NCBI GenBank assembly: GCA_938084835.1
Contig: CALKER010000005.1
Span: 62,001 to 126,000 of the forward strand
From: an uncultured Thermoguttaceae bacterium
Lineage (GTDB): Bacteria > Planctomycetota > Planctomycetia > Pirellulales > Thermoguttaceae
Direction of reading: 5' to 3'
DNA: 64,000 nucleotides
The notes beneath the pieces were generated by a model. It saw only the letters and a list, made by a program, of their open reading frames with translations, was not told the DNA's origin and did not search any database. Below, piece by piece: positions 1-64,000 of this stretch (its first letter is position 1; every line of letters begins with the position of its first letter). The translations under genes were made by a program, and so were the position numbers.

Positions 1-576
1 TCCGATCAGTGGAGCCGGCAACTCCACCACACGTTCCACATTTTCGGGATCGTGGACTTCCACAAGTGGGGTCATCCCTAGGGCAAGTATTTTTTGGAAA
101 AGGTACGACAACGTGGGCTGATCCAAACATTCGGCGATGAGGAGCACGGCGTCGGCCCCAGCCGCGCGAGCCTCGTAGATCTGGTAAAGCTCAATGACGA
201 AGTCTTTTCGCAAAACGGGGAGGTCTACCGCATGCCGGATTTGCGTTAAATACTCCAGCCGGCCCTGGAAATACCTTTCGTCTGTGAGCACACTGATCGC
301 ACTTGCGCCCTCTGCCTGATAGATGCGTGCGATTTCGATGGGATCGAAATTCTCCCGAATGATCCCCCGCGAAGGACTGGCTTTTTTCACCTCCGCAATC
401 AGCCGGATGGGACCTGGCCCGCGGAGGGGGTCGAGAAACGACCGTGGCGGTGGGGCTTCAGCAACTTTTTCCTCTAATATCTGTAGGGGCACCGCGAGTT
501 TGCGGCGCTCCACCTCCTGGCGTTTGTGGGCCAATATTTCCTGAAGGATAGAGGGAATTGGTAAAGGGACAGTCAT
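1..576 (-). CDS. trpC: Indole-3-glycerol phosphate synthase, N-terminal 192 residues (cut by window start)
   Basis: This cytoplasmic enzyme of tryptophan synthesis closes the indole ring of CdRP to give indole-3-glycerol phosphate. I read the frame backwards from an ATG at 576-574, and it is open to base 1, so about 70 C-terminal residues lie outside the window. Visible family motifs are the N-terminal helix with ILAHKRQEVERRK, the first barrel strand LIAEVKKASPSRG with the catalytic Lys, SVLTDERYFQG, PVLRKDFVI, and YEARAAGADAVLLIA. The last visible segment, LVEVHDPENVERV, is also typical. No clear Shine-Dalgarno sequence precedes the ATG. No other trp gene is visible, since the next 1.5 kb upstream is non-coding. 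The identification is firm; only the C-terminus is unseen. Confidence 0.95.
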   Translation of the reverse strand, partial: MTVPLPIPSILQEILAHKRQEVERRKLAVPLQILEEKVAEAPPPRSFLDPLRGPGPIRLIAEVKKASPSRGIIRENFDPIEIARIYQAEGASAISVLTDERYFQGRLEYLTQIRHAVDLPVLRKDFVIELYQIYEARAAGADAVLLIAECLDQPTLSYLFQKILALGMTPLVEVHDPENVERVVELPAPLIG

Positions 577-2106
577 CGGAAGAAGCTCGGTCGTGATAGA
601 AACTTCTTTACTACCACATCTTGCCCCAAGACTTATCCGGGGACAGACGCGACTTTGCGACGGCAACCTTCTTGGCACCAGCCGCGTTACCTGCCTACGC
701 AGTTCTCCAATGGGGAGCCCGCGGGGCGTGAATCTTCCGTTTAAAAATCGCGCTAACCGAGCCCGTGATTATTGCTCGGCGAATATCCCTATACCACGCC
801 GCGGGCCAAAAAAGTGGATAAGGCGATTCCTTTCTCAAGCCATTTTTCTCCAACTACTAATTCCAAAATTTGCTCGCACCCTTAATCCCAAAATTTGCTC
901 GCATTTTGGTAATGCGGCCGGCCGGAATGTCGGTTGTGTCGATACAGACTCCCAGCGGAAATGTTACAATTAATCATCATCTTAGTAGTGTACGTTGCAC
1001 AAAGCGATTATGATCCGCAATTTGGATCCAAGTGAATCCACAGATACTTCTCAATTTGATGCCCATTTGGACTGGGTCCCGCGGGGTTCACGACTCCCCC
1101 GAAGAAATCACTGTAAGTTATCGGCCTTACTTCGGGCGCAGGCCTGATAACGCCCCCGGAGCGAGACGGCGGTAGCTTTACTCGGGAATCGCCCTCAATT
1201 AGCGTAGGAAGTAAGGTGTACCGTAGGTGGTGAGGCCCTCGGGAAGGGGAACGCCGCTGGAAAGGGAGCCGAATGCCAAGCGAATCTCCAGGGGTTGAGG
1301 CCCCCGGCGGAATGGATAAGGGGTTGATTAATTTCTCGGACAAGACCTTTCCGCCAAGACCTTATTAAGTGCGTCAGATATGGTACTGGACGACATTTGC
1401 TTGCTTGTGTCCTAACACGGGCAGGTTGGTATAGGTCATTTTGCGTTGTTGCGGAAGATAGAAATCCGCTATTGAGCAAACCATTCAGAGCGACATTTGC
1501 CAATTCGGACAGTAACAATTGCGTCAGTATGTTCGCATTTAGGGGCCTTGGTTACCATCTGATTGGACAAGGTTAAGTCCTTGGCTCGGTAGCCCATTTA
1601 GCCTTCGCCCGGTGCTTCTCGAACTCGATGTCCGAAGATTTTCCAATTAAAAGGCACAACAAAACAACATTCAGGGGACGCGTCCGATTGTCCCGGTGGG
1701 CGGACGGCGGAAACATTAAGGTGGAGTGCACCCCGCTTGCCAACATCCCTTCCCTACCCCCACGAATTGAGTGGCATAGAACCCTACCACCTTGAGGCAA
1801 AACATTGAGACCTTTGGGCAATCGACGTCGTTAAGATTTGTCCGTAGTTGTCCACGGCTGCCTGCAACCGCTTGACTAGCCGGACGGGTGTATTTCGTGA
1901 CGGGAAATTCCCCAGGAACGGTACGAGCTGCGAACTTTTTCGGAACGCAATAGTGAAGGCTCCGAACTCGGTTTGCCCGCCGGAGAATGGATTCTTTCCT
2001 AAACATTGCCTGCTGCAAAGGCCCGGCCGGCATAGGGAGGGATCAGTCGGGCGAGGATTTCCATGGCAACGGTGGTTTCCGCCCAAATAGTTATGGGGAA
2101 AGTTCG
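577..2106. other. 1.5 kb spacer between trpC and the giant repeat gene
   Basis: I find no convincing gene here. Several overlapping open frames of 60-156 codons exist on both strands, but none has a recognisable motif, a good ribosome site or a sensible amino-acid make-up, and they overlap one another. The only structure I see is a short direct repeat at 863-903. The frame of the downstream giant gene is open back to 1987, but the added residues look non-protein-like. Confidence 0.55.
863..903. repeat. Two direct copies of a 16-bp A/T-rich word, 25 bp apart
   Basis: CCAAAATTTGCTCGCA occurs at 863-878 and again at 888-903 without mismatch. The core AAAATTT is symmetric but the full word is not a palindrome. 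It sits in the non-coding spacer, about 300 bp upstream of trpC on the trpC (minus) strand. It could be a regulator-binding pair or chance; nothing else supports a role. Confidence 0.6.
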
Positions 2107-5100
2107 ATGAAGAGATTCGGTCGTTTTGCTTCCGTGCTGGCTGCCTTGGGGCTGTCGAAAACTTTTTTTGGAAGCTTCGGCATGGAAGAAAAGCAGGTTT
2201 GGGCCTCCGTAAGGCGCGAATCCTCTTCGCTTTTTGGGAGAAAGAGGATGCCATTCCTCACCGCCTGGGCACGCAGATATGTTTGGCGATTGGTGGCAGG
2301 AGCTGTCCTGGGGACGTGGGCGGCGAAGGCGGTGGTGGTCAATTCTTTCTCCGACGTCGGCTGGCCTTTGTGGGATGGGGTTGTTTTTGCGCAGGAGACC
2401 GCGGCAGCCTCCGGGCCGGTCGAGCAGGCACCGCCACCCGCGGAGCCACCGCCACCACAAACGCCGGGAGAACAACCGCCCCCAAGTGCGGAAACAAAAC
2501 CGGAATCGTCACCCTCCGAAAGAATCCTTCCGCCTGAAGCCCTCCGACTTGAGGAATTCACGCGGGCCGAAATCGTGGATCAGTTGAAACTTTCCTCTCG
2601 GCAGCAAGCTGAAATCCGCCGCCTTGTGAGCGAGTTTCGTTCTAAAGCCGAGGGGGCCGATCCCGACACTCAAAGTCAGTTGGCGCGGCAGTACCTCAGC
2701 CAAGTACTTTCCGCCCTTACGTCAGACCAACGGCAGGCGTTTGAAGCAGGTCGACCGGTACCGCGACTACGATTCCAATTCCGCTTTCAGCGGTGGGAGC
2801 ATGTGCTGGAGTGGTTGGCAGAGCAGGCGGGTCTTTCGCTGGTGCTCGATGCTCCTCCACCGGGAACATTTAACTACACCGATACTCGGGAGTATACGCC
2901 CACAGAGGCCATTGATCTTGTTAACAGCATTTTGTTGACCAAGGGATACGCACTCATCCGCCGCGATCAAATGTTGGTGCTGGTGTCTCTTCGCGGCGGA
3001 ATTCCCGAGGGGCTTGTGCCGTGGGTGACGCTCGAACAGGCCCAGCGGATGGGTGCCTACGACTTGGTAACAGTAAGTTTTAGCGTGGGAAGGCGGGATG
3101 CGTCGCAGGTAGCCGAGGCCATAAAACCACTTGTGGGGCCTTTCGGTCGCGTTTTGCCGATCCCTGCCACCCGTCAGGTAGTGGTCACCGATCGGGCCGG
3201 ACTGATGGCCACCATCGATAAGGTCATTCAGGCACTTCCGGAACCTAGTCCTCCTCGGCAGGAACCACCACCTCGAGAGCCGGAACGTCAGGAGCTGCGC
3301 ATCTATCCCCTTGGGGCTGTGGATCCGACAGCCGTCATGAACGTCCTTCGGGAACTTTTCTACGGCGCTCGGATTGTGCATGATCCCAAACTCAATCAAC
3401 TCAATGTGGTAGCCACGCCAAGTCAGCACAACGGGATCGAAAGTGTTCTGAAACGGTTGGAATCTCCGGATGCCCCGGAGCGAATGCCGCGGCTAGAGGT
3501 TTATGCTGTGCCTGAGGGGCGGGACTTAAACGAGCTGGCCAACAGTCTTCAGCTTGTAGCCCCGCAAGCAAAAATTCGGCCGGATTCGGAGACCAGTCGG
3601 CTTATCGTTTGGGCTTCGCCGGCAGAGCACTCGGTGATCCGGGCCAGCTTAGAAAAGCTCGAGGAGGCTCCCGGCGCTTTAGGTACCCCTCAGGTTGAGA
3701 CCTACCGGCTGAGCCGAAGCGACGCGCGGATGCTCAGCTACATCCTGGAAAAACTGGTGCCAAAAGCAAAAGTAAGTTACGACTACTACGGACGCAACCT
3801 TGTTGTGTACGCCACCCCGGCCGACCAGGCCGTAGTACGAAGCCTGATTGAACAAATCGAACCGCAGGCGGTGACTCCCGGCAATGTGGAAGTACGCGTT
3901 TACACTTTGCGGCGGATCAACCCCAGTAGCCTGGTAAAAATGCTGGAGGAGGCATTACCCACCGCAAAATTTTCCGCCGACGATGCCTTGCGACGACTCA
4001 CTGTGGTAGCGCCGGCAGCCATTCAGGTGGAAGTGGAAAGAGCCATTCGCGAGGCCGATTCCGCACCGGAGGCCGAGGCCGAACCTAAGCTGCGGGCTTA
4101 CTCCATGGCCCAATTTGCTGGCGACACGACGGCCTTTCAAACACTGGTGAATTCACTCCAGCAGCTTGTTCCTCAGGCCAAGATCACTCCCGACGCGCGT
4201 CGGGGGCAAATTCTTGTGTATGCTACAGAGGAAGACCATAAACGGGTGGTCGAAACCCTCGCCCAGTGGGCCAAAGAAATCCAACCGATTGAAGGCTCGC
4301 TGGAGGTGTACGTGCTTTCTCCGGAAGAGCGGGCCCGCTTTCTGTCGCTTCTATCGAATCTAGCCAACGAGCTCCCTGGGGTGCGGGTACTGCCGGAAGC
4401 AGCGGGGGGTAGCGTGGCGGTGTGGGCACGGCCTCATGAGCATCAAATAATTCGGGAAATCCTCAGTCAGCTGCGCCAGGCGGAGGCAGAAGGTGGTGGT
4501 CGCATCCTGCGGAGTTATCCGCTTTCGGTGATAGAGCTTTCCGCGGCCCAGGAAGCAGTGAAGCTTCTTTTGCCGGGGGTCCAAGTGGTTCCCGATCCCG
4601 TTGGGCGGCGGCTGCTCATCTGGGCCCGGCAAGATGAACATCTGACCATCACTCGCACTTTGGAAGAAATCGACAGGGCAGCACCCCAGGAAACACAACC
4701 GCGTTTTGAGACTTATCCGGTGCGAGGGGTCGCAGCGGAGTCGTTGTTGCTGACCCTTCGCCAGCTTGTGCCGGGGGCGCAGGTGACACTGGATAGCTCC
4801 GGCCGAAAAATCGTGGCTTGGGGCACCCCCGCCGAGCATGTCAAAATTCGCGCCGCCTTGGCCCAATTAGGGCAAGGAACTTCCCCCGACGAGGCCCCCG
4901 AGCTTGTTGTCTATCCGCTTGGTGGTTTGGCTTCAAGCCAGGTTTTGCCCCTGCTTCAGTCGCTTGTGCCGGATGCTCAGCTAAGTGTTGACGCCCAGGC
5001 CAATAGCCTCCTCGCTGTAGCCCAGAAGCAGGACCACGAAACAATTCGCCGCGTGTTGGACCGGCTGGTGGAAGCGCGACGCGATTTGGGTGGGGCGGAG

Positions 5101-8100
5101 CTTCGGTATTATCCGTACCGCGTACCTCCCTCGGCGGGTCTGCTCGAGATCATGGGCAAGCTTGCTCCCTCGGCCCAAATCACACAGGACAAAGAGAACC
5201 GGCGTCTTATCGTTGTAGCCTCGCCCGAGGATCATGCTGTAATCGATCAAATGCTGCGGGACTACCAGGAGAAAACCGCTCCGGCCAGCGATCGACAGCT
5301 TATGATTTATCAACTGTCACCCCTGGAGCGAAAGCGGTTGGAATCACTGCTGCCTCAGTTGCAAAGCCAGTTGCCGGATCTTCAGCTTCTCCCGGAAACG
5401 GTCCCCGGCGAGGTGGCTATTTGGGCACGCCCGGACGAGCACCGCTTGCTGGGCGAGATTTTAGCCCAGTTGCGTCGCCCAACCCAATTGGACCGACCTT
5501 ACGTGCTGATTGTTCATCCACTCCGCGCGGCTGAGCCCAAAAGCGTGGGAGAGATGCTGCAGAAGCTTTTTCCCGAAGCTCAAGTGGTGCTGGATGCGCG
5601 TGCCCGTCGGGTGATGATCTGGGCACCGGAGGCGGCAGAAGGGCAAATCCGGCGGGTATTGCAGGAGCTTGATGCCGGCTCCCCTGGCCAGTGGCAGGAA
5701 CAGCTTCGTGTTTATCCAGTGACAAAAAGCGATGTGCAAGTCGCTCTTCAGCTCCTTCGCGAGCGCGTGCCGGAAGCACAGATCACGGCCGATTCCAAGG
5801 CGGGATCGCTTGTCGTCTGGGCTACTCAAGCCGACCACGAGGAAATCAGTAAGCTGCTTGATCAAATGGAAAAAGGTGTGGACGAAAAGCTTCGGCCGCG
5901 GGTGGAAGTGTACCCGGCAGGCCGGTTCGATTTGGCGGCCCTTACTACCTTACTGCGGAGTTTGGTTCCTGAAGCTCGGCTTGCCGTAGATCCCAAAACG
6001 GGCGGACTTGCTGTGTTGGCTACGCCCCAAGATCACGAGCTTGTGCGTAAGACGCTTGAGCAGCTCGGTCGTGAGGATCTTGCGGGAGAGCCGGAAGCGC
6101 GAACCTATTCCCTCTCTGGCGGGGGTAGTGTTTGGGGAGTAATCGGCATACTTTCCACGGTTTTCCCGATGATTCGGGTCACCGTGGGGACACAACCAAA
6201 TCAAATCTTGGTCTGGGCGCGCCCGGAAGAACACGAGCTAGTGGCCAAAGTGGTGGCCGAGCTCCAGAAAGAAGAACCCGACGAACTTGCTCCGCGTCTT
6301 GAGGTTTATGCGTTGGAAGGAACAAATGCCAGCGAGGCAGGGCGGATCCTGCGTCAGCTTGCACCGGAAGCCGTTTTCACCACCGGCCCTGATCCGCAGC
6401 AGCTTCTGGTATGGGCTCGGCCGAGAGATCATCAGAAGATTCGCCAAGCGTTGCAGCAGTGGCTCGAGGCGGTACGCAAGCCTGAGGTCCTTCCCGAACT
6501 TGCTGTTTACACCTTGCGCTACCTCAGTGGCTACGGGGCGATGCAGGCGCTACGGGCGGTGGTTCCGGAAGCCCAGTTCTCCTTAGGTGCTCACGACAAA
6601 CAGCTGGTGGTGCTGGCACGTCCGGGGCAGCATGAGCGCGTGGCCGAAGCCCTGGAAAAAATGGACGTCCCACCCCCCAGCCAAGGGGAATTACGCGTGT
6701 ACACCCTCGAGGGAATGAGTGCCACACGGGCCTTTTATGCGACTCGCTTGTTGCGGGAGGCCGTGCCGGAAGCTACCTTCGCCTTGGGAGCCGACCCAAC
6801 CCAGCTTCTGGTCTGGGGGAGTCCTGAGGTGCATGAGAAGGTGGGGGGACTTGTTGACACAATGTTCCAGCGACCCCCAGAGGAAAAAGCCCCGCGAGCA
6901 GAGATTTATCGGCTTCGGCATGTGACGGCTGCGAGTGCCTCGCAGGTATTACGGGTGGCAGTACCGGATGCGACTTTAACTCCAGAACCAGCAGATCCGT
7001 ACAAGCTGACTGTGTGGGCTTCTCCCCAGGAACACGAGCTTATCACCCAGGTGTTGGCTCAGATCGATGTAGCGGAGGCCCCCGAGGGAAACTTCGTAGC
7101 CCGTACCTACACGCTGGAGGCAGTCTCACCGTACTATGCCGTGCCCTTTTTGACCCGCATGTTTCCTGCAGCGCAAGTCATGTACACAACCGATCCTCAA
7201 CAAATCCTAGTTTGGGCAAAAGCGGAGGAACATGCCAAGATCGAGGAGGCGCTGGCCCAGCTGGCCCCCTCGGACAGCGATCGCCCGACGGTGGCCACGT
7301 ATGAGCTTCGGTCATTAGATTCGCGAACGGCTACGAATTTGATCCAGTCAGCGGTGCCGGGAGCCAAAATCACCACCAGCCCCGACGGTCGCAAACTTTT
7401 GATCTACGCGCGCCAGCCGGATCACACACGGATTGCAGAACTGCTCCGAACTGCCGATACCACTCCTGCCGAAGGAGCTTTGCGGATGGAAGTGTACACC
7501 CTTCGGGGGGTAGGAAATGCTTATACGGCGTTGCTGCTTCTTCGCGAAGCTTTTCCTCAAGCCCGTTTTTCCGTTGGGACAAATATGCAGCAGCTTGTTG
7601 TTTACGCCTCGCCAGCGGAGCATGAACAAATCGCGCAGGCGATCGAGCGTTTGGCAGAGCTCACCCGAAATGAACAACCGGAAATGGTGGTCTACGATGT
7701 GGGAACAGCAGATGCTTCGCGACTGGCAGGGATGCTAGAGACGGCCTTTCCCGGCACTCGCTTTGTCCCCGCCGGTGAGCCAGGAAAATTAATCGCCTGG
7801 GCTCCCCGAACTGATCATGAGCTGATTGCTCAGGCATTGGAAAAGCTTAAGGCAGAAACCTGGGGACCGGAGAATCGTGTCCTCAGCGTTTATCCCCTGC
7901 GCCGGGCTGATGCCCAGACACTGATCCAAGTGCTTACTCCAGTGGTTCAGGGGAATGCACAGTTTGTCGTCGATACCACGCGCAACAGCCTTGTGGTATG
8001 GGCGGATCGGCGATATCAGGAAGCGATCCGGCGGACCGTTGAGGATTATTTGGCAGCGGTGGCGACCGTGGATGACCTCGAGCCTCGGGTCTATCGCTTC

Positions 8101-10293
8101 CGCTACGCCGATCCCAGCGCTGCCGTCACTGTAGTGCGGGCCCTTGCACCGGATGCCCAAATTAGTTACGACTGGGCTAACCAAGCGCTTGTTGTCAGCG
8201 CCACAGCTGAGGACCATCGCACAATCGAGCTGGCCTTAAGCCAACTTGACCGCGCGGATGTTGGCGGTCTCCGGCCCGTTTTTCGCGTTTACCCCCTCCC
8301 CGGGGCTGAACGCGAACAAATTTTCACAAATCTGCGGCAGCTCTTCCGCGGGGATCCTTCTGTGCAGCTGGCCCAGGATGAATCGTCGGCCTCGCTTTTG
8401 GTTCTGGCTCCGGAAGGCAAGCAGGAGCAAATCGCGCAGATCATCGCGGAGATTGAGCTGGCCAGTCGGCAGGGTGGCGGAGTCACCGTGCGAAGTTATG
8501 CCTTGGGAGAAACGGATCCGCAGGCGGCTCTCACCTTGGTGCGAAATCTTGCCCAACAACGCGGTTTTCGGGCCGACATCTCCCTCGATACGCGAAGCAA
8601 CGCCTTAGTCGTGGTGGCCCGAGAGGAATATCACCCTCAGATTGCCCAGGCATTGGAGCAAATTCGTCCTCCCCAGCGTCAGCTTGAAATTCTTCAGCTT
8701 GAAGAACTTGATCCTTTTTCAGCCCAAACGGCTATTCGTCACCTATTTGTGGGCGAAGCTTTTCCCCCGCAAGTGGAGGTCGATTATGCTTCCCAGCAAT
8801 TGCTAGTGCAGGCAACGCCAGAGCAACATCGGAAAATCCGCGAACTTTTGGGAAAAATGGGGGAGACTCGCTTAGCTGTGGTAAACGCTTTAAGGGGCGG
8901 AACTCCCCGGGTTATTCCTTTTGAGGGAAATGCTCTCGAACTGCTGCAGGAGATCGAGCGGGTATGGTCCCGGCTTCGACCTAATCCTCTTCGGGTGATT
9001 GTCTCCGAGTCGCCATCCACCGCGCCCTCCTCTTCAGGTGGAGGTTCCCGGACTAGCCCGAGTGGCATGAGCGTCTCTCCGCCTGGAAATGATTCGCGCC
9101 CGACAAGAAATAGTCCCGAGTCTGAGCCGGCCTTTAAACCAGAGAAAGCCCCTACTGAAGGCGGAAGTGCGGCAAGCACTCCCAGTTTGCCGGCACAGCG
9201 TTTGGCTAGCGACTCAAAAGGCGGATTAGCTGTCCTTGCAAATTTCCTTGCTAACCGTGTGGACGCATGGGTCAGTGGTGATTCTGGCTTCCCTAATCCT
9301 TCGCGGGAGGCAGGCACCCTCGCAGGCCAAGTCGCAACAACTAGCGTAAGCCGGTGGGAAGTCGAAGTGGTTCCAGAGGTAAAGGATGAGGGCGTACCAT
9401 CGCCGGAGGAGGATTCGTCTACAGCTGAGGAGACAACATCTGAGCGCAAGGCAGCAGGTCCCGAGGCCACACAAAGTCCGCAAGGGCTAGGAGAGGCGGG
9501 GGCCAAGGAAGTTTCCTCCGCGGAAGAAACCACGGTGGCTTCCGCAGGTCAGGACCGCGGAGAGATATCGCCGGTGTATATCCTTGTTCAGGATGGCTCT
9601 ATCACCGTTGTGTCTGAAGATGCAGAGGCGGCTTCCGAGCTTGAATCCATCCTCCGCATGTTGACCGCACGGACAGGTGTGTCCGCGCGGAGCATTACGG
9701 TCTACGAACTGCGACATGCCAATGCCTCAACAGTGGCGGAGCTTGTGGAGGATTTCCTCCGCCGTTCTAGCTGGGGGTTTCGACGATCCTTGGGTGGTCT
9801 GGTGATCATCCCCGACGATCGCCAAAACACGCTTCTGGTGCAGGGGACACGTGCGGATCGCGCTGTAATTGAAGAGTTACTTCGGGTTCTGGACACGCCC
9901 CAAGTTCCGCAGGCCATTCGTGCCAATCAACCGCGAATTGTGCCGTTGCGAAACATGGATGCCTCCCGCGCGGAGGAGGTAGTCCGCAGCGTGTTTCGCG
10001 TTCTTTTCACACCGCCGCCACCTCGCTACACGCCTTGGGGAACCCCTCGGCCAAGTAACCCAGGGATCCTGACTCCGCAACTTGCGGTGGATCAAACAAC
10101 GAACAGTTTAATCGTCAGCGGACCGGCGTCCGTTGTGGACGAAATCGTCGAATTCGTCCAAAGATTGGATCAGACGGCGGCCGAGGACCCCTCCCGCCAA
10201 CTTATGATCATCCCGTTAAAGAAGCTAAACGCCACTCAAGTGGAGCGGGCCGTCCGCGACTTGGTTCCTCGTTCGTACTGGCGGCGATACTAA
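2107..10293 (+). CDS. Giant membrane-anchored protein with about 31 tandem secretin N-type domains and no secretin barrel
   Basis: The product is about 2,728 residues from ATG 2107, which has GGGGAAAG just upstream; the frame is open to 1987 but the extra residues look non-coding. Near residues 48-78 is a hydrophobic segment (signal peptide or anchor), then a Pro-rich stretch, a helical region, and an N0/STN-like domain at about 220-295. One N-type module follows, then about 28 tandem copies of a ~66-residue module from residue ~395 to ~2255. Each copy has the pattern vYpL-x(9)-Lr-lvP-Aq-x(4)-D-x(5)-LvvWA-p-EH-x-I-x(3)-L-x-l, as in the secretin N1 KH-like fold. A Ser/Pro/Glu-rich linker (about 2300-2485) and two and a half more modules end the protein. 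The outer-membrane secretin domain is absent. It lies 2.2 kb upstream of gspE on the same strand, so it may serve that secretion machine. Function is inferred. Confidence 0.85.
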   Translation: MKRFGRFASVLAALGLSKTFFGSFGMEEKQVWASVRRESSSLFGRKRMPFLTAWARRYVWRLVAGAVLGTWAAKAVVVNSFSDVGWPLWDGVVFAQETAAASGPVEQAPPPAEPPPPQTPGEQPPPSAETKPESSPSERILPPEALRLEEFTRAEIVDQLKLSSRQQAEIRRLVSEFRSKAEGADPDTQSQLARQYLSQVLSALTSDQRQAFEAGRPVPRLRFQFRFQRWEHVLEWLAEQAGLSLVLDAPPPGTFNYTDTREYTPTEAIDLVNSILLTKGYALIRRDQMLVLVSLRGGIPEGLVPWVTLEQAQRMGAYDLVTVSFSVGRRDASQVAEAIKPLVGPFGRVLPIPATRQVVVTDRAGLMATIDKVIQALPEPSPPRQEPPPREPERQELRIYPLGAVDPTAVMNVLRELFYGARIVHDPKLNQLNVVATPSQHNGIESVLKRLESPDAPERMPRLEVYAVPEGRDLNELANSLQLVAPQAKIRPDSETSRLIVWASPAEHSVIRASLEKLEEAPGALGTPQVETYRLSRSDARMLSYILEKLVPKAKVSYDYYGRNLVVYATPADQAVVRSLIEQIEPQAVTPGNVEVRVYTLRRINPSSLVKMLEEALPTAKFSADDALRRLTVVAPAAIQVEVERAIREADSAPEAEAEPKLRAYSMAQFAGDTTAFQTLVNSLQQLVPQAKITPDARRGQILVYATEEDHKRVVETLAQWAKEIQPIEGSLEVYVLSPEERARFLSLLSNLANELPGVRVLPEAAGGSVAVWARPHEHQIIREILSQLRQAEAEGGGRILRSYPLSVIELSAAQEAVKLLLPGVQVVPDPVGRRLLIWARQDEHLTITRTLEEIDRAAPQETQPRFETYPVRGVAAESLLLTLRQLVPGAQVTLDSSGRKIVAWGTPAEHVKIRAALAQLGQGTSPDEAPELVVYPLGGLASSQVLPLLQSLVPDAQLSVDAQANSLLAVAQKQDHETIRRVLDRLVEARRDLGGAELRYYPYRVPPSAGLLEIMGKLAPSAQITQDKENRRLIVVASPEDHAVIDQMLRDYQEKTAPASDRQLMIYQLSPLERKRLESLLPQLQSQLPDLQLLPETVPGEVAIWARPDEHRLLGEILAQLRRPTQLDRPYVLIVHPLRAAEPKSVGEMLQKLFPEAQVVLDARARRVMIWAPEAAEGQIRRVLQELDAGSPGQWQEQLRVYPVTKSDVQVALQLLRERVPEAQITADSKAGSLVVWATQADHEEISKLLDQMEKGVDEKLRPRVEVYPAGRFDLAALTTLLRSLVPEARLAVDPKTGGLAVLATPQDHELVRKTLEQLGREDLAGEPEARTYSLSGGGSVWGVIGILSTVFPMIRVTVGTQPNQILVWARPEEHELVAKVVAELQKEEPDELAPRLEVYALEGTNASEAGRILRQLAPEAVFTTGPDPQQLLVWARPRDHQKIRQALQQWLEAVRKPEVLPELAVYTLRYLSGYGAMQALRAVVPEAQFSLGAHDKQLVVLARPGQHERVAEALEKMDVPPPSQGELRVYTLEGMSATRAFYATRLLREAVPEATFALGADPTQLLVWGSPEVHEKVGGLVDTMFQRPPEEKAPRAEIYRLRHVTAASASQVLRVAVPDATLTPEPADPYKLTVWASPQEHELITQVLAQIDVAEAPEGNFVARTYTLEAVSPYYAVPFLTRMFPAAQVMYTTDPQQILVWAKAEEHAKIEEALAQLAPSDSDRPTVATYELRSLDSRTATNLIQSAVPGAKITTSPDGRKLLIYARQPDHTRIAELLRTADTTPAEGALRMEVYTLRGVGNAYTALLLLREAFPQARFSVGTNMQQLVVYASPAEHEQIAQAIERLAELTRNEQPEMVVYDVGTADASRLAGMLETAFPGTRFVPAGEPGKLIAWAPRTDHELIAQALEKLKAETWGPENRVLSVYPLRRADAQTLIQVLTPVVQGNAQFVVDTTRNSLVVWADRRYQEAIRRTVEDYLAAVATVDDLEPRVYRFRYADPSAAVTVVRALAPDAQISYDWANQALVVSATAEDHRTIELALSQLDRADVGGLRPVFRVYPLPGAEREQIFTNLRQLFRGDPSVQLAQDESSASLLVLAPEGKQEQIAQIIAEIELASRQGGGVTVRSYALGETDPQAALTLVRNLAQQRGFRADISLDTRSNALVVVAREEYHPQIAQALEQIRPPQRQLEILQLEELDPFSAQTAIRHLFVGEAFPPQVEVDYASQQLLVQATPEQHRKIRELLGKMGETRLAVVNALRGGTPRVIPFEGNALELLQEIERVWSRLRPNPLRVIVSESPSTAPSSSGGGSRTSPSGMSVSPPGNDSRPTRNSPESEPAFKPEKAPTEGGSAASTPSLPAQRLASDSKGGLAVLANFLANRVDAWVSGDSGFPNPSREAGTLAGQVATTSVSRWEVEVVPEVKDEGVPSPEEDSSTAEETTSERKAAGPEATQSPQGLGEAGAKEVSSAEETTVASAGQDRGEISPVYILVQDGSITVVSEDAEAASELESILRMLTARTGVSARSITVYELRHANASTVAELVEDFLRRSSWGFRRSLGGLVIIPDDRQNTLLVQGTRADRAVIEELLRVLDTPQVPQAIRANQPRIVPLRNMDASRAEEVVRSVFRVLFTPPPPRYTPWGTPRPSNPGILTPQLAVDQTTNSLIVSGPASVVDEIVEFVQRLDQTAAEDPSRQLMIIPLKKLNATQVERAVRDLVPRSYWRRY

Positions 10294-10777
10294 GTCCCAC
10301 AGGCTCTAGCGGTTTGATTTGTGCTGGTGATTCGAGTTTGGTCTTCCTCCTGTCTGCTCTCGCTTGGAGCGACCTCGTAAGCCTGCGATTCCGACCCCCG
10401 GCGCTAACCGTAAAAGGCTCAAAATCACACTTTTTGCGGCGAAAGTTTCTTCCCGCTTACGATTGCTCAAGACCAACATGAAGACGGTCCCCATGACCGG
10501 CAGAAATAGGGTGGCTAAACATGGGGAGGTTCCCCCCAGCGGTCCGGCCACATAAGTTTTTTGTTCCTGTCGGCGGCCTTTAGCGATTTGGAGGCGACAA
10601 CGGGGGAAAATCGGCTTTTGCCGGTCTTCGTTCAGCAACGATCGGTACGCGCGGGGCTGAAACGAACGGGTTAACAATAGATTCCTAGCACTCACAAAAA
10701 TCCCGTCTAATAACTGTCCTGGCGGAAGAGTCTTTGGCGGCACGCCATTTTGTGGGATGATGGATACGCTTGCCAGC
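10294..10777. other. Non-coding gap after the giant gene
   Basis: These 484 bases separate the 3' ends of two convergent genes. I see no gene and no strong hairpin with a T-run. I checked whether the repeat protein might continue in another frame past its stop at 10293, which falls halfway through a module. None of the three forward frames gives N-domain motifs. Confidence 0.55.
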
Positions 10778-11746
10778 TTATTGTCCGCCCCGAGGTGTCT
10801 GCGAACCGGTCCCCTCGGGTGTAGTGTCCTCCGCCTTTTCCTGCTTCGGCGAAATTCTTGGCCCTGCCAACACTTCATCTGGGGTAAGAACCCCATCTCC
10901 GTTTCGATCATAAAGCTCGAATTCTTGCAGTCGCGACGGCCCGCCGTCGGCTAAGAATTCGGCAACAGTAATTTGCCCATCGCCATTGGCGTCGAGAGTG
11001 AAGAACCACCGAGGCAAACCGGCTGGCAAGCGTTCGGGGGGTACGTAAAAGCGCGAATGCGGGGAGCTCGGCTTGGCCAAGACAGAGCGGGCACGCCCAT
11101 CTGCGGAGCCGATCGGTGGGACCAGATCCACACGCCGGCGATCGCTTTCCATGACTCCCTCGCCTAGAGCAGAGGTGGCTCCAGGTTGCAAGGAGGAACT
11201 TTCGGCGGCCTCCGCCAGCACTGCCGACGGGAGCCGAAGGCGGATTCGTCGCCCTGCGGCGAATCGGCCCATCCAGTCTAAGAACTCGGCAAAACTGACC
11301 TGTCCATCCCGATCGCGATCCACCTCCTCCCATATCGCCTTACCTTCGGGCCATTCCTCGGGCGACAGGAACGTGTCCTGATCCTTGTCCCGGTAGTTAA
11401 AGCGAAGTGTGCCAAGCCGGACAATTTTCGGACTGAGCGGAGGCAGGCCGCCTGAGATCATAGGCGGCTTGCGGGACTGGGGAAGATTTTCCCCCCCGTA
11501 GACAGGATTTATTCCCTCCTTTTGCGAGGATGCCCCCTTGAGTTGATTAGTTGTTTGATCATCAAAAAAATTTTTCACAAAAGTGAGAGTTACCCCGATC
11601 GGTGGGGCTTGGCTTCCTGTGGGTAGTCTGGTCGCATCTCTTGTGGGCCGAGCGGGCGCAGTCTGGCCGGCGACCAAAAAACAGCTGAGTGCTAAAAACG
11701 CTACCCGAATTTCGCGTCCCACCGGGATTAACCAAGCCCCGTTCAT
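10778..11746 (-). CDS. Exported four-EF-hand calcium-binding protein
   Basis: The 322-residue product starts at ATG 11746, preceded by GGAGGAAAGCCC; the open frame reaches back to 11953 but lacks a better start. Residues ~12-30 (IRVAFLALSCFLVAGQTA) form a signal peptide. Four EF-hand loops are visible in two pairs: DKDQDTFLSPEE (~120), DRDRDGQVSFAE (~143), DANGDGQITVAE (~252) and DRNGDGVLTPDE (~280). The last three keep the Asp at positions 1, 3 and 5 (or Asp/Asn) and Glu at 12. A low-complexity linker of ~90 residues parts the pairs. It lies between the giant N-domain gene and the gsp cluster, on the opposite strand. Such EF-hand proteins are common in planctomycete envelopes. Calcium binding is likely; a link to secretion is a guess based on position. 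Confidence 0.85.
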   Translation of the reverse strand: MNGAWLIPVGREIRVAFLALSCFLVAGQTAPARPTRDATRLPTGSQAPPIGVTLTFVKNFFDDQTTNQLKGASSQKEGINPVYGGENLPQSRKPPMISGGLPPLSPKIVRLGTLRFNYRDKDQDTFLSPEEWPEGKAIWEEVDRDRDGQVSFAEFLDWMGRFAAGRRIRLRLPSAVLAEAAESSSLQPGATSALGEGVMESDRRRVDLVPPIGSADGRARSVLAKPSSPHSRFYVPPERLPAGLPRWFFTLDANGDGQITVAEFLADGGPSRLQEFELYDRNGDGVLTPDEVLAGPRISPKQEKAEDTTPEGTGSQTPRGGQ

Positions 11747-12473
11747 GGGCTTTCCTCCTTTGCGGCGGTAACTGTTTGAACATGGGGCGGCGGAGCAAAA
11801 AGTCAACACTCCGACGGGCTTATTCCTTTGCCTGCATTGTTTAGCTATTCCTCTAAAGTACCACCAAATGACAAGTCTTGCCCAACTTTTATTATCCTCC
11901 GTTTTTGCCGTTTTTCCGGATCCGTGATGTTTCGGAATGTTAAGGCAATCCATAAGATCGAGGTTTTGATTCTAACCTTCCCAGGACACATGTTTGGCAT
12001 TTAGGCATCTCGAGACATTATGAACACCGGGCACATTATGAAAAACGCCGTCAGGGCCACATGAACTTTCGTGCGTACAAGTTATCAGGCGGTGCCCAAA
12101 TTCTGGGGTTTTTGGCGCTGGAATGTTGCGATTTCATAATAAGGGCATTTCGGCGCCCGAAAGGTGCGTTTGCAAATGATCATTGTGTTGGTTTCTCTGG
12201 TATTTCGCCTTGACGAGGGCATGAAACCGGATACAATCACAGCTAGAAGAGTGTAGCGAATTTAGACAGAGGTAATGACTCTCCCGCCTCTTTGAGAAAG
12301 ACGACCGGACTTGCCTTGTGCTTAAACGGAAAACTCCCGCCTAAAGTTAGCCTTCCTTGATCTGAGGAAGTGGTCAAGGACGTTGACAAGCGGTTCATGG
12401 ATGAACAGTTACCGGATGTCCACTAGGACAATAGGGGGACAGGCTTCCTCGGTAAGTCGCACAAGGATCTGTC
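11747..12473. other. Divergent intergenic region between the EF-hand gene and gspE
   Basis: This 727-bp stretch must hold the promoters of both divergent genes. It contains a sigma70-like promoter facing gspE at 12210-12237. Two copies of ACATTATGAA occur at 12015-12024 and 12033-12042, 18 bp apart. I see no gene in it and found no clear promoter for the EF-hand gene. Confidence 0.6.
12210..12237 (+). promoter_or_regulatory. Sigma70-like promoter ahead of the gsp cluster
   Basis: TTGACG at 12210-12215 and TACAAT at 12232-12237 are separated by 16 bp. The predicted start of transcription is near 12244, giving a leader of about 230 nt before gspE. The same TTGAC-16 bp-TACAAT arrangement occurs before the first tat gene at 27624. 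Confidence 0.55.
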
Positions 12474-14162
12474 ATGGCTTCGATGAAAACTGCTCAACGT
12501 GGATGGTCCCTTTCGGCCGAGGAACTTGCGCGCGCCCGCGAGTGCTTGGAGCAAGAAGGGACCCTTGAGTCCTTTGCTTTGGAGATGGGGTTTGACAGCG
12601 AAGAGGAGGCGTGGCGGGCGGTGGGCGACGCGCTTAGCATGGACTACCTGGACTTGAGCGCCGCCCGGATTGATTTTTCGCTCCTTCAGGATTTTCCGGT
12701 TCGCCTCATTCATCGGCACAACGTATTTCCCATCGCTCTGGCCGGTGGAACGCTGGTTCTGGCTACAGCCAATCCTTTTGATCTTCATGCCATCGATGCG
12801 GTTGGGGCGGCGGTGGGGCGAAGCGTGTTGCCGGTGCTGGTAACCCCCAAAGAGTTGCAGAAACTGATCAAAAGTCGGCTCGGGGTGGGGGCAGAAACGA
12901 TAAACGATCTTTTGGCGCAGGAGGATGATTCGTCTCGGGTGGAGTTGCTCGACGAACCGGAGTGGGATGCCGCGGAGGCGGCGGAAGCTCAGGAAGCTTC
13001 CGTGGTTCGTCTTGTCAACGAAATTCTTGTAGAGGCTATCGAAGCGCGCGCAAGCGACATCCACCTCGAATGCCAGGCTTCGGGCATGAAAATTCGTTAT
13101 CGTATCGACGGAGTGCTTCAAACTCAGCCCACACCCCCTCAGATCAATCGCTTCAAAAATGCCATTATTAGCCGCCTGAAAATCATGGCCCGGCTTAATA
13201 TCGCGGAGAAGCGTTTACCTCAGGATGGGCGCATCAAGTTAAAAGTCAACGGACGCGAGGTGGATATCCGTGTTTCCGTCATTCCCATGTTGCATGGCGA
13301 AGGGATTGTTATGCGAATCCTCGACAAAGACCGCATGCAATTTAACCTTCGTGGTTTGGGAATGGAAGAGGATGTTTACGAACAATTTCAGCAGTTGATC
13401 CGCCTACCACACGGGATCATCTTGGTCACTGGCCCTACTGGTTCAGGAAAAACCACCACACTGTATAGTGCCCTCAACGAGATAAAAAGCGAAGCCACGA
13501 AAATTATCACCACGGAAGATCCGATTGAGTACCATCTCGAGGGGATCAACCAAATCCAAGTGCACCCAAAGGTGGGGCTGACGTTTGCGGCCAGCTTGCG
13601 GAGTATCCTCCGGCATGACCCAGATGTGATTCTTGTGGGAGAGATACGTGACTTGGAAACGGCGGAGAATGCCGTACAGGCATCGCTGACGGGTCATTTG
13701 GTGTTCAGTACTTTGCACACCAACGATGCGGCCAGTGCCTTCATGCGGCTTACAGACATGGGTGTAGAGCCCTTTTTGGTCTCCAGCACCGTAGAAGGGG
13801 TGATGGCCCAGCGGCTGGTCCGCACGTTGTGCACACATTGTCGCGAGCCCTATTATCCTTCGGAAGAAGAGCTACCGGAAGATTTCCCGCGACCTCAAGG
13901 TCGAAGGTTGCCTTTGCTCTATCGGGCGGTGGGGTGTCGACATTGTCGCAATACCGGATACAGAGGGAGAATTGGCATTTTCGAGCTTTTGGTCACTAAC
14001 GACGAAATCCGCCGCCTGGTAGGGGAGCGTACCCCAACCCACGTCATTAAAAAGGTGGCAATGGACGCGGGAATGCGGACTCTTCGCCAGGACGGCTGGC
14101 TCAAGGTGCTCCGTGGTGTCACCAGCATTGAGGAAGTCCTTCGCGTAACTAAGGGAGATTGA
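12474..14162 (+). CDS. gspE: Type II secretion/type IV pilus assembly ATPase GspE (PilB family)
   Basis: This is the cytoplasmic hexameric ATPase that powers pseudopilus assembly. The 562-residue length suits the family. The start at ATG 12474 has AAGGA 7 nt upstream. Residues 1-145 form the N-terminal MshEN/GspE-N region that binds the L/M platform. The catalytic domain has Walker A GPTGSGKT (320-327), the Asp box around ITTEDPIEY, Walker B DVILVGEIRD (384-393) and the His box SLTGHLVFSTLHTND. The zinc-binding tetracysteine is present as CTHC (453/456) and CRHC (488/491), typical of assembly rather than retraction ATPases. It is the first gene of the secretion cluster and is followed after 125 bp by gspF. 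The identification is firm. Whether the machine is best called T2SS or pilus-like depends on its partners, which look T2SS-type (GspG, GspK). Confidence 0.95.
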   Translation: MASMKTAQRGWSLSAEELARARECLEQEGTLESFALEMGFDSEEEAWRAVGDALSMDYLDLSAARIDFSLLQDFPVRLIHRHNVFPIALAGGTLVLATANPFDLHAIDAVGAAVGRSVLPVLVTPKELQKLIKSRLGVGAETINDLLAQEDDSSRVELLDEPEWDAAEAAEAQEASVVRLVNEILVEAIEARASDIHLECQASGMKIRYRIDGVLQTQPTPPQINRFKNAIISRLKIMARLNIAEKRLPQDGRIKLKVNGREVDIRVSVIPMLHGEGIVMRILDKDRMQFNLRGLGMEEDVYEQFQQLIRLPHGIILVTGPTGSGKTTTLYSALNEIKSEATKIITTEDPIEYHLEGINQIQVHPKVGLTFAASLRSILRHDPDVILVGEIRDLETAENAVQASLTGHLVFSTLHTNDAASAFMRLTDMGVEPFLVSSTVEGVMAQRLVRTLCTHCREPYYPSEEELPEDFPRPQGRRLPLLYRAVGCRHCRNTGYRGRIGIFELLVTNDEIRRLVGERTPTHVIKKVAMDAGMRTLRQDGWLKVLRGVTSIEEVLRVTKGD

Positions 14163-14287
14163 TGCTCGGTTTGGTAGGGGCCCTGGGAGAGGGGCAAAGA
14201 TCGGCTCGGTGGCATTTCCTCAATGGTGGGTTTGGCAGAGCGGCACCGAATGAATAAAACACGTCGTCCTGTGGACGCGCTTGGCCC

Positions 14288-15493
14288 ATGCCTGAATTCG
14301 TCTACGTAGCCCGCTCAGCGAGCGGCGAGGATGTAAGCGGCACCATCGCTGCAGGAAGTGCGCGGGAAGCCGTGGCAGTTCTCTCCGACCGCTCGCTCTT
14401 TCCCCTTCGGGTGGAGCCGGTCCGTCAACAGTTCTTTTGGCCGATGAGGCGTCGGGTGACGTTGTCCCAGCTGGCCAGCACCTTGGCGCAGTTGGCCGAC
14501 CTGTTGCAAAACGGAGTGCCGCTTCTGACCTCCTTATCGCTCCTGGCGGAACAGGCGGTTCACCCGGAACTCCGGCGGGTGTTGGCCAACGTCCGCGACA
14601 AAGTGGCAGAGGGCACCGCCATTGATCAAGCGTTGGCAAGTCATCCCCATGTGTTTGGGGAACTTGTGGTCAGCATGGTCCGAGCAGGGGCTGAAGGGGC
14701 CTTTTTGGAAGAGGCTTTGAAGCGAACTGCTAACTTTTTGGAGCTGCAGGAAGAAATCCGGTCCCGCGTCAAAGGGGCGATGTTTTATCCCGCCTTTTTG
14801 GCGATTGTTGGAACCGTGATCACCGTGGCGCTTATTGTATTTTTCGTTCCCCGCTTTGCTGAGCTGTTCGATAAGCTCGAGCGCGAAGGCGGCGGGCTAC
14901 CGTTAGCAACGGTTGTTCTGTTGCATCTGAGCGACTTTCTCGGTCGTTATGGCCTGCTGGTGGGTGTGGGTATTGCCGCCGCGGTTGTTGGACTGCGGCA
15001 GATGGCCAAAACACCCCGGGGTCAAGAGTGGTGCGACCGGCTAAAGTTGCAGTTGCCGATATTTGGCCCAATATTTCTCAGCTATGCTCTCTCCCGATTT
15101 TGCCGCGTGTTGGGGACGCTGCTTCGCAACGGTGTTCCCCTCCTAAAAGCACTGGAGATCAGCAGTCAGTCAGCGGGTAATAGGGTGTTGGAAAAGGCAA
15201 TACGTGACTCGGCGGAGAATGTATCCTCTGGTGAAACGTTGTCTCGCCCCCTAGCCCAATGTGGAATTATCCCCAAGCCTGTGATGGCGATGATCACCGT
15301 GGCCGAACAGGCCAATAATCTTGAAGAAGTGCTTGTGGACATCGCGGAGTCGGTAGAGCGCCGCATGGCCCGGCAGATTGATCTTATGGTGCGGATGGTG
15401 GAGCCAATTATGCTCCTTGTGATGGGTGTGTTGATTATGTTCGTGTTGGTGGCACTTTTGTTACCTATCGTGGAGATGAGTACGTCACTCTAA
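14288..15493 (+). CDS. gspF: Type II secretion inner-membrane platform protein GspF
   Basis: GspF is the polytopic platform protein that couples the ATPase to pseudopilin insertion. The 401-residue product begins with the usual MPEFVYVA-type strand and the GTIAAGSAREAV helix. Two T2SSF helical domains are visible at about residues 65-190 and 270-390, each with an LLxxGVPLLxxL motif (LLQNGVPLLTSL, LLRNGVPLLKAL). Hydrophobic segments lie near 160-185 (FLAIVGTVITVALIVFFVP), 215-235 and 370-395. The C-terminus LLLPIVEMSTSL is close to the family's ending. I see no strong ribosome site at ATG 14288, but the N-terminal sequence matches the family from its first residue. It follows gspE in the expected order. 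Confidence 0.93.
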   Translation: MPEFVYVARSASGEDVSGTIAAGSAREAVAVLSDRSLFPLRVEPVRQQFFWPMRRRVTLSQLASTLAQLADLLQNGVPLLTSLSLLAEQAVHPELRRVLANVRDKVAEGTAIDQALASHPHVFGELVVSMVRAGAEGAFLEEALKRTANFLELQEEIRSRVKGAMFYPAFLAIVGTVITVALIVFFVPRFAELFDKLEREGGGLPLATVVLLHLSDFLGRYGLLVGVGIAAAVVGLRQMAKTPRGQEWCDRLKLQLPIFGPIFLSYALSRFCRVLGTLLRNGVPLLKALEISSQSAGNRVLEKAIRDSAENVSSGETLSRPLAQCGIIPKPVMAMITVAEQANNLEEVLVDIAESVERRMARQIDLMVRMVEPIMLLVMGVLIMFVLVALLLPIVEMSTSL

Positions 15494-15786
15494 ATCGGGG
15501 TGAAAAGCGGCAGAAGCGTGACATTTTTGGCGGGCAGCCTGCGGCGACATCCGCCGTAATTCGGTGGAAAATAAGCTTGATTTCGGTGACGGGTGTGGGT
15601 CGCAAACACGTGTACAAATTTGGCTGAAAACAAGACCCTATAGGGATCTGGAGCTCCCCTCCGGTTCGGCACACAACAGGGTAGAAGAGCTTCGATTTGA
15701 AGCGCAAGAGGCCGTTCGGGGAACGAATAGCCGATGGCAGGGATGCATAGTGAGAAAGATGAAGTGCCAATCTTTGAAGCATCAAC

Positions 15787-15830
15787 ACAATTTTGGATGG
15801 TTTAATAACAATTTTGGACGGTTTAACAAC
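15787..15830. repeat. Two tandem copies of a 21-bp unit upstream of gspG
   Basis: ACAATTTTGGATGGTTTAAT and its near-copy ACAATTTTGGACGGTTTAAC start at 15787 and 15808, so the period is exactly 21 bp, two turns of B-DNA. Only two positions differ within the unit. The repeat ends about 55 bp before the ribosome site of the major pseudopilin gene. Same-face spacing suggests paired binding of a regulator; this is inference. Confidence 0.7.
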
Positions 15831-15886
15831 GATCACAGTTTGCGGGACCAATCGGTCCTGATATGTAAGCGTGAAGGATGAGAATG

Positions 15887-15894
15887 AAGGAGGG
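15887..15894 (+). promoter_or_regulatory. Strong Shine-Dalgarno site that fixes the gspG start
   Basis: AAGGAGGG lies 7 nt before ATG 15902. It overlaps the upstream in-frame ATGs at 15878 and 15884, which have no such site. I therefore start gspG at 15902. Confidence 0.75.
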
Positions 15895-15901
15895 TGTTTC
15901 C

Positions 15902-16528
15902 ATGACTTGCGTCCCAAAATATTCTGGCAAACGCAAGCTTTCCCGAAGATCCGCATTTACCTTAATGGAGATGTTGATTGTTTTGGGAATCCTGGTGATG
16001 CTGATTGCCCTTGCGGCACCTCGTTTCTTGGGTGCGCAAAAGAAGGCGGACATCCAGACGGCGAAGACTCAGATCGGGCTTTTTCGCGGGGCTCTCGAGC
16101 GCTATGCTTTGGATATGAAAACGTTTCCCACAACAGAGGAGGGGCTTGAGGCACTCATTTCGCCTCCGGCGGGTTCGGACACTGGTGCGGGGGAGGGGGC
16201 GGCAACGGCAGCCTCGGGGAAGTGGGATGGGCCGTATTTGAACGTCAGTCAAATTCCGCTTGATCCGTGGGGGAATCCGTATCAGTACCGTTACCCACCG
16301 GAGCGCGGGACAACCGACTTCCCGGATATTTGGTCTTTCGGTCCCGATGGGCAAGACAACACCGAGGATGACATCTGCAGTTGGGGCTCGCCGGGGCAAG
16401 GGAGAGCCCAGGAGTCACCCGGTGCTGGCACATTCGATCGCCCACTGCCATCGGGCGGACCACCCATGCCGCCGGCCGGAGGACTCACTCCCCCGGGGCC
16501 TCCGCCAACGCGGCCGGCCAATATTTAG
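15902..16528 (+). CDS. gspG: Major pseudopilin GspG
   Basis: GspG is the main subunit of the type II secretion pseudopilus. With the start at ATG 15902 the product has 208 residues. A positive leader (KRKLSRRS) precedes the prepilin peptidase site A18|F19 and the helix FTLMEMLIVLGILVMLIA, with Glu at +5. The residue before the cut is Ala, not the usual Gly. The GspG-type core follows: DIQTAKTQIGLFRGALERYA, FPTTEEGLEALI, then IPLDPWGNPYQYRYP and SFGPDGQDNTEDDICSW, which match the calcium-site loop of the family. Unlike most GspG proteins, the chain continues about 48 residues past this point as a Pro/Gly-rich tail. It is followed by the minor pseudopilin genes. The identification is firm. Confidence 0.93.
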   Translation: MTCVPKYSGKRKLSRRSAFTLMEMLIVLGILVMLIALAAPRFLGAQKKADIQTAKTQIGLFRGALERYALDMKTFPTTEEGLEALISPPAGSDTGAGEGAATAASGKWDGPYLNVSQIPLDPWGNPYQYRYPPERGTTDFPDIWSFGPDGQDNTEDDICSWGSPGQGRAQESPGAGTFDRPLPSGGPPMPPAGGLTPPGPPPTRPANI

Positions 16529-16751
16529 ACGACTCTCCAGCGCCGAGCCATCGCTATACGCGATCGGCCCCTTGGGAGAGCTCCGGGTTGCTATCCAACA
16601 AAATTCAAGCTCCCGGTTGATTTCTAACCACAGTGTGCTCACGTTCCGGGTGGAATTTTGATGCTTCCGACAGAATGGGTCGGGCAAAACGCACAGATGG
16701 CTCCCCGAAGTTTTCTATGCTGCCAGCGCACTGCGATCCTTGAAGGTTGTG

Positions 16752-17573
16752 ATGGTAGCTAAGCGACCGGCCTACAGTTTAGTGGAAATGATCATTGTGG
16801 TGGCGATTATCGCTGCCTTAATGGCCCTTGCCTGGCCATCGTTTGCAAGGCCGGCGGGTCGGTGGCAACTTGTTTACGTGGCGAAGCAGCTTCGAGGGGA
16901 ACTGGCTCACGCCCGCCTGGAGGCCATTCGCACGGGAAAGCCGTGGCAGTTTTGCTACGAACAGGGCGGTCGGCGATATTTTATCTCACCATTGGCCGCG
17001 GAGGAATTCGTATCTTGGGAGGGAACGGCCGGTGCTGGGACCGCGACCAGGTTGGAAGTGCTCAATTCGGGAATGGAGTACCCTCGCGGAGTTGCGGAAT
17101 TAGGGGTTAACGCCAACGATGTGGCTGAGGGGGAGGCGGTTAAGGATTTGCCATTAGGCATTTTCTTCGTAGCTGGGGCGGACCTTGGCCAAGGGTTTCG
17201 CGGCCGCGGGGCACCGGCGGAGGTAACGGCGGGTACCTTTGACGCCCTTTTAGGAGATCAGGAGGAAGGCCCCGCTGTCATACTCGAGGAATCAAGTCCG
17301 GCGGGAAGCGATGGCCTGGCAACTGCGGTAGGAGAAAATTTCGCCAACACACGTGGTGGTGGGGGATGGCGGCGGATTGTGTTTTTGCCCACGGGGCGGA
17401 CGGCCTTCAATCAGTCTTTCTCCCTTTACGCTGCCGATGGAACTTCCCTAACCTTACTGGTGCGGGCGGTTACCGGCACGGCTGTGATAGGTCAACTGCG
17501 CAGAGCCGGGCCGGGGGTACACGACTCCCTTTTCCGCCAGAACACCTTCCAGCCAACCCGGGCGGAACCATAA
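16752..17573 (+). CDS. gspH: Minor pseudopilin, GspH-like
   Basis: The product of about 273 residues starts at ATG 16752, with GAAGG 5 nt upstream; an in-frame TTG at 16740 is a weaker choice. The leader is very short (MVAKRPA), followed by YSLVEMIIVVAIIAALMALA. Tyr is at +1, Glu at +5, and Ala again precedes the cut site. The region after the helix (LVYVAKQLRGELAHARLEAIRTGKP) is the GspH pattern, where the helix leads to a beta-sheet domain. The rest has little recognisable sequence and is longer than typical GspH (~170-200). Its position between gspG and gspI supports the call. It probably sits at the pseudopilus tip. Confidence 0.8.
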   Translation: MVAKRPAYSLVEMIIVVAIIAALMALAWPSFARPAGRWQLVYVAKQLRGELAHARLEAIRTGKPWQFCYEQGGRRYFISPLAAEEFVSWEGTAGAGTATRLEVLNSGMEYPRGVAELGVNANDVAEGEAVKDLPLGIFFVAGADLGQGFRGRGAPAEVTAGTFDALLGDQEEGPAVILEESSPAGSDGLATAVGENFANTRGGGGWRRIVFLPTGRTAFNQSFSLYAADGTSLTLLVRAVTGTAVIGQLRRAGPGVHDSLFRQNTFQPTRAEP

Positions 17574-17576
17574 TCC

Positions 17577-18179
17577 ATGCCCCGGTTAAAACACCCTGGT
17601 TTTTCCCTTCTTGAAGTCCTGGTAGCCGTGGCGGTCCTGGCAGCTTCCGCAGTGCTGCTTGCTCAGATTGCCAGCTTTTCTCGGCAGAATATCGAGAAGC
17701 TTCGCCATCGAACCCAGGCTCAGTTGTTGTGCCAAAGTAAGTTGAGCGAGATCGTCTGCGGAGCCCAACCCCTCGAAGCGGTAAGTCGGCAAGAATTTGC
17801 CGATTTGCCCGGCTGGTATTTTTCGGTCGAAGTAACCCCGTTGGAGACCGAGGGGCTTGTGGCGGTCATTGTGACCACCTGGCTTGAGGCAGGCACTGCG
17901 GGGACTGACCCCGGTATGGCACGACCGGCACTGGCCGAATTTACGTTGATGCGGTGGATTCGCGATCCGAATCGGGCCGCAGTGAGCCGGTGGAACAACC
18001 TGAATTGGGAGGCAGGAAGCAGGTCGGAACGGGCCGCCTCCCCTACGTCGGCTTCGCGGTCGGAGAATCGAACTTCCGGTTCGCAAACGGGAATGTCCAC
18101 CACGTCAGGAAGTCCGTCGGGCCGCCGCGGAATGGGCTTCGGCGGTTGGCGGCGCTCGGCAAGCCGCAGCCGAAATTGA
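17577..18179 (+). CDS. gspI: Minor pseudopilin, GspI-like
   Basis: The 200-residue product starts at ATG 17577, just 3 nt after the gspH stop, which suggests translational coupling. The leader MPRLKHPG precedes FSLLEVLVAVAVLAASAVLL; here the residue before the cut is the normal Gly and Glu is at +5. The stretch ENIEKLRHRTQAQLLCQSKL is like the GspI helix that enters the tip complex with GspJ and GspK (the visible text is QNIEKLRHRTQAQLLCQSKL). The last ~60 residues are unusual: a Ser/Arg/Gly-rich tail with no predicted fold. The call rests on the N-terminus and gene order. Confidence 0.8.
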   Translation: MPRLKHPGFSLLEVLVAVAVLAASAVLLAQIASFSRQNIEKLRHRTQAQLLCQSKLSEIVCGAQPLEAVSRQEFADLPGWYFSVEVTPLETEGLVAVIVTTWLEAGTAGTDPGMARPALAEFTLMRWIRDPNRAAVSRWNNLNWEAGSRSERAASPTSASRSENRTSGSQTGMSTTSGSPSGRRGMGFGGWRRSASRSRN

Positions 18180-18473
18180 CGGATCGTGAATTTAATTTCG
18201 TGCCGGCGGCACAGACCGATCGCCCTAGCAAAACCTGTTGACGTACGAAAAACTAAGTGTGGACAGCGGCAGGCCTGCGAGCCTAGCAGTTCGGCTCTGC
18301 CCCAGGCAAGGGAAAACCCGCAGCCTGTTGACGTTGATCTGCAGAGTGGCTCAACCCCGCGGTCACAGGGCGAATGGGAGCTTCCTAAGGTGCGGAATCG
18401 TACAGAGCTGATTTACAGGCGAGGTTTCATGCGCGACCTTTTGGCCGCATGATTTGCAGTTGGCAGCGTTGTT

Positions 18474-19688
18474 ATGGGTGCGAGATCCACCCTTATGACA
18501 CCTGATTGGCATCCCGCGCGAAAATCAATGTCCATGGGACCGAAACCCAAGCCACATGGGCGAGGTCGGTGGGCTTTCACTCTGCTTGAACTATTGATTG
18601 CCTCCTTCCTCCTTGGTTTTGTTGTGCTTGCGGTGTGGAGTTTGGCAGGGGTTTACGGTCGCCTTTTAGAAGCAACTTTTCACCGCGTCGAGCAGGCCCA
18701 GGTGGTGCGGGCCGTTGTGGAGCAGCTCCGGGCAGATCTTCGACATGCCATTCAAGATCCGGTGGCCGGCATCAGGCAACCGCGGCCTGGTGGGGCTCCT
18801 GTGCGGCGCTTCGGCCTTTGGGGGACGGCGCGTGACCTTCGGCTCGATGTGCTTCAACCGGTGGATTCCTTGGCCGGGGTTGGGATCTCGGAAGCGGTGG
18901 ACGAAACGTTGGCAGCGAGCGGTTTGGAGGCGCGTCGCGCCCCGGAGCTGTGCACCGTTTACTACCGCTTTATCCCCTGGGAGGAGCCGGAGGATGAACT
19001 GCCGCCGACTTCCGAGCCACCAAGCTCCAACGGGAGTCAATACCCTCGTTTGCCGGGGTTACTCCGCTGGGAGAAGGACTTCGAAACCCCGGAAGCACCT
19101 CGGTCCAGCCGGTCGGGCAGTGGTCCTTTTGAAGATGCGTCCACGGACCTGTTCGGCACCGGTCAAGCCGGTGTTTCGTCCTCACGAATGTCCCCAGGGG
19201 AAAGTTCGCTCCCGGAGCTCTACGCGCGGCTGGAAGCAGCTTTCGGGCCGAAAGTTTTATACCTGCCGGAGGTGGTCGAGTTTGAACTTCGCTATTTTGA
19301 CGGGCAGGCGTGGACCTCATCCTGGGATAGCCTTTCGCGGCAGGCGCTGCCTGTGGCAATTGAAGCGCGCTTTCGCATCGATGTGACCATGGGAGAGGGC
19401 CGGGGTAAGCTGATCTTCCCGGTAGGGGAGGGAGCTCAATCCCACTTGGGCGGCCAAATCGATGGGGTCGAGTCCGGCCGAGGTGGGGGTGAGCTTTTCC
19501 GCATAGTGATCGAGATTCCGGGGTCACCCCACTTTCAGGGGCCGAGGGCTCCGGTAAGGCCGGAGACAGACCAGCCGAGAGTGGGGCCGAGGCCCCCATT
19601 CTTGCCTCGCCCGATTCCGTTGGTTCGCCCCATAGAACCCACCCGGCCTCTTGCCCCCTCCGACCAATGGATGAGGGTTTCGCCGTAA
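18474..19688 (+). CDS. gspJ: Minor pseudopilin, GspJ-like, with a long C-terminal extension
   Basis: The open frame gives 404 residues, against about 200 for common GspJ. The prepilin helix is WAFTLLELLIASFLLGFVVL (Ala before the cut, Glu at +5), followed by the GspJ pattern VVRAVVEQLRADLRHAI. The true start is uncertain: ATGs at 18474, 18495, 18528 and 18534 are all in frame and none has a clear ribosome site. The middle has the family-like segment VEFELRYFDGQAWTSSWDS and ALPVAIEARFRIDV. Ser/Pro-rich inserts and a Pro/Arg-rich tail account for the extra length. The stop codon overlaps the gspK start as TAATG. A 294-bp gap without a gene precedes it. Confidence 0.8.
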   Translation: MGARSTLMTPDWHPARKSMSMGPKPKPHGRGRWAFTLLELLIASFLLGFVVLAVWSLAGVYGRLLEATFHRVEQAQVVRAVVEQLRADLRHAIQDPVAGIRQPRPGGAPVRRFGLWGTARDLRLDVLQPVDSLAGVGISEAVDETLAASGLEARRAPELCTVYYRFIPWEEPEDELPPTSEPPSSNGSQYPRLPGLLRWEKDFETPEAPRSSRSGSGPFEDASTDLFGTGQAGVSSSRMSPGESSLPELYARLEAAFGPKVLYLPEVVEFELRYFDGQAWTSSWDSLSRQALPVAIEARFRIDVTMGEGRGKLIFPVGEGAQSHLGGQIDGVESGRGGGELFRIVIEIPGSPHFQGPRAPVRPETDQPRVGPRPPFLPRPIPLVRPIEPTRPLAPSDQWMRVSP

Positions 19689-21241
19689 TGACTGAGTATT
19701 CTTCAAAATCCGGGTGGCACCGTGGACCGCGATTTCACGGTGCTTACCGTAGCGATCGGCCGCGGTGCGGCGGCATGATTCTTTTTATCGTGATGGTTAT
19801 TGTCGGCTTGCTTGGCATGGCCGGCGTGACAATTGTGCTCAATCTGTCCACTGAGAATCGTGCCTTCTTTTACGAAAATGATCATCTTCAGTTGGAGCAG
19901 GTCCTTCTGTCCGGTGTGGAGTATCTCAAGGCGTTTTGCGAAAAAGCGCCAGCTGAGCAGCTGGCTCTTGGTGGCCCGGATGATAATCCCGCGCGGTTTT
20001 CTCGTGTAACTGTGTCGCTGCCATCCTCGGGGGAAACGATCGGGATCTTTCACATAGTAGCGCCCTCATCGGGCGTAGGCGACGGGCAGGAAGTTCGCCA
20101 ATACGGCTTGGAAGCCGAAACCGCCAAATTGTGCCTGCGGGATCTGATTCTCTGGGAGGCAAGCGGACTTGTCTCGGCCCGCGAGGCCCTCATGCAGCTT
20201 CCGGGAATGACGGAAGCCGTTGCCGACGCGATTCTTGACTGGATTGATCCCGACGAAAATCGCCGGGGTTTTGGAGCGGAGGCCGACGTTTACGCGGCTC
20301 GGCGGCTCCCTTACCGCCCGCGAAACGACTTGCCCGTAGCACTCGAGGAACTGCTGCTTGTGCGAGGAGTGGAAAGGCACCTACTTCTAGGTGGTTTCGG
20401 CACATCCACAAGAGGCGGTGACGCGTGGGCACGAGGAAGTCCGCTCCAGCCGGTTGAGGAAGCCACCTGGGCCCGCTTCATAACCTTTTTTAGCGGCGAA
20501 AGGAATATCACGAGCGAAGGAAAACCCCGGATCAATCTGAATGACCCGGACTTAAGCCGCCTTCATGACCGACTCACGCAGGAGTTTCCCGCCGAACTTG
20601 CCGACTTTGTGGTGTTCCTGCGTCAGTTTGGCCCCATTTCCGAGGGGACCACTCCTGCCGAAGAAAATCCTCAGGCGGCGCCGCGAGAATTACCGCCGGA
20701 TTTCTCGCGACCGGCGCGTTTCGCATTGCGCAGTATCTTCGATGTTTTGCAAGTGGCGGTGGAGGTAGAAACACCCGCTCGGGACCGAGTGATTGTTCAA
20801 AGCCCGCTAACGGCCGATCCTGACACTTTGCGAGAGCTGTTGCCACGATGGGTGGACATGACCAGTACCACGGGGGACCGCGTTGTTTACGGGCGAATTG
20901 ATATCCTGCGTGCTCCCCGGCAGGTGCTTCTGGCCATTCCCGGGATGGACAGCGCGATTGCGGATCGCATCCTCACCCTGCGTCGTCAGGAGGGGCTGGT
21001 AGAGGGGAGGGGTGGTTCGGCGCTGGCTCGTTTATACGCGGAAGGCATCCTGTCGGCCCAGCAACTGCGACAGCTTGGACCATTTGTCACGACATGGTCC
21101 GATGTGTGGACGGCCGACATAGTGGCCGAAGCTGTCGGGGGTTCTCCGCTGCGGCTTCGGGCCCAGGTGACCGTGGATGCTACCATAGTTCCCGCCCGGC
21201 AAATATATTGGAAGCATATGGGCACTACGGCCGGTCCATAA
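19688..21241 (+). CDS. gspK: Pseudopilus tip protein GspK
   Basis: GspK caps the tip of the pseudopilus together with I and J. I start it at ATG 19688, which overlaps the gspJ stop as TAATG and gives 517 residues; an in-frame ATG at 19667 is possible. The membrane helix is MILFIVMVIVGLLGMAGVTI. Two helix-hairpin-helix-like segments typical of GspK are visible: LMQLPGMTEAVADAILDWID, followed by LPVALEELLLVRGV, and later ILRAPRQVLLAIPGMDSAI. RINLNDPDLSRL also fits the family. As usual for GspK, the +5 Glu of other pseudopilins is not present. The gene is longer than typical GspK (~330). Confidence 0.88.
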   Translation: MTEYSSKSGWHRGPRFHGAYRSDRPRCGGMILFIVMVIVGLLGMAGVTIVLNLSTENRAFFYENDHLQLEQVLLSGVEYLKAFCEKAPAEQLALGGPDDNPARFSRVTVSLPSSGETIGIFHIVAPSSGVGDGQEVRQYGLEAETAKLCLRDLILWEASGLVSAREALMQLPGMTEAVADAILDWIDPDENRRGFGAEADVYAARRLPYRPRNDLPVALEELLLVRGVERHLLLGGFGTSTRGGDAWARGSPLQPVEEATWARFITFFSGERNITSEGKPRINLNDPDLSRLHDRLTQEFPAELADFVVFLRQFGPISEGTTPAEENPQAAPRELPPDFSRPARFALRSIFDVLQVAVEVETPARDRVIVQSPLTADPDTLRELLPRWVDMTSTTGDRVVYGRIDILRAPRQVLLAIPGMDSAIADRILTLRRQEGLVEGRGGSALARLYAEGILSAQQLRQLGPFVTTWSDVWTADIVAEAVGGSPLRLRAQVTVDATIVPARQIYWKHMGTTAGP

Positions 21242-21283
21242 CTAAGCGGGGACAAACAGGCAGCAGCTCTCAGCAGGTGCACT

Positions 21284-22909
21284 ATGAGCCGAATTCTCGC
21301 CCTCGACTGGGATGAGCAGGAAATTCGCTACGTCTTGGCCCGCGGCTGGCGAGGTCGGGTGACGGTTTTGGCCCTGGGATCGCAGACGCTGGTAGATGTG
21401 GCGCAAGCCGGGGAAAAGCCCCGCCCCGATGTGGAAGGCTCGTTGCGGGCCCTGCTTAGTGATCGGAAGTTCAGCGGTGCTCGTGTGGTTATCGGGGTGG
21501 AGTCGGCACGGGTGGAGTTGATTCCGTTGGAACTCCCGCCGGCCGATGATCGGGAGCTCCCGCAGCTGGTGCTTCATCAGGTGGTGCGTCAGCTGCAACA
21601 ACCGGCGGAGAATCTCGTTGTCGATTTCTTACCGATGGAGGGAGACGGGCGCTCGCGTCGCAGGGTGTTGGCTGCCGTCCTATCTCGTGAGGAGCTTGAG
21701 CGAATCTGTGGTCTCTTGCGGCGCATGAAGCTTAGGCCCAGCCGGATCGTTTTTCGACCACTGGCAGTGGTGGCGCTCCTTTCCCAGCTTGTCCCGCGTA
21801 TCCCCAGTCCGAGCTTGTTGATCAACAAGGTGGGCCATCAGGTGGACATGACCGTGCTGGTCGACCGTCGGCCGGTGTTCTTTCGCAGTATTCGCCTTCC
21901 GGAGGCGTCGCTACCTTCCCAAATAAGCCGCATGGTTCTCGAGGCAGAACGCACGGTCACGGTCACTGCAGCCTCCTCCATGGGTGGAGAAAAATTGGCT
22001 CGGGTATTTCTCTTCGGAGTGCCCGGGGAACATCACGATTTGGTGGAGAGGCTGTCGGACCAACTTTCGGCACCAGTGGAGCTGATTGATCCGTTCCAGT
22101 GTGTGGGGCTTGCTGATGCGGCGCTGCCGGAAGGCTCAAGTCGGTTTTCCGCCCACATTGGCATGATCGTAGAAGAGGCGGCGAAAATACGACCAGCCGT
22201 GGACTTCCTCCATGTCCGTAAACCGCCTCCGGAACTGAAACGCTCGCATGTCCTCCTGGCAGCAGCAACCGCCGTTGTCCTTTTGGTGGGGGCAGGACTG
22301 TGGACTTTTTGGAGTCAATACTCCGCGATTGCTAGGGAAAATACGGCCTTAGAGTTAGAGCTTAAGGAGCTGACGGCAGCGGCCAATAAAGCTGCCCAAC
22401 AGCAGCGACTGATACGGGCTGTGGCGGACTGGGTTGGCAGCGAGGTGGTGTGGCTGGACGAACTGGCCGACCTTTCGCTTAGACTTCCGGCCCCCCGGGA
22501 CCTTGTCATCTCGCGCTTGACGGCCAGCACGGGGGGAAAAACCGGTGCCACCGTGTTTGTCCAGGGGTTTATTCGTGACCCGCGAATTCTCCAACAAATG
22601 GAGTATGGGATCCGCGATAAATTTCGCCGTATAGAAACACCGCGAATTTTTGAGCGGGAAGTTGCCGGTGAGACCATTTGGAGCTTCGAGTCCTCGATTG
22701 TCGTTGCTCCTCGCCAAGCAGGGGAATATCTCCTGGCCACGTCACTGAGGTCACAAGGGCTGGAGGCTTCGGCCGCGATGGAGGCTTTTGACCAAAGCTT
22801 TGCTGAGCAGTCGCCGGAGGGCGGAGGAGCTGGGCCAGTGTCGGAGGGATCCCAACCGGTTCGGGGTGGGTCAAATTCCCCGGGGAAAGAGCCATCGAGT
22901 TTGCGATGA
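21284..22909 (+). CDS. GspL-like platform protein (PilM-type actin fold joined to a PilN-type membrane region)
   Basis: The 541-residue product begins with ILALDWDEQEIRYVLARG, the first strand of a PilM/GspL actin-like ATPase fold. Up to about residue 310 it reads as a cytoplasmic domain (VVIGVESARVELIPLELP, LINKVGHQVDMTVLVD). A single membrane helix follows near 321-343 (HVLLAAATAVVLLVGAGLWT), then a coiled-coil stretch (ENTALELELKELTAAANKAA) and a small periplasmic domain with ISRLTAS and VFVQGFIRDPRILQQM, as in PilN/GspL. The tail is Ser/Gly-rich. The role would be to anchor GspE to the membrane platform. Its stop overlaps the next start as ATGA, so the pair is translationally coupled. Confidence 0.82.
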   Translation: MSRILALDWDEQEIRYVLARGWRGRVTVLALGSQTLVDVAQAGEKPRPDVEGSLRALLSDRKFSGARVVIGVESARVELIPLELPPADDRELPQLVLHQVVRQLQQPAENLVVDFLPMEGDGRSRRRVLAAVLSREELERICGLLRRMKLRPSRIVFRPLAVVALLSQLVPRIPSPSLLINKVGHQVDMTVLVDRRPVFFRSIRLPEASLPSQISRMVLEAERTVTVTAASSMGGEKLARVFLFGVPGEHHDLVERLSDQLSAPVELIDPFQCVGLADAALPEGSSRFSAHIGMIVEEAAKIRPAVDFLHVRKPPPELKRSHVLLAAATAVVLLVGAGLWTFWSQYSAIARENTALELELKELTAAANKAAQQQRLIRAVADWVGSEVVWLDELADLSLRLPAPRDLVISRLTASTGGKTGATVFVQGFIRDPRILQQMEYGIRDKFRRIETPRIFEREVAGETIWSFESSIVVAPRQAGEYLLATSLRSQGLEASAAMEAFDQSFAEQSPEGGGAGPVSEGSQPVRGGSNSPGKEPSSLR

Positions 22910-23829
22910 ACCCGAAACTTCGCCAATACGTCCTAGGTGCCATCTTCGGCCTCATGGTCATGTACTATGTGGGGGGAATTGTTGTCGAACAATTGATCCA
23001 AGCTCCGTTGAAAGGCGCCCGGGAACGTACAATTCAGCTGCAAAATAACCTCGAACGCCGGCGAAAGGAGCTGGCGGCAGCTCGGCAGGCAGCCAACTGG
23101 CTCAGCTACTGGCAGCAACAAGCTCTGCCTCCGAACCGAGAATTGGCACAGTCATTGTACCAGGCGTGGCTGGTTCAGCTGTGCGACGAAGCCCGTCTTT
23201 CTAATCGTAGTATCAGCGTTGGGGCTCCCCGGTCCCCGGGCGGGCAGTTCCAGGTGTTGACCTTCTCGGTGCGGGCCCGGGCAACCCTCGACCAATTAGT
23301 GGATTTTCTCTTCGGGTTTTATCGCACCGATTTACTTCAGCAGATCCGCACTCTTAGTATTACGCCCATTGGAAATGCCGAGGAATTCGATATTTCCCTC
23401 ACAATCGAGGCAGCCATGCTACCTGAAGCTTACGGCAATGCCAGGGATGTAGATCAAATCCTTCGTGAATTCATGGCACGAACATGGCGGCCGTCACAGA
23501 AGTTGGCAGGCTCGCGGATCGAAGACTATCGCCAAATAGTGGTGGGGCGAAATCTCTTCCGGCACAATCCGCTCCCGGACCCGCTCGACTTCACCGTGTT
23601 GACATCCATCGTGGAAAGTAATGGTCAAAAGGAAGCGTGGTTCCTTGTACGCTCCAGCGATACACTTGTGCGGTTGAAAAAAGGCCAAAGCCTTGTGCTT
23701 GGGCAATTTCATGCTCAGATTTTTGAGATTTTCGAATCCGATGTGCTCCTGCAAGCAGATGAGCAGTTGTGGCTCGTTAGCTTGGGTGAAGCAATTTCGC
23801 AGGCGACAGCCATTCCACCACAGTTTTAG
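22906..23829 (+). CDS. GspM/PilO-like platform protein with a GspC/PilP-like C-terminal domain
   Basis: The 307-residue product has one N-terminal membrane helix (residues ~8-30), a coiled coil (TIQLQNNLERRRKELAAARQ) and a domain with SISVGAPRSPGG and FSVRARATLDQLVDFLFGFY, which follows the PilO/GspM ferredoxin-like pattern. From about residue 205 it changes character: EDYRQIVVGRNLFRHNPLP, then LVRSSDTLVRLKKGQSLVLG and ADEQLWLVSLGEAI. This resembles the homology region of GspC and PilP, whose known job is to contact the N0 domain of the secretin. The fusion call is my inference from motif spacing. If right, this protein is the natural docking partner for an N-domain protein, and the cluster needs no separate gspC. 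Confidence 0.7.
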   Translation: MNPKLRQYVLGAIFGLMVMYYVGGIVVEQLIQAPLKGARERTIQLQNNLERRRKELAAARQAANWLSYWQQQALPPNRELAQSLYQAWLVQLCDEARLSNRSISVGAPRSPGGQFQVLTFSVRARATLDQLVDFLFGFYRTDLLQQIRTLSITPIGNAEEFDISLTIEAAMLPEAYGNARDVDQILREFMARTWRPSQKLAGSRIEDYRQIVVGRNLFRHNPLPDPLDFTVLTSIVESNGQKEAWFLVRSSDTLVRLKKGQSLVLGQFHAQIFEIFESDVLLQADEQLWLVSLGEAISQATAIPPQF

Positions 23830-23853
23830 CACAAAGGGACAACTAGCTCGTCG

Positions 23854-24405
23854 ATGACGATTCTCTTCGAAGATGCATTAACTGTTTTCTTCGTGGGTGT
23901 GTTGGCGGAGGCCATGCTCCTCCTGACTTTCTTCTACACGAGGCGCTGGCAGACCTTGGCCGGCATGGTGGCCGTAGCAATAATCACCGTCGGGGCTTTG
24001 GCGGTGGAAGCCTTAGTGGTAACCGATCGCGAAGAGATTGAACTTCAGCTCGATCGTGGCGCGAGGGCCTTTGTGCGTGGGGATGTGGATTCGGTTCTCG
24101 CCCTGATCGCCCCGGAGGCTCTTACCACCCGACAACGCGTGCTTGTGGTGTTGGAGCACATCAAGTTCCATTGGATTAAGATTCGGGATCTGGAGGTAGC
24201 GGTCAATCGTCTTACGAGCCCGCCCACCGCTGAAGCCAGGTTTCAAGTGTTCTTTCAGTTTGAAGATCGGGCCGGCGTTTACCCTTACCGCTATGACGAA
24301 GTAGGGCTTGTGCTGGAGTTCATACTCACCGATCAAGGTTGGCGGATCACGGGTCACATCGAAGTTTACGAAGTGCGATCCCTCCGTCGTCAGGGTACCT
24401 TTTAA
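23854..24405 (+). CDS. Small inner-membrane protein with an NTF2/SnoaL-like domain
   Basis: The 183-residue product has two predicted membrane helices in its first ~60 residues (LTVFFVGVLAEAMLLLTFFY and LAGMVAVAIITVGALAVEAL). The soluble part, with REEIELQLDRGARAFVRGDV, IKIRDLEVAVN and WRITGHIEVYEV, follows the NTF2/SnoaL cone fold: paired helices, then a curved sheet, ending in a strand with WRI. I do not recognise a named family. It starts 24 bp after the previous gene and closes the secretion cluster, so it probably belongs to the same transcript. A structural part in the platform, or binding of a small ligand, is possible; no catalytic residues stand out. Confidence 0.75.
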   Translation: MTILFEDALTVFFVGVLAEAMLLLTFFYTRRWQTLAGMVAVAIITVGALAVEALVVTDREEIELQLDRGARAFVRGDVDSVLALIAPEALTTRQRVLVVLEHIKFHWIKIRDLEVAVNRLTSPPTAEARFQVFFQFEDRAGVYPYRYDEVGLVLEFILTDQGWRITGHIEVYEVRSLRRQGTF

Positions 24406-24895
24406 AGCATGCTGTGCGTCCCAGCAAAAGTCCCGCAAAGAACTCCTTTAAGCTTCGACCGCCGGGAACTGGAGAGGGAACTCGCGAGAAGCTTGTTTCC
24501 GCCACATTGAGGAGGGACTAATCCGAAACATGCGGAAGGAATCTTTTTTGATTGCCGTTAACAAAGTTGTTCGACTCCTTTTAGCGACCTAAGGTGAATG
24601 AAAACAGGCACGTGCAACTTTCGCGGAATTTTTCCCGCGGGATTTTCCCATTAGCCCTTCGTTTAATGCGACCGCTTGGCAATTACACGGCAGAGATTTC
24701 CTCACCAGATGCGGTTATGCCCAACCTGGGATAGTCGTGGGAGTAGTTTAACAACATCAGATGGGCACCTGGGGCCTGGTATCTTGAAGCGTCAAGTGCC
24801 GCCTTGTTCGGAAGTTTGGCAGACTTTCCCTTAGATCGCCTTGCAAACGTGGCTTAGCTTTCCGCAAGCCCGCACGGATGATTCATCAGGAGCTT
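24406..24895. other. Convergent intergenic region after the secretion cluster
   Basis: These 490 bases lie between the 3' ends of the NTF2-like gene and the CPBP protease gene. I see no gene. No strong hairpin followed by a T-run is visible on either strand. Confidence 0.5.
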
Positions 24896-25504
24896 TCATC
24901 GCAATCGGCGGACAAGGTAAAGGCATATCACAAAATCATACAGTGCGTGGGAAAGGATTGGCACAAGAAGATTGTCTGTCCACAGATACAGCAGTCCCAG
25001 GTATACACCCATCCCTGTAGCAAAAAGAACATATCCTGGAGTGATAGTGTGTAGCAATCCGAAAAGCAAAGCACCTCCAATGACTCCGGTTACTTGATGA
25101 AACAGCGTTGTTCCCCCTCTTTGAAAAGCCACCTGAATTACACCGCGGAAGAGCACTTCCTCGCCGAAGCCGGCCAACACAGACACAAGCAGGATCTGCG
25201 GGAGTGACCACTGGCGTAGAATAGGCAGGAAATGCACATTAAGGAACTCGAGAATTTCACGGCAAAAGCGCAGTGGAATACGGATTACTAAGGCCATCCA
25301 CAGAATTGCAGGCAGTGTACCTACTACGCCCCAAAAAACTGCCTCCCACGACCATGCGATGTACTGCAGGGGGTGCGGCAAACCGAGGGCCCAAGCTAGG
25401 ACGATTCCCACAAGCGCTAATCCCCCTTCCAGCACAACTCCCCAGAGGAAAGCATGCTCGGCTGGGATTTGCTTAGGCGCGGAGTGGGAAGCGTCTTTTT
25501 CCAT
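24896..25504 (-). CDS. CPBP family intramembrane metalloprotease (CAAX protease/Abi type)
   Basis: The 202-residue product is very hydrophobic with about five or six membrane helices. The three diagnostic motifs are present: EEVLFRG (E115, E116, R120), FGLLH (F148, H152) and HALYD (H186, D190). The third motif normally reads HxxxN and here has Asp. These residues hold the zinc in the membrane active site. The family includes eukaryotic Rce1 and many bacterial proteins of mostly unknown substrate. The start at ATG 25504 is followed by a short polar N-terminus. It is transcribed on the minus strand, 187 bp downstream of the glycoside hydrolase gene. The substrate cannot be told from sequence. 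Confidence 0.88.
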   Translation of the reverse strand: MEKDASHSAPKQIPAEHAFLWGVVLEGGLALVGIVLAWALGLPHPLQYIAWSWEAVFWGVVGTLPAILWMALVIRIPLRFCREILEFLNVHFLPILRQWSLPQILLVSVLAGFGEEVLFRGVIQVAFQRGGTTLFHQVTGVIGGALLFGLLHTITPGYVLFATGMGVYLGLLYLWTDNLLVPILSHALYDFVICLYLVRRLR

Positions 25505-25691
25505 GGATAGGTAACATTGCCCCTATGTTTAACACGCGCGGTTGCCCTCGCTAGGATCGAACATGTTTTGCGCCCCTCCTCTATTGTCCCATGGGGGAGA
25601 GGAACCCTTACCGCGGTTGAAATCCTCGATGGAGGGTGGTGGATGTCGTCGCTGAGGGCCCGATTTAATGCTCAAGGCCTCAGGCGAGGGA

Positions 25692-27020
25692 TTACTTGTT
25701 GTCACGCAGCCTCAATTCTTCGGGACCGACGAAGTAGGTCGGGGCAGGGCCAATCGATACTTGCAGTTGATTACCTTCGGACTTGAGTTGCTGAGCCTCC
25801 CCGAAGCATGTGATCACCTCCCGAATTTCCCCACGCATCACTAGGGTGACCTGGCGAGAATCTGTGGTGGTCCACAAGGCCCAAACGCGACAGCCGGCTG
25901 GTTGCTCCCAGGAGCGGCAGAAAATTTCTCCCTTCTCCCAAGCGCTAAGCGGTCGAGACCCCGGCGGACGGACGCGTGTCAAAACGCAATAAGCTTCGTA
26001 TGCTGGCTTTGGCTTCAAATCGCGATGCACGATTCCAAAGTGATCCTCGTTATAATCAGCCTTCCGTTCTGGCGCCTGAAATTCATACCAAAATATCCTC
26101 GCTACTCCCGCATGGAGGGCAATCAGATAACTCCGGGCAAGCATCCATGTTTGGACCTCTAGCGATACGCCTCGGGGACCCACATGGGTCGGCCAGCCGA
26201 TCTCCGTTATCCACACTGGTTTATCCTTATCGCCGTATCTAGTCATAAGCTCTCGCAGCCGCAAAAGATCCGCTTCCAATCGGGACTCCTCTGGAGATCG
26301 GGGATAACGGTAAGGGTGCACATTCATGACGTCGAAAAATTCTTTTCCCCCGGCGCGATAAATTCCCTCGAGATAATCCCAGGGGATACCCGCCATTCCG
26401 CCCAAAAGCACCACCAGATGGGGATCAATCTGTTTAATTTCCCGATAGGTGGCCTGCAGGAGCCGCACGTAGTTTTCAGGATTCGGTTTATCGCGCCAAA
26501 ATCCCTCCAAGTTTGGCTCGTTCCATACCTCCCAATATCGAAGGCGATCCTTGTAACGCCCGACAATTCGCCGCACATATTCGATCCATTTGTCCAAGTG
26601 TTGATACGCGGGTCGTGCCCACGGCACGTCGTAATCCAAAATCGGCAGTAAGCAAATTCCTGCTTCCTCTGCCCACTGGACGACCTCATCCAAGTGATCG
26701 AAGGTCCACTTGCCGGGGGATCTTTCGACACCCGACCAATCGAAGTCGGTTCGTACCCACACAATACCCGCTTTCTTCATAAGCGCAAATTCCTGTTGAG
26801 CGATAGGTCGTTCGTCGGCCCTGGAAACATGAGCACAAACGCCGTAGGGAGAGTGACAAGCTTGGGTATACTCGGATGAGGGCTTTTCCGCGACCGCCGG
26901 TTGGAGGGGCCCCCATATTCCAAGGGCCATGCCCGCGGCTAAGATGGTTGCGGCTCCGCTTACCCGGTTTGCCCGAAACTGGTGGCACTTTTCGCTTTGC
27001 AGTCGATGGGGGCAGCCCAT
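25692..27020 (-). CDS. Secreted clan-A glycoside hydrolase (GH39/GH5-like TIM barrel)
   Basis: The 442-residue product starts at ATG 27020, with AAGGAG 8 nt upstream. A signal peptide is visible around residues 17-45 (SGAATILAAGMALGIW). The barrel has the clan GH-A features: MKKAGIVWVRTDFDW, WTFDHLDEVVQWAEEAGI, the acid/base motif YWEVWNEPN (E168) and the nucleophile motif ITEIGWPT (E273). About 105 residues separate the two glutamates, which suits this clan. The C-terminal ~100 residues look like a small beta-domain (VWALWTTTDSRQVTLVM). The start of the barrel, HSPYGVCAHVSR, resembles GH39-type planctomycete proteins. It probably acts on plant or microbial polysaccharide outside the cytoplasm; substrate unknown. 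Confidence 0.85.
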   Translation of the reverse strand: MGCPHRLQSEKCHQFRANRVSGAATILAAGMALGIWGPLQPAVAEKPSSEYTQACHSPYGVCAHVSRADERPIAQQEFALMKKAGIVWVRTDFDWSGVERSPGKWTFDHLDEVVQWAEEAGICLLPILDYDVPWARPAYQHLDKWIEYVRRIVGRYKDRLRYWEVWNEPNLEGFWRDKPNPENYVRLLQATYREIKQIDPHLVVLLGGMAGIPWDYLEGIYRAGGKEFFDVMNVHPYRYPRSPEESRLEADLLRLRELMTRYGDKDKPVWITEIGWPTHVGPRGVSLEVQTWMLARSYLIALHAGVARIFWYEFQAPERKADYNEDHFGIVHRDLKPKPAYEAYCVLTRVRPPGSRPLSAWEKGEIFCRSWEQPAGCRVWALWTTTDSRQVTLVMRGEIREVITCFGEAQQLKSEGNQLQVSIGPAPTYFVGPEELRLRDNK

Positions 27021-27805
27021 AGGTGTGCTCCTTCCACGTTACTGTGCCGGTTTGTGCACGCCTAGCGTGTCGCTCCTGAGGCAGACGATGTTTTACCCCT
27101 AGGTCCCGCCTAGTCGAGGTTTACGATGGCGATGTCCGCAAAGTTGGCGATGGCAGTAGACCGCGGGATGTACCTGTGGGGTTTGCCATATTATTGGAAA
27201 AGTCGGAGCCGGCACAATTGGTCCGGGCAGTGATCCATCACTAATTGAGGGTACACGTGCAAGTCTTCGTACTGGCCGGCAGTGGGGGTACGCCGTCACC
27301 GGACAAGCGCCACGAATTACGGAACTGCCGACAATGACCGAGGAGTAAGCGAGCCACTCCCGCTGACCGGCGCTTGCAGTCGAGCCTTGTCAAGGGGCAC
27401 AGGGGTGCGTAAGAAACCTCCGACATGCAGCTTTGCACCAACTGACCTACCGGTCGGAGCCCGTAAATTTGGGGCGGGAAGCTTGGACAAGGTGGGTTGA
27501 ACTGAATTTCCCCCCTCCATGGCTCGCGGGGCACGCTTTCCCCGGCCAAGATCTCGTGGAAGACTCTAAAGGCCCGATTTCTAATTGCCTTTTCCTGTGA
27601 CTTAGCGCCCTTCCGGCAGCTATTTGACATGAACTTAGGGGCGGCTACAATGAATTCGTGGCTCGACAGTCTCGGCGTGAGGGGGTTCAGGTAGTCGGCA
27701 ACTTCGGAAATTACCACTGAAAGCTCGCTGTCCGGCCAACCTCGCGAGTTTGCCTGGCTTGCAGATAAACCGTCTGGAAAGTGTACAAGATGAGAGGGTC
27801 CTCCC
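27021..27805. other. Divergent intergenic region before the tat genes
   Basis: This gap of 785 bp lies between the glycoside hydrolase start (minus) and the first tatA-like gene (plus). It carries the sigma70-like promoter at 27624-27651. A 236-codon minus-strand frame covers much of it, but that frame runs through the tatA gene and has no recognisable features. I annotate no gene. Confidence 0.55.
27624..27651 (+). promoter_or_regulatory. Sigma70-like promoter for the first tatA-like gene
   Basis: TTGACA at 27624-27629 and TACAAT at 27646-27651 have a 16-bp spacer. The leader would be about 150 nt to the ATG at 27806. The -35 box is perfect and the -10 differs from consensus at one base. 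Confidence 0.65.
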
Positions 27806-28030
27806 ATGGGGTTTGAATACGCGCTGGCATACTTGTTCGGCACACCCGGACCATTAGAATTACTAATTTTTGGTATTGTGATTCTGATTTTGTTTGGTAA
27901 TCGCTTACCAAGTGTCATGAGGTCGCTTGGGCGGGGTGTGGTAGAGTTCAAAAAAGGTCTTCAGGGAATTGACGAAGATCTAGAGCTGGGAGAAAAAGCC
28001 GAAAAAACTTCGGAAGAGAAAAAATCTTAG
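27806..28030 (+). CDS. tatA: Twin-arginine translocase subunit TatA-like (first copy)
   Basis: TatA oligomers form the membrane-weakening or pore part of the Tat system, which exports folded proteins. The 74-residue product has the standard layout: a short N-terminus, a membrane helix (LELLIFGIVILILFGNRLP), the FGNRLP hinge, an amphipathic helix (MRSLGRGVVEFKKGLQ) and an acidic/basic tail ending EKTSEEKKS. GAGGG lies just before the ATG. No tatC is visible in the window. A second TatA/B-type gene follows 316 bp downstream. Confidence 0.9.
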   Translation: MGFEYALAYLFGTPGPLELLIFGIVILILFGNRLPSVMRSLGRGVVEFKKGLQGIDEDLELGEKAEKTSEEKKS

Positions 28031-28346
28031 TGACGTTCGTCGGCAAACTGCCTGCGGGAGTCTGCAATTTGGGAAAAACCCCAAAGGACGGTTTCAGCAG
28101 TCTTCTGGGATGCTCGTGTGGCACGATGTGCCTAGGTGTTATGAAATGACATCCTCGAAAAAAACTTTTAACGATCGAGGAAAACGGGGCAGGGAGGTCA
28201 ATGGAGCCAAGCGGCTTCGTGCATTTCCCAAGGAATTTTTAGGCTTGTAAGGACTACATTGAGTTACATCCGGGCTATGGCCGGTTAAGATCTTGGCGCG
28301 AGTGAAACGCAGATGAGCGACCGGCCGCGTATTTGGTGAGGAAGCT
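28031..28346. other. Gap between the two tat genes
   Basis: 316 bases with no gene I can support. A weak inverted repeat (CCTCG/CGAGG near 28143-28178) flanks an A/T-rich stretch; it is not a convincing terminator. Confidence 0.45.
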
Positions 28347-28619
28347 ATGTTCTCGCCGAGTCCAGGTGAGATGATCATAATCGCCGTGATTGCGATCCTC
28401 CTTTTCGGGGAAAAGTTGCCCCAAGTGGCTCGCTCGGTAGGCAAGACGGTAATGGAATTGCAGAGAAATCTCCGGGGACTAGAGCGAGAGTTTCGGATGT
28501 CGATGGAGGAGGCAGCTCGACCTTCCCAGCCGGTCAAGAAAGTGGATACTCTTGATCACGAAGAGGCTACCGCCCCGAAATTTGAGCCGCCACCAGCTTC
28601 GGAGACCCCTCCAACTTAA
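28347..28619 (+). CDS. TatA/TatB-like twin-arginine translocase subunit (second copy)
   Basis: The 90-residue product has the sequence order of a Tat A/B protein: MFSPSPGEMIIIAVIAILLF, the FGEKLPQVARSVG hinge and an amphipathic helix, then a Pro/Glu-rich tail. GAGGAAGCT precedes the ATG. The longer amphipathic region (MELQRNLRGLEREFRMSMEE) and Pro-rich end resemble TatB more than the first copy does, but A and B cannot be told apart reliably by eye. The paralogous pair next to each other suggests a division of labour of the TatA/TatB kind. Confidence 0.87.
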   Translation: MFSPSPGEMIIIAVIAILLFGEKLPQVARSVGKTVMELQRNLRGLEREFRMSMEEAARPSQPVKKVDTLDHEEATAPKFEPPPASETPPT

Positions 28620-29592
28620 GGGGGTTGCCTGTGGGAACCCGGGTGGTATTTAGGGCATTTTACGGCTAAACCTGCCTCACCGGCTTGTAATGAAACTCTT
28701 TGTCTGGCCTAATTTGATTCCGGATTGAGCAAGGGTTGTCCTGCTTGCCATTGTGGAAATGAATTGTGGGGATAAATTGCCCACGCACGTAGGTGGTGAA
28801 ATGTTGTGACCGTCGATGTAGGCGTCTTTGGGTGGAGATTGCCTTCGCAATTGGGTGTGAAAACCGGGTTCGCGGCAAATTTGCATAAACGCGATTAATA
28901 TTGTCGTAAAAGCGATTTACAGATTGGCTTCCTGTAATTTCGCTGTGGGCGCATTACCGGGGCCGTTTATTTTCCGGGAGGTAACAAGTTAATCCGGGAA
29001 GTAAGAAAAGTAATAGAAGTAAAAAACTAATAATTTAAACGTAAGGGGGTTGCTGAGTCGCGGTCCGCCTGTTGCCGGGTCTTTTGGTGAGCCGAAGTTG
29101 TTAAAGGAGTGAAGGTTACACGGCCTAACAGAGTAACTTAAGAAGCTCGGGTTCTTTACTTGGCCGCACAGCGATCTTGGAAAATTGAGTGGCCTGAGGA
29201 GCTCGGTCGAAAAGGGCCCGACTTGCCCGCCGCACGGTGGGCGCTCAGGATGGCCGGGAAGGATTTGATCCGCGGATAGCTCTTGTGGGGTGAGCTGTGG
29301 GGTGAGCTCGGGGCGAAATATGTAGTTGGTTGGTCTTGCCTTGGGACATTGCAGCAATTTTTTCGAACCGCGGCCAGATGACCCTCGGCGACCTTAGATT
29401 CGGGGCTAAACCGGCTCAGGAATTGGTTCTGCATGTAGTAATGAATAATAATGAAGGCGGGGAGAGGGGTTAAAGGGGAAATCCTTATGATTAGGGGCTA
29501 CTTAGCTCCGTAGATAGTTGGGGTGCTAAAACCATTTTAGAGCGTTATTATTTTGAAAGTAAATTGAGGCACAATAACTTTAAGAGATCGGC
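28620..29592. other. Non-coding stretch before tRNA-Val
   Basis: About 970 bases without a supported gene. It has a perfect tandem repeat of 12 bp (TGTGGGGTGAGC twice, 29284-29307). Short A/T-rich runs occur near 28985-29040 with repeated AGTAA words. A weak promoter for the tRNA could be TTGAAA at 29553 with TAACTT at 29575. Confidence 0.5.
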
Positions 29593-29666
29593 GGGCGGCT
29601 AGCTCAGTTGGTTAGAGCGCTACCCTCACACGGTAGAGGTCACTGGTTCGAGTCCAGTGCCGCCCA
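29593..29666 (+). tRNA. tRNA-Val, anticodon CAC
   Basis: The acceptor stem GGGCGGC (29593-29599) pairs with GCCGCCC (29659-29665), with A as discriminator. The D arm is GCTCAGTTGGTTAGAGC. The anticodon arm is CTACC-CTCACAC-GGTAG, so the anticodon is CAC and reads GTG. The T arm is ACTGG-TTCGAGT-CCAGT. CCA is not encoded. Confidence 0.96.
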
Positions 29667-30941
29667 CTGTCTATTGGGAAGAAAAAGATTCGTAAGATAT
29701 TCCCTTACACGGACTTTTTTTACTTTTGTACTTATGGTTTAGGTCGAAATCCGCTTTGCCCCTTGGCCTTTTCTGGACAGCCCCGGTGCAGTTTCAAGAT
29801 CAGCGACTAGGTGCCCCAAGTCCAGCGAATTCCTTTTGCCGGACAGTCTGACCACTCATCTCCACCGATTCAGCAAAACTTCCCGCAGAAGAGGTCGGAG
29901 GTGGCCGCTGGGCGAATAAAGGCGGAGTAAAGTTTGTCCGGCGTTTAAAATGCCAACGACTGGAAGCCCCGGCCTATGTCGAACGGGAGTCTCTAGCTTT
30001 GTTGCAACTGGAGTATTTGGACAACCATTAGCCAAAGAGGCGCCAGTTAGCCTCGGTGCTGCCAATGTGATCGTCCATTCAGAGGGGGCCTTCCGAACCT
30101 CCAGAAATATTACGCTTTCATAATTCGGGGTAAATCTGCAATGCGGAGCTTTGCGCTGCACCCCTTTTTAGCACTAACAGATTGAAATTATTCATTTTGG
30201 CGGGATTTAAGTTCATTTTGGCTGGCATTAGGCCGCGAGGGAGGCCGAGTGTGTCTCTGAGTTTTCCCGGATGTTGCGGAAGAGGCCGACCAGATCACGA
30301 TCACAAGCGTCAACACGAAGGGTCTTCTCCGATCCCGCGGAAAAGGCCCTTCATCATCCGGTGCGTCGCAAGCATGAAAATCACCGGGGGCGAATCAATC
30401 CCAAGTGCATTTTCTTCGAATGCACGGATGGTCTTTGGGATAAGGGGAACGATTCCACAGAACACAAAGCAATGGCCCGCCCATGCCCCGGGATTTATAG
30501 ACCGAAGGTCCACCCACATCCGAGGAAGGGTATTGACACCGTCGGATGAGTTCCACCGCTTGCCGCTAACTCGTCCCACTCCTGGGGGACGAATAAGTAC
30601 TGGCCCCTCTCCAAACTTAGGTTCTGTGGGTTGCTTTGGGCTTTGGGCCAAGGGACTGCGGCCGATGCCACTTGATATAACGTATGGACAAACTGAAAGC
30701 GGCGAATATAATCTGCTCGAATCGCTCGGCAGGCCGAACCCCTCTTTGGGATGCATTTGCCACCAGGAGAAGATTGTACGCTATGAGTCTGCGCTGGATG
30801 CAGCATTCGCGTAGGGAGATCTCTTGGTGGTCGTTAGGCGGGCCCAAAGACGCCGAGTTGGAGCGGTAGTGACCGACCAAGGGGATGGTGATGGGTATTC
30901 GGTAGAGTTTGATAATTTTTGGGTATTGAGGGCTCCCCAAA
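29667..30941. other. Non-coding stretch between tRNA-Val and carB
   Basis: About 1.28 kb with no intact gene I can support. A 210-codon plus-strand frame (30182-30814) has no recognisable features and conflicts with a more protein-like minus-strand segment, listed separately as a possible decayed gene. Near 30188-30222 the word TTCATTTTGGC(T)GG occurs twice. Confidence 0.5.
30245..30520 (-). pseudogene. Possible remnant of a membrane protein gene (frameshifted)
   Basis: Read on the minus strand, the segment around 30517-30340 gives AWAGHCFVFCGIVPLIPKTI, followed by RAFEENALGIDSPPVIFMLA and THRMMKGLFRG. A +1 shift near 30330 continues it as RRPFVLTLVIVIWSASS, a second hydrophobic helix. The order helix, PKTIRAFEE, PPVIFMLATH, helix faintly recalls the middle of a GspF-type domain. 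No start, ribosome site or full domain is visible. It may equally be chance; I list it because it is more protein-like than other frames in this gap. Confidence 0.2.
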
Positions 30942-33900
30942 GTGCCACGACGTGAGGACTTGCAGAAAATTTTGATTATCGGTTCCGGCCCAATTGTGAT
31001 TGGTCAGGCGTGCGAATTTGACTACTCAGGTAGCCAGGCCTGTAAGGCTCTTCGGGAAGAGGGTTACGAGGTCGTGTTGGTGAACTCGAACCCTGCCACC
31101 ATCATGACCGACCCTGAAATGGCTGATCGCACGTACATCGAACCGCTGACCTGGGAATTTGTGGCGCGGATTATCGAGAAAGAAAGGCCTGACGCACTCC
31201 TCCCCACCCTAGGCGGGCAAACGGGTTTGAACCTAGCCGTGGATCTCCACCGCCGAGGGGTTCTTCGCGACTATCGAGTAGAAGTCCTTGGCGCCCATCC
31301 CGACGCGATTGCGAATGCGGAAGAGCGTGATTTGTTCCAAAAGACCATGCAAAAGATCGGTTTGGACCTACCCCGCGGTCGGACCGTCAGTAGTTTGGAG
31401 GAAGCTCGCGAGGTTGTTGAGTGGATCGGATTACCGTGTGTGGTGCGCCCCAGTTACTGCCTTGGAGGGACCGGCTCCAGTGTAGCTTTTAACCGCCAGG
31501 AATTCGAGGAAAAGGTGGCGCGTGGATTGGCGATGTCCATGGTCCACCAAGTACTTCTTGAAGAGTCGGTCCTTGGGTGGAAAGAGATTGAAACCGAGGT
31601 CATGCGGGACGCGGACGATCATGTGATCTTAATCTGTTCGATCGAAAACTTTGATCCCATGGGCGTCCACACGGGCGACTCCATTACGGTAGCGCCTGTG
31701 CAGACTCTTTCCTTCCCAGAATATGATGTTATCCGTGAGGCTTCACTGGAAATTATTCGCGCAGTGGGGGTGGAAGGCGGTGGGTCGAACATCCAGTTTG
31801 CCATTCACCCGGAAACAGGCCGCATCGTTGTGATCGAGATGAACCCGCGGGTCAGCCGCTCAAGCGCCTTGGCGTCCAAGGCCACGGGTTTCCCAATCGC
31901 TAGGGTGACGGCGAAGTTGGCAGTGGGCTATCGCCTTCGCGAACTTCTCAACGATATCACAAAAAAGACCACCTTCTGCTTTGAACCGACTGTGGACTAT
32001 GTGGTGGTCAAAGTGGCGCGGTTTGCCTTCGAGAAATTCCCCGAGGCTGATCCTCAGTTGACAACTCAGATGAAAAGCGTTGGGGAGACCATGGCCGTCG
32101 GTCGTACGTTTAAGGAGGCGCTCCAGAAGGCGATTCGCGGTCTGGAAGTAGGTCGGTTCGGTTTGGGTTGCGACGGGAAGGACCTGTGGGGAACTCCGGA
32201 ACAACCTAGTTTGGAGGAGGTGCGGCAAAAGCTGGCCGTTCCCAATGACAAGCGGTTATGGTACATCCGCTACGGTTTTAAGTACGGGATGTCAATTGAT
32301 GAGATCTACGAGCTAACGTATATCGACCGGTGGTTCCTCGACCAGATCAAACAGCTTGTGGAGATGGAGGAAACCCTGCAGAGCGTACCCCGAATCGAGG
32401 ACTGTAGCACCGAGCTTCTTCGGCAGGCTAAGCAGTATGGGTTTTCCGATCGGCAGCTGGCGACCATTTGGAACATTCCGGAAATGGAGGTCCGTGCCGA
32501 GCGAAAACGCCGTGGAGTTGTGGCCGTTTACAAAGCGGTGGATACGTGTGCCGGCGAATTTGAGGCGTTTACGCCGTACTATTATTCGACCTACGAAGAA
32601 GAAGATGAGTTGCCCGCTAAGCAGCCTAACGAGCGGCGAGTGATGATCTTGGGCGGAGGCCCCAACCGAATTGGACAGGGGATCGAATTCGACTACTGCT
32701 GTTGTCATGCAAGCTTTGCTCTTCGCGAGCTGGGTTATACGGCCGTGATGGTCAACTGCAACCCGGAGACCGTCAGCACCGACTACGATACGAGCGACAT
32801 ACTTTTCTTCGAACCGTTGACCGCTGAGGACGTGCTGAACATTTACGAGCGCATTGAACCGGAAGGAGTGATTGTCCAATTTGGCGGGCAAACCCCTCTC
32901 AACCTCGCTCGGGCGTTAGAGCAGGCTGGCGTGCGGATTCTAGGTACCAGCGTTGAGACTATCGAGGATGCGGAGGATCGCGAGCGGTTTGTGCGAGTGC
33001 TGCAGCGGGTTGGGCTGCGGCAGCCGGCCAATGCCACGGCACGCAGCCTGGCGGAGGCCCGCGCCGCGGTCAACAGGGTGGGGTTCCCCGTGCTTGTTCG
33101 CCCCAGTTATGTCTTGGGCGGCCGCGCCATGGAAATTTGTTACGACATGGCCCAATTCGAAGCCTTTATGCGGGAAGCTTTTTTGGCGGCCGAGGGCCAA
33201 CCCGTCCTCATTGATCGCTTTCTAGAGGATGCCACCGAAGTGGATGTAGATTCGGTAGCCGACGGAAAACGCGCGGTGATCGGCGGTGTGCTGGAGCACA
33301 TCGAAGAAGCCGGCGTTCACTCCGGCGATTCCGCCTGCGCCTTGCCCCCCTTCAGCCTGCCGGAAGAGGTCGTGGAAGAAATCCGGGAAGCTACTCGTCG
33401 CTTGGCCCTGCATCTGAATGTCCAGGGGCTCATGAATGTCCAGTACGCCGTTAAGTGGGAGGAAGGTAGGCCCGTGGTATATGTCCTGGAGGTTAATCCC
33501 CGGGCAAGTCGTACTGTGCCATTTGTCTCCAAGGCTACAGGGGTACCTTTGGCGAAAGTTGCTACCAAAGTGATGCTGGGCGTGTCGCTGGAACAACAGC
33601 ACTTGGTGCACGACCTAAAGCCCGTGCGAGTATCGGTAAAGGAGGCTGTGTTCCCCTTCATCAAATTTGTGGGAGTTGATACCGTCCTGGGTCCGGAAAT
33701 GAAATCCACTGGCGAGGTTATGGGTGTTGCTCCCACTTTCCCCCTAGCTTTTGCGAAAAGTCAGATTGCCGCCGGAACTTATTTGCCCACCGAAGGAACC
33801 GTCCTGATCAGTGTGGCGGACCGACATAAAGAAGCAATCGTCCCGATTGCTCGTCGCCTCCGCCAGCTGGGATTCCAGTTGGTTGCCACCCGAGGAACGG

Positions 33901-34232
33901 CCAAATGTTTGGCTGACGCCGGCATCGAGGTGACTGTCCTGAAGAAAATTCAGGAAGGCCATCCGAACCCGCTCGATCTCATCTATAACGGGCACTTGCA
34001 ATTGATCGTCAACACGCCAAGCGGCAAGGGGGCACGGACTGACGAGGGCAAGATCCGCGCGGCAGCAGTGGCCCGCGGAATCGCTTATGTCACCACCGTT
34101 CAGGCGGCAGAGGCAGTTGTCCAAGCCATTGAGGCAATGCGCACCATGGAAATGACCGTGGAAGCCCTTCAGGACCGCTTTCCCGCATTAGCGCGACCAA
34201 AAGTTCGGAAGCCGTCAATGATAAGACGTTAA
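30942..34232 (+). CDS. carB: Carbamoyl phosphate synthase large subunit
   Basis: CarB makes carbamoyl phosphate from bicarbonate, ammonia (tunnelled from the glutaminase CarA) and two ATP, for pyrimidine and arginine synthesis. The start is GTG 30942, with TGAGGG upstream; the product has 1,096 residues, the usual size. The two homologous halves are clear: [20 protein letters not shown] at the N-terminus and [19 protein letters not shown] at ~570. Each half has a [10 protein letters not shown] or [10 protein letters not shown] loop and an ATP-grasp core ([20 protein letters not shown]). The metal-binding ends are also present ([38 protein letters not shown]). The last ~150 residues form the MGS allosteric domain. 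No carA is adjacent. Confidence 0.97.
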
Positions 34233-34402
34233 AGCAAATTTTGGTCTGGACCTAGGATTAGGGCTGGGCCACCAGAGGGCTTGGGCCGGACGGAGCATGT
34301 TGCGGTTGGAGATCCGGCCGACATAAGGTTTCCGTCGGCAGGATGGCCTGCTTTGTGTGACATCGGTACGTGTACCCCTAGACTTTTCCTGGGGAACGCA
34401 TT

Positions 34403-35392
34403 GTGGTCACAGGTTTCCTACACCCGTGGCTTGTCCGCTTGCGGGAAATGGTAGTGCGACTCGAGCCTCAGTGGCACAAGCGTCACCGCGATTTTCTGAT
34501 GAGGAGCTTCCAACTGCCAGGAGGTTGGGCGGGGCGCCAAGGGCCGCCGAATCCGTATTACACCGGGTTCGGTCTACGCGGGCTTTTCCTTTTGGACGGG
34601 CTTTCGCCGGAGCTATTGCGCGCAAGCGGGCGTTTTCTCCAGCGTTTGCCTTTTTCCCATCTTGCCCCGGCAGACGTTTTTGCCGTAATCCTCGTCCAGC
34701 CGATTCTTGGAGAAGTCATTCTCCCCCCGAGGAGGGTTATAACTTTTCTGGCCCAACTGGTTCGACCGGATGGCGGGTTCGCAGCAACGGCCGCATCTTC
34801 CGAGGGAAGTGTGTTTGCCACCTTCCTTGCGGTGGAGGCCGTCACAGTAGTCAACGCCGTCTTGCAGGAGAATTGTGGGGAGTTTGGGACCGGTACTTTT
34901 CCCTCGGCCGAACAAATCTTGGGGTTTCTCCTGGCCCGGCAGAGGAGAGATGGCGGGTTCGCAGAGGCCTCGGCCGCACCGTTGGGTGCAGTACCGACAA
35001 CGGTGGCAGCTTTGGCCACGTTGCGTCTCCTCGAAGTTTCTGCGCAAGAAGCGGTCAAAAGAGCTTGTGACTTTATTGTGCACCAGCAAGACCTCAGCGG
35101 CGGATTTCGCGTAGGAAGTTTGGCCCCAGCTCCGGACCTCCTTAGTACCGCGCTTGGACTTCTTGCATTAGCCGACTTCAACTATCTGAAATGCGGGCAG
35201 CTTCGAAATCCGCTGCCTTTCATCGAAGGCTGTGAATCCCCCTCGGGCGGTTACCGCTCTGACCCGACAGACGAAACCCCTGACGTCGAATACACGTTCT
35301 ACGGCGTGTTAGCGAGGGGCATCTGCGAGGCGTATATGCCGGCGACGGTGGGCAGATCGAGTGTCGCTCGGCCCGATGTGGACAAACTTTAG
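34403..35392 (+). CDS. Prenyltransferase beta-like alpha/alpha-toroid protein (cytoplasmic)
   Basis: The 329-residue product starts at GTG 34403 with GGGGA upstream; ATG 34448 is an alternative. It has no signal peptide. It is built of repeats of the prenyltransferase/squalene oxidase type: ITFLAQLVRPDGGFAATAAS, ILGFLLARQRRDGGFAEASA, FIVHQQDLSGGFRVGSLAP and a last unit around CESPSGGYRSDP. Each QQ/RQ-x-DGGF turn is followed by a helix such as TTVAALATLRLLEV. The end, DVEYTFYGVLA, aligns with the protein prenyltransferase motif D-x-x-H-T-x-F-G-x-A, but the zinc-binding His is Tyr here. No DxDD terpene-cyclase motif is visible. It is therefore unlikely to be a normal farnesyl/geranylgeranyl transferase or hopene cyclase. 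Its function is unknown. Confidence 0.75.
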   Translation: MVTGFLHPWLVRLREMVVRLEPQWHKRHRDFLMRSFQLPGGWAGRQGPPNPYYTGFGLRGLFLLDGLSPELLRASGRFLQRLPFSHLAPADVFAVILVQPILGEVILPPRRVITFLAQLVRPDGGFAATAASSEGSVFATFLAVEAVTVVNAVLQENCGEFGTGTFPSAEQILGFLLARQRRDGGFAEASAAPLGAVPTTVAALATLRLLEVSAQEAVKRACDFIVHQQDLSGGFRVGSLAPAPDLLSTALGLLALADFNYLKCGQLRNPLPFIEGCESPSGGYRSDPTDETPDVEYTFYGVLARGICEAYMPATVGRSSVARPDVDKL

Positions 35393-35807
35393 CCTCGGTG
35401 AGTCCTTCTAGACACGTGCCAGTTACCTACGCTTTAAATCGGTTTGGGGGCGGGGTCGAGGAATCCTCAGGCCTTGCCAAGCTGCCTTCGCGTGGCGAAG
35501 CTTGCAACTACTTAGTGACCCTCCCTAGGGGAAGCAGTGGGAGCTGTCGATGAATGGCACGACAGAGCCGTTTGGCGCCGGATTTAACCTTGCGAACCTG
35601 CGGTTGGCGTACGACGTCTTCCCGGTCATGAACCCCTGGTGGTGTGTGGTACCGAGGGCGGGCGGGGATCTTTATGGCTAGGATATCCCTATTTGGGCGC
35701 AAATTGAAAAGCCGGCTTTTAGGTAGGCCGGCTTTTTCAGGGAAAGAAAGCGATAATGGTTATCGCAAAAATCTGCCAACCGATTGGGTTGGCCAAAATT
35801 TGAGAAA
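35393..35807. other. Convergent intergenic region
   Basis: 415 bases between the ends of the toroid gene (plus) and the BON gene (minus). It contains the bidirectional terminator at 35707-35737 and no gene that I can support. Confidence 0.6.
35707..35737. terminator. Bidirectional rho-independent terminator
   Basis: A perfect 10-bp stem, AAAAGCCGGC (35707-35716) with GCCGGCTTTT (35727-35736), encloses a 10-nt loop and has A- and T-runs on its two sides. It lies between convergent genes, about 70 bp from the BON stop. Confidence 0.85.
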
Positions 35808-36167
35808 CTAGCTGACCACCTCCAGTTCGTTAGAAATCTCCTCAACGCCCTCGATCTTCCTTAGCACCTCCTGCGCCATTTGTTTCTGGAAGTACGAATG
35901 AACCACGCCCTTTAGGACGACACGTCCTGCATGGGTCTCCACCCGAACCCGTCTTTTCGGCAGGTACGGGTTCAGAAGGATGGCACGCTTAATCCGTTCC
36001 GCCAGCTCATCACCACTGGCGGGCCCTTTGACGTTAGCACGGGGCGTCCCTACCAATGCCGATCCGGATCGATTCGGCTCAAGTAAGCGCGTGGTCCCAA
36101 ACCTTGATGCTACCTCAAGTGCTGTTCCCTCCGCAACCGGCGAACTCACAAAAGTTACTCCATCCAT
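35808..36167 (-). CDS. Small BON-domain protein
   Basis: The 119-residue product starts at ATG 36167, with GAGGGAGGG about 9 nt upstream; an ATG at 36188 would add seven residues but has a poorer site. The C-terminal ~75 residues form a BON domain: LAERIKRAILLNPYLPKRRV, then VRVETHAGRVVLKGVV, and QKQMAQEVLRKIEGVEEISN ending in a short strand (ELEVVS). BON domains bind phospholipids or partner proteins at membranes. I see no signal peptide, so it is probably cytoplasmic or uses another route. The first ~45 residues are low in structure. Confidence 0.85.
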   Translation of the reverse strand: MDGVTFVSSPVAEGTALEVASRFGTTRLLEPNRSGSALVGTPRANVKGPASGDELAERIKRAILLNPYLPKRRVRVETHAGRVVLKGVVHSYFQKQMAQEVLRKIEGVEEISNELEVVS

Positions 36168-37759
36168 TATGGTGCGCCCTCCCTCCATTCTGAACGTACG
36201 CCTCTGATCTTAACTTGCGACTCAAAATTCACCACTTCGTTTATCGATATTCCCAAGAATTATACGACCCGGTCAAGTGCCGAAAACTTTTTTTTCGTCG
36301 CGGCTCTAAAAATTTTGGGTCGCACAAGAGGTCATGCCTGAGGCTAACGGTGGAGCCTGCCCCGATTTCACCAATCGGAGAGTGCGGCTCAATGTGAACA
36401 TGGGACAGTGCCCGTCGGCTCCGGACCGCGGTGCTCGGAAAACGCCTCCTTGCCAGTAAAAGAATTCGACCAGGAAAAGTAGGATGTTTAGCCAAAATGG
36501 GAAGATATTATCGTATGCTACTCTGCTTGGAATCGCTCTTTGTTCAGATTGTGTATACGACCGAGAGTTTGAAGTTTGTTCGAAGTTTTCCGCTCTTGGA
36601 ACTCCGGCACCAAAATGCACAGTTTTTTGGCATAATTCGTCATGCCGTGGATGGATTAACCTGGCTCATGTGGAGGGGACAAGAAGCCAAAGGTCCCGGC
36701 AGGATAGATCCAATCCCCCAGAAAAGGGCGTTGACCCGGGACTCAAAGTTGGGTGGGGGCCGAGGGGGGCGTAATGGCCCTACCTGCCTTGGTTGGTGTG
36801 ACAATGCGCGCTTCTACTATGGCTTTTTTGCGCCAGCAGGCGAAACCCCCTTTCTTACGCAGGACAGGCGCGTATCCAAGCAAACTCCCTCGATGGGAAA
36901 CCCCCTCTCAAGCTGCCAAGGTGATAAACACTACGTGCCTTACCGTGCGACACAAACTATCTTTCGGTAACTCTCGTGATCCGTGGACAACTGCCCCGAC
37001 GGGTAAAAGCTATGGGGAATTCGAGTCGTAGCTCCTTGAGGCGCTTCGGCTGTAAGACGCAGCTCAATATTGTGGGGTATTAATCCAGCCAATCAAAACT
37101 GGTACCCCAGGAATCACGGGAAGCCCGATCCGGGACGCCCGAGGTGGTACTTCCTCCTCGGGGCTAGGTTTTCAGCTTTCCCCGCATTTCCGGCTTTCTG
37201 CGCCAAACAAAACCATCGGACAAACCTATTCCGTGGGCCTTGTTCCCTATTCGAGAGTTTGACGATCCCCCTCCGGAATCTGTGTCACGAAAGTGGACCC
37301 CGTCATCTGGCAAAAAGCGATCTGCCGGACAGAGTCCTCTCCCCATCTTTAAGGGAGTTATTGTTCATGCACCAACTGGGCGTCCAGCTCTAGCGTCTTC
37401 CCCCCATCTTCAAGGGGATTATTCCCGCTGTTGCGGTTCCATTTGTCTGCGTGTGAACTGATCTCAATTTACGGAGAATGATGCGGCACCTTAAATGCTT
37501 TTCCGCGCACTGGAGGAGGATCCCACTCGATTTTGCCGCGGCCCCGATGCCAGACCTGGTTTTCGACGCTCTGGAGGATCATCCTTCGATCACCTCGCCT
37601 CAGTTCAATGGCTGCCTTGGTTGGCCGCACGCCGAACGCGAAGACCAGAACTATTTCGGAAAACCACTTCAAGGAGATGGAATGCCACCACACTTCTGCT
37701 CCACAAAGGGGTTACGGGTGGCCCACAGATGCACTACGGGATCCAATCGTGCCATAAAC
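36168..37759. other. 1.6 kb non-coding region between BON and glgB genes
   Basis: I find no gene. The longest plus frame (179 codons, 36431-36970) lacks any recognisable motif and overlaps other equal frames. The region holds the imperfect repeat at 37341-37423. The base make-up seems a little less G+C-rich than in the genes. Confidence 0.5.
37341..37423. repeat. Two 22-bp near-identical words 61 bp apart
   Basis: CCCCATCTTTAAGGGAGTTA at 37341 (22 bp in full, to 37362) and CCCCATCTTCAAGGGGATTA at 37402 (to 37423) match at 19 of 22 positions. Each carries a short inner symmetry (CCC..AAGGG). They lie in non-coding DNA. A spread repeat family or a regulator site is possible. Confidence 0.5.
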
Positions 37760-40021
37760 CTACACGGCCTGCGTGGGTCGGGGCCGGTCGCGCCGCGGCT
37801 TGAAAACTACAGCAGCCAGCGGGGGTAAAACGACACTTAAAGAGAACGGTCGGCCGTGAGCCGGGATTTCCTCCGCCCACACGCCCCCGGCGTTGCCCAA
37901 GTTGCTCCCCCAATAATATTCCGAATCGCTGTTGAAAATCTCCTGATAATAGCACAGCTCTGGAACTCCCACCCGGAACGAAAAACGCGGCACGGGAGTG
38001 AAGTTGCAGCAAATTACGAGGAAGTCCTGCGGGTTTTTGGCCCGCCGAATATAGCTGAGAGTGCTTTCCTGCCAGTTGTGGCAGTCGATCCATTCAAAGC
38101 CTCGGCCATCGAAATCTACTTCGTGCAGCGCCGGCTCCGTGCGGAGGAGGTGGTTGAGATCGGCCACGCATTTTTGGACTCCGCGATGTGTTTCCCACCG
38201 AAGAAGATCCCACTGGAGGCTTGCGTCGTAATTCCATTCATCCCACTGAGCGAAGTCCGAACCCATGAACAGTAGTTTCTTACCCGGGTGAGTCCACATA
38301 TAGCTGTAAAGCAGCCGGAGATTGGCGAACTTCTGCCACAGGTCACCGGGCATTTGCGACAGGAGCGACCCTTTGCCGTGCACAACCTCATCATGCGACA
38401 AGGGGAGAATGAAATTCTCGTGGAAGGCGTAAATAAGGCTAAAGGTGAGCTCGTCGTGATGATATTTGCGGTGAATTGGGTCGCGGTGCATGTAGCGGCG
38501 GGTGTCGTTCATCCATCCCATATTCCACTTAAAGCTGAAGCCCAGCCCACCCGTGTACGTAGGCCGAGAGACCGCGGGCCACGCTGTGGACTCCTCGGCA
38601 ATGGTAAACACTCCCGGAAATCGGGCGTGCACCTGCTCGTTGAGCATTTTCAAAAAAGCAATGGCCTTTAGATTTTCACGGCCCCCGTATTCGTTGGGGA
38701 TCCACTCGCCATCCCGCCGGCTATAGTCCAAATAGAGCATCGAGGCTACGGCATCGATTCGCAGACCGTCCACGTGATATTTGTCAAACCAAAAAAGAGC
38801 GTTGGAAATGAGGAAATTGCGGACTTCATACCGGCCGTAGTTGAAAATCAGAGTTCCCCAATCTTTGTGCTCGCCTTGGCGGGGGTCTTCGTGCTCGTAG
38901 AGGGCCGTCCCATCGAAGCGCCGCAACCCGTGGCCATCTTTCGGGAAATGGGCCGGCACCCAATCGAGGATCACCCCAATGCCGTGTTGATGACAAAGGT
39001 CGACGAAATACATGAAATCTTCCGGCCGACCGTAGCGAGATGTCACCGCGTAATAGCCCACCGTCTGGTAACCCCAGCTTGCACTAAGCGGGTGCTCGCC
39101 GAGGGGAAGCACTTCGATGTGCGTATAGCCCATGTGTTTCACATAGTCGATCAGCTGATGGGCCAGCTCCCGGTAATTGAGCCACTGGGTGGGGTCCGAT
39201 TCCCGCCGGCGCCAGCTTCCCAGGTGGACCTCGTAGATCGAGATCGGTTGCTCAAACCAGTTCGTCCGCTTGCGGCGTTCCATCCATTCGTGGTCGTGCC
39301 ACTGGTATTTGTCCAAGTTGTAAACGATCGACGCCGTCCGGGGGGGAACTTCCGCGTAAAAGCCGTAGGGATCAGATTTGTCCTCCCAGTGATCGCCGCA
39401 GCGGACCCGATATTTATACATGGCCCCCTCTTTTACATGAGGGATGAAGATCTCCCAAAAGCCGGCCGGGATATGCTTTCGCATCGGGTGCCGATGAGGA
39501 TCCCAATCGTTAAAATCCCCAATGACGCTGACACTGGTGGCATTGGGGGCCCACACGGCAAAATTCACGCCCTCCACCCCGTCAACAGTTCGGAGATGGG
39601 CGCCAAGCTTGTTGTACGATTGCCAATGTGTTCCCTCGTTAAGCAAGTACAGATCATAATCCGTTAAAAAAGGCGGAAAGCGGTAGGGATCGTCCACGGT
39701 ATTGACCCTGCCGTATCTATCCACAACCCGAAGCTGGTAACGAATCGGTTGGTCCCTTTCTACTGGTGCAGGGTATAACACTTCGAATACGCCCTGGGGA
39801 TGAATTTTCCGCATGGGGCGGGGGGCGATTTTGCCAGTCGGGTCGACCACCCACGCCCTCACCCCATGAGGCAGTAAGGCCCGAATGGCCAAGGCGGTAC
39901 GGCCATCGCGGTTCACCCAGTGTGGTCCCAAAATTCGGTTGGGCGATTCATGCCGGCCCTCTACTAAAGTTGATACCTCTCCCAACGGGATGGTGGTTCG
40001 CACCCTCACATCTCCCGCCAA
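37760..40021 (-). CDS. glgB: 1,4-alpha-glucan branching enzyme (GH13)
   Basis: GlgB forms alpha-1,6 branches in glycogen by cutting and transferring alpha-1,4 chains. The 753-residue product has two N-terminal CBM48-type modules (about 25-115 and 150-230, the second with [20 protein letters not shown]) and a GH13 barrel from ~260. Catalytic residues are visible: nucleophile D423 in [19 protein letters not shown], general acid E476 in FTIAEEST, and D544 in [15 protein letters not shown]. Their spacing (53 and 121) equals that of E. coli GlgB. The C-terminal beta-domain ends in [13 protein letters not shown]. No other glg gene is in the window. The RNase HI-like gene lies 282 bp upstream on the same strand. 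Confidence 0.97.
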
Positions 40022-40303
40022 ATTAACCAGTTATTATAACCTTCGCAGAATATGCTTTTTGTCCAAAATCGAGAGGGGAAACGTACCCAGTTCCCCGGAA
40101 GAAATTGGTCTCGCTTCCGTGCGGGTCAACTTTTTGGACGCGCGGATCGAACCTGATAATTCGCCAAAGCGGGCTCCGGTTCCCACCCCCCTCGGTTACC
40201 GGCCAATCCCTGGGAAAGTTTCGCCACAGACCCATCGGAATTTTGTATTTTGTTCCGCGGGGAGTAGCATCTCCGTAAAGGCTGATCCTCCACTCTTGGG
40301 GGG

Positions 40304-40960
40304 TTACATCTTTTGGGACTTCTCGAAAGTGGCAGCCGGTTCGGCCAGCCGGTGACAGCCCGAGTTCTTCTCGCCCGGCAGTGCTGCCCAGCAGGTGACC
40401 AACAGGTGGCTTCGAGCAATGACGATCCGATGAAACCTGAGTGCCCAATCTAACCGCTGCCACAATTCGAGGTTTCTGATGGGCACCATGTCCTCAAAAT
40501 GTTCCCACTGCCACTGATTGGCCCGCCATTGGGGAAGACCAAAGCGAAGGCCCTCTTCGAGGTAAGGGCTGGCTCGAAGCAGGACGACTAAGGTTGGCTC
40601 CCCGAGTGACTCCAACGCCCGGACGAGGGTAAGCAATTCCAATCGCTCACCCCAAGTGCCCGGTTCCACATCCTCGGCGACCAGAACCACTTCTCCCGCC
40701 TCGTCCAAGATGGCAAATCGCCACCGGCCCAGTTCCCGGCCAATATCGGTCTCAAGATCCAACCAGCGAACGGCCCGGGTGTGTCCAGCCACCGCTCCTC
40801 GAAGCCCGCGGACCTGGCCAATCACCGGATGCTTTCCTCCGTTGACAGCATGCCAACTTCTGGATGTGCCACTACTTGTATTGAGCATCGCAGGGATCCG
40901 GTCATGATTCGGCACAAGCGCCCTTACTAATCGCTTAATCGGGCCAGCGTCGTCGCCCAA
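40304..40960 (-). CDS. RNase HI-like protein that has lost its catalytic residues
   Basis: The 218-codon frame begins at TTG 40960; ATG 40888 is an alternative and neither has a clear ribosome site. Residues ~100-185 follow E. coli RNase HI closely: RLELLTLVRALESL matches the RMELMAAIVALEAL helix, keeping the catalytic Glu, and PIRNLELWQRLDWAL matches PVKNVDLWQRLDAAL. The spacing between them is also kept. However, the TDSQYV strand reads RASPYL, so the catalytic Asp is Ala, and I find neither the first Asp strand (TDGS) nor the GHAG/Asp end. Before the domain is a region of unclear structure. It probably binds nucleic acid or a protein rather than cutting RNA/DNA hybrids; that is inference. 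Confidence 0.65.
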   Translation of the reverse strand: MGDDAGPIKRLVRALVPNHDRIPAMLNTSSGTSRSWHAVNGGKHPVIGQVRGLRGAVAGHTRAVRWLDLETDIGRELGRWRFAILDEAGEVVLVAEDVEPGTWGERLELLTLVRALESLGEPTLVVLLRASPYLEEGLRFGLPQWRANQWQWEHFEDMVPIRNLELWQRLDWALRFHRIVIARSHLLVTCWAALPGEKNSGCHRLAEPAATFEKSQKM

Positions 40961-42745
40961 GTTCTGCAGGATTGCCCGTTGCTACGGTCTTGTGTGTTTT
41001 CCCCCGGTTGGCCTAAGGCCAGAATGTTCGGAAAGTATTTCGTCAACAGGATGCCATTCGTCGGCCACCCGTCGGCCTACCAGAGCGCTCGGATCCGAAG
41101 TTTCGTACCGCAAAAATCTCTGCTCCCGGGGGTCCCTGCGTTGTGCCATTGGGGTTTTATCCTAGCCGACAGCTTACTTGCTAACTCTCCCGGACTCTCG
41201 ACAGCACTTGGCGGGGAGGCATTGGTCTGTGTGGAGGACTTTGCCCTTTGCTGCGGAGATGTCGCCACGTCCCAAAGCGCCCCAACTTTTTTCATGACTT
41301 GAGAATCGTCAAACTTTGCACCGAGTTCGAAAAAGAAAAAGTCTGCCCAAATCCTCGGAACTTCCCGTATAGAAGATTCAAATCAACCAATCAGTGAACT
41401 TCACGATCTTGTGTTTTCCCGAAAATTATGCTGCAGACCCCCGCAGGAAGCTCAGGAGATGGGATTTAATTTTGGCTTGTAAGGGCAAGATGTTTTTGGC
41501 ATGCTTTTGCGAAATCTTTATCCGGAGGGCGTGCGAGTCAACCATCCGGAGGCACCGTTTGGCCAGCACGGAGAGGTAAATTCGGTCGCCCCAAGTCGCC
41601 CGGCAGCACCTTGCAAGAGGCAAAGATTAACGGAAGGAGCTCGGCTTGTTTCATCAGAGTCGCAAATCAAACGGAACCGAGGCGCGGAAATAACGATTTT
41701 TTAGGCGCAGCTAAGAAACGAGTACACCGTCCATTTGGGAGGACTCGGGTTGGGAGGCAATGTGGGGTTGGTTGTGGTTGGAGATATTGCCATCGGTTGG
41801 AAGTCGAAATAATCCGTACTACTCAGAGAGCTGAATTTGGATAATTCGCGGCAGTCGGCACACGTTCCACTTGTCTAGCTTGTTAATACCGACTGACTGT
41901 CCCAAGAAGTTCATTTTCCCCACCGTGATGGCAAGCCTTGCTTTCCGGAACTGGGAAGCCCTCGCTAGTCCAAGACCCTCCGTTTACGTGCCGCTGCCCG
42001 TATCGCACTTTGTCAGGGCTTTCCTCCGGGCACAAACGCTGAGTTGATGGTCGAGGTAACCCCCGTTGTTTGGTGACTCTTCCTATTCGAGCCCACGGCC
42101 ACAGGGGGCTAACGGCCTTAAAGTGCGGCCCTAGGGAATTCACTCCAATGGGCCACGCGTTAGCGTGGGGCAACCGCATTACTGCCGCGACGAAGCGGTA
42201 ATGACTCGGAGGTCTTGCCATCATGCCAACGAGCAGGGATCCTGTTTGACAATTGGAGGATCAAAGTTCGTAGGTATTCTATTCCGGGCCATCCACAACA
42301 CAAAAGGCCAGACCGAAACAGCGGCCTGGCCTTCTCTGTCAAACTCGACCCGCCCGAAAACCAACTCGTCGCAAAATTAGGCTAGACGACTGGCTTCCCT
42401 CCGGAAGTGTGGCGATTTCTGTCAATGGGTCCTAAGTTTTGCACTGGCCCAACTACGCACACCGACAGCGAAAGCTTTCGTGTAAGGGTTCACAGCGATA
42501 ACGGGCTTTGCTTCAAACGCATCGCCCCCGCACGCATCGCGACGGCTTACGTCCAGAACTCCCGACCTCGTTACCGGGATCACAGTAGGACGGGAGAATT
42601 CCACGAACCGGGGCACCACTCTTATTCCGCAGCGTAGCTCTGCCAAGATTCGCTCACGCCGCGATGCATGTGCAGCGGGACTCCCGACCTCTTTTGATGA
42701 CACTTTCAGTCGGCCCGTGCGACAGATAACATAACTAACAGATAA
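40961..42745. other. 1.8 kb non-coding region
   Basis: No gene can be supported. Open frames are short (up to 113 codons), mutually overlapping and without motifs. One terminator-like hairpin is present at 42304-42333. Confidence 0.5.
42304..42333. terminator. Terminator-like hairpin without an adjacent gene
   Basis: AAGGCCAG (42304-42311) pairs with CTGGCCTT (42326-42333) around a 14-nt loop, preceded by A-residues and followed by CTCTGTC. There is no obvious gene upstream on either strand within 1.3 kb on the right-reading side, so it may mark the end of a decayed gene or an unseen RNA. Confidence 0.4.
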
Positions 42746-43186
42746 CTAATTTTCCTCCTGCTGTTGGGTGGCGTCCTCTTCCTCAACGACGGCCGGGCAG
42801 CAGGTCGCCACCGCACAAATCCTCCGTGGCCTGCAGGTGACCACCCTGCAGGTAAGTGCCGGCCTGCAGGTGACAACCGCACAAGTGGTCACAGGCCTGG
42901 AGGTGACCACCGCACAAGTGGTAACGGGCTTGCAAGTCACCACCGCACAAGTGGTCACGGGCCTGGAGGTGACCACCGCAGAAGTGGTAACGGGCTTGCA
43001 GGTGACCACCGCACAGGTAGTGACGGGCTTACAAGTGACGACCGCGGCGGTAGTAACCGGCTGCACCGTGACAACCGCAGACGTGGTCACAGGACGACAC
43101 GTCCGCAGGATGCCCGCGTCCGCCGAGCTGAGCATCAGCCCGACAAGCCCGAGGGCAACAACGCCTAAGACCATCCAGCGCTTCAT
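42746..43186 (-). CDS. Secreted Cys-rich protein of 11-residue tandem repeats
   Basis: The 146-residue product starts at ATG 43186, with a perfect AAGGAGGT 6 nt upstream. Residues 1-24 are a signal peptide (VLGVVALGLVGLMLSSADA). Then come about nine tandem 11-residue units of the form RPVTTCAVVTC; variants have Lys or Gln at position 1 and Ser, Ala or Val in place of Cys. Fourteen cysteines are present. The acidic tail is EEEDATQQQEEN. A regular 11-residue, Val/Thr-rich unit with two Cys suggests a stack of beta-strands, possibly cross-linked by disulfides, on the cell surface. I do not recognise the family. Planctomycete cell walls are known to be protein-rich and cystine-rich, so a wall or surface role is plausible but unproved. 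A promoter lies about 200 bp upstream. Confidence 0.82.
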   Translation of the reverse strand: MKRWMVLGVVALGLVGLMLSSADAGILRTCRPVTTSAVVTVQPVTTAAVVTCKPVTTCAVVTCKPVTTSAVVTSRPVTTCAVVTCKPVTTCAVVTSRPVTTCAVVTCRPALTCRVVTCRPRRICAVATCCPAVVEEEDATQQQEEN

Positions 43187-44623
43187 GTGTTACCTCCTTT
43201 TGCTGAAACCTTCGCCGTACCTCACACTTACTACTTACCAACCAGCGAATCCACACCTCCCGGAGGGCGGGTCAGTTCCCAAGTACAGGCAGGAATATCT
43301 TTTGACGGCACCACGAGGTCAGGAAGTCGAACTTTTCTCTTTGACGGAGCAGCCCCCACACGCCCTATCCCTCGGCTCCGAAACTACGTCAAAGAATACC
43401 ACACCCGCAACTACTGTCAAGAGGGGGACTAAGAAAAAATGCGGCCTTGGGTTAGACAGGGCAGGTTAGGAGTTTTGGGATAATTTTTAGGAATTTTTCA
43501 ATAATAAATTTGGGCGGCCGAGTTCCAACGTCTCGTACACACCAGCGAGGCTCTTCGGGCAAAACACCGCACTCAGTGGCCAGTGTCGGTTGCCATTACG
43601 TTCTTCCATGGGGGCACACTCACTCAATTTCGCGGGACTTCCGCGATTAGGTAACGTTTGCCGATTGTGCTGGCGGGCCTAGCTCCCAACACTGGCGCTA
43701 GCGGGTAATTGGCACTTCTGCTTGCTAAACGCACTGATTGCGGTCGCCAATTCTTTTCCCGGGGAGGATTTAACAAGTGGGACAGTGAATCCGATTCGAT
43801 GCTTTCCGGCAGTGTCGGCAAGGATGAGACCCGTGGGATCTCAAGGAGGTGCCTCTAATGGGGATTGCGGGGGCAATTTCCTGGCACACCTCCTAGTCCG
43901 GAGGCGCAACGTCTCGTTGGGAGAGGAAATGTTGGTCGATAAACGGCTCCATCGGAACCCAAGCCTAGTCGCTGCTTTTTGCTTCGCGCGCACAACTAGA
44001 TGCTCATCGCACTTTTTAGTTTGCGCTCCAGGAGGTGAATGCTTCTTCCGCGCGCAGAGGAAGCTTAGGTTAGCGGCCGCCCAAACGCCGGGACGACTTG
44101 CTTTTCGACCGACGATGACAAGCGACTCCACGTCCGGCCGTGCGTCGTTCCGACGCGACGATTCGTCAGGGGTTCCCGAGTTTTCGCAGAGAAGCCCTCG
44201 TTTCATCAAGTCTCCTTGGGAAGCGGCCTTTTTGCGCGTTGGCCGGGCCAGAAGTCCTGCTGTCGCTCGCCACCTCGACTCATGCTAGCCACTCAGCGCG
44301 CCGCGGGAGGCGAAAGTCCGCGATCCGGGGCATTGTGGAAGCGTTAGGTGCGCGCTTACTCGCGCATTTTCCCCCGAAGGTTCGCCGAAATGCCGCCCCT
44401 TGCCTTTTGCCAAAATCGCTCCCCACAATTGGGTGCCGACTCCTGAGAGTGGCGCGCGGGCTTCTTCAGCGAAATAGCCTTGCTGGCAGCGGCGGCATCG
44501 CTAGCAAGCCCGGGTGCTCGCGCACTTCCTAAGTTGCGGAAACTCTAACGCTTCCTGAGCTTCGGAAACATTTTCCGGAAGTCGGGGTACGTGAGATAGA
44601 ACCTTCTTGCCGGGAAACTCTAG
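43187..44623. other. 1.4 kb region between two divergent secreted-protein genes
   Basis: It carries the minus-strand promoter at 43393-43420 for the Cys-rich protein. The rest has only mutually overlapping frames of 60-190 codons without motifs, and I annotate no gene. Confidence 0.5.
43393..43420 (-). promoter_or_regulatory. Sigma70-like promoter for the Cys-rich repeat gene
   Basis: On the minus strand, TTGACA (43420-43415) and TATTCT (43398-43393) are separated by 16 bp. The -35 is perfect and the -10 matches four of six bases. The leader to ATG 43186 would be about 200 nt. Confidence 0.5.
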
Positions 44624-45094
44624 GTGAAAAGTGACAAATCCTCTGTGAGCAAATTTTTTGAGCTACTTTTGGTTTTCGTGGGACTGGGGAATCTGCTGGG
44701 TGGCTGTGTAGGCCGGCCCGCACACCCGCCTACAACCCCGGTAACCGTTCGCGTTATCTATCGAGGAGAGCCCGTAGAAGGGGCCTATGTCATGCTGGTC
44801 CCACAAGACGGATCGCTTCCCGCCGCTAAGGGGGTGACAGATGTTTCTGGCTTGGCCAAACCCCGCAGCTTTCCCCAAGTTCTCGGGGTTCTTCCGGGGA
44901 AGTATCTGGTGGTAATTCATAAGCGAAAGCTCGAAGGGGAGGCCCCGGCATCATCCTCCAAGGAAAATCTGAGGTTTGAGCAAAAAATGCTGGACTTGCT
45001 ACCGGTTCGTTACGGGGACGCAGCCCAGTCCGGCCTCAATCTGGAAGTACCCGCCGCAGGAATGGTCTTCGAAACCTTCACGCTGGTCGATTGA
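44624..45094 (+). CDS. Lipoprotein with a transthyretin-like/carboxypeptidase-regulatory fold
   Basis: The 156-residue product starts at GTG 44624. Its N-terminus is a lipoprotein signal with lipobox LLGGC (Cys28). The rest reads as a seven-strand beta domain of the carboxypeptidase-regulatory/transthyretin type: VTVRVIYRGEPVEGAYVML, VTDVSGLAKP, VLPGKYLVVIHKRK, and a final FETFTLVD. Such lipoproteins are found repeatedly next to DUF1559 genes in planctomycetes, and one follows here 521 bp downstream. The second module in this window (50443-52187) has the same pair in the opposite order. Its exact role is unknown. Confidence 0.82.
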   Translation: MKSDKSSVSKFFELLLVFVGLGNLLGGCVGRPAHPPTTPVTVRVIYRGEPVEGAYVMLVPQDGSLPAAKGVTDVSGLAKPRSFPQVLGVLPGKYLVVIHKRKLEGEAPASSSKENLRFEQKMLDLLPVRYGDAAQSGLNLEVPAAGMVFETFTLVD

Positions 45095-45615
45095 GTCTGC
45101 CACCGCGGCCCAAGTGCTAATCCGCTCAGCTGGCACCCCCAATCCGCCTTCTACAGCTCCCTCGGTCGCGGGCTAAGCGTCTCCTTCACTTAATCTGGGC
45201 GGCCACAAAAATTTGGCAACCAAACTTTTGGAGCCCGGCAGTTTGCCCCAAAAAGAATTCTGCCTCAAGAAGGCTTTTTAGCCAAGCCGGGGCCTCAGCT
45301 TAAGGTAACTCACTTGGACAAAAACCATCAGATCGTAAGCTCGAGGTGGTATCCTCTGGAAATCTAACGAGTGGCGAAGAACAGCTGCGCCAAAGTCTTG
45401 CACCCAGGAAACGATCGATCTATAATAAGCGATGAATCTCCCGGCGCTTTTTGCCCCGCCTCACCGGGATGTCTCCAAAGCCTTGAATTTCGTAAAAGAG
45501 TTCTTTGGGTGCTCCCTCAGGATACCGCAAGTCTAGGGATCGCGGGGATTACGGTGGCGCTTAGGTATTTGGGTGAGTGTTTCAAAATCTTCAATGACAA
45601 TACAGGAGGCTGCGA
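45095..45615. other. Leader region of the first DUF1559 gene
   Basis: 521 bases without a gene. It contains a sigma70-like promoter at 45398-45426, so the DUF1559 gene has its own transcript with a leader of about 185 nt. Confidence 0.5.
45398..45426 (+). promoter_or_regulatory. Promoter with a perfect -10 box before DUF1559 gene 1
   Basis: TTGCAC (45398-45403) and TATAAT (45421-45426) have a 17-bp spacer. The -35 matches only three bases, so the perfect -10 carries the call. The paralogous gene at 50443 has a full-consensus promoter in the same relative place. Confidence 0.5.
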
Positions 45616-46689
45616 ATGGATAGGCGCAAAAAGTTCAAGGGTTTCACACTGGTTGAATTACTTGTGGTGATTGCGATCATCGGCATACTGATCGCACTAC
45701 TTTTGCCTGCGGTACAAGCCGCGCGAGAGGCAGCCAGAAGAGCTCAGTGCACCAATAACCTAAAGCAGCTTGGGCTTGCCCTTCACAACTATCATGATAT
45801 TTGGCAGACCTTCCCCTTCCGGCAAGGTGGCAGCGGCAGCAATCCGACGAATCCCTTGGAACCTATTGGGAGTGATGCGCAAAGCCTGTACAACCGGGTA
45901 AGTGGTCTATTTGCGATCCTGCCGTTTATTGAGCAAAAAGCGCTGTTTGATGCCATAGCCAACAACACAATTCCGTACAGCCCGGCACCTTGGAATACCC
46001 ATCCCACGTGGACGACACCCGTCGGGACATTCCGGTGTCCGTCGGACGGGTTCCAAGCCGCTGCCGGTAATGTTCAGCCCACCAACTATCGGCTCTGTGG
46101 GGGCGACCACCCGGGATTGATGCGGAGCAGCACCCCGGTTCCCCCGTTTGGGGGCTCTAATCGGACGCGCGGACTTTTCACACTGTGGGGCAACAAGCGG
46201 ATGGCGGACATTATCGACGGCACAAGCAACACAATCGCGATGAGTGAGGCCCTGGTGGGCGATGGTACCTCGGCCCGCATTGGCCGGGCTATTGCTGTCA
46301 ATGTTCAGATGTCCACACCGGCCGATTGTTTGGCACGTCTCGGAAGTAACAGGCTAATCGTGGCGCCTTACGACAGCGGGCAATTAGGCCGCCGTTGGGG
46401 CGACGGATCGATGATGTTTACTGGTTTCAGCACGGTGCTGCCGCCTAATTCACCAAGCTGCAGCACAGCCGCCGGCGGAGACCACTGGGCCCATATGCTC
46501 ATTTCCGCTTCCAGCAACCACCCTGGTGGGGTCAACGTGTGCTTCGCTGATGGATCGGTCCGCTTTATTAGTGACACCATCGATGCTGGTAGCGCCTCCG
46601 CTGGCTATGTCACTGCAGGGGCAAGCCCCTTCGGCATTTGGGGTGCCTTGGGTACCGTTGATGGCGGTGAGACCATACAGAGCCAGTAG
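45616..46689 (+). CDS. DUF1559 pseudopilin-like protein (copy 1)
   Basis: The 357-residue product starts at ATG 45616 with AGGAGG upstream. The leader MDRRKKFKG is followed by FTLVELLVVIAIIGILIALL with Glu at +5, a prepilin peptidase site with the standard Gly before it. Next come the AAREAARRAQCTNNLKQLGL helix and the DUF1559 domain, which ends in the conserved HPGGVNVCFADGSVRF motif. The family is planctomycete-typical, with dozens to hundreds of copies per genome, and its function is not established. The helix suggests it is processed and perhaps assembled by a machine like the one at 12474-24405. A strong terminator follows 90 bp downstream. Confidence 0.95.
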   Translation: MDRRKKFKGFTLVELLVVIAIIGILIALLLPAVQAAREAARRAQCTNNLKQLGLALHNYHDIWQTFPFRQGGSGSNPTNPLEPIGSDAQSLYNRVSGLFAILPFIEQKALFDAIANNTIPYSPAPWNTHPTWTTPVGTFRCPSDGFQAAAGNVQPTNYRLCGGDHPGLMRSSTPVPPFGGSNRTRGLFTLWGNKRMADIIDGTSNTIAMSEALVGDGTSARIGRAIAVNVQMSTPADCLARLGSNRLIVAPYDSGQLGRRWGDGSMMFTGFSTVLPPNSPSCSTAAGGDHWAHMLISASSNHPGGVNVCFADGSVRFISDTIDAGSASAGYVTAGASPFGIWGALGTVDGGETIQSQ

Positions 46690-47262
46690 TGCTTAGAGGT
46701 CGTCCCTTGGGCAAGCCACTAGATCGGTAAGCTCGCCCAACCCGTGCCACATAAACAGGCCTTGGCAGAGCAAGCGTGAAGAAGCCCGGCTTTTCCACGA
46801 TGGAACAGCCGGGCTTTTTTTGTGGTCTGCGGCCACTTTTTCCATGACTAGTCAACGCCTGACCACCAGTTGAACACCTTATCACGGGGGCTTCGCTATT
46901 TTGCGAAGAGAAAGTCCGGTAAAGTTTTTAACGCCGCCTGAGTCCACCTCGGACTGCTTGCTGCCCGCTCATCTCCGTGGCAAGGTCTTCCGACTAGGCG
47001 GTTTGCACCCGGGTTCTAGCTCGGCAGGGCGCGTGCCGCGCCGTCATAATTGGCCTTTTCCTTCCGGATGAGATGTGTATAACGTTCTGCCGGGGCCTGC
47101 GGCACTTCCACGTGGAAAGGATATTTCCCAGAAATAGGCAGGTTGCCAGAGGCAAGAGTGTGCCAACTTCTTAGGAAGCAAGATAAACCTCTTTCGCTAT
47201 GATGGGAGGTGGCTTTGAGACCAGGGCCAAGCGCCAAGCGGCCTTGTTTGCGTCCCACGGCC
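46690..47262. other. Convergent intergenic region with a strong terminator
   Basis: 573 bases between DUF1559 gene 1 and the minus-strand membrane protein gene. It holds the terminator at 46782-46821 and no supported gene. GAGAAAGTCCGG at 46908 recalls the start of RNase P RNA but the rest does not fit. Confidence 0.55.
46782..46821 (+). terminator. Rho-independent terminator of DUF1559 gene 1
   Basis: AAGCCCGGCT (46782-46791) pairs perfectly with AGCCGGGCTT (46807-46816) around a 15-nt loop, followed by a run of T to 46821. Confidence 0.92.
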
Positions 47263-47967
47263 TCAGAGACTCCTCCCGGCTGTAGGAAGTAATGGGGCAG
47301 GTGAACCGGTCAGGTCCTCCGCCGCCTCGCGAAAGAGCCTCAGTTCCACCCAAAACCTCCCAAATTCCTCCCCTGCCTGAAGCACTGGTGAAGGCCGGAT
47401 CACCAGCTGGCTTTGTCGCCGCAAGCGGTGATGAGGCCGTTCATACATGTAAACCCCCGGGCTATTGGTAATCCGGTGGGCTAGGCCAAACTGCCGGTGG
47501 CAGAAGGCAGCAATGGGCCCTGCTGCTCCGGTGGTGCCCACAAACTCAATCAGCTCCACCTGGCCTCGAGAGTTGAAGTAGTAAGTAAGCGAACCAGCTA
47601 AGTCCTCCGGTCTGGTGCCGGTTACTACCGGGACCCGATACCCTTGCAAATGGAGTGTCCCCAACCCAACCGACACCCGCGGGAAAAGGCGGACGATTTC
47701 CTCGGGCGTGATGTCGAACCGAAAGATTTGCTCCCAGCGAAGGGGAGTCTTCCCAATATGGGAGAGACTATCGGCTCCCTCACCGGTTCCTGCTGGTTCC
47801 CCTGCGGAAGGTGACGTGCCTTCTCGGCCCTTGGGAGCTTCTTGGGCCGGCCCGGCGCTTAAAGCGCTTGCCAGCCGGTGCCACCAATCCGGACCGGAAA
47901 CGATGAGCACCGGCACAGCGATGGCCATGAGCACAAAAACAATAAACGAAATGATCTGCCTTTCCAT
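47263..47967 (-). CDS. Conserved-looking inner-membrane protein of unknown function
   Basis: The 234-residue product starts at ATG 47967, with GGGGAAG upstream. One N-terminal membrane helix (IISFIVFVLMAIAVPVLIVS) is followed by a short Pro/Gly-rich linker and a soluble domain on the outer side. This domain has IFRFDITPEEIVRLFPRVS, LHLQGYRVPVVTGT, LAGSLTYYFNSRGQVELIEF and FCHRQFGL. I recall similar proteins as planctomycete hypothetical proteins (possibly DUF6690), but I cannot confirm the family. No catalytic motif stands out. The SGNH hydrolase gene lies 266 bp upstream on the same strand. Confidence 0.75.
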   Translation of the reverse strand: MERQIISFIVFVLMAIAVPVLIVSGPDWWHRLASALSAGPAQEAPKGREGTSPSAGEPAGTGEGADSLSHIGKTPLRWEQIFRFDITPEEIVRLFPRVSVGLGTLHLQGYRVPVVTGTRPEDLAGSLTYYFNSRGQVELIEFVGTTGAAGPIAAFCHRQFGLAHRITNSPGVYMYERPHHRLRRQSQLVIRPSPVLQAGEEFGRFWVELRLFREAAEDLTGSPAPLLPTAGRSL

Positions 47968-48233
47968 TCTTCCCCGCAGTTAGCTCTCGATGATCCTGCG
48001 GCGCAACGGCCTCTCCCAACCTCACTTTTCGGCAAAAGCATTCCCGCAGACCATTTCCGCCCCTAAAAGTCCGTGCGCACGGGTTGCCCACTTCGTAGGG
48101 ATGAGGCCTAAAAGTCCGGAAAAGAGACTCTTACCGATCTTGGGCGATTTCTCCTTCCACTTCTTGTTGACTGTCACGGCGTGCCCTCAGGCGAGACCAT
48201 TTTTTCCGCCGAGGGAATTTGCCCACGGCCCCG

Positions 48234-48914
48234 CTAGCGCAACTTGGCCAGTTCTGCACGCAGTACGCGGCTCCACACGCGGTAACCTTCCTCGCTTAGA
48301 TGAAGCCCATCCTTGGCTAACAGATCCGATCGGACGCTCCCGTCTTCGCGAAGCATGAGCGATTCGGTGTCCACATAAATCAGCCGGGGATCCCCCTCAC
48401 AGATCTGCTGGAGCCAGCGATTTGTCTCCCGTTGCTTTTCCAGCAGATGGGCTCGCGCAAGACTTGGTTTCACGCCCAGGCAAATGATCTGCGTTTTGGG
48501 AAGATGTTGGTGAATGATTTGCACTAAGGTCCGAAACTCTCGGGCGATATCCTCCGGATTCTTCCCGGCCGCAAGATCATTGTCGCCCGAGTAAACCACC
48601 AGTACCCGGGGCTTAAGTGGCACCACGACCCGCTTTGCAAAATACCGAGCATCGGCCATCTGGGAACCGCCGAAGCCTCGGTTGATCGTTACCAGTCCGG
48701 GAAAGTGTCGGTCGAGGTCCCACCTGACGATGGTAGAACTTCCATAGAATACGATCCCCTCTTTTGGGGAAGGATTAGATGCCTCGGCGACTTCAAATTT
48801 GGCGATTTCTGGTTCCCATCTGGCGGCAGACGGCGGAGCCTCGTCGAGCCCTGCTCCGCCCGCCTGAACCCATAAGATTGCCCCACTTAAAAGGTAAAAA
48901 GCCAAGTGGTTCAT
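48234..48914 (-). CDS. Secreted SGNH/GDSL-type hydrolase
   Basis: The 226-residue product has a signal peptide (AFYLLSGAILWVQAGGAG). SGNH blocks are visible: block I IVFYGSSTIVRW, in which the usual GDS is GSS (nucleophile Ser60), block II INRGFGGSQ, block III YSGDNDL (Asn112) and block V KDGLHLSEEG with Asp202 and His205. The layout matches the acetylhydrolase/lipase-like branch of SGNH enzymes found in many planctomycetes. It probably removes acyl groups from polysaccharides or lipids outside the cytoplasm; the substrate is not readable from sequence. Confidence 0.9.
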   Translation of the reverse strand: MNHLAFYLLSGAILWVQAGGAGLDEAPPSAARWEPEIAKFEVAEASNPSPKEGIVFYGSSTIVRWDLDRHFPGLVTINRGFGGSQMADARYFAKRVVVPLKPRVLVVYSGDNDLAAGKNPEDIAREFRTLVQIIHQHLPKTQIICLGVKPSLARAHLLEKQRETNRWLQQICEGDPRLIYVDTESLMLREDGSVRSDLLAKDGLHLSEEGYRVWSRVLRAELAKLR

Positions 48915-50442
48915 AACCTGGTTCCTTCAAAAAAGGTGCGGTTTTCTGGTGATCGTAGCCGTCGTAGGTGGGTTTTTGTATTTCAGCCGGAATATTCCCG
49001 GGCATCTTGCCGCAATAGAGGTAGCAGTCCAAAAAATCTTCCGCAAAACCGGGCTTGCTCCCTCTCCGAAAGTCGCACGCTGGGTCCTTCTCCCGGAATT
49101 ATTATGACTGTTACTGGCCTCAGGCGAATTGAGCGCATTTCGCCTCATTCCTCCCCGACTATCGCTCGTGCCCCCGCGAAAAAGGCTGACCAAGCGATGG
49201 GGCTGATAAAGTTTTTTGACACACGATACGCTTAACGGCCTTTTTCCACGGCTTAAGGTGATAAGTAAAGTGTTGCAAAGCAAATTTTTGCAAGATGCTT
49301 TGTGGCCGGCTCGTCAACGCCTTCGAAGCCGGCTGGGCGTCACGACAGTTTCCTTTTGTCCTCCGTCGGAAACCGCTTTGCCGCTCCTTGTCCTCGGCGT
49401 AGCTCAACGTGGTTTCTCACCGAGCAGCGCGTCGAACCACATGCGGGAAAGGAGCCTTTCCACTAAAAATCTGCTTGCCCCCACCGATGGCAGTGTGCGA
49501 GACATCGGGCACCTTGCTCCAAAGCTAAGACTTCATTCGATGTCTCTGACAATGAGGGCCGTCCGCCCCACCCACCTCCTTGCTTCCGCTAATAACCCCA
49601 GGCGATGTGCCGACAGTTTAGGTGTCCCCCACGACCCTTTCGGGCGTAGCGCCGCTGGATTCCTCCACCTTAAAACCGAACGCTTTCCCCCGGGCTTCGG
49701 GCAAAGAAGTTCTGGGGTACGATCCCATCGGCCTGTACGGACCTCACCCGCAGAGTTAACGTCGAATGTATTGGGGGACTCGGGCGTTTTTGCGCAAACC
49801 AACCACTTTCCTCACCGCACAGCTGTTGGGATGGCAAAACTCCTTTTGGATCAGCGAATAGTCATCCGACCGCCGGTGAAGACCGAGAAATCACTTCCCC
49901 CAACCTCGAAGGGATTTCCCTCTCTTTTGTGGCAGTTCTAATGTTACTTACTCTAAGACCGGGAGGAAAAGGAGGCAGCCTTTTTCGCTGGTTTCCGCGT
50001 TGTCGGCACGATCTCCTGCCTGTCCCTGAGCCTAGGCAGGTGCTCAGGCCTTAAACTGGGTGCAACTCTTACGAGTCTCAAAACAACCGATGGTTGTCCG
50101 CGAGTCGGCCCAAAGGCTCACGTCCGTTCGGGGCGCTAATCGGGGATGCGGTAGTGGTTTGAGAGGGCTTAAAGCGACGCCTTTTCGCGGGCCGTGCCAA
50201 TTTTTTTGAGCACCTCCGTGACCAAGGGCTTTTATTCTCGCCAAAAGCTTGACACACACCGCGTATGCGATTATAATATACGTCTCTTAGTAAGCATTCC
50301 GCCTGGGAGCAGGGCGCAACATCTAGCGCTGCTTCAAGAGGAGGCCCTGGTGGCAGCGGAAAGTTCGCTAACGTCTTTTTCGGTGGGTGTTTCTCGAACT
50401 TTTCTTTCAGGGTGAGGATATTTTGTCAAGGGAGGTCGACCC
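48915..50442. other. 1.5 kb region before DUF1559 gene 2
   Basis: It contains the full-consensus promoter at 50249-50277. The longest frame (241 codons, 49216-49941) has no recognisable motif and no ribosome site, and I reject it. The remainder holds nothing I can name. Confidence 0.5.
50249..50277 (+). promoter_or_regulatory. Full-consensus sigma70 promoter before DUF1559 gene 2
   Basis: TTGACA (50249-50254), a 17-bp spacer and TATAAT (50272-50277) form a perfect housekeeping promoter. Transcription should start near 50284, giving a leader of about 160 nt to ATG 50443. Strong constitutive expression is likely unless a repressor acts. Confidence 0.85.
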
Positions 50443-51498
50443 ATGCGAAGGTGCGGATTTACTCTGGTTGAATTACTCGTGGTCATCGCGATTATCGGAA
50501 TTCTGATTGCTCTGTTGCTTCCCGCCGTTCAGGCGGCTCGCGAGGCAGCTCGCCGAACTCAGTGTACCAACAATTTGAAGCAAATTGGCTTGGCACTTCA
50601 TAACCACCACGACGTTTATAAGAGGTTTCCGCCCGGTGGGGCGTCGTTCATCGGGCCCTGGGGACGGTTCGTACATCCTACCGGCGGGGAAGCTGGCTGG
50701 GGCGCTTCCTGGGTGTTTTTCGTGTTGCCCTACGTCGAACAGAGCGCGTTATATCAGCAGGTCAATCTTGAGTCTTCTAATCCCGGTTGGGGCGACGCTA
50801 CCGTCTCAGACGTGATTCGTAACAAGGTGATCCCCACGTTTCTTTGCCCTTCTGCCCCGTTCACGGAGACGTATGGTAGTATCTTTGGCGGCGGAAAAAC
50901 CGGGCCAAATACCTATCCCGGCATTGCTGGGGCAGTTAATGGACTAATCCCCAATTACACGGAAACCCGACAGAATAGCGGCTGTGGTAATGCCGGGTGC
51001 TGCTGCGGCGGAATTGCCGGGGGAAGCGGGGTGCTCTTTCCGTTTAGTAAGATCCGCTTTTCCGACATCAACGACGGGACCTCCAACGTCATGGCCGTTA
51101 GCGAGCAGTCTGGATACCTGTACACGCAAAATGGTACGCGCGTGTACTGGGGTACAGGCAATATTCACGGTTGGTTAATTGGAGCTGCAGGTGGTTCCCC
51201 CACTGTGGACCGACGGCCGCCGAACTATCGCCCTGGTGGGGATGCTCGCCACTTCAGTATGAGCACGATTCGGTACAACATCAATCAGAAGCGAGGTTGG
51301 CCTGATCCCCCTGGTAATTGTGGTGCCCTGGGTGTTTGCGATAACGTCGGCAATAACATCCCTCTTAACTCGGAGCATCCTGGGGGTGTTAATGCTCTGC
51401 TCTGCGATGGGTCGGTGCGTTTCGTGGCCGAAACCATTGATTTGGCAACCCTGGCTCGCCTTGCTATTCGCGATGACGGACAGACCGTGCAATTTTGA
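50443..51498 (+). CDS. DUF1559 pseudopilin-like protein (copy 2)
   Basis: The 351-residue product starts at ATG 50443, with GGGAGGT 7 nt upstream. The leader is short (MRRCG) and is followed by FTLVELLVVIAIIGILIALL and AAREAARRTQCTNNLKQIGL. The body has the usual WVFFVLPYVEQSALYQQV and INDGTSNVMAVSE, and ends with HPGGVNALLCDGSVRF. An unusual Cys-rich loop, SGCGNAGCCCGGIAGGSG, sits in the middle and is absent from copy 1. It is transcribed from the full-consensus promoter and closed by the terminator at 51601. The lipoprotein gene 245 bp downstream forms a module with it. Confidence 0.95.
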   Translation: MRRCGFTLVELLVVIAIIGILIALLLPAVQAAREAARRTQCTNNLKQIGLALHNHHDVYKRFPPGGASFIGPWGRFVHPTGGEAGWGASWVFFVLPYVEQSALYQQVNLESSNPGWGDATVSDVIRNKVIPTFLCPSAPFTETYGSIFGGGKTGPNTYPGIAGAVNGLIPNYTETRQNSGCGNAGCCCGGIAGGSGVLFPFSKIRFSDINDGTSNVMAVSEQSGYLYTQNGTRVYWGTGNIHGWLIGAAGGSPTVDRRPPNYRPGGDARHFSMSTIRYNINQKRGWPDPPGNCGALGVCDNVGNNIPLNSEHPGGVNALLCDGSVRFVAETIDLATLARLAIRDDGQTVQF

Positions 51499-51600
51499 GG
51501 GTTTGCGGTAAACGGGTGTTAAACCGAAGGTTTTAAACGCCTCATGAACAGCTCGGCCCGCGCGCTACGAGAAAGGCCCGCGGATAAGTAACCCTGCCGG

Positions 51601-51638
51601 AAGCGGCTCGTGTCAACAGATCGCGGAGCCGCTTTTTC
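51601..51638 (+). terminator. Rho-independent terminator of DUF1559 gene 2
   Basis: AAGCGGCTC (51601-51609) pairs with GAGCCGCTT (51626-51634), followed by TTT. It lies between the DUF1559 gene and the lipoprotein gene, so the latter may be expressed by read-through or from its own promoter, which I do not see. Confidence 0.85.
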
Positions 51639-51743
51639 CTAGTGGTTGCTCAACAAATCCGTAGGATCGTTTTGAGGCGGTCCGTTTGGCGAACCCAGTT
51701 CCCTGGTGAATTCATCGATCCACTAGACCGAGGAGGGGTATCT

Positions 51744-52187
51744 ATGCGGATCTATTGGAATCTGCTCAATTTTACCAGCGTAGTCTCCTTGATCTTAGTA
51801 AGTGTGTGCTCGGCTGGGTGTGGTGCTGCGGGACGCCCGGAAGAAAAAACATATCCGGTGTCCGGTACCGTCACCTTAGACGAAAGCCCGTTACCCGAGG
51901 GGGAAATCCTCTTCAAAGATACTTCCACCGGTAGCGTCCACCTCATTCCGATTAAAGATGGCAAGTATCAAGGCCGGGCAAGTGCCGGCACAAAACGTGT
52001 GGAGATTTATGCTTACAAAATGGAAATCGACCCGGTAGCCAAAGAGATGTACGGGGCCGAGGCCCAACCGACGAAGGTGAATTACTTGCCCCCAAAGTAC
52101 AACCAGGAGAGTAATTTGACAGCCAATGTGGAGGCCACTACCGACCCGGCGAAGAACACGTTTAATTTCCAAGTAACCAGTCAATAG
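51744..52187 (+). CDS. Lipoprotein with a transthyretin-like fold (second module)
   Basis: The frame is open from 51642, but ATG 51744 has AGGAGGGG 5-6 nt upstream and begins a proper signal, so I start there (147 residues). The lipobox is CSAGC (Cys26). The mature part has YPVSGTVTLDESPLPEGEIL, GKYQGRASAGTKRVEIYAYK and a final NTFNFQVTSQ, the beta-sandwich pattern of small planctomycete lipoproteins that accompany DUF1559 proteins. The motif VNYLPPKYNQES is also typical of them. It shares fold and context, but little sequence, with the lipoprotein at 44624. Confidence 0.87.
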   Translation: MRIYWNLLNFTSVVSLILVSVCSAGCGAAGRPEEKTYPVSGTVTLDESPLPEGEILFKDTSTGSVHLIPIKDGKYQGRASAGTKRVEIYAYKMEIDPVAKEMYGAEAQPTKVNYLPPKYNQESNLTANVEATTDPAKNTFNFQVTSQ

Positions 52188-52853
52188 TCGGTGGTGAGAT
52201 GGATCGATGTCAAAAGCGACTTTCTAGGTTAATTTCCCGACTTCGACCGCCGGACGGAGGGGCTGACGGAGGTCGCTCTCGGCGTTAAGCTCGAGCCTCC
52301 GGCGGCAAGGGAAGCTGCTGTTCCAAGTAAACTTTGCTTAATAACTTGCGTTCAACCCTGAAGGGGTGGCCTGGGTGCCTGAAGGCGCAGACGGCCGTTT
52401 CCGTGCCTCCCTTCGGGCGGGTTCTCCGCAAAGCTGACACCTGAGATCACGGTGCTCATGGCCAGGGCGGTGTACTTAGGCCGAGTTGAAGCAGCGACTC
52501 GCTTGTCTAAACCAAGGTTCGATTCGCGCACATCCCGTTCCGTCGGAGACTAGTCCACAACGAAGGGCAGAAATAAAGGGCCGTCAAATAGTACCAATCA
52601 CCATGCGGACGCGGAAGACTGGTTCCTGCGGCGCACCGCCCAGCCGGCAGGTGGTCGGAAGTATTTTCGTTTCCGCGAAGCCGTGACCATGAAAGGACAG
52701 ACGGCTCTCCGCCCGTTGAAGGCGCCGTAACCGCGAGGACGATTTTCCAAGGCACTTTCGATAGCGCTCTATCCCTCGTTCTGTGCCTTTCACCCCCACC
52801 CCTTAAAAAGGGCACCGCAATCGAAACGGTCCTGACGCCCGTGATGAACTACC
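52188..52853. other. Convergent intergenic region
   Basis: 666 bases between the lipoprotein gene and the DUF1566 gene ends. I see no gene, terminator or repeat worth naming. Confidence 0.5.
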
Positions 52854-54332
52854 CTATAAACCCTGCTTTACCTTTCCGCGAGGTTCGTCGACGGGAGACT
52901 TTCGCCGGTGGAAAGGTGAGGGCTTGTAATCACTTCCCGACTCTGCGAGCGAGTGAAGCCGACCGTCGGACAGGCGGGCGGTTCCTTCAGCCGTCGAAGC
53001 AGGCTGAATGCTGCGGACACAGCGAACAAAATTGAAGATCCGAACCACATCGCCTTGGGGTCCCCTTCCGAAAGGATATTCCTTCGGATCACCTTTCTTA
53101 GGGTCACTCCGTTGACACCCAGCACCGTGGACATCAACGAGAACCTTTCTGCCAGTGAATGGATCTGTTAACCATCCCAACCCTCTCCCGAATGCGATGT
53201 AGACCGCATTTTGACCTCCTTTGGGACCGACATGCGTTGTGCCTGTCCAGTAATATGGGAAATCCCTATTCCCGTCCTCGTTGATAATTTCAGTAGCCTG
53301 AAAGATAGGATCAATTGCTGGCGAGTTGGTGGCATCGGGGCTGCGTGTATAGTCAACAATACTCTGAAGCTCCTTGGCCGTGGGAAGTCTCCAATCGGAG
53401 TAGCCTGCGTAAGTCAGATCCGATGCCCACTTCAACGCCTCTTGCCACGTCATCCTTCCATCACTGCGCGGACCTGCTTTGAGGTACCCGCTGTCATATT
53501 TCATCCACATCAGCCCGGTGGCCCTATCGGTGACCGTTCCATCCCCGTTGTCACGAAAATCATTTTTGCCGTATCGTGGATTTCCCCGAACATAGAGCAC
53601 ATAGTAAGCCTTTCCTCTCGTGGGATACGCTTTGATCCGCCCATCGGCAAAGTTAACTCCAAACATCAGCGGTCCTCTATGGAAAGACCGCCCCGTGTAG
53701 AGGGTGGAGGTGGCAAATTGGGCATCTATGATTCGCTCGCCTTTGTCTAACCGACCATAACGAAAAGCAAAATACCAAGTGTCAACAAACGGGCGTACTC
53801 CCAAGGTCGATGGACTATCTAGGCGCGGTTCTATACCACTGAAAAGTATGAGCGAGTAAAGTTCCTTGATAGTCGGTAAACGCCAATCGTCATACCCCCC
53901 TACCCGGCAATGACGAACTTTTTGCAGAGCCTCTGAGTAAGTCATCTTTGGTCCGGGGTCACGAGTCCACATTAACCCGGTATTTAAGTCAGTGACCGTG
54001 CCATCGCCGTTATCACGATACGCAGGTTTTCGTTGGGGAACTTGGGCATCTTGACCGTAAAAGGGTTCCCCTGGCTTGGGCGGAGATATCACGCGCCGCT
54101 CGTCGTCAAAACACGCTCGCTGACCAGTGGACACAATAGGATACGGCAAAAGATGATTCGCGTCTTGAAACGAAAAGTCGTAAGGGGAAGCAAATGTATA
54201 GTGAATAATTGTACAGTTAAGGATAAAAGAACCGATACCTGTCGTCCGCACTTGATGCACCATGTCCTTGGGCTCCATTCTGCGTTCTAGAAATCTGCCA
54301 CCTGGATTCAGGCTTTCAAATCTGACAAGCAC
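52854..54332 (-). CDS. DUF1566 (Lcl C-terminal domain) protein with two domains
   Basis: The frame gives 492 residues from GTG 54332; ATGs at 54278 and 54263 are also possible and none has a strong ribosome site. Two DUF1566 domains are clear. Each begins with RDNGDGTVTD-x-x-TGLMW and contains a TWQEAL or TYSEAL helix and then DDWRLPT or SDWRLPT with KEL. The first lies at about residues 100-270, the second at about 275-440. The family resembles C-type-lectin/FGE-like folds and is usually exported. The LPYPIVSTGQRACFDD segment before domain 1 is typical, but the expected signal peptide is poor: only FILNCTIIHYTFASP is hydrophobic. The tail is basic and disordered. Function unknown. Confidence 0.82.
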   Translation of the reverse strand: MLVRFESLNPGGRFLERRMEPKDMVHQVRTTGIGSFILNCTIIHYTFASPYDFSFQDANHLLPYPIVSTGQRACFDDERRVISPPKPGEPFYGQDAQVPQRKPAYRDNGDGTVTDLNTGLMWTRDPGPKMTYSEALQKVRHCRVGGYDDWRLPTIKELYSLILFSGIEPRLDSPSTLGVRPFVDTWYFAFRYGRLDKGERIIDAQFATSTLYTGRSFHRGPLMFGVNFADGRIKAYPTRGKAYYVLYVRGNPRYGKNDFRDNGDGTVTDRATGLMWMKYDSGYLKAGPRSDGRMTWQEALKWASDLTYAGYSDWRLPTAKELQSIVDYTRSPDATNSPAIDPIFQATEIINEDGNRDFPYYWTGTTHVGPKGGQNAVYIAFGRGLGWLTDPFTGRKVLVDVHGAGCQRSDPKKGDPKEYPFGRGPQGDVVRIFNFVRCVRSIQPASTAEGTARLSDGRLHSLAESGSDYKPSPFHRRKSPVDEPRGKVKQGL

Positions 54333-55054
54333 CTGTCCCTGTCTGCGAAGGTAGTGATTATCTTGTCGGCATGAAGTATCCCTTTTTCCGTGTGGCTATC
54401 TCTGACGCCTCCTCGCTAGCCCAGCCAAGGTGCTATGAATTTAACCCCAAAGCCTGTTTCCGGGTTGCGTGAAATGGCGCAAACACTTCCCTTGGCATGA
54501 GGACGTCAGGCACAAGCCGTGGTCCTCTCGTCTCACCCCTAAGCAACTTGTCGCGAGGTCGTAAAGATAATGTGCCAGAATGTTCTGGTAAAAATGACCA
54601 TGCCAGTCGATCAGGACCGGTAGCCAGGAGCGACGCGCTGGGGACATGGGCCGAAGAGCCGAATTCAACCGGAGGCTATCCTCGGAGGTGGCGGGCACGA
54701 AAAAAGAGCTGAGATAGCCAAAAGCTGGCCAAAGACGTTAGAGCGTGGGGATCCTCTTTCTCCACTTGGATGGACAACAGGCTGGCCTTAAGCGCGGCTA
54801 GATAAACAACACAGGATGCAGGCTCGCAAAAACGTGCCTCCGGCCAAGTGCAGGGCCCATTGTGGCGTCGGGCCGAAATTCGGCACAGTTGGGGGCGCAG
54901 AAAATCCGTGAAAACCGTTCAGGACCACGCAGATAAGCCTAAGAAGTAGCTACCAAGACTAACAAGGTGGGTGGAGATGTAGCCCAACACCCTGAGCATT
55001 CCCGCCTCATACCCCACGGTTCTCGACCTAAGTCCTTGTTGCAAAAAGAGTTAG
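54333..55054. other. Non-coding region before tRNA-Ser
   Basis: About 720 bases with no supported gene. On the minus strand GATAAT near 54356-54361 could be a -10 box for the DUF1566 gene, but there is no matching -35 box. Confidence 0.45.
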
Positions 55055-55142
55055 CGGAGAGGACAGGATTCGAACCTGCGGAGGGGTTATCCCCCTCACG
55101 GGTTTAGCAAACCCGCGCCTTAAACCACTCGGCCACCTCTCC
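55055..55142 (-). tRNA. tRNA-Ser, anticodon GCT
   Basis: On the minus strand GGAGAGG (55142-55136) pairs with CCTCTCC (55062-55056), with G as discriminator. The anticodon arm CGGGT-TTGCTAA-ACCCG gives GCT, which reads AGC and AGT. A long variable arm (GAGGGGGATAACCCCTC) marks it as class II, as expected for serine. The T arm is GCAGG-TTCGAAT-CCTGT. Confidence 0.96.
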
Positions 55143-56064
55143 GAATTAAGAATCGGCACATGGAATTATGCATCGCGTCGTGAATCTTTACGCGATTTTA
55201 CGTTTGCCCTCAAGCCAAGCCGCATCTTCAGTCGGAGACTGAATCTCACGGCAGGTGGGACTGACTAGCGGCAACCCTGATGCGATCGATTTCGTATCCT
55301 TTCGATTTATACGAGCGATTTTTTCATCCCGAGGGGTTTTGACCCCGATTCACCCTCCAAATGCGTAAAAATATTCACATTCGGACAGGTCTACCGGGAA
55401 CACGTCGGGCTGCAAACTGATAATAGCGTACCCCCAATTTAGTTTCCATAATTTCCGCCCTATTTTACCATAGCTTCCCACCGAGGCAAACGGGCGCGAA
55501 CCACCATAACGTCGGCCGGTTTGGAGGCTACAGGCGAAAGCTTGCGCCCCGAACCCCGTGGCTTTGATCGTCGGCGAATATGACATAAATGATTGCTATT
55601 ATTGACATCGCAAATTCTATTTGCGATTTTAATCATGAATCCTCGAATGCGAAGCCGCCCGCGCAGATCTTTGGGGGAAGGATCCCTCAGGCGTTAGCAT
55701 GTACTTAACAAACCCGGGCACGGCGATCTCATGCGGGTCGATGATTCAGAAAAGGCCAAAACCTGGAGAAGTTCTACAAAATATCCCCCTTTGGTAGCAT
55801 AAGAAGCCTAAATTTTGCGTTGCTTGATCTACTGGACTTCCGTTGGGAAAGTTTGAGCCGGAAGGAGCGTTGCCGCAGGCCCTTGGGCGAAGGCCTGGGA
55901 GGCGTGGCTGTCGCTTTTGCCGTCGGCCCCGTTTAGAATTCGATCCCGGAAAGCCACTTCAACACTCCAGCTTGGAGGGCAAGGTGGAGAGGTCACCAAG
56001 CCAAAGTCAGAGGGGCTAGCCATACCCTTAACGGGGGATTGGCAAACGGTAGCTTTTCGGCGGC
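55143..56064. other. Intergenic region before the oligopeptide transport genes
   Basis: About 920 bases. It holds the palindrome with an adjoining TTGACA at 55602-55627. A 78-codon minus-strand frame (55350-55586) has no recognisable features and I do not annotate it. Confidence 0.5.
55602..55627. promoter_or_regulatory. TTGACA box overlapping a perfect 21-bp palindrome (operator-like)
   Basis: TTGACA (55602-55607) shares its last A with ATCGCAAA (55607-55614), which is exactly mirrored by TTTGCGAT (55620-55627) across a 5-bp centre. A repressor bound here would block a promoter using that -35 box. The matching -10 box is poor (GATTTT at 17 bp, TTTAAT at 20 bp), so promoter activity is uncertain. 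The next plus-strand gene starts about 440 bp away. Confidence 0.5.
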
Positions 56065-58176
56065 GTGGGTATTCCATTGCGGATAGGGCAGAAGTCGGGC
56101 CGGAAGGTTCCTCAAGTACAGGACCTAGCTCAGAGCTCCTCGCGCCGCCGGAAAGGCAGCGGGAATCAGTCAAAGCAAGAGAGAAGTGCGAGAAAGGCAG
56201 AGGTGGTGCCACGGACTCATTCCGTCTGGAAATGGTGGAAAGCAGCTTTTCGCCCGGTGGGTTTGACGGTTGTCGGTATAGTGGTGCTTGCTGGGACGGT
56301 GTGGGCGCTTCGGGCCAGCCAATTGCCTCCTGCGGATTTCACTTTTTCTAACCTTGGGGAAATTAAAACGGTTGACCCGGCGCTTGTGACCGGTGCTTCG
56401 GAAGGTCGCGTGGTGGAGGCCCTTTTTGAGGGGCTGACCACGTGGCACGCCGAAAATTTGACCCCTCAACCAGGGGTGGCTTATCGATGGGAGATTTCAG
56501 AGGATGCGTTGACGTATAGATTCTTTCTGCGGCCGGAGGCCTGCTGGTCCGACGGAACACCCGTAACGGCAGAAGATTTCATTTGGTCATTTCGTCGGTT
56601 TCTTCATCCGGAGACCGCCGCCGAATATGCAGCAGAGCTCTGGTATATCGAAGGTGCTAAAAAGTACACTACTGGGCAGGTGGAGTTGGGTGAGCCTGTG
56701 GAAGTGGAACTTCACACAAAGCCACCAGGTGCTTTGCCTTTTGCTGCGGGAGTGATCGTACGGGGAAAACTTGTTGGGTTATGGGACCAGTCCGGCTTGC
56801 GTGTTCTCCCGGAGTGGCAGGGAGAGCTTGCGACGTGGAGTCGCGGAAAGCCAGCCTACGATTTGTCAACACCGGTGTTTTTTGTTGAGGTCGACGGCCA
56901 ACTGCGGCGCTTCCAAAAAGGAGCCCAGCTTGCGGGTACGGAGGATTACAGATGGCTTCTCTACGATTTTCAGGCGGTGGGCATCCGGGCGGTCGATCCG
57001 TATCGGCTGGAGATACGCCTGCGGCATCCGGTGCCTTATTTTTTGAGCCTTATGGGCTTTTATCCGTTCAGCCCGGTCCCTCGTCATCGTGTGGAGCGTT
57101 ATGGTTTTCCTGAGTGGACAAAGCCCGGCAAGATTGTCAGTAACGGGCCCTTTGTCCTTCAATTCCGCCGGATTCGGGACCGCATCCGTTTGGTGAAGAA
57201 TCCGTACTATTGGAATAGGGACGCTGTACGACTGGAGGTGGTGGACATTCTTGCAGTAGAGTCGTACACGACAAATTTGAATCTTTATTTTACGGAGCAA
57301 GTGGATTGGATTCCCACGGTTCCTCCGGAAGTCGTGGCCGAACTGCGGAAGCGGCGGCCAAATGAGTTTCGTTCGTTTCCGCTTTTGGGCACCTATTACT
57401 ACCTGTTAAACACAGGTCGGCCGCCGCTTGACGATGTACGAGTCCGCCGTGCTTTGGCTATGGCAATCGACCGCGAGCAAATTGTGGAGAAAGTCGTTCG
57501 GGGGGGCCAGCGACCCCTGCAAAGCATGGTCCCAGAAATCATCTCCCGTTATGTACCCGGTTACCGTCCACAACAAGGTCCCACGTTTAATGTAGCCGAG
57601 GCACGCCGCCTCTTGGCCGAGGCGGGTTACCCGGGAGGCAGGAATTTTCCCCCAATTGACATTCTCTATAACACCAGCGAGGCCCATCAGGCGATTGCTG
57701 AACTTGTTCAATCCCAGTGGCAACAACACCTAGGGATTAAAGTGGGACTCCGCAACCAGGAATGGGCGGCCTATCTTAGCAGTCGGCGGCGCGGGGAATT
57801 TTCCGTCGCCCGTGCCGGTTGGATCGGAGATTACGTAGATCCCGTTACCTTCCTGGATATGTTTTCGGGCGAAAGCCCACTTAATAACACCCGGTGGAAT
57901 AACCCCGAGTATAATCAGCTGTTGGAAGAGGCTCGCCTAGAGCGAGATCCCTTAGTACGATTGCAGCTTTTGGAACGGGCGGAACGCATCTTGATGGACG
58001 AATTGCCGGCGATTCCTCTTTACGAATATGTTTCGCAGAATTTGGTGCGGCCTTACGTCCGGGGATTTTTCGACAATCCTAAAGACTTTCATCCCCTGAA
58101 ATACATTTGGATCGATCAGCAGCTTAAACAGGCGATTTTCCGCAAGGAGGGGCTGGGGGTGCTTTTTGGCTGGTAG
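56065..58176 (+). CDS. Membrane-anchored oligopeptide ABC transporter substrate-binding protein (SBP family 5)
   Basis: The frame runs from GTG 56065 (703 residues); a later in-frame GTG near 56206 is possible, and no start has a strong ribosome site. A polar, basic N-terminus of ~60 residues precedes one membrane helix (VGLTVVGIVVLAGTVWAL), so the protein is anchored by a helix and not by lipid. The SBP_bac_5 domain follows: TVDPALVTGASEGRVVEALF, YRFFLRPEACWSDGTPVTAE, IVSNGPFVLQF, YYLLNTGRPPLDDVRVRRAL with AMAIDREQI, and AGWIGDYVDPVTFLDMF near the end. These are the standard OppA/DppA signatures. It lies 32 bp upstream of an OppB-type permease, clearly as an operon. It presumably binds oligopeptides in the periplasm. 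Confidence 0.9.
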   Translation: MGIPLRIGQKSGRKVPQVQDLAQSSSRRRKGSGNQSKQERSARKAEVVPRTHSVWKWWKAAFRPVGLTVVGIVVLAGTVWALRASQLPPADFTFSNLGEIKTVDPALVTGASEGRVVEALFEGLTTWHAENLTPQPGVAYRWEISEDALTYRFFLRPEACWSDGTPVTAEDFIWSFRRFLHPETAAEYAAELWYIEGAKKYTTGQVELGEPVEVELHTKPPGALPFAAGVIVRGKLVGLWDQSGLRVLPEWQGELATWSRGKPAYDLSTPVFFVEVDGQLRRFQKGAQLAGTEDYRWLLYDFQAVGIRAVDPYRLEIRLRHPVPYFLSLMGFYPFSPVPRHRVERYGFPEWTKPGKIVSNGPFVLQFRRIRDRIRLVKNPYYWNRDAVRLEVVDILAVESYTTNLNLYFTEQVDWIPTVPPEVVAELRKRRPNEFRSFPLLGTYYYLLNTGRPPLDDVRVRRALAMAIDREQIVEKVVRGGQRPLQSMVPEIISRYVPGYRPQQGPTFNVAEARRLLAEAGYPGGRNFPPIDILYNTSEAHQAIAELVQSQWQQHLGIKVGLRNQEWAAYLSSRRRGEFSVARAGWIGDYVDPVTFLDMFSGESPLNNTRWNNPEYNQLLEEARLERDPLVRLQLLERAERILMDELPAIPLYEYVSQNLVRPYVRGFFDNPKDFHPLKYIWIDQQLKQAIFRKEGLGVLFGW

Positions 58177-58208
58177 GGCTAGGCCCAAACTGAGGGGAAG
58201 GAGCCAGA

Positions 58209-59129
58209 ATGATTTTCCGCTTTCTGCTCCGGCGGTTACTTTGGCTTGTGGTAACCCTGTGGGTTGTGTTTACGATATCTTTTTTCCTGATGCGGGCGGT
58301 TCCCGGTGGGCCGTTTGATCGCGAGCGGCAACTTGATCCCCAGGTGGAAGCCAATTTACGCGCCCGTTACCAGCTGGATCAACCGCTTTGGCGACAATAT
58401 TTGGGCGAATTGGGTCGGGTGGCCCGCGGAGATCTCGGGTATAGTTATCGCTTAGCAGACTTTCGGGTCAGCGAAATAATCCTCCAGGGGCTGCCGATTT
58501 CGGCGTCGGTGGGGGTGTTGGGACTGGCTATGGCGGTTGTTCTCGGGCTCAGCGCCGGATGTGCCTCGGCAGTGTGCCGTGGCAGTGTTGTGGATGTGGG
58601 GTTAATGATACTTGCCACGGTGGGAATTGCTCTCCCCAGTTTTGTCATCGCCGGAGTGGCAATCATCCTCTTCGTGTTCCTCATTCCCCTCTTCCCAGCG
58701 GCAGGATGGGGGAGTTGGTCCCACCTGATTTTGCCGGCGTTTTGCGTTGGGGCACCTTATTCGGCCTCGATTGCGCGGCTAGCACGAACAGCTTTGCTGG
58801 AGGTTTTGTCTCAAGAGTACATCCGTACAGCATATGCGAAGGGTGTGGGCACGGGCGGCGTGGTGTTTCGTCACGCTATGAAGCTAGCACTATTGCCGGT
58901 GGTGTCCTATCTGGGACCAGCTGCTGCGGGGATCCTCACCGGTTCGGTGGTGGTGGAAAAAATCTTTAGTTTACCTGGTCTTGGTGTCCACTTCGTGGAA
59001 GCAGCCACCCAGCGCGACTATACGCTCGCCATGGGACTTATCCTGGTGTACACATTGCTTCTTTTCATTCTCAACACGATCGTCGACCTGTGTTACCGCC
59101 TCTTAGATCCGCGGGTGGAAATTGCGTAA
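58209..59129 (+). CDS. Oligopeptide-type ABC transporter permease (OppB/DppB family)
   Basis: The 306-residue product starts at ATG 58209, with AAGGAG upstream. It has six membrane helices, the OppB-type N-terminal motif (RFLLRRLLWLVVTLWVVFTI, MRAVPGGPFD), and the YQLDQPLWRQYLGELGRVAR-GDLGYSY segment typical of this family. The EAA loop that contacts the ATPase reads YIRTAYAKGVGTGGVVFRHA. The end, YRLLDPRVEIA, is the common OppB finish. An OppC permease and OppD/F ATPases would be expected next, but the following 800 bases are non-coding, so these partners must be elsewhere or lost. Confidence 0.93.
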   Translation: MIFRFLLRRLLWLVVTLWVVFTISFFLMRAVPGGPFDRERQLDPQVEANLRARYQLDQPLWRQYLGELGRVARGDLGYSYRLADFRVSEIILQGLPISASVGVLGLAMAVVLGLSAGCASAVCRGSVVDVGLMILATVGIALPSFVIAGVAIILFVFLIPLFPAAGWGSWSHLILPAFCVGAPYSASIARLARTALLEVLSQEYIRTAYAKGVGTGGVVFRHAMKLALLPVVSYLGPAAAGILTGSVVVEKIFSLPGLGVHFVEAATQRDYTLAMGLILVYTLLLFILNTIVDLCYRLLDPRVEIA

Positions 59130-59940
59130 CACCGCCATTCAAGAAGGGGATACACATACTGGCTGCGTTGACTTTTACCGTTGAAGTTGCCGGTCTCGTC
59201 GTGAATGGTAACTTGGAGCGTAGTGGGGACGCGGCGCTAGGTCCACAAACCCTCTTAGGTCGAGAAAAGTGGTTGCCAATGTGATCCCTGCCCTCTCCCG
59301 AACTTCTTTCCGCACCTGCTTACTTGAATGACTTCCTGCACCAGAGTGCGTTTCGGTGCCGAAAGTTAGGTTCGAATCGCGGCCAATTTTTAGCGTTTAG
59401 GGATCCTCTGTACCGGTACCTCCTTGATTTCTGTTGCGGGCAAATCCTCGATTGACGTTTCTAAAGCTTTGGGGCACTTCTGGGGATAGCCGGCTCAGGC
59501 GATGGGAATGCTCTGCGCTTAGGGTTGGATGGCAGTCAGGCAAAATGGCCGGAAAAATTCGGAAATCCGTTAGCTTGCAAACTTCGGGCTGAGTTTCAAG
59601 AATGAAAAGACCGGGTAGGAGAGAGATTTTTTAACTTCCCAAAAAGAGTCTGCCGAGGCCGTCGTGGCAGAAGATTTTCACCGCCCGACCGCAACCTTCC
59701 ACACTTGGGCCCTTGGCGCAAGCCATACTTAAGAAAGGTTGCTGTCGGTGCCTCCATTGGCCTTTTGAGTGCGGCTCATGGGCCGGGGGCACGCCCGCGA
59801 AAGTCTCACAGAAGCATTGCTCCGGTCGCCCGTTCCCCGCAGGTACATGGGTGTTTTAGCACCAGTGGGATTCGTGCCGCGCACCTCGATGGCAGTCGTT
59901 TTGCCTTGATCTATCGCGCTTTTTGGTGGGAGAGCTCAGC
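59130..59940. other. Non-coding gap after oppB
   Basis: 811 bases where oppC would normally begin. I looked for permease or ATPase motifs in all frames shown by eye and found none. No terminator is obvious. Confidence 0.5.
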
Positions 59941-61677
59941 ATGCGCAGTCAGGAAGTAAAAGTGAAGGTGGTTCCAACCGCTTGCGATCGAGCTATGCGA
60001 GGCTTGATCATCCTGTCGGTAGTGGCCGGATGGCTCTTCGGAAGAGTTTGCGCAACGGCCGCTGAAGAGATCACGGGTTTATCGGTGGCGGCGGTAAGTT
60101 TCCAAGAGGATTCTCAGCCCAGTTCGGGGGGAACAACCCCACCGGTGGAAGAAACCGCTGGCGAGCAAAAGCCGGCTGAGGCCCCTTCCGCGCCGCAACC
60201 GGCGCCGGCAGCCCAGCCTCCGGCATCGGCCCAGCCTCCTGCAGAAAGTCAGCCTCCGGCTGCTCCTCCAAAGCCATCGGGCGCAATCCAAATCCCGCAA
60301 AGCGAAATCTACGAGGTCCGGGCCGAGCTGTTCAAATTGGAAGTATCCCTCTCCGGGAAATTCCACCCGGCGCATGCCGCGGAAATCGTCCTCCGCCCCA
60401 AAACCTGGAGCACTTTTCGTGTGGTGCGGGCTGTGGAGCACGGAACCCCCGTGAAAAAGGATGATGTGCTCATCGAATTCGACTCGGCCCGGATGGCGGA
60501 AGCCTTAGCAGAGCAACAGCGCAAGGTGCAGCTGGCCGCGGTGAGTCTGAAACGGGCCGAGGAAGAGCTCCGCTTTTTCGAAGCGACGGTGCCCCTTGAT
60601 CTCGCCGCTGCCCGGGAAGCGAAACGGAATGCCGACGAGGACTGGGAATACTTCACGAATGTTGACCGACCGCATATGGAAAAACGGGCACATTTCTCCG
60701 CGGAAATTGCCCGGTGGTATTTGGAGTACGCCCAGGAGGAACTGCGACAGCTTGAGAAAATGTACCAAGCGGATGATTTGACTGATGAAACCGAAGAGAT
60801 CATCCTGCGCCGCCAGCGCAATAACGTGCGGCTTGCCGAGATGGATGTGGAGGAATCACAAAAACGCTTAAACGAGCTTCTGAAATTCACCCTTCCGCGG
60901 ACAACGCAGAGTCGGGAGCGGGCCTTTCAGCGATCGGAGCCGGCCTGGCGCTATGCGGAAGCGACCCTACCCTTGGCGATTACCACAGCCAAGGTCAATT
61001 TAGAAGAGGCCCGCGCCGCTTATGAACGGGAGCAAAAACGACTCCAGGAGCTTGAGGCAGACCGCGAATTGATGGTCATCCGCGCCCCAATCGATGGGAT
61101 TGTTTACTATGGGCGTATTACCCGCGGGTCATGGTCTCCTGGCACGGTCTCCGATCAATTTATGCCGGGAACTTCCGTTGATGCTAACAAAGTGTTGATG
61201 ACCGTTGTTCAACTGCGACCACTGCTGGCGTGGGTGGAGGTGCCGGAAAATCGCGTGGCTCGGGTGCGCGCGGGACTGACAGGCACTGCAGAACTGCCGA
61301 CTTTACCTGGGGCATACTTGCCCGCCAAGGTGCTCGAGGTTGTTTCGGTACCTATTCGCGAAGGTACCTATGCCGCCAAGGTGCAGGTGGAAGTTCCCGA
61401 GGAGGCTTTTCTGGTTGGCCCCGGGGCCACGTGCCAAATCCGGTTCCTCCCGTATGTCAAGCAACGCACTTTGGTAGTGCCGGCCACCGCTATCGGCAGT
61501 GATGAACTCGATCCAGCCAAGAAGTACGTATGGCGGCTTGATGCTGGTCGTCTCGTTCGCCAGCCGGTCACCTTGGGAGAGAGAAGCAACGATCGTGTAG
61601 AAATCTTGGACGGTATCGTGGCCGGAGATAAGATTCTCCGCAACTACACCGCGGCCGATCGCTTTCGCGGTCAGTAG
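59941..61677 (+). CDS. HlyD-type periplasmic adaptor with a Pro/Ala-rich N-terminal linker
   Basis: The 578-residue product starts at ATG 59941, with GGGAGA upstream; a TTG at 59923 is less likely. A signal peptide (LIILSVVAGWLFGRVCATAA) is followed by a ~75-residue Pro/Ala/Gln linker. The adaptor part has the lipoyl half-motifs WSTFRVVRAVEHGTPVKKDD and IRAPIDGIVYYGRITRGSW. Between them is a long alpha-hairpin (about residues 185-380) rich in Glu, Arg and Gln. A beta-barrel and membrane-proximal domain follow. Such adaptors join an inner-membrane pump to an outer-membrane channel, yet no ABC or RND transporter gene is next to it. It shares direction with the exported toroid gene 262 bp downstream. 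Confidence 0.87.
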   Translation: MRSQEVKVKVVPTACDRAMRGLIILSVVAGWLFGRVCATAAEEITGLSVAAVSFQEDSQPSSGGTTPPVEETAGEQKPAEAPSAPQPAPAAQPPASAQPPAESQPPAAPPKPSGAIQIPQSEIYEVRAELFKLEVSLSGKFHPAHAAEIVLRPKTWSTFRVVRAVEHGTPVKKDDVLIEFDSARMAEALAEQQRKVQLAAVSLKRAEEELRFFEATVPLDLAAAREAKRNADEDWEYFTNVDRPHMEKRAHFSAEIARWYLEYAQEELRQLEKMYQADDLTDETEEIILRRQRNNVRLAEMDVEESQKRLNELLKFTLPRTTQSRERAFQRSEPAWRYAEATLPLAITTAKVNLEEARAAYEREQKRLQELEADRELMVIRAPIDGIVYYGRITRGSWSPGTVSDQFMPGTSVDANKVLMTVVQLRPLLAWVEVPENRVARVRAGLTGTAELPTLPGAYLPAKVLEVVSVPIREGTYAAKVQVEVPEEAFLVGPGATCQIRFLPYVKQRTLVVPATAIGSDELDPAKKYVWRLDAGRLVRQPVTLGERSNDRVEILDGIVAGDKILRNYTAADRFRGQ

Positions 61678-61715
61678 TTGTCAACACTTCTAACCGGCGG
61701 AATTCCGAGGAATAA

Positions 61716-61745
61716 CCCCGGCAACCTGCACGGGAGGTTGCGGGG
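61716..61745 (+). other. Stable GC-rich hairpin between the adaptor and toroid genes
   Basis: CCCC-G-GCAACCT (61716-61727) pairs with AGGTTGC-GGGG (61735-61745), an 11-bp stem with one bulged G and a 7-nt loop. No T-run follows, so it is not a standard terminator. It could stabilise the adaptor mRNA or act as an attenuator for the next gene. Confidence 0.45.
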
Positions 61746-61939
61746 GACCTGGGGGATTTTACCTGCGGGGGCGACGGCCGGAGGGCACCCCGGGCGCCGG
61801 CGCCGCAACAATTTTACTTCCCGGGGCGGCAGCCGCAGATCCGTTGGGATGTGTGAGGCCCCGAGTTCCGCCCAAGCGGTTCCGCTAGGTGTGGACAACA
61901 ACAGATCCGGCTTTTAGGGAACACCGCGGGAGGCGTGTC

Positions 61940-63307
61940 GTGCACCATAAAAGTAAGGTTTGGCCTTTGGACTTGCTTTTTGCCATTGCGCTTGTAAGCT
62001 TCGCCTTTGGAGTGGCGATGCCCCACACCGGGGCATTGGCAGACGCCGCGGAGCAAGATCAGCCACCTGTTACCGACGGGCGAGCGACTTTTGACGTAGT
62101 GCAACCACAGCGGCCATCGAGCTTACCGCTCAATGTGGGAAGGCTCCAAGTTTCCACCGCAGGTCGGGGAGGCTGGCCTGCCAATGTGGAAGAGGCCATT
62201 GATCGAGGTGTGGCCTTCCTCCTTGCGCGGCAAAATCCGAACGGCTCCTGGGGTTCAGCCCGGAACACGAAAGGCATCAACGTCTACGCCCCTGTGCCCG
62301 GTGCCCATCACGCATTTCGGGCAGCCGTCACCGGGTTGTGCACAGCAGCGCTTGTGGAAAGTGCCAAGCACTCCGAAGATGTTGACCAAGCCCTGCGACG
62401 GGCTGAGGATTGGTTTGAGCGGGAACTTCCCCATCTCCGACGTGCCACCCCTGCTGCCATCTATAACGTGTGGGGGCATGCCTACGCGATTCAAGGGTTG
62501 CTGCGGCTCATGGGGCGACCGGGACGAACCACCGACAGCCAGGAGCGACTTCGGGCGCTTGTGGCAAGCCAAATTGAACTCCTCTGCCGCTACGAGGTCG
62601 TCGGTGGAGGTTGGGCTTATTACGACTTTAATATCGGGAGCCAAAAGCCGGCTGGTGAGCCGTTAGCTTTTGTGACATCCACTGTGCTGGTGGCCCTCTA
62701 CGAAGCCAACCAGGCGGGGTTTGAGATTCCAAGCGATGTGGTGGATCGGGCGCTGAAGTCGATTATTCGTCAACGCAAGCCCGACTTCACGTACCTTTAT
62801 GATGAGAGGTTCCTATTCTATCCGATGCGACCCATAAACCGGCCTGGGGGCAGCCTTGGTCGGTCCCAGGCTTGCAACTTCGCTACCCGCCTGTGGGGCG
62901 ACCCCGCAGTAACGGATGAAGTCGTGGAAGATTGGCTTCGGAGGCTGATCGAACGCAATGGCTGGCTTGATATGGGCCGCAAACGACCCTTGCCGCACGA
63001 ATCCTGGTTTGCCGTGGCCGGCTATTTTTTCTATTACGGCCATTACTATGCTGCCCGGTGCTTGGAGTTGCTCCCAGCAGAAAAGCGGGAACATTTTGCC
63101 CGGCCGATTGCCGAAATGTTGGTGCGGCTTCAGGAGAAGGACGGCTCGTGGTGGGATTTTCCGCTTTATGACTACCACCAGCAATATGGGACGGCTTTTG
63201 CGCTTATGACTCTGGTCCGATGTCGGGCGCAAACCCCGGCTAGCCTTCTTGCAAGTCCTACACCAGTGACGCAACACAGTGACGCTTCGGCTTTTCCCAT
63301 TCCCTAA
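61940..63307 (+). CDS. Exported prenyltransferase/squalene-cyclase-like toroid protein
   Basis: I start at GTG 61940, with GGGAGG 6 nt upstream (455 residues); the frame is open from GTG 61889. A signal peptide is visible (LLFAIALVSFAFGVAMP). The body is an alpha/alpha toroid with QW-like repeats: AIDRGVAFLLARQNPNGSWG, then AVTGLCTAALVESA, WGHAYAIQGLLRLMG, FVTSTVLVALYEANQAGFEI and MLVRLQEKDGSWWDF. Striking conserved-looking sites are GGGWAYYDF, QACNFATRLWGD and HESWFAVAGYFFYYGHYYA. There is no DxDD motif, so it is not a normal squalene-hopene cyclase, and its export argues against lipid precursors as substrate. Similar exported toroid proteins are widespread in planctomycetes with unknown function. 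It follows the HlyD-type adaptor gene. Confidence 0.82.
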   Translation: MHHKSKVWPLDLLFAIALVSFAFGVAMPHTGALADAAEQDQPPVTDGRATFDVVQPQRPSSLPLNVGRLQVSTAGRGGWPANVEEAIDRGVAFLLARQNPNGSWGSARNTKGINVYAPVPGAHHAFRAAVTGLCTAALVESAKHSEDVDQALRRAEDWFERELPHLRRATPAAIYNVWGHAYAIQGLLRLMGRPGRTTDSQERLRALVASQIELLCRYEVVGGGWAYYDFNIGSQKPAGEPLAFVTSTVLVALYEANQAGFEIPSDVVDRALKSIIRQRKPDFTYLYDERFLFYPMRPINRPGGSLGRSQACNFATRLWGDPAVTDEVVEDWLRRLIERNGWLDMGRKRPLPHESWFAVAGYFFYYGHYYAARCLELLPAEKREHFARPIAEMLVRLQEKDGSWWDFPLYDYHQQYGTAFALMTLVRCRAQTPASLLASPTPVTQHSDASAFPIP

Positions 63308-63507
63308 CAGGGGGTTGGTCGACCTCACATGATGCTGGCAAGTCGCGAACGAGGGGCTTTATTCACAAATTTGACTTCTCGCAAGCCAACAGAACCCTTT
63401 TTTAGGAGAAAGGAATAGACCCGAAGGGGGGGTGGCGCAGGGACTTCCCATCGTGCTGCGGGGTGTCAGCAAAGGGAAACTATTGTCTCCAGGGGGCTCT
63501 CGGGTTT

Positions 63508-64000
63508 CTAAGAACGTCCTTCTCGCCGCGCCGTGATCTGCTGCAGCAGCTCGCCCACATCACGATAAGCGAAATCGATGGCAGCCAGGGCCGAGAGGTG
63601 CTCCTCCGCTGCGTCCAAATCACCTAAATCGAGCGCCAGTTTGCCGGCTAAGTAACGGCCAAGCTTCAAGGACTCCACGTCGCGATCACCGATTTCTTTT
63701 AGAGCTTCGTTATAGTGCTGCAACGCCAACTTATTTTGCTTAATCGCCTGAAAGCACTGGCCAAGCTCCAACAAGCACGCGGCACGATGACGCGGATCCG
63801 TTCGTGCCTTTTGAAACTCGGTGATAGCTTCCGACCACCGCTCGGCCTGCTTATAGCGAAGTGCCAATTCGAAGTGGAAAGAGGTATGTGTGGGGAATCG
63901 CTCCACCCGCCGACGGAAAAGCTCAATTTCTTTCTCCGCCACCTGCTTTTCCAGCGCGGCGATCTGCTCTGGCGAAACACCCTCCGCTTCCATCTGCTGA
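63508..64000 (-). CDS. TPR protein, C-terminal part (cut by window end)
   Basis: The frame is open through base 64000: two Gln codons precede the Met at 63993, so that Met is probably internal. The visible 164 codons are helical, with TPR units HTSFHFELALRYKQAERWSE-AITEFQKA, AACLLELGQCFQAIKQNKLA-LQHYNEAL and LGRYLAGKLALDLGDLDAAE. A short coiled coil (QIAALEKQVAEKEIELFRRR) precedes them. The C-terminus ends basic (TARREGRS). Such proteins act as protein-binding scaffolds; the partner cannot be named. The 200 bp between its stop and the toroid gene hold no gene. Confidence 0.85.
   Translation of the reverse strand, partial: QQMEAEGVSPEQIAALEKQVAEKEIELFRRRVERFPTHTSFHFELALRYKQAERWSEAITEFQKARTDPRHRAACLLELGQCFQAIKQNKLALQHYNEALKEIGDRDVESLKLGRYLAGKLALDLGDLDAAEEHLSALAAIDFAYRDVGELLQQITARREGRS

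Follow-up and report, generated by a model that had tools for sequence, protein, structure and literature searches.

What does a giant protein built of secretin N-type modules, and carrying no secretin barrel, do beside a planctomycete type II secretion (T2SS) gene cluster? The question is raised by a 64,000-nucleotide stretch of DNA from an uncultured Thermoguttaceae bacterium (hereafter the window, whose coordinates are used unless another locus is named). Our best reading of the sequences is that the gene would encode the N0 half of a GspD-type secretin, with the barrel encoded by a separate gene.

The giant protein and its gene neighbourhood

The putative N0-bearing, barrel-less giant half of GspD lies at 1987..10293 (+) and comprises 2,768 aa from its first ATG. 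The initial annotation had placed it at 2107..10293 with about 2,730 residues; an in-frame ATG is indeed present at 2107, but the first one lies 40 codons upstream, and the start codon is uncertain. All features of the protein are on the same (+) strand. Near the N-terminus, a hydrophobic segment read from the sequence by eye (residues 99-118; 2281..2340) is likely an export signal or membrane anchor, and is followed by an apparently helical segment, also recognized by eye and without a Pfam match (residues 187-255; 2545..2751); a similar segment is seen by eye in some relatives, and twice in one of them (L070). The N0 domain (residues 260-351; 2764..3039), assigned from GspD structure and profile matches, leads into module 1, which is N1-like (residues 365-422; 3079..3252; internal hidden Markov model (HMM) and GspD N0-N1 match), and then into tandem modules 2-29 (residues 437-2294; 3295..8868), delimited by the internal HMM with a period of 66.5 residues (s.d. 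5.2). A low-complexity linker (8869..9696), judged disordered by eye and lacking any match to the module HMM, appears by eye to split one further module, with a beta-alpha part before it and a beta-beta-alpha part after it. The chain ends with modules 30-31 (residues 2571-2731; 9697..10179), defined by the internal HMM and a GspD structure match, and with a terminal half module detected by the internal HMM (residues 2743-2762; 10213..10272).

Trained on the giant itself, the HMM recovers 31 full modules and a partial 32nd, with 0 matches in 200 residue-shuffled copies, and Pfam Secretin_N (PF03958) matches with 504.7 bits (E = 4e-155) spread over the protein. These results bear out the approximately 31 modules first noted and their arrangement as 1, 28 and 2.5. 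The N0-like domain proposed near the N-terminus also holds up: residues 274-419 (N0-N1) resemble solved GspD N0-N1 fragments (4e9j, E = 1.3e-4), as does a profile of seven relatives (E = 6e-5), and the Pfam GspD-N0 model is matched weakly by 6 of 7 family members (best E = 0.0021), the giant's own N0 segment scoring 15.6 bits against a cut-off of 27. At the other end, residues 2571-2732 resemble full GspD (5wln, E = 2.2e-8). The absence of a barrel is confirmed, as a Pfam search of the giant did not find PF00263 and an HMM built from the barrels of this genome detected no further one in the 64-kb window, whichever the frame (best score 4.5 bits, E = 2.6). The score of the giant against the GspD model TIGR02517 (315.9 bits, below the cut-off of 351.35) is what is expected for a GspD without its barrel. 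Membership of the PilQ family is not indicated (TIGR02515, 28.7 bits against a cut-off of 284.35; barrel also absent). Besides Secretin_N, Pfam revealed no credible binding domain in the giant; KH_DEAH11, Hemerythrin and other side matches were taken as chance or fold likeness. A barrel missed through a downstream frameshift was rejected, there being nothing in any window frame.

Downstream on the same strand lies a set of gsp genes: gspE (12474..14162; TIGR02533, 638.5 bits, cut-off 630.25), gspF (14288..15493; above the Pfam cut-off), gspG for the major pseudopilin (15878..16528; above the NCBIfam cut-off), genes for a gspH-like minor pseudopilin (16740..17573; above the Pfam cut-off) and a gspI-like minor pseudopilin (17577..18179; from position and an N-methylation motif), gspJ-like (18474..19688; below the Pfam cut-off), gspK (19667..21241; above the Pfam cut-off), and gspL-like (21284..22909) and gspM-like (22906..23829) genes, both below cut-off. 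With gspE-F-G-H-I-J-K-L-M following it, the giant holds the place of gspD.

Between the giant and gspE, and divergent to gspE, the window encodes an EF-hand protein (10778-11953, -); among 28 loci with sufficient flanking sequence, 19 have an ORF with two or more EF-hand motifs close to the upstream side of gspE. After gspM comes a protein of 183 aa that has a hydrophobic stretch at its N-terminus and no Pfam match (23854-24405, +), and a DUF1559 pilin-like protein with an N-methylation motif lies distant from the gsp cluster (45616-46689, +).

N0 and barrel genes in the genome, the order and the phylum

The initial annotation had also raised the idea of an unlinked secretin, which gains substance from barrel genes found separately in the same genome and, elsewhere, within the same clusters. 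PF00263 occurs in six proteins of the giant's own genome. Two are GspD-type barrel halves of 1,352 and 1,263 aa (TIGR02517, 369.2 and 352.2 bits, cut-off 351.35), in which N-type modules are present and N0 was not found; both lie away from the giant (C5:301k and C18). Another is PilQ-like (797 aa, with a weak N0 and scores below cut-off), and a pilus N-terminal domain like that of CpaC-type secretins is present in two more. The sixth is an odd protein of 1,397 aa with a secretin barrel and a single N-type module match that is not GspD-type (L022, 6329-10519). A second N0-bearing, barrel-less protein (contig C6; 1,410 aa, 6 modules) and a second gspE-M cluster (C17) bring the tally to two gspE-M clusters, two N0 halves and two GspD-type barrel halves. 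As the barrel halves are not adjacent to the giant, they are paired with N0 halves by count and not by place. A plasmid origin was also considered; the N0-N1 segment had no match in plasmid records.

Searching with an N0-N1 profile yielded 63 named loci, whose titles all name planctomycetes apart from one that reads only 'bacterium'. None of the 63 carries N0 and a barrel in one ORF, with 20 of the ORFs cut by the stretch end and one (L076) broken. A T2SS-kind gspE lies within the stretch in 14 of the 63 loci, downstream and on the same strand in 13, and a separate barrel gene in 6. PF00263 was annotated in none among the 120 matches listed, of 185, in a database search with the window's N0 region. 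Homologues of the gene were found beside gspE-M clusters in other planctomycetes, adjoining pseudopilus genes, and the outcomes named at the start as refuting (another fold, a missed barrel, homologues away from pseudopilus genes) were not seen, the fold being judged by sequence. That the giant is an isolated oddity is ruled out by these 63 related loci and by an N0-half match in 180 of the 296 genomes of the order.

GspD in the class is often encoded by two genes, an N0 half with 4-68 modules and a barrel half with 6-9 (L022 left out). Barrel-half matches at E = 1e-60 or better occur in 172 of the 296 genomes, and the two halves occur together in 167 genomes, N0 only in 13, barrel only in 5 and neither in 111; after five weak N0 matches are dropped, the counts are 166, 9, 6 and 115, respectively. 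Fisher P values for co-occurrence (3e-59 with all matches, 1e-62 without the weak ones) are overstated because the genomes are related. A T2SS-kind gspE, sorted by hand, was present in 41 of 60 genomes, the giant's own included. Among the 45 of these 60 genomes with listed N0 and barrel results, 33 have N0, barrel and gspE, 8 have none of them and 4 disagree (G022, G029, G046 and G057).

In eight genomes an N0 half, gspE-M and a barrel half share one cluster: G065, G037, G048, G258 (with the barrel half on the opposite strand), G210 and three genomes of family f21 (L215, L216 and L220). Of 16 barrel proteins scanned for N0, one cut duplicate and L022 were excluded (the latter not GspD-type), and the N0 profile matched none of the remaining 14 distinct GspD-type barrel halves. 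Separately, the barrel half of family f21 keeps a diverged N0-like domain in 6 of 6 loci (L215, L216, L217, L218, L219 and L220), which were chosen because the N0 profile matched them; the split is therefore not clean everywhere, and two N0 types occur in one T2SS cluster in this family. The pattern of sequences suggests that gspD may have been duplicated, one copy losing the barrel and the other losing N0 in some lineages.

In other classes of the phylum, Phycisphaerae by source names, the N0 profile matches frames of 3,109-5,073 aa. Nine of the 12 such frames listed above 3,000 aa were covered, and every one of the nine joins N0, an array of 30-51 modules and a barrel in one ORF; gspJ-M-like genes adjoin 5 of the 9 (20-63 bits, some weak). 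A database search with one barrel end returned PF03958 together with PF00263 in 120 of 120 matches listed of 571, several of them named Phycisphaerales or Phycisphaeraceae.

Array length and module evolution

Among planctomycete type II secretion genes, long arrays are a recurrent feature. The complete N0 halves form two size classes, a short one with 4-7 modules and a long one with 15-68 (counts of 15, 16, 17, 20, 23, 26, 27, 28, 31, 36 and 68, several loci being the same DNA under two names), and a half module, by HMM match, ends 42 of the 50 complete N0 halves. This end may be a joint or docking element to the barrel half. In a tree of GspE, 11 proteins encoded beside long halves and 11 beside short halves are split by a branch with support 100/98; the GspE of L076, a locus left unlabelled because the contig end truncates its N0 half, which is also split over two frames, falls with the long-half side. 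Short halves (4-7 modules) likewise stand beside gspE, so that not every T2SS requires a long array.

Comparison with congeners shows how arrays are kept and extended. All 31 modules of congener G002 pair one-to-one with those of the giant in the same order, the best pairs being 47-93% identical and the second best 25-51%, and another congener with 36 modules is mostly collinear, with modules added. Between giant and congener, dN is 0.231 over 2,643 codons, and as dS is saturated we claim no dN/dS ratio. At L205 (1392-17573, -), a frame of 5,394 aa holds 68 N-type modules and lacks a barrel; some of its modules are 84-93% identical to others three apart, indicating recent block duplication. 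In genus g94 of family f7, a barrel-less array has expanded through a repeat unit of ~235 residues (L234, 7070-17317; L235, 4008-11135), apparently as a separate event, and no gsp genes were detected in 20 kb at these two loci.

We counted the GspE split between long and short halves, and the use of a second repeat unit (~235 aa) to build a long array, as points in favour of our best reading. Counted against it were the lack of a GspC match, the distance of the genome's own barrel halves from the giant, the genomes with N0 only or barrel only, the N0-like domain kept by f21 barrel halves, the short halves beside gspE and the g94 loci without a gsp gene.

A proposed ring stack across the periplasm and its alternatives

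We know of no solved structure of such an array. Its likely fold was approached with a five-module profile, for which 100 of 399 candidate segments were picked, 99 of them entering alignment A3 (601 columns) and 90 the pruned A5. Of 21 matches to solved structures, the best 14 are secretins (8co1, E = 1.3e-15; 5wq7, 3.4e-14; 5wln, 2.7e-12; further GspDs) and the other 7 are weak, to TAL-effector repeats or a designed protein. Each alignment with a secretin extends over two to three N domains in succession (roughly 135-225 residues of the chain), in agreement with the N1 type first assigned to the modules. In solved secretins each N domain forms one ring, according to the available text of two reports (PMC5745081, PMC6882859), and this likeness leads us to infer that the modules form rings too. 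Axial stacking of such rings is favoured by the fused homologues, in which N0, 30-51 modules and the barrel belong to one chain.

The planctomycete periplasm is enlarged, and secretin rings have a height of 2.5-3 nm. We assign a probability of about two in three to the proposal that the giant is the inner-membrane-side N0 half of a two-part GspD, with its modules stacked as rings across this wide periplasm. The chain would be exported, and many copies (solved GspDs 8co1 and 5wq7 have 15 chains each) would line up so that each module makes one ring. N0 would face the inner-membrane platform, while at the C-terminal end, where the half module recurs, the giant would meet the barrel half; the pseudopilus or its substrate would move inside the stack. 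About 40 rings (N0, 31 modules and 8 of one barrel half) would then reach 100-120 nm at 2.5-3 nm each, and block duplications, by changing the module count, would adjust how far the stack extends, the count acting as a ruler. Only tentatively, and short of an even bet, do we extend this to a conduit of adjustable length, in which the barrel half would sit in the outer membrane and the N0 half, with as many as 68 modules, would reach the inner membrane, module number serving as the ruler for a wide and uneven periplasm.

The long linker could break a continuous ring stack. N0 normally binds GspC, as far as the accessible part of PMC6882859 describes; the GspC family (PF11356) gave no match in the giant's genome at E up to 1, where a diverged GspC may still exist, and N0 would accordingly have to meet GspL/M or another protein. 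These observations fit an arrangement in which one or a few copies of the giant string modules between the membranes as a tether, holding the barrel half near the platform and forming no rings. The low-complexity linker, the absence of a barrel from the giant chain, the broad spread in module number, from 4 to 68, and the missing usual bridge would suit such a thread. We nevertheless consider it unlikely, as the modules keep an N1-type sequence that aligns with ring-forming secretins over two to three domains, and in the fused homologues a single chain dictates that the copy number of the array must equal that of the barrel.

N domains bind substrates in some T2SS. The array could accordingly be a periplasmic surface that sorts or binds substrates, its diverse modules binding different cargo or wall polymers and its length a by-product of repeat duplication, and it is true that mean identity among modules within the giant is only 26%, yet the identity of each module is kept between congeners. 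However, long arrays have been built from different repeat units and congeners differ in length (31 versus 36 modules), which is easier to understand as selection on length, and only Secretin_N is credible as a domain in the protein; we regard this explanation as distinctly improbable. More improbable still would be a single chain closing into a pseudo-symmetric ring, with ~15 modules replacing 15 subunits and the giant making about two rings. The number 31 is close to 2 x 15 and the linkers between modules are short, but the long-class counts show no preference for multiples, and known tandem secretin N domains stack along the axis, according to the available text of PMC5745081 and PMC6882859. 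Although the giant chain ends inside a module, as might be seen if truncation had removed the barrel and left a decayed, functionless secretin, the same barrel-less half-module end recurs in 42 of 50 complete N0 halves and all 31 modules are kept in a congener at dN 0.23, so that decay is hardly credible; a pseudogene was ruled out by this congener conservation and recurrent end.

Against known systems, the two-part GspD reading stands as follows. The giant has in common with the GspD of the T2SS an N0, N1-type domains and a place in the gsp cluster, but it has 31 modules where GspD has three N1-type domains (N1-N3) and it lacks the barrel, which its separate partners carry above the NCBIfam cut-off. 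Thermus thermophilus PilQ likewise has extra N domains, forming six stacked rings in a 350 Å complex said, in the available text of PMC5745081, to cover most of the wide periplasm. PilQ, however, is a single gene with a barrel and six rings, compared with 31 modules plus N0. The nearest precedent is the split GspD of the mitochondrial T2SS of some protists, made of three small proteins that have a single N domain, or half of one, and lack N0 (PMC8134430, text available in part). As in the giant's genome, its barrel and Secretin_N parts are encoded by separate genes and GspC was not found; unlike it, the giant bacterial chain has N0, and such chains have up to dozens of modules. We found no description of such a two-gene, many-module secretin in the available portions of the open-licence PMC literature (for example, PMC3422733, PMC4827864 and PMC11131199).

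If correct, the reading would account for a split secretin being missed, as it can be, by GspD searches tied to the usual domain architecture. One search for planctomycete secretion proteins filtered its candidates by conserved domain architecture, a step that a split GspD might not pass; tomography has revealed crateriform structures, press-stud-like links from the outer to the cytoplasmic membrane (both from the accessible part of PMC5394234); such envelope-spanning complexes might be part of these structures. A split secretin with dozens of ring modules would also be the longest secretin known to us, and would bear on enzyme secretion in planctomycetes, whose periplasm is unusually wide. 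Genetic tools for planctomycetes are reported (PMC11958385). With its span of 4-68 modules, the family is a natural series of lengths in which to test how distance is measured by envelope machines, and the fused form in other classes and the split form here provide an evolutionary series for the division of a channel protein: the fused giant GspD-like proteins, from Phycisphaerae by source names, share N0 and 30-51 modules and keep the barrel in the same polypeptide.
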